Shown: positions 1 to 35,365 of the stretch, piece by piece | How the letters are laid out: each line of letters opens with the position of its first letter | Position numbering within the stretch: the first letter of the stretch is position 1 | Origin: Planctomycetaceae bacterium | Lineage (GTDB): Bacteria > Planctomycetota > Planctomycetia > Planctomycetales > Planctomycetaceae | Length of the DNA: 35,365 nt | Direction: 5' to 3' | NCBI GenBank assembly: GCA_021732415.1 | Contig: JAKFVC010000068.1 | Coordinates: 1-35,365 of the forward strand | The notes under the pieces: generated by a model | Databases searched by the model: none | What the model was told of the DNA's origin: nothing | The model's input: the letters and a program-made list of their open reading frames with translations, nothing else | Program-made: the position numbers and the translations under genes

Positions 1-35
1 CCCCGGAGTACCAGGGCGAGGGGAGATTTTGTCAC
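1..35 (-). CDS. Possible start of the next nuo-operon gene (partial)
   Basis: Just after the nuoJ stop, the minus strand has an AAGGA motif followed six bases later by a GTG codon. An open frame then runs off the window edge (V-T-K-S-P-L-A-L-V-L-R). In most complex I operons nuoK follows nuoJ. The eleven visible residues do not look like a typical NuoK N-terminus, so no identity is assigned. The spacing and Shine-Dalgarno-like motif are the only support. Confidence 0.3.
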   Translation of the reverse strand, partial: MTKSPLALVLR

Positions 36-61
36 TGCGTTTCCTTGGATTAATGCGATAC

Positions 62-847
62 CTACGCCGCGGTGAGCTTTGCTGGATCTCGATTCACAAT
101 CAACACCGCACCCACAACCGCCACCAGCAGCAACATCCCGACGACTTCCACCGCCACATAATGTTCAAGGAACAACGTCCGCCCGAGACTATCCACGTGA
201 CCTTTATCCGGTCGAATGATTGATTCCGGCTGAGCCGCCAGCGATTTCGCCACGAGATCCGCACTGGGCAACGCAGCCATAGCAGCCCCCGCGTGACGTG
301 TATTTAATGGTTTCGATTCCTCGGTACAGGCATAGTGCAAAGTCCCTAGCAGCGTCCACGCCAGGATCACTCCGGCCGTGCAACTCAGCAACGGTTCACG
401 ACTATGCAGATCATACGGTGCCGCCCCATTCGGTTGGGCCAGCATGATGACGAACAGGAACGTCACGATAATGGCACCGGCATAAATAATAATCGTCGCC
501 GCCGACAGGAACTCGGCACCTTGTAACAGGTACAGTCCCGAATTCGACAGCAGCACCAGAGCAAACCACAACGCCGAAATCACCGGGTTGTGGCTGGCAA
601 TCATCAACACGGCCGAGATGATGCTCACGGCCGCGAGGAGATAAAACGTCAGTTCGTTCGTCTTATTCGGCAGGACATCGCCAAAGTTCGCGGCAATCAG
701 CACCAGCGAAATCGTGGCCAGCAGACTGCCCACAATCCGCGCGATCTTGTCGCTCGCATTGGTCCCGCGCGGGAGCAACAGGTAGACACCCAGCCCTCCC
801 AGCACGACCACAATCAGGCTGGACAATGTCAGTTCAAACTCGCCCAT
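62..847 (-). CDS. nuoJ: NADH-quinone oxidoreductase subunit J
   Basis: Membrane subunit of respiratory complex I, part of the proton-translocating arm. The 261-residue product has five predicted hydrophobic helices. The third carries the family signature around YAGAIIVTFLFVIML. The fourth and fifth helices are separated by an unusually long hydrophilic stretch of about 60 residues (from CTEESKPL to LFLEHYVAVEV). This makes the protein longer than the E. coli subunit of about 184 residues. The ATG lies 3 bases beyond the nuoI stop, so the two genes are almost certainly co-transcribed. Family identity rests on the helix pattern and the operon position after nuoI. Confidence 0.93.
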   Translation of the reverse strand: MGEFELTLSSLIVVVLGGLGVYLLLPRGTNASDKIARIVGSLLATISLVLIAANFGDVLPNKTNELTFYLLAAVSIISAVLMIASHNPVISALWFALVLLSNSGLYLLQGAEFLSAATIIIYAGAIIVTFLFVIMLAQPNGAAPYDLHSREPLLSCTAGVILAWTLLGTLHYACTEESKPLNTRHAGAAMAALPSADLVAKSLAAQPESIIRPDKGHVDSLGRTLFLEHYVAVEVVGMLLLVAVVGAVLIVNRDPAKLTAA

Positions 848-850
848 CGG

Positions 851-1405
851 TCAAGCCCCTTTCCCTGCGGCGTGACCGCCCTTGCTCTTCATTGGCTCGG
901 CAGCGATCGTCTGATCATAGACCGACAGCAGCTTCTCTTTGTCGAAGATCATCTCTTCGCGGCTGGCCCCGGTCAGATCAAACATCGAGGTCAACTCGAT
1001 GGCATCGACGGGGCACGCTTCTTCGCACATCCCGCAGAAGATGCACCGCAGCTCATCAATGACGAAGCTCTGCGGATACTTCTCGCGATCTTCCCACGGC
1101 GACTGCGTTCCGACGATATCGATACAGTGAGCCGGACAAGCCGTCGCACACATGAAGCAGGCCACGCATTTGACGCGACCTTCGTCATCTTTGTTGAGAC
1201 GATGCACGCCGCGGTAGATCAGCGGATTACCAAACTTCGGCCGCTCTTCCGGAAACTGCACGGTGAACGTGTCACCCTTCGCAGCTTTGAAGAAGTGGTT
1301 CAAAGTGATGGTCAGACCATCAATAATGGGGGTCAAGTACATCCGCCCGGTCCACCCGAGTTGCGGCTCTTCTACCCATTGAATGTTTGGATCGTTGGCT
1401 TGCAC
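851..1405 (-). CDS. nuoI: NADH-quinone oxidoreductase subunit I (two 4Fe-4S ferredoxin domain)
   Basis: Peripheral-arm subunit carrying the N6a and N6b clusters that pass electrons toward NuoB. Two classical 4Fe-4S motifs are visible: CVACFMCATACP and CIFCGMCEEACP, each CxxCxxCxxxCP. The product is 184 residues, normal for the family. The start is a GTG, preceded by GAGG with 9 bases of spacing. The upstream gap to nuoH contains a palindromic repeat pair. NuoI directly precedes nuoJ with almost no gap. Confidence 0.95.
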   Translation of the reverse strand: MQANDPNIQWVEEPQLGWTGRMYLTPIIDGLTITLNHFFKAAKGDTFTVQFPEERPKFGNPLIYRGVHRLNKDDEGRVKCVACFMCATACPAHCIDIVGTQSPWEDREKYPQSFVIDELRCIFCGMCEEACPVDAIELTSMFDLTGASREEMIFDKEKLLSVYDQTIAAEPMKSKGGHAAGKGA

Positions 1406-1420
1406 GACAGGTGCCCTCTA

Positions 1421-1495
1421 GTAGCCCAACTCTCTGAGTCGGGTCTCTTTTTATTCGTACTATTGCGAAGCACCCGACTCGGAGAGTCAGGCTAC
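1421..1495. repeat. Inverted pair of GTAGCCCGACTC-family palindromes
   Basis: Between nuoH and nuoI. A left arm at 1421-1444 (begins GTAGCCCAACTC, ends GAGTCGGGT) pairs with a right arm at 1472-1495; the 24-base arms differ at three positions. Each arm is itself an imperfect palindrome. The same family occurs at about 6521-6581, 8481-8577 and 28386-28409. Confidence 0.8.
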
Positions 1496-1502
1496 ATCAA
1501 AT

Positions 1503-2672
1503 TCAAACCTTGGCCAGAGCGTGCTGCGATGGCGCACCCTGAGGATTCACGTTCAGCATTCCATAAACAAAACAGGCCCCCAGCACCAACCAGGAAACCA
1601 CGGCCTTGGCGAGATACGCATCCTTCGCCAAAAACTCCTGCGAGACTGCCGAAGCCAGCAGATTCACCAGTCCGAGCGGAATCATGATCTTCCAGCCGAT
1701 CGCCATCAGTTGATCGTAGCGGAACCTTGGAAAACTCCAGCGAACCCACATGAAGAAGAATACGAGAACCAGCACTTTCGCCTGCAGAATCCCAATCCGC
1801 AGCAAGGCCCCGATCAACCCCACTTCATTCGCCGGGATGGCCGGAGCGATGTACCACAGATGCCAGCCGCCAAAATAGATGATCACCGCCATGAATGCGA
1901 CCGTGATCATATGCATGTATTCGGCCATCGCAAACATACCGAACTTCATCGCGGTATATTCCGTGTGATAACCGGCAACGAGTTCCTGTTCGCATTCGGG
2001 CAAGTCAAACGGCAACCGAGCCGCTTCAGCAAAACCGCTGATCAGGAAGACCGCAAATCCCAGCGGCTGCAGCATGACCCACCACCAGCCCGATTCGGCC
2101 TGGGCATCCATGATGGTTTCCATCCGCAACGAACCCGACAGCAGAATGGCCCCAATCAACGACAACCCGAGCGGTAACTCATAGCTCACGAGCTGAGCAC
2201 TCGACCGCAAGCCACCGAGAAAACTGTATTTGCTATTGGAGGCCCAGCCACCCAAGATCACGCCGTAGACACCCAAACTGCTAACGGCCAGGACAAACAA
2301 CAACCCAATATCCATCCCCGGAGCGATGGTCATCGCGATCGGAGCTTTCAGTCCCAGAATGGCCGGGAAGTAATACCCGACCGGCACCGTCGCAAACGCC
2401 AGCGTCGCCGACGCCAGGATCATCACAGGAGCCAGCAGGAAGATCGGCTTATGAGCCCCCGAGGGAATCAGCTCTTCCTTGAGGATGAACTTCAACCCGT
2501 CAGCAATCGGCTGCAGCAGTCCAAACGGACCGACGCGGTTCGGCCCCACGCGATCCTGAAAGAACGCAGCCGCGCGACGTTCGGCCAACACCAGGTACGC
2601 CACCGCACCCTGTATCGCACCGATCACGACCGCCATCTTAATGAGCGGCTCAATCCAGTCCTGTGAAAACAT
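1503..2672 (-). CDS. nuoH: NADH-quinone oxidoreductase subunit H
   Basis: Membrane subunit that joins the peripheral and membrane arms of complex I and forms part of the quinone pocket. The 389-residue, strongly hydrophobic product has at least eight membrane segments. Near residues 37-65 it shows the conserved stretch QDRVGPNRVGPFGLLQPIAD, and further on the acidic loop SGFAEAARLPFDLPECEQEL. Both are diagnostic for the NuoH/ND1 family. It is longer than E. coli NuoH (about 325), mainly at the C-terminus. The ATG has no clear Shine-Dalgarno sequence. It lies 72 bases after nuoG. Confidence 0.96.
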   Translation of the reverse strand: MFSQDWIEPLIKMAVVIGAIQGAVAYLVLAERRAAAFFQDRVGPNRVGPFGLLQPIADGLKFILKEELIPSGAHKPIFLLAPVMILASATLAFATVPVGYYFPAILGLKAPIAMTIAPGMDIGLLFVLAVSSLGVYGVILGGWASNSKYSFLGGLRSSAQLVSYELPLGLSLIGAILLSGSLRMETIMDAQAESGWWWVMLQPLGFAVFLISGFAEAARLPFDLPECEQELVAGYHTEYTAMKFGMFAMAEYMHMITVAFMAVIIYFGGWHLWYIAPAIPANEVGLIGALLRIGILQAKVLVLVFFFMWVRWSFPRFRYDQLMAIGWKIMIPLGLVNLLASAVSQEFLAKDAYLAKAVVSWLVLGACFVYGMLNVNPQGAPSQHALAKV

Positions 2673-2694
2673 AGTCCGACCAACTGTAAAAACT

Positions 2695-2715
2695 CCCTCC
2701 CGATATCCGGGAGGG
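2695..2715. repeat. Perfect 8-bp-stem palindrome between nuoG and nuoH
   Basis: CCCTCCCG, a five-base loop ATATC, then CGGGAGGG. This is a compact hairpin in the 72-base gap. There is no T-run, so it looks like a repeat or RNA-processing hairpin rather than a terminator. Confidence 0.6.
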
Positions 2716-2744
2716 CAGGGGATTCAAAATCTCTAGCTCAATGC

Positions 2745-4457
2745 TTACGACTCAACTTCGAGCATGTCTGACGCGACGGTCCGGAACGTCGGAATCGGAT
2801 GCGTTACCGTTCCCAACTGCGACGTGCGCGGCGATTTTTCACTACCAGTCACCAGATTCAAACCACCGTCCGGTACTCCGCTGGCTGATCGTGCGAAGAA
2901 CGGGATCTCCGCAGCCACTTCCGGCATAATCGCTGTCGGCTGATACAATCCACGTCGCCCTGCCAGATCACTAAAGATCTGACCGTCAATATGAGCCGCT
3001 TCAAACGGCTTCAACGCCCAGTCGGTCGCTTGAATCAAACCGGCATGATTGACGTAGCAACCACCCTTCTCAGCGAACGTCACGCCCGGCAAGACGAAGG
3101 TCGCCTTGCGAGCGATCGGTGACGGCGAGAAGTCCTGAACGATCTTCAGGCTGATATTGTCGATGCGGTTGGCGTCGGCTTCGTCATTCCAAGTCTCAGG
3201 ATAGAGACCGGTGATATAGGCACCCTTCCACCGTTTGGCATCTGCCTGAGCCAGGAATTGGTCCCAGGTCATGAAGTCAGCTTGGAAGTGCCTCAGGACT
3301 TCTTCCACACCGCGGCGATTCGGGCACTTTTCCGCACGAATCGTGAATCCCTTGGCGAAGACTTCGTCCTGCCCATCGACCGGGATCTTACCGAGGACCA
3401 GCGTCGCTTCCGGTGACAAGCCCTTGAAGTACTTACACAGCAGATACGCTTCTTCAACAGTCAGGAACGGCGAAACCACGGCGGCGATCGTCTTGCCACC
3501 CTGATGAGTCACCAAGTCCTGCAGGCAGCGCTGGATTTCCGTGATCGCAGCCGGCCAGTCGCAGTTTTCGAACTGATCGCGACCGCGCCGCTTGACTCCG
3601 CCAATGCGTTCTGGAGCATCAATGTATTGATTCTCAAACCGACCCTTATCGCACATCCACCATTCATTGGCGTTGGGATTGAAGCGCGGCTGAATGCGGT
3701 AGAGCTTGTCGTGATTCTCATGGAGTTGCACGCTGCAACCGGTGCTGCATTTCACGCAAACCGAGTCATGCGGTTCCATGAACCAGACACGCTGCTGATA
3801 CAGGAAGTCGCTCGAGCAGAGAGCCCCCACCGGGCACAGATCGTTTACATTGCCCGACAGGTGATTGTCGATCGGGAAGCCGGGGAAGATATCAATCGCA
3901 GCATGACTGCCGCGGTTGATAACTTGCAATTCAGCCTCGCCAGAAACTTCACGAGTAAACCGCACGCAGCGACTACACATGACGCAACGGTCGGCAAACA
4001 GGGTCACATGTTCGCCGAGTTCCTTACGATCACTCGTAAACGGCTTAATGTCTGCCTGACGTTCCTTGTGACCGAAGTTGAAATAGTAATCCTGCAGCCA
4101 GCATTCACCCGCTTGATCACAGATGGGACAGTCGACCGGATGGTCGAGCAAGATCCCTTCCTGCACGAACTGCTGGTTCGCTTTGACCTTGGGACTGTTG
4201 GTGATGATGACCGTGCCATCCTTGACCGGGGTCTGACAGCCGGGGACCAGCTTCGGCACCATTTCGACCTTGCCGGTGTCTTTATTCTTCTGGCCGGTTT
4301 CGATGAGACACATACGGCAACTGGCCACCACCGACAAACCGGGATGCCAGCAGTAGAACGGAATGGTCACGCCAGCCCGGTCCGCCGCTTGAATGCAATT
4401 CAGTTTTTCGTCGTCGCCGATCTGAACGTCGCGACCGTCGACAGTGATGACTGCCAT
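2745..4457 (-). CDS. nuoG: NADH-quinone oxidoreductase subunit G, short form
   Basis: Large Fe-S subunit of the NADH-dehydrogenase module. From the N-terminus it shows the 2Fe-2S ligands (FYCWHPG...SCRMC...GC), the His/Cys cluster motif HPVDCPICDQAGEC, the next cluster CVMCSRC with distal NDLCPVGAL, and then CVKCSTGC followed by exactly 27 residues and a Cys. The last pattern, CxxCxxxCx27C, is the N7 ligand set found only in some bacteria. The start was moved to an internal ATG (MAVITVDGRDVQ) because the family begins there and a GGAG motif lies 11 bases upstream; this gives 570 residues. E. coli and Thermus NuoG are about 780-910, so much of the molybdopterin-oxidoreductase-like C-terminal part is absent or reduced. 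Confidence 0.94.
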   Translation of the reverse strand: MAVITVDGRDVQIGDDEKLNCIQAADRAGVTIPFYCWHPGLSVVASCRMCLIETGQKNKDTGKVEMVPKLVPGCQTPVKDGTVIITNSPKVKANQQFVQEGILLDHPVDCPICDQAGECWLQDYYFNFGHKERQADIKPFTSDRKELGEHVTLFADRCVMCSRCVRFTREVSGEAELQVINRGSHAAIDIFPGFPIDNHLSGNVNDLCPVGALCSSDFLYQQRVWFMEPHDSVCVKCSTGCSVQLHENHDKLYRIQPRFNPNANEWWMCDKGRFENQYIDAPERIGGVKRRGRDQFENCDWPAAITEIQRCLQDLVTHQGGKTIAAVVSPFLTVEEAYLLCKYFKGLSPEATLVLGKIPVDGQDEVFAKGFTIRAEKCPNRRGVEEVLRHFQADFMTWDQFLAQADAKRWKGAYITGLYPETWNDEADANRIDNISLKIVQDFSPSPIARKATFVLPGVTFAEKGGCYVNHAGLIQATDWALKPFEAAHIDGQIFSDLAGRRGLYQPTAIMPEVAAEIPFFARSASGVPDGGLNLVTGSEKSPRTSQLGTVTHPIPTFRTVASDMLEVES

Positions 4458-4543
4458 GTTTTCAAATTCTCCACTCGTCGAGACCTTCTCGGTCCAACGA
4501 ATATTCCTCAATTAGATTCTCGTGTTCGATTCTGATTAGGCGA

Positions 4544-4879
4544 CTAGGTCTCTGTCAGCATCCCCACGAGCTTCGACACGACTTCTTGTAATTTCTGATT
4601 CTTGATTCGACCGGCGCGATATTGAATCAAACTCTCATTTGCAGAGAACAGAACATTGGTTCGAATGACGCTCTGACGCTGAATCGAACCGATCTCAAAA
4701 TCCGCTTCCTGCAATTGAACTGCGTATTTATCAGCAATTTGCTGCGAAGTTACTTGGCACAACAAGACCCGATTTCCCTCTAACTGAGCAACAACTAACG
4801 TCGGTCGACGTTTGGATGAACTCAGATCGTCATAAGGGAAATCAGCGACAACAACGTCACCTCTTACAAATGTGCCCAT
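4544..4879 (-). CDS. PemK/MazF-family toxin (probable mRNA endoribonuclease)
   Basis: The 111-residue product begins RGDVVVADFPYDDLSSSKRR followed by PTLVV, the typical N-terminal strand and RP motif of PemK/MazF toxins. It continues with LLCQVTSQ, which corresponds to the conserved threonine region. Members of this family cleave single-stranded RNA; that activity is inferred from the family. Its ATG overlaps the end of the antitoxin gene by 16 bases, the usual toxin-antitoxin arrangement that couples translation. The pair sits inside the complex I operon between nuoF and nuoG, and its DNA looks more AT-rich than its neighbours. It ends 86 bases before the nuoG start. Confidence 0.85.
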   Translation of the reverse strand: MGTFVRGDVVVADFPYDDLSSSKRRPTLVVAQLEGNRVLLCQVTSQQIADKYAVQLQEADFEIGSIQRQSVIRTNVLFSANESLIQYRAGRIKNQKLQEVVSKLVGMLTET

Positions 4880-5118
4880 GCAGCATCCTCATCAGTGCTG
4901 TCCCAAGATTCATCCAATACCGGCTTCACCGCTTTCAATATATCTGCGTCGGTGACATCGTTGTCCCAACCCAACTTGACATCAGGGCGAGAGGCCAGAA
5001 ACGCGACCAAATCTCGCACTACATTTAACTGATTAACCGGCAACCTGCTCAATTCGCCGGCAATTTGATCAATCAATTCAGAACTGGATGTGTTCTCATC
5101 ACCTGTTTTTACAATCAT
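4864..5118 (-). CDS. Antitoxin partner of the PemK/MazF-like toxin
   Basis: The 84-residue acidic product lies immediately upstream of the toxin and overlaps it by 16 bases. A helical region (ELIDQIAGELSRLPVNQLNV then VRDLVAFLAS) resembles the DUF2281-like N-terminus of small antitoxins. It ends with a Trp-rich acidic tail, ESWDSTDEDAAWAHL, which probably wraps the toxin. There is no obvious ribbon-helix-helix or AbrB DNA-binding motif, so autoregulation is uncertain. The start is 14 bases after the nuoF stop, so it is probably also translated from the nuo transcript. The antitoxin role is inferred from position and size. Confidence 0.75.
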   Translation of the reverse strand: MIVKTGDENTSSSELIDQIAGELSRLPVNQLNVVRDLVAFLASRPDVKLGWDNDVTDADILKAVKPVLDESWDSTDEDAAWAHL

Positions 5119-5132
5119 AGTGACACGCTACT

Positions 5133-6494
5133 TTAATGTGCCCCAAGGCCAATCACTTCCAACGCTTCCACCGGCTGAGCATTCGCCCAACCGTTGGGAT
5201 TTGTCCGCTTGATATAGTCTTCAAATTCTCCACGGAACTTCTTCAAGGCATTCTTGATCGGCCAGGCGGCACCGTCTGCCAGTCCGCAGATTGTGGTACC
5301 CGGCATGATCCCGATGGAGTCACCAATCGTTTGTAATAAATCGAGATCTTTCAGACGCCCCTTACCCTGCTTGATGCGGTAGAGGATCCGTTCTGACCAG
5401 CTTGTTCCTTCGCGACACGGGGTGCATTGTCCGCACGATTCGTGAGCGAAGAACCGGCAGGAGTTGTGCAGGAAATCGACCATCGAGACGGTCTCGTCGA
5501 GGACGACAACCGCAGCTGTTCCCAGCCCCAGGCAACCCGCTTTACCGGGGCCAGCGAAGTCGAGTTTCGTGTCCCATTCGGATTCCGCCAGCAAGCCCAT
5601 GCTGATGCCGCCGGGAATCGCCGCCTTGCCTTTGCGACCCTTCCAGACTCCCCCGCCGTAGCGCTCCACCAGTTCGCGACACGTCACGCCGAGCGGCATT
5701 TCGTAGCAGCCGGGCTTTTCGATATGACCACTGATGCAATAGAGCTTCGGGCCATAGCTGCCGGGATCGCGCGGGTTGTTCGGATCGGCCGGGATGCCCA
5801 TCGATTTGAACCAGTCGACACCGCGATTGACGATGTGCGGGACGCAGGCCAGGGTCTCGATGTTGTTGACGACGGTCGGCTTCTTGAATGCACCTTCGAT
5901 GGCAGGGAAGGGGGGCTTAATCCGCGGCCAGGCGCGCTTGCCTTCCAGGCTTTCAATCAGACCAGTCTCTTCGCCACAGATATAGGCTGCCGCACCACGG
6001 TGCATATAAATGTTGAGCGAAAACCCCTTGCCGAAGCAGTTGTCGCCGAGATAGCCCTTGGCGTAACACTCGTCGATCGCCTGTTGCAGACGACGGTAAG
6101 CAGTGGGGTATTCGTATCGCAGATAAAGGTATGCGGTCGTTGCCTTGGTGGCGTAACAACCGATCATGATCCCTTCGATGACCTGATGCGGATCTTGCTC
6201 CATCAGGATGCGGTTGTTGAATGTGCCGGGCTCGCTCTCGTCGGCGTTGATGCACATGTAAAAGGGGCCGGGATGATTCTGCGGCAGGAAGCTCCACTTC
6301 AGGCCACAGGGGAAACCGGCGCCGCCTCGTCCGCGCAGACCCGAAGCTTTAACAAGATCGACCACCTGCACGGGGGACATCTCGCCCAGGACTTTGCGAA
6401 TCGCCTGATAGCCACCGCTCGCTTCATAAACAGGCAGCGTGTGGCTGTCCGGCTTATGGATGTTGGCGGTCAGTACGGGTTCAAATTCAGCCAC
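5133..6494 (-). CDS. nuoF: NADH-quinone oxidoreductase subunit F (NADH/FMN-binding)
   Basis: Catalytic entry subunit: binds NADH and FMN and carries the N3 4Fe-4S cluster. It shows the flavin/NADH glycine-rich stretch GLRGRGGAGFPCGLKWSF, a second site around YICGEETGLIESLEG, and cluster ligands SCGQCTPCREGT with the distal Cys in TTICGLADGAAWP. Length 453 is normal. The start is GTG with a GGAAG motif 8 bases upstream; the nearby ATG at 6501 is out of frame and closes after a few codons. The gene is followed after 14 bases by the antitoxin gene. Confidence 0.96.
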   Translation of the reverse strand: MAEFEPVLTANIHKPDSHTLPVYEASGGYQAIRKVLGEMSPVQVVDLVKASGLRGRGGAGFPCGLKWSFLPQNHPGPFYMCINADESEPGTFNNRILMEQDPHQVIEGIMIGCYATKATTAYLYLRYEYPTAYRRLQQAIDECYAKGYLGDNCFGKGFSLNIYMHRGAAAYICGEETGLIESLEGKRAWPRIKPPFPAIEGAFKKPTVVNNIETLACVPHIVNRGVDWFKSMGIPADPNNPRDPGSYGPKLYCISGHIEKPGCYEMPLGVTCRELVERYGGGVWKGRKGKAAIPGGISMGLLAESEWDTKLDFAGPGKAGCLGLGTAAVVVLDETVSMVDFLHNSCRFFAHESCGQCTPCREGTSWSERILYRIKQGKGRLKDLDLLQTIGDSIGIMPGTTICGLADGAAWPIKNALKKFRGEFEDYIKRTNPNGWANAQPVEALEVIGLGAH

Positions 6495-6520
6495 GGTTCA
6501 TGCTTCCGAATTTTTTTAAT

Positions 6521-6581
6521 GGCCTGACTCATTGAGTCGGGATTATTGACTTCAACCACAAACCCAACTCACAGAGTCGGA
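6521..6581. repeat. GACTC...GAGTCGG repeat pair overlapping the 3' end of nuoE
   Basis: The left arm at 6521-6541 (GGCCTGACTCATTGAGTCGG) and the right arm at about 6562-6581 belong to the same family as the copies at 1421 and 8481. The right arm runs into nuoE, encoding its last residues (P-T-L) and the TGA stop. Confidence 0.7.
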
Positions 6582-7108
6582 ATCGCCGTCCCATTGGCCT
6601 GCTGTTCCGCCTGCGACTTCAACATCGCACAAATCTCATCCACCTGGTCCAGCGAGACGCTCTTATAAACTTGCTCGTTCGCCAGCACGGCTGGAGCAAA
6701 GTCACACAAACCCAGGCATTCCCCAAATTCGAGCGTGATCTTACCGTCTTCGGTCGTGCCACCGGGATGGACATGCAACTTGTCGCACATCTTCTCGAGA
6801 ACTTCTTCAGCACCACGCAAGGCACAACTGATGGATCGACAAACCCAAGCGCGGACGTATCCCCCCTGCTCGTGCTTGAAGAACCCATAGAACGTCAGGG
6901 TGTCATAAATCTGAGCCGGCGACAGTTCCAGCAGCTTGGCGATCTCAGGAATCGCCGCCATCGGCACATGACGCAGCTTCGCGTTCACCATGTGCAAAGC
7001 GGGCAACGTGATCGCCTGCCGCGTCGGATAGCGGGGAAACAAAGCCTGAATCGCAGCCACCATATCGGGCGTTAAGACAGGAGTAGTCGGTGCAGTAACG
7101 GTGGTCAT
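6569..7108 (-). CDS. nuoE: NADH-quinone oxidoreductase subunit E (2Fe-2S)
   Basis: Thioredoxin-like 2Fe-2S subunit (cluster N1a) that pairs with NuoF. Ligands are visible as CRSISC (Cx4C) and CLGLC (Cx3C), the family spacing. The N-terminal helical region (YPTRQAITLPALHMVNAKL) is also typical. Length 179 is normal. The ATG start fits the family. The last three codons and the stop fall in a dispersed palindromic repeat, so the C-terminus was probably set by repeat insertion. The 74-base gap to nuoF is mostly that repeat. Confidence 0.95.
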   Translation of the reverse strand: MTTVTAPTTPVLTPDMVAAIQALFPRYPTRQAITLPALHMVNAKLRHVPMAAIPEIAKLLELSPAQIYDTLTFYGFFKHEQGGYVRAWVCRSISCALRGAEEVLEKMCDKLHVHPGGTTEDGKITLEFGECLGLCDFAPAVLANEQVYKSVSLDQVDEICAMLKSQAEQQANGTAIPTL

Positions 7109-7152
7109 GTTTCAGAGTTCTGTGACTCGTGTTGTGTAAATATCTAATGACT

Positions 7153-7240
7153 AATGACTAATGACTAAATCCTAATGACTAAAAAGACGGCTGCCAAATC
7201 TTCACTCCTTTTAGACATTAGGATTTAGACATTAGACATT
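7153..7240. repeat. 32-bp imperfect inverted repeat built from AATGACTA units
   Basis: Between nuoD and nuoE. The left arm 7153-7184 is made of tandem AATGACTA-like units. The right arm 7209-7240 is its reverse complement except at three positions, each at the same place in the unit (GACTA against GTCTA). A long hairpin could form in the 135-base gap. Confidence 0.8.
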
Positions 7241-7243
7241 TCC

Positions 7244-8458
7244 CTATCGATCCAATTCCGCAGCAATGATATTGAGACTTCCCAACACGGCCACGACGTC
7301 GCTGATCGTGTGCCCCTTCATCATTTCGGGGAACAGGGCGAAGTGAATGTAGCTCGGCGGACGGCAACGGGCACGATACGCCTTGTCGCTGCCATCACCC
7401 ACGATGTAGAAGCCCAATTCGCCGTTCGGGGCCTCGATCGCGTCGTAATGTTCGGCCTTGGGAGCCTGCAGACCGCGGTTGGTCATCACCACTTCAAAGT
7501 GCGTGATCAACCCTTCAATTGTGTTGTAAACCTTGTCTTTGCTCGGCAAGATCGCCCGTTCCTCGGGATCGACATTGACCGGACCTTCGGGCAGATTGTT
7601 GATGGCCTGCTCGACGATCTTCATGCTCTCTTCGATCTCGAGCATGCGGACCAGATAACGATGGAAGCAGTCGCCACCGTTTGAGCAGATCACCTTAAAA
7701 TCAAAGTCGGGATAGGAGAGGTACGGCTGATCCTTGCGCAAGTCGCGAGTCACACCGCTGGCCCGGGCAATCGGCCCGGTGACGCTGCGGCTGATCGCCT
7801 GCTCCTTGGTGAGGATCCCGATTCCCTTGGTCCGTTCGACGAAGATTCGGTTGCGGTTCAGCAAGCGGGTGATTTCCACATAGACCTTGGGGAAATCCTT
7901 GACGAATTGTTTCACTTGCCGGATGAACTCGGGGGTGGCGTCGTACATCAACCCGCCGACGCGAGAATAACTGGTCGTGAACCGGGCACCGCACAGTGTT
8001 TCAAAAATCCCGTACAGGACTTCTCGTTGATTGAATGCATATAGGAACGCGGTGAAAGCACCCGTATCGAGGGCCATTGCGCCGCAGCTCAGCAAGTGAT
8101 CGCTAACGCGGGCCAGTTCGGCCAGAATCACGCGGATGTACTGGCAGCGTTTGGGCAACTCCAGACCAATCAAGCTCTCGACCGCCTGGTGCCAAGCCAC
8201 GTTGTTGGCCAGCGGCGAGATGTAATTCATGCGGTCGGTGACGGCGACGTACTGGTTGTAGTTGAGATGCTCGCCGATCTTTTCGAAGCCGCTATGCAGA
8301 TAACCGATATCGGGGATCGCACCGACAACCGTTTCGCCTTCGATTTGCAGCACCAGGCGCAGCGTGGTATGCGTCGCGGGATGCTGAGGACCGAAGTTCA
8401 GCGTCCAGCGATAATCTTGATTCACCACTTTTTGTGGAGCGTCCACGACTAGAGACAT
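7244..8458 (-). CDS. nuoD: NADH-quinone oxidoreductase subunit D (49-kDa, quinone pocket)
   Basis: Peripheral-arm subunit forming the quinone-binding site with NuoB. Family features include LNFGPQHPATHTTLRLVLQ near the N-terminus, the IPDIGYLHSGFEKIGE stretch, and the C-terminal SLNIIAAELDR. The open frame extends upstream to 8542, but those codons are encoded by GTAGCCCGACTC repeats and are unlikely to be native. I chose the ATG giving MSLVVDAPQK (404 residues). An ATG at 8479 adding seven residues is equally possible, and neither has a clear ribosome site. NuoC and NuoD are separate proteins here. Confidence 0.93.
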   Translation of the reverse strand: MSLVVDAPQKVVNQDYRWTLNFGPQHPATHTTLRLVLQIEGETVVGAIPDIGYLHSGFEKIGEHLNYNQYVAVTDRMNYISPLANNVAWHQAVESLIGLELPKRCQYIRVILAELARVSDHLLSCGAMALDTGAFTAFLYAFNQREVLYGIFETLCGARFTTSYSRVGGLMYDATPEFIRQVKQFVKDFPKVYVEITRLLNRNRIFVERTKGIGILTKEQAISRSVTGPIARASGVTRDLRKDQPYLSYPDFDFKVICSNGGDCFHRYLVRMLEIEESMKIVEQAINNLPEGPVNVDPEERAILPSKDKVYNTIEGLITHFEVVMTNRGLQAPKAEHYDAIEAPNGELGFYIVGDGSDKAYRARCRPPSYIHFALFPEMMKGHTISDVVAVLGSLNIIAAELDR

Positions 8459-8480
8459 ATCCACCGCCACTTTCTGCATC

Positions 8481-8577
8481 GTAGCCCGACTCGTTGTAGC
8501 CCGACTCTCCGAGTCGGGTGCCTTGAGTCGGGTGCAATTCACATCAACCAGATACCCGACTCAGAGAGTCGGGCTAC
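8481..8577. repeat. Cluster of GTAGCCCGACTC-family repeats between nuoC and nuoD
   Basis: At least four whole or partial units: a fragment at 8481-8492, a full palindrome at 8496-8519 (GTAGCCCGACTC then TCCGAGTCGGGT), a half unit near 8524-8535, and an opposite-facing unit at 8554-8577. The cluster fills the gap and abuts the nuoD start, so it would be transcribed as stacked hairpins. Confidence 0.85.
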
Positions 8578-8582
8578 GCCAA

Positions 8583-9089
8583 TCAACCTTCACCACGCGT
8601 AATACGTTCGAAGTTGTGCCGTTCACCCCGGCCCCGCAACGGATAATCTTTTCGCAACGGAAACCCCACGAATTCATCCGGCAACAAGATCCGACGCAAA
8701 TCGGGATGCCCGGTGAATTCAATCCCATACATATCGAAGACTTCACGTTCCAGCCAGTTCGCACCTTCCCACAGCGGCACCACCGAGGGAATCTTCAACT
8801 CAGGCTCGTTCAAGAACGCACGGACAATCAACCGCTGCCCGGTCACCGTATTCAACACGATGTAGACCAGACCGAAACGGTCCTTGGCCCCGCGATAATG
8901 CAGATAATCAACGCACGTCACGTCGATCAGCATATCGAAGCCGCAGGTCTTCTTCAGAAACTCGAGCACCGAAAAACACTGATCGGCCGCCACCACCAGG
9001 CGCTGGTTCTTATGGAATTCCGAGTAATCCCACGACCGCTCGCCAAAGCGGCTTTTCAACTGCTCAAGAACTCCGCTCAGATCAACCAT
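8583..9089 (-). CDS. nuoC: NADH-quinone oxidoreductase subunit C (30-kDa)
   Basis: Peripheral-arm structural subunit. The 168-residue product contains the family signature ANWLEREVFDMYGIEFTGHP followed by LRRILLPDEF and the terminal block RKDYPLRG. The ATG start (MVDLSGVLEQLK) is typical, with no strong Shine-Dalgarno motif. It lies 76 bases after nuoB. Confidence 0.95.
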   Translation of the reverse strand: MVDLSGVLEQLKSRFGERSWDYSEFHKNQRLVVAADQCFSVLEFLKKTCGFDMLIDVTCVDYLHYRGAKDRFGLVYIVLNTVTGQRLIVRAFLNEPELKIPSVVPLWEGANWLEREVFDMYGIEFTGHPDLRRILLPDEFVGFPLRKDYPLRGRGERHNFERITRGEG

Positions 9090-9165
9090 GTTTGTGCCCG
9101 TTATTGCGACGACCGATCGGCCGCTTCTAACAAAATATCCTGGGGTTTGCCTGGGATGTCGACCG

Positions 9166-9738
9166 CTAAGCCTTACCGCCTATAATCGGGAGCGACCGCG
9201 GCAACTGCCCCAGTTCCAGTTCCTGCAACGCCCGCTTCGGCTGCTGGCGGGCATCGGTGATAAACTCGTTCCCCAGGAACGAACCCTCACGCTGAATCTT
9301 GTCCTGCAGATCGATAATCGCCTGAATCAACTGCTCAGGCCGCGGCGGGCAACCGGGGACGTACATATCCACCGGAATAAAGCGGTCGATCCCTTGTACC
9401 ACCGAGTACGTATCGAAAATGCCGCCGGTCGAAGCACAGGCACCCATCGAGATGCACCACTTCGGCTCAGGCATTTGCAGCCAGATACGTTGCAGTACGG
9501 GCAACATCTTCATCACCACGCGTCCGGCGACGATCATCAGATCGCACTGCCGGGGCGAGAAACGAAAGACTTCCGCGCCGAATCGGGCGACGTCGTGGCG
9601 ACTGGCACCGGTGGCCATCAATTCGATACCGCAGCAAGCGGTCGCGAACGGCATCGGCCACAAACTGTTCTTGCGGCACCAACTGGCCAGCCAATCGAGC
9701 TTGGTCAGGGCCACATTCTCCGGGACTTCTATTTCCAC
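9166..9738 (-). CDS. nuoB: NADH-quinone oxidoreductase subunit B (N2 cluster)
   Basis: Carries the terminal 4Fe-4S cluster N2 that reduces quinone. Ligands are seen as the tandem cysteines in [10 protein letters not shown], then [10 protein letters not shown] and VPGCPPRPE. Length 190 is normal. The start is a GTG overlapping the end of nuoA by 10 bases, with AAAGGGG seven bases upstream, so translation is probably coupled to nuoA. No other in-frame start would keep the N-terminus. Confidence 0.96.
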
Positions 9739-10109
9739 TTAAAAACCCCTTTGCGCCAGGTGTAAGCGAAGCCCACCGTCAAAATGACCAGGAAGACCAT
9801 CACCACCCAAAAGACGCCATGGCCCGCACCAAGTGTCCCGGTCTGCTTACCCCCGGCCGCGACGGCCCAAGGCAGTAGAATCAGGATTTCCACGTCAAAC
9901 ACGAGGAATTCGATGGCGAGCAGGTAGAAACCAATATTGAAGCGCTGACGTGCGTCGTGAAGCGGGTTCATGCCCGATTCGTACGGCATCCCCTTCACAT
10001 CAGTCCGTCGCCGCTTCGGGCCGACCAACTGAGCAATCATCAGGATCGAAGCCGCCATCACCGTAGAGATGACGACGAACAAAAACACAGGAAACGCAGG
10101 TGAGGTCAT
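9729..10109 (-). CDS. nuoA: NADH-quinone oxidoreductase subunit A
   Basis: First gene of the complex I operon: a small membrane subunit with three predicted helices ([60 protein letters not shown]). The loop PYESGMNP and the FLVFDVE segment are family signatures. Length 126 is normal. No Shine-Dalgarno sequence is evident ahead of the ATG. The 374-base upstream gap holds a candidate promoter and a repeat. Confidence 0.95.
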
Positions 10110-10209
10110 AACTGCGGCGGGTTTTCTGGTTGTTTTTCCGGGGGGAGTGATGACAAACAGGTTCCAAAGGCGTGATAGAGCGCCAGCCGTTTGGAATCAA
10201 GTCTGCAAC

Positions 10210-10224
10210 TGCCTATTACAGGCA
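10210..10224. other. Small hairpin in the nuoA leader
   Basis: TGCCT, loop ATTAC, AGGCA: a perfect five-base stem located between the candidate promoter and nuoA. It could be an operator or leader hairpin; there is no direct evidence for either. Confidence 0.3.
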
Positions 10225-10265
10225 ATTAATATGTGCGGAGCTCCCCCCGCCGTAGGGAAACGCAA

Positions 10266-10294
10266 ATTATACGGATTTTGCCTTGGCATAACAG
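10266..10294 (-). promoter_or_regulatory. Candidate promoter of the nuo operon
   Basis: On the minus strand a perfect TATAAT occupies 10266-10271. Seventeen bases upstream is CTGTTA (10289-10294), a weak match to TTGACA. Transcription would begin near 10259, giving a leader of about 150 bases before nuoA. The -10 match is good but the -35 is poor. Confidence 0.35.
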
Positions 10295-10380
10295 CCAGTC
10301 GAGGCGAATTGCGTAAGACATTACAGCTAAAGGATTAACACCAACAAGGCCGACTGAATGGATGGCCTTTATCCCATAAG

Positions 10381-10465
10381 TCCCATCCGTCCCATTAGTC
10401 CTATAAGTCCCATCGCATTTTCATCGAATTCTGATGGGACTTATGGGACGGATGGGACAAACGGG
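10381..10465. repeat. Inverted repeat of GGGACTTATGGGAC words, possible dinG terminator
   Basis: The arm at about 10381-10414 (TCCCATCCGTCCCAT...) pairs imperfectly with 10432-10465 (GATGGGACTTATGGGACGG...). A related copy lies at 24738-24803. It is just downstream of the dinG-like gene and could stop its transcript, although no T-run is present. Confidence 0.65.
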
Positions 10466-10483
10466 ATCGGAATACCACCGCCA

Positions 10484-12529
10484 TCAGACTTCTTCCAAAA
10501 TCAACTGGCACTGCGGCAAACTATCTAAAAACATCTTGCCGTAGCGCTTCGTGCGGACCCGCGGATCCAGGATCACCACGATGCCGGTATCAGTCTTCGT
10601 GCGAATCAGTCGACCAAATCCCTGCTTCAACTTGATGATGGCTTCCGGAACCTGATACTCCATGAAGGGATTTCCGCCGCGGGCCTTGATCGTTTCGATC
10701 CGGGCCTCGAGCAACGGATGATCGGGAACGCTGAACGGCAGCTTGGTGATGATGACATTCTGCAGGGCATCCCCCGGCACATCGACTCCCTGCCAGAAGC
10801 TCTCCGTGCCGAACAGCACCGCGCGCGGGTCGTTCCGAAATTGCTCCAGTAACTGCGTCCGCGGAGTCTGATCTCCCTGACTGTAGAGAGCGTAGTCTTC
10901 CTTCCGCAGCCACGGCAGCAGGCGGTCCACACAGTTCTGGAGCATCGAATAGCTTGTAAACAGCACGAAGGCCCGGCCCTCGGTGAGTGCGACGTATTTG
11001 CGGATCATCGCACAGACCGCGACCTCGTAGTCCATCGGCTTTTCGCCCGGATCAGGCATGCCCTGCGGCAGAATCAACTTCACGTTTTCACGAAAATTGA
11101 ACGGGCTCCCCAACTTAGCCTCCAATGCTCGGGGAATGCCCAGCCGTCGCTGGATGAACTCAAAGTCCTGCCCGGCAACAGCCAGCGTGGCGCTCGCCAG
11201 AATCACCGTCGGCACTTTATTGAATAACTCCTCGCGCAACACGGGACCGACATCCACTGGTGCCGATGCGAGCGTCGTTTGTTCGCGTTTCTTGCCCGAC
11301 ATCTCCAGCCAATGGACTGCGTCGGTCGAAGACTGCCGCAGCCACGTCTCCAAGGCCACCGCCAATCCCTGACACCGTTCTGCCGCCGAGGTCAATTCCA
11401 TCCGCGGACCATCGTCGGTCACATCGCGTGAGGCACCTGCGATCATCGCCCCCAGCTTCAGCAACTCGGCACACAGATCGATTTCCACGTCTAATGGCTT
11501 ACGGACCCGGCCATTCGGTTTCCCGTTCGTGTGCTGCGCTTCCCGGATCCCATAAAAGAAATCGCGGGCCTGAAAGCGAATCTCATGCGCCAGCCGCTGA
11601 GCATCGACCAGATGATGATGCACCAGCAGTCCGCGATTTGTCCGGTCGTTGTAGAGTTTCCCCAAGAGGTATTCGACCTGCCCGCTGGTGACGTTGATCC
11701 CCAGGTGATCGCTAGCGACTGCTTCCACCGTATGCGCTTCGTCGAAAACCACGACGTCATAATCAGGCAGCAATTGAGCCCCGTCGCGACGAATCGCGAG
11801 GTCCGAGAAGAACAGAGCGTGATTCACCACCAGGATGTCGGCATTCCACACCCGCCGCCGGGCCTTGAAGTAGTAGCATTCCTCGTAGGTAGGACAGTGC
11901 TTGCCCAGGCAGTTGCCGTGTTCGCTCTGCACTTCGTCCCAGACATCGGGCAGCGGCCGAAAATCGAGACTCGCCCGGCTGCCGTCGGTGGTATCGGTCG
12001 ACCACTTCAACAGCGCGCTGAGCTGCTGCATCTTTTCATCTTCCGCGAACAGCGACGCGGCCCGGTCTTTCGTCCCGTACAACCGCCGCAGACTCACGTA
12101 GTTGCTGCGTCCCTTCACCAGCACGGCGGAAAACTCGACCGGCAGCACCGAATTCAAGAAGGGAATATCGCGACCGATCAATTGCTCCTGCAGAGCAATC
12201 GTGTGTGTCGAGATAATAATCGGCTTTTTCTTGGGCTTGGGACCGTCTGCATCATCTCGTCGCCCCTGATTGGCGGTCGCCGCCAGAATGGCCGGAATGA
12301 GATACGCAAAGCTCTTACCAACGCCCGTCCCGGCCTCGACGATCAGATGCTTTTTCTCGGCAATCGCCCGCTCAACGGCTTGCGCCATCTCGAGTTGCTC
12401 AGGACGATGCTCATACTTCGGCAACCGTCGCGCAATGTGGCCCTCGGGACCGAGCACACCCAACGATGTCAGGGGAATGTTTTCCGGGTCTTCAGGCTCA
12501 GGAGTTGGTTTGGGCTTCTTCGATGCCAC
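10484..12529 (-). CDS. DinG/XPD-family ATP-dependent DNA helicase
   Basis: Superfamily 2 helicase, probably unwinding forked or RNA:DNA substrates. Walker A is EAGTGVGKS at residues 65-73 and the DEAH box is at 263-266. The C-terminal motifs include FGTESFWQGVDVPG and LKQGFGRLIRT. Three cysteines at 207, 212 and 218 have the Cx4Cx5C spacing of the DinG Fe-S domain. The usual first ligand, normally a Cys in a context like NYLCLRRL, is Ser146 here (NYVSLRRL, AGT codon). The cluster may therefore be absent or differently held. Length 681 is typical. Co-oriented with the nuo operon but separated by 374 bases. Confidence 0.9.
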   Translation of the reverse strand: MASKKPKPTPEPEDPENIPLTSLGVLGPEGHIARRLPKYEHRPEQLEMAQAVERAIAEKKHLIVEAGTGVGKSFAYLIPAILAATANQGRRDDADGPKPKKKPIIISTHTIALQEQLIGRDIPFLNSVLPVEFSAVLVKGRSNYVSLRRLYGTKDRAASLFAEDEKMQQLSALLKWSTDTTDGSRASLDFRPLPDVWDEVQSEHGNCLGKHCPTYEECYYFKARRRVWNADILVVNHALFFSDLAIRRDGAQLLPDYDVVVFDEAHTVEAVASDHLGINVTSGQVEYLLGKLYNDRTNRGLLVHHHLVDAQRLAHEIRFQARDFFYGIREAQHTNGKPNGRVRKPLDVEIDLCAELLKLGAMIAGASRDVTDDGPRMELTSAAERCQGLAVALETWLRQSSTDAVHWLEMSGKKREQTTLASAPVDVGPVLREELFNKVPTVILASATLAVAGQDFEFIQRRLGIPRALEAKLGSPFNFRENVKLILPQGMPDPGEKPMDYEVAVCAMIRKYVALTEGRAFVLFTSYSMLQNCVDRLLPWLRKEDYALYSQGDQTPRTQLLEQFRNDPRAVLFGTESFWQGVDVPGDALQNVIITKLPFSVPDHPLLEARIETIKARGGNPFMEYQVPEAIIKLKQGFGRLIRTKTDTGIVVILDPRVRTKRYGKMFLDSLPQCQLILEEV

Positions 12530-12567
12530 GGTGAGGTCTTAATGAAATAGCTAAAATGACGAGCAAA

Positions 12568-12769
12568 TGTAGCCCCGGAAGGGGCGACCGCATAAAGCCT
12601 GGGGCGCCAGCCCCAGGTGGCGAGTTGTTTAAGAAATCCAAGCCCCGGAGGGGCGACCGAGTAACCGTACTACAGCTTCGGTCGCCCCTCCGGGGCTTGA
12701 GTCCATCATTCGATCTATTCCTGGGGCTGGCGCCCCAGGCTTTATGCGGCCGCCCCTTCCGGGGCTACA
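12568..12769. repeat. Nested inverted repeats: 50-bp outer arms around a 22-bp inner hairpin
   Basis: Outer arms 12568-12617 and 12720-12769 are reverse complements with one mismatch; the left begins TGTAGCCCCGGAAGGGGCG. Inside, 12639-12660 and 12678-12699 form a perfect 22-base inverted repeat carrying the related word AGCCCCGGAGGGGCGACC. The block takes up most of the 326-base gap between the dinG-like and hpnE-like genes. No gene is seen in that gap. Confidence 0.92.
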
Positions 12770-12855
12770 ATAAGTGGCGAACCGAGACCGCGGCTCAATT
12801 GGTAAAATCCAACACCAATTATAGCTTCACGACTCACCAATTGGCACTCGCCCAA

Positions 12856-14247
12856 TTATATCCCCAACAAAACCCGGGCCAACCAGCTCACCGGCAAGTC
12901 AGGCTGCACGAAGCGTTTCGCCTCACCGAGATGCCGCGCGACATTCTCTGCCGCCAGATACCCACTGCGGACCGCCCCCTCCATCGTGCTGGGCCAGCCT
13001 GTCGCCGTCCAATCTCCCGCGAAGGAAACATTCGAGATCGGAGATTGAGAACCCGGCCGCAACGCCTCGTTCTGCGGCAGCATCGATAGGCACGCCTTGT
13101 GTTCGGTGACAACCCGCCCATGAATCAATCGGCAACCGTTGGACATCGGCCAGATCGCAGTCAGTTCGGTCACGACGTCGCGGATGATGTCACTCTGTTC
13201 GCGACCCTCCAGATCACGCGACGCACTGATTACCACCTGGTAATAATTCGCCACGTCGCCCGTTGGTGCGTTCACGACTCCGCGGTCAAATACCCACTGG
13301 CTGAGTCGATCCACCAGCGTCGCATGCGGCAGCGGCATGATCGGTCGGTCAAACCACAAATGCACGCTCGAAATCGGAGCCCACTCCAGCTGCTTCAGTC
13401 CCTGGATGACGGGCAGGGCCGCAATCTGCTCGGGCAACAGGGCGGCCACACTGAAGCTGGGAACCGCCAGAATGATTTCATCCGCGGCGAGGATGCGGCC
13501 ATCGCGTAGCTCGACTCCAGTGGCACGCTCACCAGTCATGATGACTCGGCTGACGCCCGTCGATAAGAGCACATCGACACGCTGTCCTCGTAGCCAATCC
13601 CCCACACTATGCGTATACAACGTATCCAGCGGCGCCGTGGGAATCTGGAGCTCCCACCCATGCCGATTCGCCAGGAACGCGTCAACGAAAACCTTGCGAG
13701 CATCCTTTACGGCAATGCGATCCAAGCTCTCGCTCAACGCACTGACGAGGACCACTTGCCAGACGCGTTGAATTGTATTGGGAGTCTGCCGATGTCGCCT
13801 CAACCAATCCGACATGAGCTCATTCGAACCGGCATTCCGGCGATGCGCCAAAGCCCTCAACCCCCACGCCAACCGCCATTTGTCGTACCACGTGAGATAA
13901 CTCAATCGAGCAAAACTGGGCAGCAGATGCAGCGGCGCGGGCCACGGACTGGCGGCGAGAATGTGGGCTCGGTCATTCGGTCCGATGAAGGTGATCGAGG
14001 GCTCCGTCCGCAGCTCATTCCCGATTCCGGTCACTTCGCAAAAATGGCGAAAATTCGTGCAACAGCCGAGATTCACATGCTGGCAGTTGTCGATCGTCGT
14101 GCCAGTCGTCTGATCCACGAACGAACTGGCCCGCCCACCCAATCGCGGCCGAGACTCCAGCAGGGTGACGCGAGTTCCGCTCGAGACCAATGCGGACGCC
14201 GCAGCCATCCCGGCGAGTCCGCCTCCAATGATAATGATGTTGGGCAT
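12856..14247 (-). CDS. hpnE: HpnE-like FAD-dependent hydroxysqualene dehydroxylase / desaturase
   Basis: A 463-residue amine-oxidase-fold flavoprotein. The N-terminal dinucleotide-binding motif is IIIGGGLAGMAAASAL, followed by LLESRPRLGGRASSF and DNCQHVNLGCCTNF, which closely resembles the HpnE family. The C-terminus carries the FAD motif SFAGDWTATGWPSTMEGAVR. HpnE acts with HpnC and HpnD in squalene synthesis, a route known in planctomycetes. No hpnC or hpnD is in this window, so a related C30 carotenoid desaturase cannot be ruled out. It stands between two large repeat blocks. No strong ribosome site is seen. Confidence 0.8.
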   Translation of the reverse strand: MPNIIIIGGGLAGMAAASALVSSGTRVTLLESRPRLGGRASSFVDQTTGTTIDNCQHVNLGCCTNFRHFCEVTGIGNELRTEPSITFIGPNDRAHILAASPWPAPLHLLPSFARLSYLTWYDKWRLAWGLRALAHRRNAGSNELMSDWLRRHRQTPNTIQRVWQVVLVSALSESLDRIAVKDARKVFVDAFLANRHGWELQIPTAPLDTLYTHSVGDWLRGQRVDVLLSTGVSRVIMTGERATGVELRDGRILAADEIILAVPSFSVAALLPEQIAALPVIQGLKQLEWAPISSVHLWFDRPIMPLPHATLVDRLSQWVFDRGVVNAPTGDVANYYQVVISASRDLEGREQSDIIRDVVTELTAIWPMSNGCRLIHGRVVTEHKACLSMLPQNEALRPGSQSPISNVSFAGDWTATGWPSTMEGAVRSGYLAAENVARHLGEAKRFVQPDLPVSWLARVLLGI

Positions 14248-14383
14248 ACGACCGGGATCGGGTAGCGACGTTGAGGAATCGATTGCTTCAAGTCAAAGGT
14301 TGTAGCAGAAAACAGCAGCACCGGCGCCATCACACAAAACAAGCGGCGGAGTCAGGAGCCAGATGGAGACGAGATGTTTTCAG

Positions 14384-14549
14384 CCCGGAGGGCTCGACGT
14401 AGGTAGCCAGGGGCGGAAGCCCCTGGAACACGCCACGCTTGATAGCCAATCCGCCCCGGCGGGGCCGGCCCCGCCGGGGCGGGAATTCCATATTGGGACT
14501 CCGGGTCCAGAGGCTTCCGCCTCTGGCTACCTACGACGGCCCCTCCGGG
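14384..14549. repeat. 44-bp inverted repeat enclosing a 32-bp all-G/C perfect palindrome
   Basis: Arms 14384-14427 and 14506-14549 pair with about five mismatches and share GTAGGTAGCCAG and GGCGGAAGCC. Between them, 14451-14482 is a perfect 32-base palindrome made only of G and C, centred on GGCC. It lies in the 327-base gap between the SNF2 and hpnE-like genes; no gene is seen there. Confidence 0.9.
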
Positions 14550-14574
14550 GCGTAGAGACACCGAATTCAAATCC

Positions 14575-16686
14575 CTAAGCCGGCGGCGGCAACGGCGCAA
14601 TCGACCGCGTTCCCTTGCCATGTCGTGCCTTCATATCGAACAACCCGAAGATCTCAGACGCATTCAGGCTCAATGAGACATTCGTGTTGTCGCCCTCACC
14701 CAGCACCGCTGCAAAGATTTGCCGCTTCTCGTTCAAGACGCGGTCGATCCGTTCTTCGATCGTATCCTTCGAAATAAACTTCGTAACGATCACCTGTGTC
14801 TTCTGGCCGATGCGATGCGCGCGGTTAATCGCCTGATCTTCCACCGCGGGATTCCACCAGCGATCGAACAAGAACACATACCCGGCAAACTGTAAATTCA
14901 GCCCCACGGCACCGGTTGCGTAGCTCATCATCAGCAACGGGCGATCGGTGGCCTCTTTGAATTCCGCGAGAATCGGTTCGCGCTTCTTGGGCGGGATGCC
15001 ACCGTGATAGACCAGCGGATTGAATCGAGCCAACTTCTCTTCCAGGAACGAGATCGTCTTGGTCCACTGGCTGAACAGAATCGCCTTGCCACCGCTGGCC
15101 GCGATTTCTTCCATGTCGGCTTCCAGACGTTCCAACTTGGCGCTCTCGCCGGTCACCGGTTCGTAGTTGGTAATCTGCTTCAACCGCAGGACCAGTTCGA
15201 ACACGTGCTGAACCGAAATCGAATCCCCCATCTCATTCAGCCGAATAATGCCGTCTTTCTCGGCCATTTCGTAGGCCATTTTCTGAGCGGGAGCCAGTTC
15301 CAGGATCTCGTCACGATCGAAACGGGGCGGCAGGTCCTTCATCACCAGATCTTTGGTGCGGCGCAGAATGTAGCTCTTGGACAACTTTTGAAGCTGCCGC
15401 AGATCGGGGCATGAACTCTCTGGAATCACTTCCATGAACTCATACAACGACGCCATTTCTTCCGGCCGGTTTTCGATCGGTGTCCCCGTCAGTGCCCAAC
15501 TGCGTTTACGCGGGATGCCCCGCGCCGTCACCGCCGTCCGCGAGCCCCGATTCTTGATCCGCTGAGCTTCATCCAAAATCAACAGATCAAACTTGGGGGG
15601 ATCGTCCGCCAGCATTTCGAAATCGCGTACCAGGACCTCGTAGTTGGCGAGCAGAATCGGCACTCCGGGCATCGTCCACTGCAGCTTGCGGTGGGTCGCA
15701 TCCCCTTCGATCGTGACAATCGGCAGTTCCTCGGCCCAAGCCTTGAATTCACGCTGCCAGTTGGGAATCAGCGGCTTCGGACAGACCAGCAGAATCCGAT
15801 TGACCTGCCCCGCACGCAGCAGCAGACGCATCGCCGTGATGGTCTGCATGGTTTTTCCGAGCCCCATTTCGTCCGCCAGCAACGCAGCCTGTTGAGCAAA
15901 CAGCCACGCAATTCCCTCGTACTGATACGGGAAGGGTTCAAAGGGCATGATCAGTTCCTGCCCCTTCAGCCACGTTTCCAGCGGCGGCTGCAGCAGATAG
16001 AACAAACGATCTTCGATCGTCACCGCATCCTTGGGTGGCTTCACCTTCGTCCGCTTCTCTGGGACTTCAGGCTCAACCGGCGGAGCCTGCCCGGCATCCA
16101 AAGCCCCGGGCGGCAGCAAGGCAATCAGATCGGCGGCCGAAGGCCCGTTGCCGCTACCTTCCCCCGATCCTTCTGACGCCGTTTTTTCCGGCTTCGGGGC
16201 GAGGAACTCAAACCCCTCCGGAAACGTCAGCCCGAAGGTCTGAACCTTGCCCCAATAGGGAGTCCACTTCGTCGTGGGCTGACCTTTGGAAAACAACGGA
16301 ACGGTGACGACCTGCACGCCGTTGGAGGCTCCGCGCTGCAGAGCACTGTTGAAGCCCGCGATGTGGATTTGCGGCTTAAAGGTGAGATCAACCTCGACAC
16401 TATCCACACCATAATCGGGCGTCGTACCAGTCGATGCTGGCGTCTCAGCCTTTTCCTCTTCGACATCGGGCACTGTTTCAGCTTGTGGAGAGACGGGTTC
16501 ACTGGCCGGAACCGCGCGGCGCGGATTCGTCACTTTCGCCGCCGAAAGCTGCTCGGTCACAAACTGCTTCGCAAATTGTTGCGGGTCGAAGTGGGGACGA
16601 GGAATCGCCTCGGTGGCACCGGAGGAACCAGCCGCCGCGACGCTTTGATCGACGAGTTTCTCGCCTACAGGAGATGAATCGGACAT
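14575..16686 (-). CDS. SNF2/RAD54-family ATP-dependent helicase
   Basis: Swi2/Snf2-type double-stranded DNA translocase. Walker A is DEMGLGKT near residue 270, the Walker B box is DEAQ near residue 370, and motif III is [10 protein letters not shown]. The C-terminal helicase lobe ends in the diagnostic [20 protein letters not shown] followed by TIEERI. The first 200 or so residues are low-complexity with Pro, Ala and Glu runs and no recognised domain. The start was set at the second ATG ([10 protein letters not shown], 703 residues): AGGAG abuts the first ATG directly, which leaves no spacing, but lies 12 bases from the second. A role in chromatin or transcription remodelling is inferred only from the family. 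Confidence 0.9.
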
Positions 16687-16711
16687 CGTGTGTTTCATCT
16701 CCTGAAGAGTC

Positions 16712-16810
16712 GATGGGAGGGCGAGGGACCCAGAGGGTACCCCGCCGAGCCGCTAAGTCTGGCGGATCCCGAAAGACCAAGCGGTTCGGCAGGAGCCTCA
16801 CCCTCCCATC
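16712..16810. repeat. Nested palindromic repeat upstream of the SNF2 gene
   Basis: Outer arms 16712-16726 (GATGGGAGGGCGAGG) and 16796-16810 pair with one mismatch. Inner arms 16744-16754 (GCCGAGCCGCT) and 16780-16790 also pair with one mismatch. The layout resembles the larger nested repeat at 12568-12769. Confidence 0.8.
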
Positions 16811-16877
16811 AGCCGGAACGCGCTCGCGTCCGGTTCCAACCGTTATTTGAACCGGGGGCTAGCGCCCTGCGGCTGAT
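16808..16877. repeat. Two-element palindrome block, copy A
   Basis: A 28-base element X (16808-16835, begins ATCAGCCGGAACGCG) is followed by a 28-base element Y (16850-16877, ends GCGGCTGAT). Their reverse complements recur in mirrored order at 17768-17854, on the other side of the gene at 16879-17403. Each element is internally palindromic. The gene's stop codon begins two bases beyond copy A. Confidence 0.85.
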
Positions 16878-16878
16878 T

Positions 16879-17403
16879 TCATTTCCCGCTTTTCACCGTC
16901 TCCAGCAACGCTTCCCGCACCCGTTCAAACGGCTCACGCATATCCGCATCCTTGGGCACCTGCGTCGTCTGCGTCTCCAGCTCACCCCGATCGGCGGTAT
17001 GTCCCGAGTGCACCCGAAACCATTGCCGGCCAATCTTGAAGCCCGATTCCGTCTCGGATGGCACCTTCTCGGTCTGGTCTGCATCCAGACAGCCGATCGG
17101 CATCGCGACATGATTCCGCAGCTCGAGGATCTCCACCCGCTCCGTCAGGATCAGATGCGGTTTGACGCCGACCTTTTCAACCAGCGTCCGGGCAATGACT
17201 TCGCCCATCACGTAAGGCCCTAAGGTCGAACCGTACAGAATCTCCTGCGTCCGATTCGGCTTCAGCGGGGCCGTGCACTGGAATTCCAACGGCCGCCCAT
17301 GCCGGTTGGTGATCAACAGACCGCCGACGAAGCCCTGCTCGGGAACCTCCATCGCGGTGAGGAACCCGAGGCGGAACTGGTCTTTTTTTTCCGTCGCGGA
17401 CAT
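16879..17403 (-). CDS. Conserved-looking protein of unknown function
   Basis: I do not recognise a family. The reading frame is open to 17640, but the upstream part looks non-coding. The ATG at 17403 (MSATEKKDQFRLGFLTAMEV) has AAGGA six bases before it and gives 174 residues. The product is soluble with no signal peptide or membrane segment. It has a compact strand-rich pattern (FVGGLLITNRHGRPLEFQ; HLILTERVEILELR) and a charged C-terminal helix (ADMREPFERVREALLETVKS). It is followed in the same direction by the SNF2 gene, which may hint at a shared role. The gene lies between mirror-image repeat blocks. Confidence 0.75.
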   Translation of the reverse strand: MSATEKKDQFRLGFLTAMEVPEQGFVGGLLITNRHGRPLEFQCTAPLKPNRTQEILYGSTLGPYVMGEVIARTLVEKVGVKPHLILTERVEILELRNHVAMPIGCLDADQTEKVPSETESGFKIGRQWFRVHSGHTADRGELETQTTQVPKDADMREPFERVREALLETVKSGK

Positions 17404-17889
17404 GCGTTTCCTTCTCTCCTGCCGACAACCAAGAGTCGTGTCGGTCTCCGCCATATTAACTGCCGATGAAGCCCACTCATGAAATCGACCCCAAGGCTGG
17501 AGGGACTTGAACACTGCTCGTCCCTTCACCGGGCATTTGAGCGAACTCCATGCAAGGGGTAAGCCTCGTCGTAAGTTCCAGCAACTTATGCAGTAAAGTG
17601 AATTCAACAGATTCGGACTGGAGACGTGTCGCAGCCTCACGTTGGGGACACCACTGCAACCGAAAGATGAATCAATTTGCCCGACCGGAACAGTTTGCGA
17701 GCTACAAGAGCAGACGAGCTGCCGGTACCATGAGATTGATTCACAGGCGAAGGAATTTTTCCCGTGAATCAGCCGCTGGGCGCTAGCCCACGGTTCGGAA
17801 CAACTATCGAGTCGATCGTGAAATCGAACCGGACGCTAACGCGTTCCGGCTGATACCACGCTTCCCTTCCTCATATCGAGCCCTCATCC
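17404..17889. other. Intergenic region between divergent genes
   Basis: A stretch of 486 bases between the unknown-function gene (minus) and the PaaK-like gene (plus). It should hold both promoters, but none is clear. Short open frames here lack ribosome sites and recognisable products. The right part contains repeat block copy B. Confidence 0.5.
17768..17854. repeat. Two-element palindrome block, copy B (mirror of copy A)
   Basis: Element Y' at 17768-17795 (ATCAGCCGCTGGGCGCTAGC...) and element X' at 17827-17854 (ends GCGTTCCGGCTGAT). Each differs from the reverse complement of its partner in copy A at two positions. Confidence 0.85.
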
Positions 17890-19218
17890 GTGCCCGCACC
17901 GCTGCCTACCCCCAATCCGATGGCGTGTCCCGAACGACTGAACCGGGCGGCCCTAGAGCGCCGACAGTTTGTTCGCCTGCGAGCCTTGCTGACGGAAATC
18001 CTGCCCAGCAACCCCTTTTGGACGAACCGCTTCGCTGCGGCGGGCCTCAGTCTGAACGATATTCAGACGCTCGACGATCTGCAAAAAGTCCCATTCATCA
18101 CCAAACAGGAAATCGTCGCCGACCAGGCCGCCCATCCGCCGTACGGGACCAATCTGACGTATCCGTTGGCGGCCTATTCGCGGATGCACCAGACCTCCGG
18201 CACCACAGGCCGACCGCTGAGATGGCTCGATGTGCCGCGAAGCTGGGGCGGGTTCCTCGAAAACTGGGCTCAGATTTATCGCATGATCGGGCTGACCCCC
18301 GCCGACCGCCTGTGCTTTCCGTTTTCCTTCGGGCCGTTCCTGGGATTCTGGGCTGCCTTTGACGGTGCGGCAAAACTGGGAAACCTGTGCCTCTCTGCGG
18401 GGGGACTCAGCAGTCCGGCGCGGCTGCAGATGATTTTCGATCATCAAGCCACTCTGGTCTGTTGCACGCCGACTTACGCGCTGCGCTTGGCCGAGGTCGC
18501 CCAGGAAATGAGTCTGGACCTAAAGTCGAGTTCCGTACGTGGTCTGATCGTCGCCGGAGAACCGGGTGGCTGCTTACCCACGATGCGGCAGCAATTGGAG
18601 GCCGCGTGGGGGGCTCGTGTTTTTGATCACTGGGGCATGACGGAACTCGGCCCGCTGGCGACGGAAAGCGTGGGATATCGCGGCGGAATGTACGTTCTGG
18701 AATCCGAATGCATCGCCGAGATCATCGATCCTCAAACGACGAAGCCCGTTCCCGTTGGTGAACCCGGAGAGCTCGTCATCACGAACTTGGGTCGCTGGGG
18801 CAGCCCGCTGCTCCGTTATCGCACCGGCGACATCGTACGGGCCGACACGACACCCAGCCCTGACGGCTATGAACTCCTGCGGCTGGCAGGTGGAATCTTA
18901 GGTCGATCCGACGACATGCTGACCATTCGCGGCAACAACTTCTATCCCAGCGCTCTGGAAGAATGGCTGCGACAGATCCCGCACATCGCCGAGTACCGCA
19001 TCACCTTGCGCGATCAAAAGGCCATGCAACACCTGGAAGTCGAAATCGAACCCGACGCCACATCGCAAAACGACGAAGCACAGGCAACCCTGATCGAACA
19101 AGTCGTTCAAGTCTTCAAATCACGCCTGAATTTCCAGGTTCAAGTGACTGCAGTCGCGACGGGCGTCCTGCCACGATTCGAAATGAAGGGCAAACGGTTC
19201 CACAAAGAGAACCGTTGA
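17890..19218 (+). CDS. PaaK-like adenylate-forming (acyl-CoA) ligase
   Basis: ANL-superfamily enzyme of the phenylacetate-CoA ligase type; probably activates a carboxylic acid with ATP, then transfers it to CoA. The phosphate-binding motif MHQTSGTTGRPLRW is at about residues 99-112, FDHWGMTELGPL at about 245, and LRYRTGDIVR at about 308. These are followed by a short C-terminal lid domain (GRSDDMLTIRGNNFYPSALE). The substrate cannot be told. The length of 442 matches PaaK. A GTG at 17890 is used as start; an ATG at 17920 (MACPERLN) is equally plausible, and neither has a Shine-Dalgarno sequence. It stands alone, divergent from its left neighbour. Confidence 0.85.
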   Translation: MPAPLPTPNPMACPERLNRAALERRQFVRLRALLTEILPSNPFWTNRFAAAGLSLNDIQTLDDLQKVPFITKQEIVADQAAHPPYGTNLTYPLAAYSRMHQTSGTTGRPLRWLDVPRSWGGFLENWAQIYRMIGLTPADRLCFPFSFGPFLGFWAAFDGAAKLGNLCLSAGGLSSPARLQMIFDHQATLVCCTPTYALRLAEVAQEMSLDLKSSSVRGLIVAGEPGGCLPTMRQQLEAAWGARVFDHWGMTELGPLATESVGYRGGMYVLESECIAEIIDPQTTKPVPVGEPGELVITNLGRWGSPLLRYRTGDIVRADTTPSPDGYELLRLAGGILGRSDDMLTIRGNNFYPSALEEWLRQIPHIAEYRITLRDQKAMQHLEVEIEPDATSQNDEAQATLIEQVVQVFKSRLNFQVQVTAVATGVLPRFEMKGKRFHKENR

Positions 19219-19263
19219 TCGCCGGCACCGTTCTATCAGGTACCAGTTTTCGAAGAGTTATTA

Positions 19264-19339
19264 TCTCACGCAAAGGCGCAAAGGCGCAAAGTTGAATAGA
19301 GAGTTTGAATTCTTTGCGCCTTAGCGCCTTTGCGTGAGA
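19264..19339. repeat. 28-bp inverted repeat of GGCGCAAA units
   Basis: The left arm 19264-19291 (TCTCACGCAAAGGCGCAAAG...) and right arm 19312-19339 are reverse complements with one mismatch, separated by a 20-base AT-rich loop. It sits between the PaaK-like gene and the large multidomain gene and could act as a terminator-like hairpin for the former. Confidence 0.85.
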
Positions 19340-19453
19340 ATTTGTATTTCCGGTTCTTCCCTCTCTAGTTAGAAGCGGGTGTTTGTCTGACAACATTGAC
19401 ACCTGCGATCCCGCAGACCACACTCACGCAGAACCTTTTCAGGAGAGCGCCTC

Positions 19454-22400
19454 ATGAGATCCTGTCTGCTGCCTCGCTGTGGATACATTGCTGCAAGTTT
19501 GATCGTTTTCGTCAGTTCCACCTCTCTGTCATCGGCGGCAGATCCCGTCAAAGAACCTCGCCCGGGGACCTTGCCCACTGATGCGCAAGGAAAGCCACTA
19601 AATTTTGACTTCGAAACGGGGACGCTCAAGGACTGGACCGCCGAAGGTGCGGCGTTCGTCAAGCAACCTGTCGAGGGTGATCTCGTCCACAAACGCCGGG
19701 GAGACATGAAGAGCGATCACGCCGGCAAATTCTGGATTGGCGGTTATGAGATCGCCCAGGACCCTCCTGTTGGCACGTTGACCTCGGTGCCGTTTGTGGT
19801 GCGACAGCCGTTTGCCAGCTTCCTGGTCGCCGGCGGTCCGACTGATACGACCTGCGTTGAAATTGTCGCGAAAGACGGCGACAAGGTGATCCGCCGCGTG
19901 GCGGGCGACGAATCCGAAACGCTGAAGCCTATCCTCGTCGACCTGTCAGCTTACGTCGGCAAAGAGATCTTCATTCGCCTCGTCGATAAGAATACCGGCC
20001 ACTGGGGCCACATCAATTTTGATGACTTCCGCTTCCATGACAAGAAGCCCAACTTTCCCGAACGCACGGCTCCGCTGCAGCCGGACACCTTCGCCCATGC
20101 AGGACTGTCGCCCGAAGAGGCTGCCAAGGCGATGAAGGTTCCGCCCGGCTTCCAAGTGTCGCTCTTTGCTGGCGAACCCGACGTTCAACAACCGATCGCG
20201 ATGGCCTTCGATGACCGCGGCCGGCTGTGGGTCGCCGAGGCCTTTTCCTATCCCATCCGTCTGCCTGAGGATCAGGCCAAAGATCGGATTGTGATCTTCG
20301 AAGACAAGGACCAAGACGGCAAATTCGACACCCGAAAGGTGTTCACCGACAAGCTCAATCTGGTCAGTGGAATGGAACTCGGGTTCGGTGGAGTCTACGT
20401 GGGCTCGGCCCCCAACCTGCTGTTTATTCCCGATGCCGATGGGGATGATACCCCCGATGGCCCGCCGCAAGTGTTGCTCGACGGCTGGGGTTATCAGGAT
20501 ACTCACGAGACCCTGAATTCCTTCATCTGGGGCCCGGATGGCTGGCTCTACGGCTGCCACGGTGTCTTCACGCATTCGCGAGTCGGCGCGCCGGGAACTC
20601 CGGACGACAAGCGGGTTCCCCTCAACGCCGGTATCTGGCGTTATCATCCCACGCGGCATCAGTTCGAACTGTTTGCCGAGGGAACCAGCAACCCGTGGGG
20701 CGTCGACTTCAACTCCAAGGGGCAGGCGTTTGAGACCGCCTGCGTGATCCCGCACCTCTATCACATGATTCAAGGGGCCCGGTATCAGCGGCAGGCGGGG
20801 ACCCATTTCAATCCCTTCACGTACGACGACATCAAGACGATCGCCAAGCATCGCCATTGGCTGGGTGGCACTCCACATAGCGGCAACGGCAAGTCAGACG
20901 CCGCCGGTGGCGGTCACGCCCATGCGGGTGCGATGGTCTATCTGGGCGGAACGTGGCCCCAGCAATATCACGACCAGTTGTTTATGAACAACATCCATGG
21001 AGCACGTCTCAACATGGATGCCCTCGCAGCGAATGGTTCGGGATATGTCGGCGACCGGGCTCCGGATTTCCTGTTTGCCAACGACATCTGGTCACAGATT
21101 CTCTATCTGACATACGGTCCGGACGGCAACGTCTACATGATCGACTGGTACGACAAAAACCAGTGTCATCACGGAAACATCCCCGGTCACGACCGGACCA
21201 ACGGACGCATCTTCAAGATCAGCTACACCGGGGCCGAGGGTGCCGCTCCCGCACAGCGTCCTGATGCGGGGCTCAATTTGCGTCTCAAGACGGATGTGGA
21301 ATTGGCCGAACTGCAGCTCGATACGAATGACTGGTTCGCCCGGCACGCCCGCCGCATCCTGCAAGAACGGGCCGCAGGGTTTGGCGGCAATGCGGCAGCC
21401 AAGCCGAAGATCGCCCTCCCGGCACTTAATAGTTTGACTCAGCTGACTATGAAGGGCGCCGACGAAGTCCGTCGGTTACGTGGCGTGTGGGGATTGCATG
21501 CTTCGGGGCTGCTTGTTCCGCCTTTGCAACTCATCGCTCTGAAGGATGCGAGCCCCTACGTTCGCGCCTGGACGATTCAATTGGCGTGCGAACAAGGCCG
21601 TCCCGCGCAAACGGTCTTTAACAAGATGGCCGAACTGGCACAGAGCGATCCGTCACCCGTGGTCCGCATGTATCTCGCCAGTGCTGCGATGAGACTCCCC
21701 ATCGCCGATCGCACCGCGCTGTTGCCGGCGTTGCTCAGTCATGCCGAAGACGCCAGCGATCACAATCTGCCGTACCTCTACTGGTATGCCGCCGAATCGC
21801 TCGCTTCTGCTGATCCGCAAGCCGGGTTGAAGCTCATTGAGGCCGCCAAGATCCCCCTCGTCCGTGGCTATCTGATTCGCCGGTTGACTCAAACCAATGA
21901 CCCGGCAATTTTGAACCAGCTCATCGCTCTGGTACTGGGCAAGTCCGCACAACCTGCCGATCAGTTGCTGGCTCTCAAAGAAATCGCGGAAGGCCTGCGC
22001 GGTCGTCGACAGGTCCCCATGCCGGACGGTTGGAGCGAACTCTATCGGCAATATGCGAAAAGCGAAGACGCTGGCGTGCGTGCGGTTGCCCTCAATCTGG
22101 CGATTACTTTCGGCGATCCTCAAGCCTTGGCCGCCCGGCAGTTGCTGTTGGCCAATCCTGAGGCTGACATGGCAGAACGCGCGGCCGCCATCGACGCCCT
22201 CGTCACCAGCAAGGCTCCGAACCTCGCCCCACTACTGCAAAAGTTGCTGGCCACCAAAGAGCTGGCTGGAGCCGCAGTCCGTGGATTGGCAACCTACGAC
22301 GATCCCAAAACGCCCGAAGCCATCCTCGCTGCCTACAACCAGTTCGACGCGGCCCAAAAACGAGACGCGTTAAATACTCTGGCTTCGCGGCCGACGTATG

Positions 22401-24718
22401 CCGTCGCCATGTTGAAAGCGGTGGAACTGAAAAAGGTACCGGCAGCCGACCTCTCAGCCGATCTGGTCCGCCAGTTGCGAAGCTTGAAGAACGAAGAGAT
22501 CGAACCCTATATCACCAAGGTCTGGGGTACGTTGCGTGACACGCCAGCCGATAAGGCCCAGCTGATCACGTCTCTACGCGCCATGCTGCGGGCCGCCCCG
22601 AAGGATACTCAGCGGCCCGACTTGTCGCTGGGCCGTGCGATCTACGTGAAGACCTGCCAGCAATGTCACACACTGTTCGGGACCGGGTCGAAAGTCGGCC
22701 CCGAATTGACCGGCTCCAATCGCGCCGATTTGAACTACATTCTCTCGAATATCGTCGATCCGAGTGCTCAGATTGGCAAAGACTATCAGGTACAAGTCAT
22801 CGTCACGACTGAAGGTCGCACACTGAATGGCATCGTGAAAGGTGAGGATCAAAACGCACTCACTCTGGCCACCGCCAACGAAATTGTCGTTGTTCCCAAA
22901 CCGGAAATCGACGTCCGCGTTACCAGCGATAAGTCGATGATGCCGGACGACATTCTCAAACCGTTCAATGAGCGTGAAATACGGTCGCTCATCGCCTACC
23001 TCGCCAGCCCGGGCCAGGTGCCGCTGGCTGTTGGCGGTGGGGCTCCCGCGGTGATGTTCAATGGCAAAGATCTCACCGGCTGGACCGGCAACACCGAGCT
23101 CTGGTCGGTCGAGAATGGCGAACTGGTAGGTCGGACGGCGGGACTCAAACGCAACGAGTTTCTGATCAACGAGCTGCTCGTCGATGACTTCCGTTTCGAA
23201 GTCGAAGTCAAGCTCGTCAATGACGAAGGCAACAGCGGCATTCAGTTCCGCAGCCTGGCACAGCCCGAAGGGGAAGTGAAGGGATATCAGGCCGACATCG
23301 GCGTCGGCTGGTGGGGCAAGCTCTACGAAGAACACGGCCGAGCTTTGCTGTGGGACAAGTCGGGGGAAGCTCACGTCAAGAAGGGAGACTGGAACCGTTA
23401 TGAAATCGTGGCGATCGGCAGCCGAATCCGCACTTTCATTAACGGCCAGCCGTGCGTCGAACTCGAAGATCCCCCCGGCGCCCGCTCGGGAATTACGGCG
23501 TTGCAACTGCATTCTGGGGGCAAGACCGAAGTCCGTTATCGCAACTTCAAGCTGACGCCGATTGTCTCGATGCCCAAACCCGCGGGAGGCGGTGCCAGTC
23601 TCTCCAGCACGCCAACCGCTCCGAGCACAGCCATTAAATTCCGCAAGACGACCATCGAGTTGCTCGAGAACAAATTCCGTAGCGAAGGGGTCGCGATGGG
23701 CGACTTCAACAACGACGGCCTGCTGGACATCGCCGCCGGCAGCATGTGGTACGAGGCCCCCAAATGGACGCCCCATTCGATCCTCGAAAAACCGCAGGAG
23801 TTCGCCAAGAAGACTTACAGCAACACGTTCTGCAACTGGGCCGAAGACCTCGACCGAGACGGACGCCAGGACTTGATCGTGGTCGACTTCCCCGGCAATC
23901 AAACTTGGTGGTTCCAGAATCCGGGCGCGAAGGGTGGACCGTGGCGCAAGGTGGAAATGGTTCCAGTTACCAACAATGAAAGTCCCACGTATCTCGACGT
24001 CGATGGCGACGGACGCCGCGAACTGGTCTATGGCGATGCACAAGGCCGCATGTGTCTGGCGCGGCCTGACGCTGATCCGTTTGCACCGTGGAAAGTCACG
24101 CCAATCAGCGGGCCCAAGGCTCCTGGCACCGAGCGTTTCTCGCACGGACTGGGTATCGGTGATGTCAACCGCGACGGCATCAACGACATCATCGGGACCG
24201 CCGGCTGGTGGGAAGGAACGGCTGCCGCCAGCAACGAACCGTGGAAGTTCCACGCTGCCAAATTGGGTGAAGCCCAGGCCCAGATGTATGCCTACGACTA
24301 CGATGGCGACGGCGACAACGACGTCGTCGGCACAAGTGCCCATCGCCGCGGTATGTGGTTTCACGAGCAAACCGCCGACGGCTGGAAGACGCGCGAATTC
24401 GACAAGTCGATCGCTCAAACGCACGCCCTGTGCCTGGCCGACATCAATGGCGACGGCCTTCCGGACCTCGTCACGGGCAAGCGTTATTACGCACACAACG
24501 GCAACGATCCCGGAGAAGACGAACCCCCGTACCTGGCCTGGTACGAACTACAACAGACCGACAAAACGGCCAAGTGGGTCCAGCACATCATCGACGAGGA
24601 CAGCGGAGTCGGCACGCACTTCGAAACGTACGACATGAACGGCGACGGCCTGCTGGACATCATCGTCGCGAACAAGCGCGGGGTCTATCTGTTCGAGCAG
24701 ACTCGGGAGAAGCCGTAA
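19454..24718 (+). CDS. Secreted multidomain PVC-type dehydrogenase / cytochrome c / DUF1080 / FG-GAP protein
   Basis: A 1754-residue protein starting with a signal peptide (ends near SSAADPV). In order: a lectin-like beta-sandwich (about 45-205); a PVC-type beta-propeller dehydrogenase domain beginning PPGFQVSLFAGEPDV (about 225-600); a helical HEAT-like region (about 620-1040); a cytochrome c domain with CQQCH at 1068-1072 and a likely Met ligand in KSMMPDD; a DUF1080 (3-keto-disaccharide hydrolase-like) domain from VMFNGKDLTGW (about 1200-1370); and FG-GAP/VCBS calcium-type repeats such as DFNNDGLLDIAAG, DVDGDGRREL and DMNGDGLLDII (about 1410-1750). Probably oxidises and cleaves modified sugars outside the cytoplasm; that is inferred from the families. 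AGGAG lies eight bases before the ATG. Convergent with the DUF1501 gene. Confidence 0.93.
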   Translation: MRSCLLPRCGYIAASLIVFVSSTSLSSAADPVKEPRPGTLPTDAQGKPLNFDFETGTLKDWTAEGAAFVKQPVEGDLVHKRRGDMKSDHAGKFWIGGYEIAQDPPVGTLTSVPFVVRQPFASFLVAGGPTDTTCVEIVAKDGDKVIRRVAGDESETLKPILVDLSAYVGKEIFIRLVDKNTGHWGHINFDDFRFHDKKPNFPERTAPLQPDTFAHAGLSPEEAAKAMKVPPGFQVSLFAGEPDVQQPIAMAFDDRGRLWVAEAFSYPIRLPEDQAKDRIVIFEDKDQDGKFDTRKVFTDKLNLVSGMELGFGGVYVGSAPNLLFIPDADGDDTPDGPPQVLLDGWGYQDTHETLNSFIWGPDGWLYGCHGVFTHSRVGAPGTPDDKRVPLNAGIWRYHPTRHQFELFAEGTSNPWGVDFNSKGQAFETACVIPHLYHMIQGARYQRQAGTHFNPFTYDDIKTIAKHRHWLGGTPHSGNGKSDAAGGGHAHAGAMVYLGGTWPQQYHDQLFMNNIHGARLNMDALAANGSGYVGDRAPDFLFANDIWSQILYLTYGPDGNVYMIDWYDKNQCHHGNIPGHDRTNGRIFKISYTGAEGAAPAQRPDAGLNLRLKTDVELAELQLDTNDWFARHARRILQERAAGFGGNAAAKPKIALPALNSLTQLTMKGADEVRRLRGVWGLHASGLLVPPLQLIALKDASPYVRAWTIQLACEQGRPAQTVFNKMAELAQSDPSPVVRMYLASAAMRLPIADRTALLPALLSHAEDASDHNLPYLYWYAAESLASADPQAGLKLIEAAKIPLVRGYLIRRLTQTNDPAILNQLIALVLGKSAQPADQLLALKEIAEGLRGRRQVPMPDGWSELYRQYAKSEDAGVRAVALNLAITFGDPQALAARQLLLANPEADMAERAAAIDALVTSKAPNLAPLLQKLLATKELAGAAVRGLATYDDPKTPEAILAAYNQFDAAQKRDALNTLASRPTYAVAMLKAVELKKVPAADLSADLVRQLRSLKNEEIEPYITKVWGTLRDTPADKAQLITSLRAMLRAAPKDTQRPDLSLGRAIYVKTCQQCHTLFGTGSKVGPELTGSNRADLNYILSNIVDPSAQIGKDYQVQVIVTTEGRTLNGIVKGEDQNALTLATANEIVVVPKPEIDVRVTSDKSMMPDDILKPFNEREIRSLIAYLASPGQVPLAVGGGAPAVMFNGKDLTGWTGNTELWSVENGELVGRTAGLKRNEFLINELLVDDFRFEVEVKLVNDEGNSGIQFRSLAQPEGEVKGYQADIGVGWWGKLYEEHGRALLWDKSGEAHVKKGDWNRYEIVAIGSRIRTFINGQPCVELEDPPGARSGITALQLHSGGKTEVRYRNFKLTPIVSMPKPAGGGASLSSTPTAPSTAIKFRKTTIELLENKFRSEGVAMGDFNNDGLLDIAAGSMWYEAPKWTPHSILEKPQEFAKKTYSNTFCNWAEDLDRDGRQDLIVVDFPGNQTWWFQNPGAKGGPWRKVEMVPVTNNESPTYLDVDGDGRRELVYGDAQGRMCLARPDADPFAPWKVTPISGPKAPGTERFSHGLGIGDVNRDGINDIIGTAGWWEGTAAASNEPWKFHAAKLGEAQAQMYAYDYDGDGDNDVVGTSAHRRGMWFHEQTADGWKTREFDKSIAQTHALCLADINGDGLPDLVTGKRYYAHNGNDPGEDEPPYLAWYELQQTDKTAKWVQHIIDEDSGVGTHFETYDMNGDGLLDIIVANKRGVYLFEQTREKP

Positions 24719-24737
24719 ACAAAACTGTCTGCAACGA

Positions 24738-24803
24738 TCCCATAAGTCCTATAAGTCCCATGAATTTTGATGGGACCAATGGGACTTATGGGACGGATGG
24801 GAA
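24738..24803. repeat. GGGACTTATGGGAC-family hairpin between convergent genes
   Basis: The left part (from TCCCATAAGTCCTATAAGTC) pairs with the right part (GATGGGACCAATGGGACTTA...). It is a second copy of the family at 10381-10465. Lying between two convergent stop codons, it may serve as a two-way terminator. Confidence 0.65.
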
Positions 24804-24811
24804 TGGGACGG

Positions 24812-26197
24812 CTATCCGACCATTAGTTCTGGCACTGGCCGCCCTGACGAAATCCGATGCGGCAGGCCATTTGGGCCGGGAACCATCGCCCGCGGATTTA
24901 CACCCAGCAGCGCGAAGATCGTCGCCGTGACGTCGGCGGGCGATACCGGATTCTCGGTGACATAGGCTGCGTGGTCGTCGGTGCGACCATACACCAATCC
25001 GCGAGGCACCCCGCCGCCCGCCATCAGAATGCTGAAGGCGTGCGGCCAGTGATCGCGACTGGCCCAAGGCTGACTGATCCGCGGAGTCCGTCCGAAGTCA
25101 CCCATCCACACCACCAACGTGTCATCCAGAAGTCCCCGCTGATCCAGATCCTCCAATAACGCGGAGAGGGTCTGATCAGCCCGCGGCATCAACGTGTTCG
25201 CGGTCAGTGGGAAATGATTGCGATGCGTATCCCACGGATTGTTGGCCGGGCGGGCTCCCTTGCCGTCGGCCCAGTCCTGGTTCTCGCGGCCCCAATAGAC
25301 AGTCACAAATCGCGCTCCCGCTTCCACCAGACGCCGCGCCAGTACCGTCGACTGCCCGTGGCGATAGCGGCCATATCGGTCCTGAGTCTGAGCCGATTCT
25401 TGATCCAGCGCGAACGCCTCGCCCACCTGCGGACTGCGGAGGATCTCGAGGGCCTGACGGTGATAGATGTCGTAACGCTGCCCGTCCGGATCAGCATCGA
25501 TCGGCGATGCGGAAGCGGCGGGATGCAAGGCCCCCAACAACTTGTCACGCAAGTTCAGCCGTTCGATCGACAACTCCTGACGCAGTTGGAACTCCGGCTG
25601 CGAGATCTGTCCCGCTGGCGAGAGTCGCACACGAAACGGATCGAACGACGACCCCAGAAAGCCCGCGCTTTGCCCCGGCAGAATGCGGCCTTCCATGTGC
25701 ATCGTTTCGGGCAGTTCGATGACCTTGGGCATTGCCGCTGGAGATGGATCTACGCAGCCAAACGCGGCCGCCATGTGCGGCACATCATCCGCTTCCACCT
25801 TGAGCCCACCCGCCGTACTGACGTGTCGGTAACCCGTCAGCATCTGGTAGACGGCCGGATCGTGGACCGTCTGCTCGTGGCAGACCGAACGAATGAGTGT
25901 CATCCGGTGCATCTGCTGCGCCAGCCGCGGACAGAGTTCCCCGATTTCCAAGCCGCCGACAGACGTGGAAATGGGATGATACGGACCACGAATCTCACGC
26001 GGGGCTCGAGGTTTCAAGTCCAGCAGATCGATGTGACTGGGGCCACCATCCATGTAGAGCAGAATGCACGCCTTGGCCCGCGCTGGACGGTTTTCCAACT
26101 GCTCGGCGGCGAGTGACTGACTCAGCGTCAATCCCGTCCAACCCAGCGCCCCCACCTGCAGGACTTCGCGTCGCAACCAGTCGGTTGAGCTTGCCAT
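24812..26197 (-). CDS. DUF1501 protein with twin-arginine leader
   Basis: A 461-residue member of the DUF1501 family (alkaline-phosphatase/sulfatase-like fold), abundant in planctomycetes and of unknown activity. The N-terminus MASSTDWLRREVLQVGALGW has the paired arginines and hydrophobic segment of a Tat export signal. Typical family stretches are CILLYMDGGPSHIDLLDLKP, LIRSVCHEQTVHDPA, VWMGDFGRTPRI and GRDHWP-like ASRDHWPHAFS. The frame is open upstream, but this ATG is chosen because it begins the Tat signal and lies 11 bases after the ComEA-like stop. That close spacing suggests one transcript with the ComEA-like gene. DUF1501 genes often pair with DUF1549/DUF1553 cytochrome genes; none is adjacent here. 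Confidence 0.88.
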   Translation of the reverse strand: MASSTDWLRREVLQVGALGWTGLTLSQSLAAEQLENRPARAKACILLYMDGGPSHIDLLDLKPRAPREIRGPYHPISTSVGGLEIGELCPRLAQQMHRMTLIRSVCHEQTVHDPAVYQMLTGYRHVSTAGGLKVEADDVPHMAAAFGCVDPSPAAMPKVIELPETMHMEGRILPGQSAGFLGSSFDPFRVRLSPAGQISQPEFQLRQELSIERLNLRDKLLGALHPAASASPIDADPDGQRYDIYHRQALEILRSPQVGEAFALDQESAQTQDRYGRYRHGQSTVLARRLVEAGARFVTVYWGRENQDWADGKGARPANNPWDTHRNHFPLTANTLMPRADQTLSALLEDLDQRGLLDDTLVVWMGDFGRTPRISQPWASRDHWPHAFSILMAGGGVPRGLVYGRTDDHAAYVTENPVSPADVTATIFALLGVNPRAMVPGPNGLPHRISSGRPVPELMVG

Positions 26198-26208
26198 AGA
26201 CGCTTCTT

Positions 26209-26646
26209 TCAGGGGGTTGAGTTCGACGCTGCGGGCACAGTTTTTTGGTCGCTGACGATCAACCAGGGGCGGATCTGTTCCCACGTTTTGGGACCAATCC
26301 CGGGCACCCGGCTGACATCTTCAATCGTCTGGAAGTGACCATGCTCCTCGCGGAAGGCCACAATCTTCTTGGCCGTCTTTTCGCCGATGCCTTCCAACAA
26401 AGTCCATTCGAACCAGGGAGCCCGATTCACATCCAATTGATAATCGTACTTCCGCGCCGGCAGCCGGTCGATCTCAATCGGCGTTTGGCCCCAACCTTTC
26501 AACCGGACCCAATACAGCCCCATCAAGGCCACGGCCACGATGACCAGAGTCCCCACAAACAGTTGGTCGGTTCGTCGCAGCCACAAAGTCCAGGCATCAA
26601 CTGGCTCGGGAGTAGGCGGGGCAGGGGCCTCAACAGGTGAGTTCAT
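26209..26646 (-). CDS. Membrane-anchored ComEA-like helix-hairpin-helix protein
   Basis: A 145-residue protein with a single N-terminal membrane helix (LFVGTLVIVAVALMGLYWV). The C-terminal helix-hairpin-helix DNA-binding domain reads LDVNRAPWFEWTLLEGIGEK, then the second hairpin VSRVPGIGPKTWEQIRPWL. The layout matches ComEA, which binds DNA outside the cytoplasmic membrane during uptake. Whether that is its role here is not shown; no other competence gene is in the window. It precedes the DUF1501 gene by 11 bases. Confidence 0.85.
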   Translation of the reverse strand: MNSPVEAPAPPTPEPVDAWTLWLRRTDQLFVGTLVIVAVALMGLYWVRLKGWGQTPIEIDRLPARKYDYQLDVNRAPWFEWTLLEGIGEKTAKKIVAFREEHGHFQTIEDVSRVPGIGPKTWEQIRPWLIVSDQKTVPAASNSTP

Positions 26647-26803
26647 GTATCAGGGCAGCGGCACAGGGAAGACAAAAGGTCACCAACCCTGATCCTACAC
26701 CGAACGCCACGCCTGTACAAAGTAAATTCCGTGTGAAGAAGAAGCTTTGCGGAGAGGTGAAGGGTCGAGCGTGCGCAGCTTCTTCGACCCCGGATGGGGT
26801 CCC

Positions 26804-26973
26804 AGAGAGTAGCCGGTGGTTGAGCGTAGCGACACCACCGGGAGGCGTTAAACAAGAGAAATCCGACCCTCAAGGGGTCGCAGAACTCTCAATCTGCGAC
26901 CCCTTCAGGGTCGAAAACATTCAATATGTCGCTAACCGGTGGTGTCGCTACGCTCAACCACCGGCTACTCTCT
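26804..26973. repeat. Perfect 38-bp inverted repeat enclosing a 21-bp inverted repeat
   Basis: Outer arms 26804-26841 (AGAGAGTAGCCGGTGGTTGA...) and 26936-26973 are perfect reverse complements over 38 bases. The inner arms 26864-26884 (CGACCCTCAAGGGGTCGCAG...) and 26893-26913 pair with one mismatch. The block fills most of the 412-base gap between the ComEA-like gene and the last ExbD gene. The same gap also holds a looser GGTCGA.../TTCGACCCC palindrome near 26763-26790. No gene is seen. Confidence 0.93.
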
Positions 26974-27058
26974 TTAATCCCTCCGGGATAAATACACTGG
27001 CACGATCTCATTGCGCGCACGAGTGTCGGGTGTGATCCTGAGCCGATCCTAAATTCGC

Positions 27059-27538
27059 TCAACGCCGTGGCGGAGCGAGCTTGATCTTTTCGATATAGCG
27101 TATCGCTTGCTGAGTCCGCTGATCGAAACGCCCAGTGCAGGCCGTCATCGCCTTGATGACGTACTCATAATGCAGCTTATGGTCAGCATCGATTTCCACT
27201 TCCGTGTCCTTCGACGCAGGACCGCCGGGCGTACCACCGATTGCACGCAAGATTTCGCTATTCAGTCGCTCGAAGGCTCGGTCATCGTTCCCGAGATGAC
27301 GTTGGCCGATCTTGAGGCTGACCAGATTCCCGTCGGCATCCGCGACGAGACGAACTTTGATATCTTCTGTTGGGAAGCCGCCCGGAATACCATCGGCCGG
27401 CATGTTGATATCGAACGTGCCTTCGGCCTGGACGAACTTCAGCGTCAGCATGAAGAAGATCATCAACTGAAAGACGCAGTCGATCATCGGCGTCATGTCG
27501 GGTTTGACCATCGCCAAAGCGGATTCGCGACGTCGCAT
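27059..27538 (-). CDS. ExbD/TolR-family biopolymer transport protein (third copy)
   Basis: A 159-residue inner-membrane protein: a short cytoplasmic N-terminus, one membrane helix and a periplasmic domain. The motif KPDMTPMIDCVFQLMIFFML holds the proton-pathway aspartate (Asp20). It is a clear tandem paralogue of the gene at 27836-28330: VQAEG, FDINMP and the stretch GGTPGGPASKDTEVEIDAD are shared. The start was set at MRRRESALAM because AGGA lies seven bases upstream and it matches the paralogue in length; the upstream extension is probably untranslated. A strong hairpin with flanking A and T runs lies before it. Confidence 0.88.
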   Translation of the reverse strand: MRRRESALAMVKPDMTPMIDCVFQLMIFFMLTLKFVQAEGTFDINMPADGIPGGFPTEDIKVRLVADADGNLVSLKIGQRHLGNDDRAFERLNSEILRAIGGTPGGPASKDTEVEIDADHKLHYEYVIKAMTACTGRFDQRTQQAIRYIEKIKLAPPRR

Positions 27539-27623
27539 GGCAGGATCCTTCAGATTTGAAGATTCGATCAGAGGTGCGCTGACACCTTCGAATCCTAATC
27601 GGAAATGGTCCCTGTACAAAGAG

Positions 27624-27649
27624 AAAAATCACGGCGAACCGTGATTTTT
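27624..27649 (-). terminator. Perfect hairpin with A/T-run flanks (possible two-way terminator)
   Basis: AAAAATCACGG, a four-base loop, then CCGTGATTTTT: an 11-base perfect stem ending in a T-run on either strand. It lies between the second and third ExbD genes, so the third copy may be expressed at a lower level or from its own promoter. Confidence 0.65.
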
Positions 27650-27700
27650 GGGGAGCGACGGGAGATCTCACTTCAATCGGTGGCTAACACCGAATCAAAG

Positions 27701-27807
27701 TATGAGAGTACCAGAGTGTGAGGGTATGAGGGTCGAGCCAATTCCATGCATATCAGTCGGCAAGCTGACTCCGACACTCTCACACACTCATACTCTCAAA
27801 CCCTCAT
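27701..27807. repeat. TATGAGAGT/GTGAGGGT word repeats in opposite orientation
   Basis: Positions 27701-27733 contain TATGAGAGT and TGTGAGGGTATGAGGGT; 27774-27807 contains the same words in reverse complement (ACACTCTCACACACTCATAC...). They form an imperfect inverted repeat between two ExbD genes. Confidence 0.65.
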
Positions 27808-27835
27808 GACAGCGCCAATTATCAAATACCCGGCA

Positions 27836-28330
27836 TCAATTCCCCGGCCGGCGGGGCGGGGCGAATTTGATCTTTTCGATGTAGCGCACCACGTTCTTGG
27901 TCCGCTCATCGAAACGTCCGGTGCAGGCGCTGATGGCACTGATCACATAGGAATAATGCAGATTGTAGTCCGCATCAATTTCGACTTCAGTGTCCTTCGA
28001 TGCGGGGCCTCCGGGAGTACCACCGATCGCACGCAGGATTTCCCCGTTCAACTGGACGAAGGCCCGTTCGTCATTGCCCAGCTTGCGGCTGCCCATCTGC
28101 AGGCTGACCAGATTCCCGTTGGCATCGGCGATCATGCGGACCTTCAGGTCCTGTGCCAACGGGTCTGCCGTTCCCTGCGATTGCCCGATCGGCATGTTGA
28201 TGTCGAAGTTGCCTTCCGCCTGGACGAACTTCAGCGTCAACATGAAGAAAATCATCAACTGGAAGACGCAATCGATCATCGGCGTCATATCCGGTTTGGG
28301 CATCGCCAATTCTGCTTTGCGGCTGGCCAT
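27836..28330 (-). CDS. ExbD/TolR-family biopolymer transport protein (second copy)
   Basis: A 164-residue protein with the same layout as its neighbours. The membrane-helix motif KPDMTPMIDCVFQLMIFFML includes the conserved Asp20. The periplasmic domain runs from FDINMPIGQSQGT to the Lys/Arg-rich C-terminus IKFAPPRRPGN. It is much closer to the third copy than to the first, pointing to a tandem duplication. The ATG (MASRKAELAM) is the first in the frame; the ribosome site is weak. It lies 95 bases after the first ExbD gene, and that gap holds a GTAGCCTGACTC-family palindrome. Confidence 0.9.
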   Translation of the reverse strand: MASRKAELAMPKPDMTPMIDCVFQLMIFFMLTLKFVQAEGNFDINMPIGQSQGTADPLAQDLKVRMIADANGNLVSLQMGSRKLGNDERAFVQLNGEILRAIGGTPGGPASKDTEVEIDADYNLHYSYVISAISACTGRFDERTKNVVRYIEKIKFAPPRRPGN

Positions 28331-28385
28331 AAACGTCTCTGCTCTATCGATCTACCTACTCGGGCGGTATTGATCTGCAACTGTT

Positions 28386-28409
28386 GTAGCCTGACTCTCC
28401 GAGTCGGGA
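28386..28409. repeat. GTAGCCCGACTC-family palindrome between ExbD genes
   Basis: Single unit reading GTAGCCTGACTC then TCCGAGTCGGGA, nearly self-complementary. Same family as the copies in the nuo operon, more than 19 kb away. Confidence 0.75.
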
Positions 28410-28425
28410 GACAAGAAATCGGACA

Positions 28426-28890
28426 CTATTCCTTGGGGGCTTCTTCCATCGCCTGCAAGGCGAACTTTTCGTAGCCCTCTTCCTGGTAGAGCTTGATCAA
28501 GTCCTGAATGGCCCCGATGGGGACTTCCGAATCCGATCGCAATTTGATCGTCGTCTTGATTCCATCGCCTGGATGCTGCAGTTTGTACATCTGCAGATCC
28601 TTCTTGATGCGCGGCGTCATCTGACTGATCGACACGTCTTCGCCAGGCAGAAACACCAGCGGATCCTTGACCCGTTTCGAACCGTCCGCATTGCGAATGA
28701 AGCCCACGTTGATCGTGACTTCGTCTTCGCGCTTGACCTTGGGCGGCTTCGCGATTTCGCTTTCGGGCAGTTTGACGCGTTCGTCCGCCTGCGTGCTTTC
28801 GAAATTGATGACCAGCATGAAGAAGGTGATCAACTGGAAGACGCAGTCAATCATCGGCGTCATATCGACTTCCGGTGCGTCCATAGCCAT
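28426..28890 (-). CDS. ExbD/TolR-family biopolymer transport protein (first copy)
   Basis: A 154-residue protein with the signature VDMTPMIDCVFQLITFFMLV and the proton-pathway Asp15. Its periplasmic domain differs clearly from the other two: it has a Lys/Glu-rich segment (ESEIAKPPKVKREDEVTINV) and ends in LIKLYQEEGYEKFALQAMEE. The ATG has AGGA seven bases upstream. It follows the ExbB-like gene by 65 bases. The difference from copies two and three suggests a different periplasmic partner or a heteromeric complex. Confidence 0.92.
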   Translation of the reverse strand: MAMDAPEVDMTPMIDCVFQLITFFMLVINFESTQADERVKLPESEIAKPPKVKREDEVTINVGFIRNADGSKRVKDPLVFLPGEDVSISQMTPRIKKDLQMYKLQHPGDGIKTTIKLRSDSEVPIGAIQDLIKLYQEEGYEKFALQAMEEAPKE

Positions 28891-28955
28891 GGATCATTCC
28901 TGACGTTTCAAATTGAATGAGATTCGAACCACTGAGTCCAACAGGTTCCGCAGGC

Positions 28956-29888
28956 TTACGTCGACGGATTGGCCGGAGCCGCACTGGTGGCGGATGCCGG
29001 GGCTGCGCCGGTGGCGGGCTTCTTCGCCGAGGCGAACAGCTTGCCCATCAGGCCTTCCGAAACCATACCCACTTCGAACTGCAGCTTGCCGATCTTGTTC
29101 TTGAACAGACCGAACGCGAAGATCGCCGGGATGGCCACGACGAGGCCTTCCATCGTCGTCACGAGGGCGGTCATAATACCTTCAGCCAGTTCCTTGGGCT
29201 TGGGTGACGTTTCCGATTCCGCAATAACGCGGAAGGAGTCGATCATACCCTGCACCGTGCCGAGCAACCCGAGCATCGGGGCCGTCGCGACGATCAAACC
29301 GAGGTAACTCATCTTGTGCTCGAGATACATCGATTCTTCGTCACCCGCTTCGGCCATACCGGCCATCGCTTCTTCTTGCCCCTTGGACAACCGGGCCATA
29401 CCAGCCGTCAGCACCTTACCGAGGTACGAGTCGTTGGCCTTGGCGGTCTCATAAGCACCCTGGTAATCGCGAGCATTGATCTTCTGCTCGAACGATTCGA
29501 TCAGTGCGGCAGGTAGGAAGTTTTCCCGGCGAAACGCCATGAAGTTCATCGAGATCAGGGCCACCAGGACGAACGATTCAACGGCGATACACGCACCGAA
29601 CGGTCCCGAGGCGACGATGATCCACATCAGATAGCTACGGCCAGGCTGAGGGGGAGCGGCGGCAGCGGGCTTTTCTTCGGCAGGAGCCTCTTCTCCTTCA
29701 GCGGGAGCGGCTTCCTCCTCTGCAGGAGCCTCTTCAGCCTTGGCGGCCTTATCCTTCTTGCCTTGAGCGTACAAACTGCTTTGCCAGCCGGTTTGCACCG
29801 TTACGGTAGTCATCCCGAAGGCGACCGCCAGAACGAACATCCAGTACCAGGTTTGCAGACTATCTTTTCGCCGCATGAACTGAATCAT
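28956..29888 (-). CDS. MotA/TolQ/ExbB-family proton channel protein
   Basis: A 310-residue inner-membrane protein. It has an N-terminal hydrophobic segment (WYWMFVLAVAFGMTTVTVQT), then a Glu/Ala/Pro-rich stretch, then the ExbB core. Core motifs are SYLGLIVATAPMLGLLGTVQ followed by GMIDSF, and TALVTTMEGLVVAIPAIFAF, with the polar threonines that line the ion path in this family. The C-terminal tail is Ala/Pro-rich. The acidic N-terminal insert (KAEEAPAEEEAAPAEGEEAP) should be periplasmic and is unusual. The start was taken at MIQFMRRKDSL; the longer upstream frame looks untranslated. With three ExbD-like partners it probably forms a proton-motive-force-driven motor. Confidence 0.9.
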   Translation of the reverse strand: MIQFMRRKDSLQTWYWMFVLAVAFGMTTVTVQTGWQSSLYAQGKKDKAAKAEEAPAEEEAAPAEGEEAPAEEKPAAAAPPQPGRSYLMWIIVASGPFGACIAVESFVLVALISMNFMAFRRENFLPAALIESFEQKINARDYQGAYETAKANDSYLGKVLTAGMARLSKGQEEAMAGMAEAGDEESMYLEHKMSYLGLIVATAPMLGLLGTVQGMIDSFRVIAESETSPKPKELAEGIMTALVTTMEGLVVAIPAIFAFGLFKNKIGKLQFEVGMVSEGLMGKLFASAKKPATGAAPASATSAAPANPST

Positions 29889-30078
29889 CGTCCTGTTCAA
29901 CTCCAGTTTGTCACTAAGCCTATGAGATCTTGACTGGCCCTGATGCAGGACCAAATCGATGGGGTAAAGGTCAGTTTTTGGTGAATGCGGCGGTCAGCGC
30001 CAGTTCAATTTGACGCACAACACCTACCAGAATACCACTTTTTCGAACTTTCGGGGACTTTTATCTTCACAATCCCCG

Positions 30079-30107
30079 ATTCTAAACAGACCGGCTGACA
30101 GTTTCCA
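30079..30107 (-). promoter_or_regulatory. Candidate promoter ahead of the ExbB-ExbD genes
   Basis: On the minus strand, TGGAAA (30102-30107) is followed after 17 bases by TAGAAT (30079-30084). These match the consensus -35 and -10 at four and five of six bases. It lies in the 262-base gap upstream of the ExbB-like gene. Confidence 0.3.
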
Positions 30108-30150
30108 GACGTCCGGGACTTGACGTCTCGCATTTGTCAAGTTCGGGGTC

Positions 30151-31218
30151 TCAGCCTGCGGGTGCTGCTGGCGATTTCAGCTTTTCCGTCCACGGGCTGT
30201 TGGGATATTCCGAGGTCAACTTGTCGGCAGCCTCGTTCGCCCGGTCGGGTTGTTGCACGGCAGTCCACAACCGCGACAAGTGATACAACGCCTCGGGATG
30301 GAACGATTTTTCGGTCGAAAACAGCACGTCGACGTGCAAATAAGCGAGCAACGCGTCTTTGTTCTTGGCACTGGCCTGGAAGCAGTCACCCTGTCTTACA
30401 TACGCTTCGGCCTGGACCTTGGAGTCTTCCGGAGCCGATTGATTGATGACCTCATCGAGCAACTTGATGGCTTCCGGGAACTTGCTTTGCAGTTGCAGGC
30501 AGCGAGCCAGTCCCAGCTTGGCTTCCAGTTTGCGAGATTCCTCGGCCGGACCCATCGCCGTCATCCCGGCGACCGCTTCAAACTCCGTCTGGGCCTCCGC
30601 AGTCTTATTCTCCAGCAAGGCCACGCGAGCCAAAGCAATCTTCGACGCCATCTTTTGATCGTTGCCTGACGCTTTTCCCAAGGTTTCCGCGGCCGTTTTC
30701 GCAGCGGCGGCATCCTTATTCACCAGATTCAAGTCGACCAGCAAGCCGGCCGCATTGTAAAAGTGCCGGCTGTCACCATTCTTGCTTTGGAAATCGGCCA
30801 GCTTCTTCAACGCATCGGGAATCCTCTTGGGATCAGTCAGAGCGATGCGCGCCTGGGCACGCAATGTGAAGTAGTCGATATCCAGCTTCACGTTGGGGTT
30901 ATCACTCTTGTTGTCGGTGGCCGCTTTCGCAAAACCGTCGATGGCTTGCTGCAACCGACCGCCCGCTTCGTGATTTCGCGCCGACTTCAGCGCGGCGGGC
31001 TCGCCGTCCCACAGGATTTCGCTGACTTCGTTCGCGGGAATGTCTTTCTTTTCCCCTTTGGTCGTTTCGAAACTGACCTTGTCCTTGGTCACCCCGGTGA
31101 CCTTGCCGCTGCTTTTCGTCGCGACGCCACGTTGTTCGAGGACATCGGCGGCCGTCACCACGGACGCCGAACAGACCAACATCAGTGCCACCAATGACAG
31201 ACGAACGGTGCGAGGCAT
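30151..31218 (-). CDS. Secreted TPR-type repeat protein
   Basis: A 355-residue protein with a signal peptide (MPRTVRLSLVALMLVCSASV, cut near VTAAD). A short strand-rich module follows (GKVTGVTKDKVSFETTKGEK), then helical repeats with TPR character. Examples are RLQQAIDGFAKAATDN, GLARCLQLQSKFPEAIKLLD, and at the C-terminus YHLSRLWTAVQQPDRANEAA. Probably periplasmic scaffolding. The ATG has AGGA nine bases upstream; the open frame upstream of it is not needed. It lies between the 1154-aa TPR gene and the ExbB-like gene, in the same direction. Confidence 0.85.
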   Translation of the reverse strand: MPRTVRLSLVALMLVCSASVVTAADVLEQRGVATKSSGKVTGVTKDKVSFETTKGEKKDIPANEVSEILWDGEPAALKSARNHEAGGRLQQAIDGFAKAATDNKSDNPNVKLDIDYFTLRAQARIALTDPKRIPDALKKLADFQSKNGDSRHFYNAAGLLVDLNLVNKDAAAAKTAAETLGKASGNDQKMASKIALARVALLENKTAEAQTEFEAVAGMTAMGPAEESRKLEAKLGLARCLQLQSKFPEAIKLLDEVINQSAPEDSKVQAEAYVRQGDCFQASAKNKDALLAYLHVDVLFSTEKSFHPEALYHLSRLWTAVQQPDRANEAADKLTSEYPNSPWTEKLKSPAAPAG

Positions 31219-31396
31219 GGAACCAATTCCTTCGAGAATATACTGACTGCTGCGTGACTTATGTGAGTCGCGGAACGTCGTCAGACTTCCGCCGCATTTG
31301 AATAAACACAAGAATTCTTACGAATTCTTCTACCGGATTTCTGTGATCGATTGTTGGAGTTCAGTCCTATTGTTTATTGCAAGTCGTCAACAACCA

Positions 31397-31412
31397 TTGG
31401 GCTTACGCCCAA
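31397..31412. terminator. Small hairpin after the large TPR gene
   Basis: TTGGGC, loop TTAC, GCCCAA: a perfect six-base stem 13 bases past the large TPR gene's stop. There is no T-run, so it may be a repeat remnant, a processing site or a weak terminator. Confidence 0.35.
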
Positions 31413-31424
31413 CGCTCGCCTTCG

Positions 31425-34400
31425 TTAAGCCTTCGGCTTGGTGGGCGGTTTGGTTTTGGGACTGGCAGTCGCGGCCCCCGCGGAACTGGCCGTCGCACCC
31501 GCAGTCGACTTCGGTGCGGCCTTTTTAGCGGGTGGGGCTGCGACTACGATCTTCGGCATCTCGCCAGCGGCCAGGGATGCCAGTGACGGACGTTTGGGCT
31601 TGCTGCTCCTCATCACGAACCAGACGCCTCCACCGACCACAAACAACAACAGCACGCCACCCATCAGCAACATCGAAGAGCTTTGCGCCGTTTCTTCGCT
31701 TTTCGCAGCCCGCTTATTGTCGGCCACCGTCTGACGCTTTTTCTTCTTTACTGCCTGAACCTTCTTATCTTCTTCCGCTTCCTTGGCCTCAGCGGCCTTG
31801 GCCTCAGCGACCTCAGACTCGGGCGGATTGCGAACGATATCGGTAGGCGTCAAATTCATCGCCGTCTGGATCTCACGATGCAACCCATTGAACTTGGCAT
31901 ATTGAGCCTCGGTCATATTGATCTGCAGGGCCGTGCGCTGGATCTCGGTGATGGCCCGCCCCATTTCGCCCGTCTTTTTCGTGGCCTGCTTACCACCTTC
32001 AGGCATTGCCGCGGCCGCTTTGAACCGACACAGGGCAATGTTGTAGCGCGCTTCCAGGAACGAGTCCATATACTTAGCCGCCTCGGGAGACTGCATCAGT
32101 CGCTTGGACAGTTCGGCCCAGCCCCACATGCCAATGGGTTTCTGTTTCGTAGCCGTCAAAGCCTTATCCCCGCTCATCGCCACCGCCCATTGCTTGGGTG
32201 ATTCAGTCGTCCCGGCAGCAGCCCAGTCCTGGAAGACGTAACACGCTTCGGTCTGGGTATCGATGGCATTCTTGCGCTTCTGCAGGAGCTCCGTGATCCC
32301 TTCGACCGCGGCTTCGAACTCACCCGCCTTACGCTTGCAAGCCACCAGTTGTGCCTTCGCGGCCAGCAATTGCGGGTCGGTGCAGAACGTGGGGTCGCCT
32401 CCGGCCTTGGCGATCAATTCATTGTAGGCCGTGCTGCCCTGTGCAAAGTACGTTGCGGCAACCGTCTTGTCCGGGGTCCCTTCACCTAACGACACATACA
32501 TCGCACCGATCCAGGCCAGCGAGTTGTAATTCTGGCCTTCTTTGCGCGCCAGCATGTTCGACAGGAAGCTCTCGAACGACTTGAGAACCGTCTTGTGCTG
32601 ATCAGGATTGGCCTTGGCCAGACGATCCAGCTCTTCCTTGAACTGCTTGCCCAAAGCGATATAAATCGGAAGAATGTCCTGCCCCTGACCCGTGGCGATC
32701 TTTTCCAGCTCGGTCATCGCCTTGCGAGCGTTTTCCAGGTTCTGCAAGCCGATGTACGACCGCAGGATCTGCTTGTAAACTTCCTGGGCAAACCGGCCGC
32801 TCTTCACGCCGCTGGCCGGTCGCTTTTCCCCTTCCGCGACAGCGATGGCAGTGACAACCGCCCGCTTATCCGTTTCCAGCAACTTGAGCGCTTCGGCGTA
32901 TTGTGTGGTCTGATTGGCGATCTGGGCCAGCGTCAATTTTGCCGTCGCCAAGTCGTCCGGCAGCACTTCAGTGTCGGCCAACTTCGGCTCCAGGGTGGCG
33001 ATGACCTTCTTCAGAGTTTCCTGGGCCTTGGTCTGATATTCGAGCAACTTGGCGGCGGGAGGACGTTCGCCTTCGGGCTTGTTGTAGCCTTCAATGGCCG
33101 CTTCCCACAACGTCTGCCCCAGCATCAACTGCACCTTCAAATAGGATGCAGAATCAGCCGGCACTTTCTCGAACGTTTCGGCCGCTTTGCCGTAATCCTT
33201 GATCTGCAGATACATCTTGCCGAGCATTTCCAGGGCTTCAATCGCCTTCGGAGTTCCCGGCCAGGTCGCCACGATGAAGTCCGAAATCCCGATCACCTTC
33301 TCGATGTCGGTCTGCTTGTCGTTATTGCCCTTCGCGTTGTAGGCCTGCGCATAGGCGGCCATCGCCAGGTAGGCGGAATCAGACGGCAGTGATTCGGACT
33401 CTTCGTCCTTCGCATACCGCCGGGCCACGAATTCACCCAGTACCGCCGATTCGTAAGAACGCTTTTGCTCGTAGTAGACGTAGCACAACGAATACCGGCA
33501 GGTATTGACTTCCTTGATCTTCGAATCAGCCTTCCGCAACGACAAAGCGAGGTTCAACATCCGAGCCGTCTCTTCGAGATGGGCTTCGAAGGACTTCTGA
33601 TAACGCTTGATCTCTTCGGGATCCTTGGCGGCACGGATCAGATCCTTGTTTTCCTTGATCTTGTTGACCAGTTCGCGGGCCTTGCCGTAGGCCGTTTCAA
33701 AGTCCTTGGGGTCTGTGCCGTCGTAATTCAACGCGGCCATCAGGCGGGTGATCATGGCCTGCGACGGATCGCGATATTCGCCCCCCGTACGATTGACCAA
33801 ACGGGCCAGCCCCAGGGCCTCGGTCAGGACCTTCTTCTTGTCATCAGGCTTGACGTCACGCGCCTTAGCCATATTCTCCAGAGCGCGCGCCTTTTCGTAG
33901 CGAATCCCGGTCCCGTAGCGGGTCCGAATCATCTGGGGATTCGCCTTGATCCACTCGTCGGCCAGCTTATCGACGAGAATATAGTCGGCCTTCTTATCCG
34001 TATTGAGACAGATCAATTTGAAATGGGTCACCTGTGCCTGCAGGTTCTTCATCACGTTCGAGTCGGCATTGTGGCTCAGCAATTCGCCGTACAATCCGAG
34101 GGCTTTCAGCAGATCACCCTGTTCCTCGAAGCATTTGCCCTGGTACATGCGGGCATACAGACCAGCCACCTGGCTGCGATGCTTCTGATGAATCAGTTCG
34201 AACTTCCCGGCAGCGTCCTTCAGAGTCGACTGATACTTAGGGTCCTCTTTATCGTAAGCCTGGGCCTCTTCGTACTGGACGATGGCGACGTCTAGCTCCG
34301 CCCGGATCTTCATCCGTTCCGTATCGTTTTTGGCTTCGAATTTTTCGGTTTCCTTGGGATCAACGAAAGCACCGAAGTCTTTCCATTGCTTGTCGTACTT

Positions 34401-34889
34401 CGTCGCTGCATCCTGGAAGAGTTTGCGGGCGGCCTCGAAATTGTCTCGGGCCTGCTTCTGAAAGTCGGCTCGCTTATTGGCATTGCTGGGAGACCGCGAC
34501 TGGATCACCGCCACTTTGCCTTTGCCCACGAGCACATTACCGGCATCCGAGTTGGCTTTGGCAGCCTTGGGATGGTCCGGATTGGCCTTCAAGAATTGCT
34601 CGAGGAACGCCTGCGCACGACCGAGAGTGGCATTGGCCGCTTCCGGGTTGCGCTGCGTCTTCGCCAATTGAATCAGCGTCGCCGCCTTCTCGAAGGGAAT
34701 GATGGCCTTCACGTCCGGCGGGAGATCCGCGCGGCCTTCGACCGCTTCGAGATACTCCAGAGCCGTGTCGAAGTATTCCCGATCACGCAGGCCTTCGACG
34801 AAGTTCAAATAGGGTTCCGCTGCTGACAACCGTGAGGTCAGCAGACATAGAACCGACAAAAACACCAGGGCAAACCGGTGCCGTGCCAT
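31425..34889 (-). CDS. Large TPR-repeat protein with signal peptide and C-terminal membrane anchor
   Basis: A 1154-residue protein. The N-terminal signal is MARHRFALVFLSVLCLLTSR, cut near LSAAEP. About 1000 residues of helical TPR-like repeats follow, for example YDTALEYLEAVEG-type pairs near the start and ALEMLGKMYLQIKDYGKAAE in the middle. Near the end are a charged Ala/Glu/Lys segment, one membrane helix at about 1073-1094 (MLLMGGVLLLFVVGGGVWFV), and a Lys/Pro/Ala-rich tail of 60 residues. The expected topology is a periplasmic repeat body held in the inner membrane with a basic cytoplasmic tail. First gene of the TPR-ExbB-ExbD block. The ATG is taken because it begins the signal peptide; the ribosome site is weak. 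Confidence 0.88.
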   Translation of the reverse strand: MARHRFALVFLSVLCLLTSRLSAAEPYLNFVEGLRDREYFDTALEYLEAVEGRADLPPDVKAIIPFEKAATLIQLAKTQRNPEAANATLGRAQAFLEQFLKANPDHPKAAKANSDAGNVLVGKGKVAVIQSRSPSNANKRADFQKQARDNFEAARKLFQDAATKYDKQWKDFGAFVDPKETEKFEAKNDTERMKIRAELDVAIVQYEEAQAYDKEDPKYQSTLKDAAGKFELIHQKHRSQVAGLYARMYQGKCFEEQGDLLKALGLYGELLSHNADSNVMKNLQAQVTHFKLICLNTDKKADYILVDKLADEWIKANPQMIRTRYGTGIRYEKARALENMAKARDVKPDDKKKVLTEALGLARLVNRTGGEYRDPSQAMITRLMAALNYDGTDPKDFETAYGKARELVNKIKENKDLIRAAKDPEEIKRYQKSFEAHLEETARMLNLALSLRKADSKIKEVNTCRYSLCYVYYEQKRSYESAVLGEFVARRYAKDEESESLPSDSAYLAMAAYAQAYNAKGNNDKQTDIEKVIGISDFIVATWPGTPKAIEALEMLGKMYLQIKDYGKAAETFEKVPADSASYLKVQLMLGQTLWEAAIEGYNKPEGERPPAAKLLEYQTKAQETLKKVIATLEPKLADTEVLPDDLATAKLTLAQIANQTTQYAEALKLLETDKRAVVTAIAVAEGEKRPASGVKSGRFAQEVYKQILRSYIGLQNLENARKAMTELEKIATGQGQDILPIYIALGKQFKEELDRLAKANPDQHKTVLKSFESFLSNMLARKEGQNYNSLAWIGAMYVSLGEGTPDKTVAATYFAQGSTAYNELIAKAGGDPTFCTDPQLLAAKAQLVACKRKAGEFEAAVEGITELLQKRKNAIDTQTEACYVFQDWAAAGTTESPKQWAVAMSGDKALTATKQKPIGMWGWAELSKRLMQSPEAAKYMDSFLEARYNIALCRFKAAAAMPEGGKQATKKTGEMGRAITEIQRTALQINMTEAQYAKFNGLHREIQTAMNLTPTDIVRNPPESEVAEAKAAEAKEAEEDKKVQAVKKKKRQTVADNKRAAKSEETAQSSSMLLMGGVLLLFVVGGGVWFVMRSSKPKRPSLASLAAGEMPKIVVAAPPAKKAAPKSTAGATASSAGAATASPKTKPPTKPKA

Positions 34890-35282
34890 AGCGCTCGTTC
34901 CGTCTTAGGAATGGAATCAACTACTCCCCGGAGACGCCATGCTGCGAATCTCCGAAGTCGCCGTCGACGAGTCATGGCCCATGCACAACCCGGCGGCTGA
35001 TGACAAAATACGGAACCCGCAGGTCCGTGAATTGGCTCCTCTCAGCATAAACCCCAATTTGCCACGACGCAAGCAGAGGTCACACAGACAACGCGGTTCC
35101 GTACGGAATCTTGGGGAATTGGAATCAGGATTAGGATTTTTTAGCCACGGATGGACACGGATCAGGCCCCGAACGATTGCAGCATCCTGGGCAAACGAAA
35201 TCCCATTTTTGATGTGATCCGTCTCTATTCCTGTGTTTATCCGTGCCACAAACCCGTGATTTCTTTGTGAGGCGCAAACATT
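34890..35282. other. Intergenic region upstream of the TPR-ExbB-ExbD block
   Basis: About 390 bases with no convincing gene. It should hold the promoter for the 1154-aa TPR gene, but no good -35/-10 pair is seen. The right part contains the CACGGAT repeat pair. Confidence 0.5.
35140..35254. repeat. CCACGGAT...CACGGAT repeat pair in opposite orientation
   Basis: TAGCCACGGATGGACACGGA starts at 35140. The reverse-complement words ATCCGTCTCTATTCCTGTGT and TTATCCGTGCCAC occur at about 35216-35251. Together they make an imperfect inverted repeat. Confidence 0.6.
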
Positions 35283-35365
35283 TTATGCAGCCAACGATAC
35301 AAGTTGTTTTGTAGCAGCTTGTTGGGCTGCGAGTAATGCGGTGATCTGAACGCGACCAATATTGG
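35283..35365 (-). CDS. C-terminal end of a possible gene cut by the right edge
   Basis: On the minus strand a frame enters from the window edge and ends at a TAA. It reads N-I-G-R-V-Q-I-T-A-L-L-A-A-Q-Q-A-A-T-K-Q and then L-V-S-L-A-A. The Ala/Gln-rich helical ending looks like real protein, but 27 codons are too few to name it. Confidence 0.35.
   Translation of the reverse strand, partial: NIGRVQITALLAAQQAATKQLVSLAA

Follow-up and report, generated by a model that had tools for sequence, protein, structure and literature searches.

Genes of the locus

The window analyzed here is a 35,365-nucleotide stretch of a Planctomycetaceae genome (contig JAKFVC010000068.1). An earlier note, made from the letters alone, described six same-strand genes that included one ExbB and three ExbDs. 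The ORF list confirmed all six on the minus strand, separated by intergenic gaps of 65 to 216 bases, with one match to PF01618 and three to PF02472:

31425..34889, minus strand: T1, secreted alpha-solenoid (TPR-like) protein, 1,154 aa (ORF, orthologues, AlphaFold2 model)
30151..31311, minus strand: T2, secreted TPR protein that carries a small beta domain at its N terminus (Pfam TPR, AlphaFold2 model)
28956..29954, minus strand: ExbB/TolQ-family proton-channel subunit (PF01618, E = 2.9e-26)
28426..28890, minus strand: D3, ExbD of the proximal type (PF02472, E = 1.4e-18)
27836..28330, minus strand: D2, ExbD of the distal type (PF02472, E = 2.8e-14)
27059..27619, minus strand: D1, ExbD of the distal type, a recent duplicate of D2 (PF02472, E = 1.5e-14)

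The true start of T2 is probably the ATG at 31218, giving 355 aa, and that of D1, the last ExbD, the ATG at 27538; each of these ATGs has GAAGGA upstream.

T1 carries an N-terminal signal sequence, a hydrophobic C-terminal segment from residue 1067, and an Ala/Lys/Pro-rich tail. The Pfam scan of the window proteins returned no family for T1 at E ≤ 0.01, and the label of TPR protein it had been given is therefore unsupported by sequence profiles; the label is supported by the AlphaFold2 model (45 helices, mean pLDDT = 80.5, pTM = 0.49), whose best PDB matches in a structure search were very large TPR superhelices. As to the proposed C-terminal anchor, the hydrophobic segment of T1 falls in a low-confidence part of the model and is missing from the aligned relatives L048 and L049. 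Orthologues of T1 occur in 11 other genomes of the class (25 to 37% identical in the alignment), and we regard T1 as a candidate periplasmic scaffold. The description of T2 as a second secreted TPR protein was borne out by Pfam TPR families (best E = 2e-7). Its model (pLDDT = 92.7) has five strands followed by TPR helices, and its best PDB match was a Campylobacter flagellar periplasmic scaffold (9hmf_K, E = 3.8e-7), at 14% identity and a query-based TM of 0.55; numerous other TPR proteins scored nearly as well. The modeled likeness of T2 to a TPR stator scaffold is one of fold level only.

The window's ExbB has a hydrophobic N-terminal stretch, recognized by eye, and an Ala/Glu/Pro-rich linker; a hydropathy scan flagged the hydrophobic stretch in relatives such as L039 and L040. 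The protein belongs to the proton-channel family by its PF01618 match and membrane threonines (T233 and T267, conserved without exception in 15 sequences), and its family profile matches TolQ in the PDB (8odt, E = 3.4e-21). All 43 cassette ExbBs, from the window's class and the rest of the phylum, fell inside one 46-row clade that also takes in three outsiders (SH-aLRT = 80). The window's own genome has eight PF01618 matches, and class genomes generally keep several ExbB genes.

Retention of the essential aspartate in all three ExbDs, as previously noted, was upheld: this membrane residue, which marks the ExbD/TolR family, is invariant in the 19 aligned ExbDs (residue 15 in D3). In a larger set, 60 of 65 matched the Asp motif by regular expression, and the other five also show the residue on inspection. 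Across the phylum, proximal ExbDs and distal ExbDs fall into two separate clades (support = 100), which argues for an ancestral motor with two different ExbDs. D3 lies in the proximal clade (32 of 32, SH-aLRT = 100); D2 pairs with D1 within the distal clade (SH-aLRT = 99; 76% identical). Judged from the tree, having three ExbDs, as the earlier note described, is a peculiarity of the window's genome: the third is a recent copy, and the ancestral set is two different ExbDs.

Conservation of the cassette and linkage to secretin genes

To determine whether the TPR genes stay beside ExbB and ExbD in relatives, as the earlier note required, gene neighborhoods were compared. Ten of the 12 class genomes compared, the window's own among them, preserve the order T1-T2-ExbB-ExbD-ExbD unbroken. 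Among the 16 named loci whose cassette ExbB is strong, T1-T2 adjoin ExbB/ExbD in 12. The exceptions include two genomes of genus g4 with T1-T2 and no adjacent ExbB: G087 has ExbB-ExbD-ExbD at another locus (L113), and the only ExbB found in G105 is a diverged one (L114). At L133 neither T1 nor T2 adjoins, though among the named loci it has the ExbB most similar to the window's (56%).

Linkage across the phylum was examined in 48 further loci, each with an ExbB scoring 270 bits or more and no less than 7.5 kb of sequence upstream. A secretin was counted if a same-strand match to the S profile lay no more than four genes upstream or eight genes downstream. Such a gene was found near the cassette ExbB in 39 of the 48 loci, in 38 of these upstream, and the linkage spans many families. 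In the same 48 loci, at least two ExbDs were present in 47 and T2 in 39, where T1 and T2 calls in distant loci use iterated TPR-rich profiles that other TPR proteins can match. As a control, secretin was found in none of 64 named ExbB loci below 270 bits (31 from Planctomycetota) and in none of the 43 with an equal upstream flank. Nine well-covered loci lack a secretin beside the motor, one of which (L113) is a class locus. Of the 15 S genes from cassette loci that were scanned, 14 have a secretin domain by Pfam or NCBIfam: those at L053 and L055, two each at L058 and L103, one at L105, and seven of the remaining eight. The matches at L103 and L105 scored below NCBIfam cut-offs. We infer that the TPR-secretin of most of the phylum is lipidated.

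In many loci, a long PilM (P) and two membrane proteins (N and O) precede the secretin: of the 41 loci whose secretin is upstream, 20 have one or more of the three upstream as well (P in 17, N in 15, O in 11). The long PilM matches NF045709 Amuc_1101_fam (E = 1.4e-77; 262 bits against a cut-off of 650, which was passed in none of 16 genomes), and one S matches NF042912 Amuc_1098_fam (E = 1.2e-31; 110 bits against a cut-off of 750). By these profile matches, the long PilM and S are distant relatives of Amuc_1101 and Amuc_1098. The N protein had no significant match to solved structures. Much of the phylum has the motor, TPR, secretin, and PilM-N-O parts in a single gene run.

In the window's class, these parts are divided among three loci: P-N-O (in all 10 genomes examined); one large secretin (12 of 12), with a secretin domain by Pfam or NCBIfam and no TPR by Pfam in the three scanned; and T1-T2-ExbB-ExbD-ExbD. 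The window's own genome likewise holds relatives of the secretin and of the PilM-like complex at two loci apart from the window genes, and N genes of its family score only 33 to 61 bits. Because neither secretin nor P-N-O adjoins the motor here, the motor-secretin link in this class rests on cross-locus kinship.

Among the PF00437 (PilB/GspE-type ATPase) matches listed for 14 genomes, one (G012:C3:31855) lies within 10 kb of a cassette, about 5.5 kb from a long pilM; the arrangement of type IV pilus and type II systems, with an ATPase gene alongside, was not seen among these matches. Such ATPases occur elsewhere in all 14 genomes. Because the genomes have ATPase-driven type II/IV components at other places, an ATPase might also serve the secretin.

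A proposed machine and competing explanations

The earlier note proposed a proton-driven envelope machine without TonB, and this remains the best reading: the TPR-ExbB/ExbD cassette is conserved, against the first of the outcomes that the note named as refuting, and TonB_C (PF03544) occurs in one of 12 class genomes, not in the window's own. That TonB might be the consistent partner elsewhere was accordingly not borne out, the result bearing on the TonB part of a suggestion that also named TolA. From the observed gene content, gene order, sequence kinship, and fold class, we infer, with a probability of roughly 0.58, that the six genes supply both the motor and the coupling module in the periplasm for a secretin machine that spans the phylum and is driven by the proton motive force. 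These data suggest that the machine is related to the Akkermansia Amuc_1098-1101 pilus-like complex and has no characterized member.

By analogy with solved 5:2 motors, an ExbB pentamer would encircle an axle of two ExbDs, probably a heterodimer of the proximal and distal types because these are two ancient families. Proton flow along the ExbB Thr/ExbD Asp path would move the ExbD periplasmic domains. T1, probably anchored in the inner membrane by its C terminus, would with T2 hold the motor in place and relay its motion to the outer-membrane secretin, a physical coupling that gene linkage suggests. The long PilM and the bitopic N and O may align the secretin across the envelope, and the secretin may act in gating or in moving a polymer or fiber. 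The TPR proteins had been proposed as the force-receiving partners; with a TPR-secretin, and often a PilM-like complex, in the same gene run elsewhere, they are probably scaffold or coupler and not the terminal receiver, the secretin complex being the driven load. Only tentatively do we go further and propose that a TolQR-type motor replaces the ATPase at the planctomycete secretin, in a machine made up of a PilM-N-O-secretin complex spanning the envelope, an ExbD heterodimer as axle, and stator scaffolds of TPR proteins.

The genes could instead encode an Agl-Glt-like transport or motility motor that moves cargo along the envelope, the secretin neighbor being a separate machine. The window gene set matches the Myxococcus core complex in kind (as described in the available text of PMC3169522), and within the window's class the motor and TPR genes are not located with the secretin. 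However, the six genes gave only ExbB, ExbD, and TPR matches, no GltG-like (FHA plus TonB) gene was found among the window and cassette-neighbor proteins scanned, TonB_C is rare as given above, and 39 of 48 loci have the secretin in the gene run; we consider this explanation unlikely. Somewhat less probable still is Tol-Pal-like outer-membrane maintenance, with T2 as CpoB/YbgF and T1 in place of TolA. T2 does match tol_pal_ybgF weakly (E = 2.7e-7, below cut-off), and ExbB is closest to TolQ (TIGR02796, E = 1.1e-20, below cut-off; PDB TolQ). Yet the gene run has no TolA/TonB-type gene, the hydrophobic segments of T1 are the signal sequence and the C-terminal stretch, and a scan of 13 loci for an SHLS-type motif found no more than three matches, each within a T1 signal region.

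That the cassette is a PVC vWA-transducer cassette (Mol Biol Evol 2025) that lost or moved its vWA gene seems improbable: a vWA cassette identified here (L163: vWA, a 325-aa gene, ExbB, ExbD, ExbD, and an 832-aa protein) has an ExbB outside the 46-row clade, and no vWA match was found among the T1-T2 cassette neighbors scanned, a small part of all neighbors. Least credible is TonB-independent nutrient uptake through another, unlinked receptor, with the secretin linkage functionally meaningless. The retention of several ExbB genes by class genomes, 11 of 12 without TonB_C, fits this idea, but the linkage extends across many families, and clusters confined to class loci (same-strand neighbors of at least 150 aa) comprise only two to three loci of one genus.

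Significance and comparison with known systems

To our knowledge, secretin machines (type II/III secretion, type IV pili, Tad, filamentous phage export) are not driven by TolQR-type motors. If the secretin-machine reading is correct, a secretin powered by a proton motor would represent a new means of energizing the outer membrane and would give planctomycete TPR-ExbB-ExbD-ExbD cassettes a testable job. If the more tentative proposal of a motor in place of the ATPase holds as well, the machine would belong to an undescribed class for secretion or uptake and offer a candidate route for macromolecule uptake. The reading bears on large-polysaccharide uptake in planctomycetes, of which 11 of 12 class genomes lack TonB_C; the mechanism is described as unknown in the available text of PMC11131199.

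Like TonB-ExbB-ExbD and Tol-Pal, the window encodes proton-channel subunits with conserved Thr and Asp. It is unlike them in that, as the earlier note had seen, no TonB, TolA, or Pal, and likewise no TolB or Pfam OmpA/Pal, was matched among the window proteins scanned. Searches of an open-access library turned up no publication that connects these parts, the nearest systems being the Agl-Glt core complex and the PVC vWA cassettes. According to the available text of PMC3169522, Myxococcus Agl-Glt combines AglR (ExbB) and AglQ/AglS (two ExbDs) with GltD (1,191 aa) and GltE (471 aa), each with a signal peptide and TPR; the core complex also includes GltC and GltG, and in other bacteria the genes cluster as one unit. 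The window shares the core feature of an ExbB, two ancient ExbD families, and a large and a small secreted TPR fold, a likeness by gene kind. It differs in the TPR-secretin, often with a long PilM, in the gene run of most other families sampled.

The PVC cassettes TPR-tolQ-tolR-tolR-vWA share the superphylum, a TPR gene, a tolQ-like gene, and two different tolR-like genes (available text of PMC12204202, from 2025, which does not mention "secretin" and calls the function of the vWA transducers unknown). The window's cassette is set apart by its distinct ExbB clade, by the secretin, and by the lack of vWA among neighbors scanned. In Campylobacter, the PflA/PflB scaffold is a TPR superhelix of the periplasm that carries a beta domain at its N terminus and holds 5:2 proton motors in position (available text of PMC12222027); it serves MotAB stators and the flagellum, and T2 resembles it at the fold level only. 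The Akkermansia complex, with a PilQ-type TPR-secretin and a long PilM of about 600 aa (available text of PMC4960237; Amuc_1101 is PilM-like by NCBIfam name), shares the TPR-plus-secretin architecture, and the main text of that paper has no mention of ExbB or TolQ. The planctomycete version differs from it in scoring below the NCBIfam cut-offs and in having a proton motor in the same gene run, which, if the proposed machine is real, suggests an energy source to test for Amuc_1098-1101.

Gene content and predicted folds of the cassette

All six genes lie in a single minus-strand run with intergenic gaps of 65 to 216 bases, and Pfam assigned the ExbB and the three ExbDs unambiguously; the cluster recognized in the earlier note is real. 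Features of the window are as follows.

62-8542, minus strand: complex I (nuo) gene run (chain 6, NADHdh, NuoG-like, NuoF-like and 49-kDa subunit)
19454-24718: 1754-aa protein with DUF7133, HEAT repeats, a 3-keto-disaccharide hydrolase domain and FG-GAP repeats
24812-26284, same strand as the cassette and following it: DUF1501 gene
26209-26646, same strand as the cassette and following it: helix-hairpin-helix protein, which we take to be ComEA-like
27059-34889, minus strand: the cassette, encoding T1 (1154 aa), T2, ExbB, proximal ExbD (D3) and distal ExbDs (D2 and D1)

When family profiles were compared with solved structures, ExbB matched TolQ (8odt, E = 3.4e-21) and ExbD matched 6tyi (E = 2.1e-11). 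In the alignments, two Thr residues of ExbB were invariant across 15/15 relatives and the membrane Asp of ExbD across 19/19. The earlier observation that all three ExbDs keep this Asp was borne out, but the triple set is specific to the window. D1 and D2 are sisters (76% identity, support 99), and the tree places the proximal ExbDs of 32 loci on one side of a branch with support 100 and the distal ExbDs on the other. Because of this split, we take the ancestral motor to have comprised one ExbB and two different ExbDs; the three ExbDs of the window are, as judged from their sequences, a local oddity.

The AF2 model of T2 (mean pLDDT 92.7) consists of a five-stranded N-terminal domain followed by a TPR helix array, and by this model T2 is a TPR protein. 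Its best PDB match was 9hmf chain K, a Campylobacter flagellar periplasmic scaffold (E = 3.8e-7; TM 0.55 over the query; 14% identity), a likeness at the level of fold, with many other TPR proteins scoring close behind. T1 had no match in Pfam or NCBIfam at E ≤ 0.01 and was rejected as a Pfam TPR protein; it was accepted as an alpha-solenoid because of its AF2 model, not sequence profiles. That model predicts a single long alpha-solenoid of 45 helices (pLDDT 80.5, pTM 0.49), to which the closest PDB folds are giant TPR superhelices. T1 also carries a signal sequence, a C-terminal hydrophobic segment and an Ala/Lys/Pro-rich tail, with low AF2 confidence in the C-terminal part; the T1 proteins of two loci (L048 and L049) have neither the segment nor the tail.

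Conservation of the TPR-motor unit and its linkage to a secretin

A search for T1 across 199 phylum genomes gave matches in 27 at E ≤ 0.001. The 12 strong matches (E ≤ 1e-86), the window's own genome among them, all belong to the same class as the window. In T1 neighborhoods, T1-T2-ExbB-ExbD-ExbD is complete and ordered in 10 of these 12 class genomes. Both exceptions (L045 and L046, genus g4) keep T1-T2 with the motor not adjacent: in G087, ExbB-ExbD-ExbD is located elsewhere, at L113, and in G105 the sole ExbB found is a diverged one (L114) that the tree puts among the cassette ExbBs. In the named set, T1 and T2 were both upstream in 12/16 loci with a strong cassette ExbB; L133 has the ExbB nearest to the window's among those 16, yet neither T1 nor T2 lies upstream. 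The TPR genes are thus conserved beside ExbB/ExbD in relatives. A TonB gene was not the consistent partner elsewhere: TonB_C was found in only 1/12 class genomes, and a TonB-type transducer is therefore not the general answer in the class.

Across the phylum, the cassette ExbB profile matched in 185/199 genomes at E ≤ 1e-20. Surroundings of the best ExbB were mostly taken from a single genome for each family, with some families sampled twice; others came from the T1 search, and gene maps were built with iterated profiles. Before counting, 14/88 loci were dropped because ExbB was missing from the gene map; 4 of these 14 (L087, L115, L116 and L121), fetched for their ExbB, had lost it to the gene-overlap filter, and three of them contain a gene matching the cassette secretin profile (S). 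The recurring order was secretin - T1 - T2 - ExbB - ExbD - ExbD - (second secretin), with a median gap of 50 bases between adjoining cassette genes (330 gaps <1.5 kb, class loci counted). We counted gene content in 48 loci whose ExbB scores 270 bits or more and whose upstream flank reaches 7.5 kb or more. This set takes a few families twice, leaves out loci below either limit and lies wholly outside the class T1 set, but does take in L113, the split-off ExbB locus of a class genome. A same-strand secretin, at most four genes upstream or eight downstream, was present in 39/48 loci; without the ExbB-score and flank filters, the all-locus count was 45/64. T2 was found in 39/48 loci, a T1-profile gene likewise in 39/48, a gene of 850 aa or more on the cassette strand in 43/48 and two or more ExbDs in 47/48. 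As a control, we examined 64 named loci with ExbB <270 bits, of which 31 are Planctomycetota: cassette-type secretins were found in 0/64, and in 0/43 when at least 7.5 kb upstream was required. Secretin linkage differed from the control with a Fisher p of about 8e-22, which takes the loci as independent despite their kinship.

Pfam or NCBIfam confirmed a secretin domain in 14/15 S genes scanned at cassette loci. When eight low-scoring S genes were rescanned, L110 alone gave TPR only and is perhaps a split gene. A loose lipobox-like pattern occurred near the N terminus in 50/78 S genes >700 aa. In the named set, S matches were found in 5/16 strong-ExbB loci; one of the five, a 267-aa gene of L136 that scores 67 bits and lies about 8-9 kb off, is probably not a cassette secretin. 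Nine of the 16 loci are labelled Planctomycetia, with S in none of those nine. A quick ExbB tree recovered a 46-row clade (support 80) that takes in 43/43 class-cassette and secretin-cassette ExbBs plus three others; within it, the class-cassette ExbBs (n = 9) have support 97, alongside the secretin-cassette ExbBs (n = 34).

Other genes recur at these loci. In 12 loci, L103 and L055 among them, the ExbDs are followed by a protein of about 625 aa; both of those scanned are sulfatase-TPR fusions. In 13 loci a gene of about 249 aa comes after the second secretin region, and the two scanned encode a HAD hydrolase. HAD hydrolase, sulfatase-TPR, uracil-DNA glycosylase and DHH proteins were set aside as probably unrelated neighbors.

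A pilus-like module and candidate partner genes in the window's class

In many loci the genes lying upstream of the first secretin encode a long PilM (P; Pfam PilM_2 in two scanned, about 600 aa) and two putative bitopic membrane proteins, N (about 310-360 aa) and O (about 310-350 aa), each with a single N-terminal membrane helix by eye; one O has an fn3 domain. At least one of P, N or O occurs in 20/41 loci with an upstream secretin (P in 17, N in 15, O in 11), several loci stopping short of that region. Three NCBIfam matches, each under its curated cutoff, were P of L105 to Amuc_1101_fam (E = 1.4e-77), and a secretin of L103 to Amuc_1098_fam (E = 1.2e-31) and PilQ (E = 9e-31). In other PVC genomes, an Amuc_1098-type match was present in 12/12, over the cutoff in 5. 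N proteins, compared with solved structures for a likeness to Amuc_1100 or PilO, gave no significant match of any kind (best E = 0.065). Among the matches listed for 14 genomes, one PF00437 (type II/IV ATPase) lay <10 kb from a cassette, in G012; this ATPase is not a regular cassette member. When the T1, T2, N, O and P proteins of 13 loci were scanned for a TonB-like SHLS motif, it turned up three times, on each occasion in the signal region of a T1.

Each of the 12 class genomes encodes one large secretin (1369-1814 aa; 345-409 bits against the cassette profile), with no Pfam TPR in the three scanned, and a long PilM was found in 12/12. In the window's own genome, the large secretin (G000:C126:231-5675, 1814 aa; Pfam secretin E = 4.3e-21) lies at a locus apart from the motor and scores 376 bits, versus 127 bits for another secretin-like gene, which is near the ExbB paralogue of L060 on the opposite strand; L060 is the one locus with such a gene among the ExbB paralogues of that genome (L059-L064). 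The P-N-O trio was present in 10/10 class genomes examined (on contig C40 in the own genome), although N scored weakly in the window's family (33-61 bits, versus 203 and 257 bits in two others). About 10 kb separates the secretin locus from the P-N-O locus in G024. Overall, the proposed machine seems complete in the class, with its genes spread over three loci.

The large secretin of Planctomycetia is preceded by PPIase (L244, L251) and Mfd (L244) genes, with similar-sized genes in several other class loci; the PPIase may aid secretin folding. Two paralogous loci of the own genome differ in content. L061 (C149, 8352-17916) is a second, very different TPR-motor cassette, with a 2436-aa TPR and F5/8-type protein directly ahead of ExbB-ExbD-ExbD. 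L064 (C120, 121-9723) has a MotA/ExbB-like gene after a GTPase-associated protein 1 (GAP1) gene, followed by genes for two proteins that each bear a single hydrophobic stretch at the N terminus, one of the two being coiled-coil-like, and is possibly a conflict-type operon.

A proposed secretin machine and its relation to known systems

Gene content, order, kinship, fold class and conserved ion-path residues are direct observations. We propose that the window operon is the motor module of a proton-driven secretin machine. By analogy with solved relatives, the motor would be ExbB5-ExbD2 with a heterodimeric ExbD axle; T2 and T1 would form the stator scaffold and coupler, and the secretin, aligned by PilM-N-O, would be the driven load. 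That the motor is coupled to the secretin is argued from their gene linkage; within the window's class, where the loci lie apart, the argument falls back on kinship between them. This is the main weakness of the proposal. The interpretation given in the earlier note is supported in part: the TPR-motor unit is conserved without TonB, but the secretin rather than the TPR proteins is the likely load. Polysaccharide uptake by planctomycetes, the mechanism of which is described as unknown in PMC11131199, is a speculative role for the secretin. In open-access literature, judged by title and abstract start, we found no account of an ExbB/ExbD/TolQ motor combined with such a secretin and PilM.

Related cassettes include PVC loci that combine a TPR gene with tolQ, a pair of tolRs and a vWA gene; the 2025 force-transducer paper that reported them (PMC12204202) calls the function of the vWA proteins unknown. 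One locus of the same phylum, L163 (7798-14382), reads vWA - 325-aa gene - ExbB - ExbD - ExbD - 832-aa protein. Its ExbB belongs to a different group, and where this locus has vWA, the T1-T2 cassette carries a secretin. The cassette may work like PflA/B-scaffolded stators; in Campylobacter, the PflA/PflB scaffold positions 5:2 stators (PMC12222027). It may also work like the Agl-Glt core complex. Agl-Glt has GltG and none was seen here, so that membership cannot be claimed. One ExbB with two different ExbDs is common to the planctomycete ancestral motor and Myxococcus AglRQS (PMC3169522).
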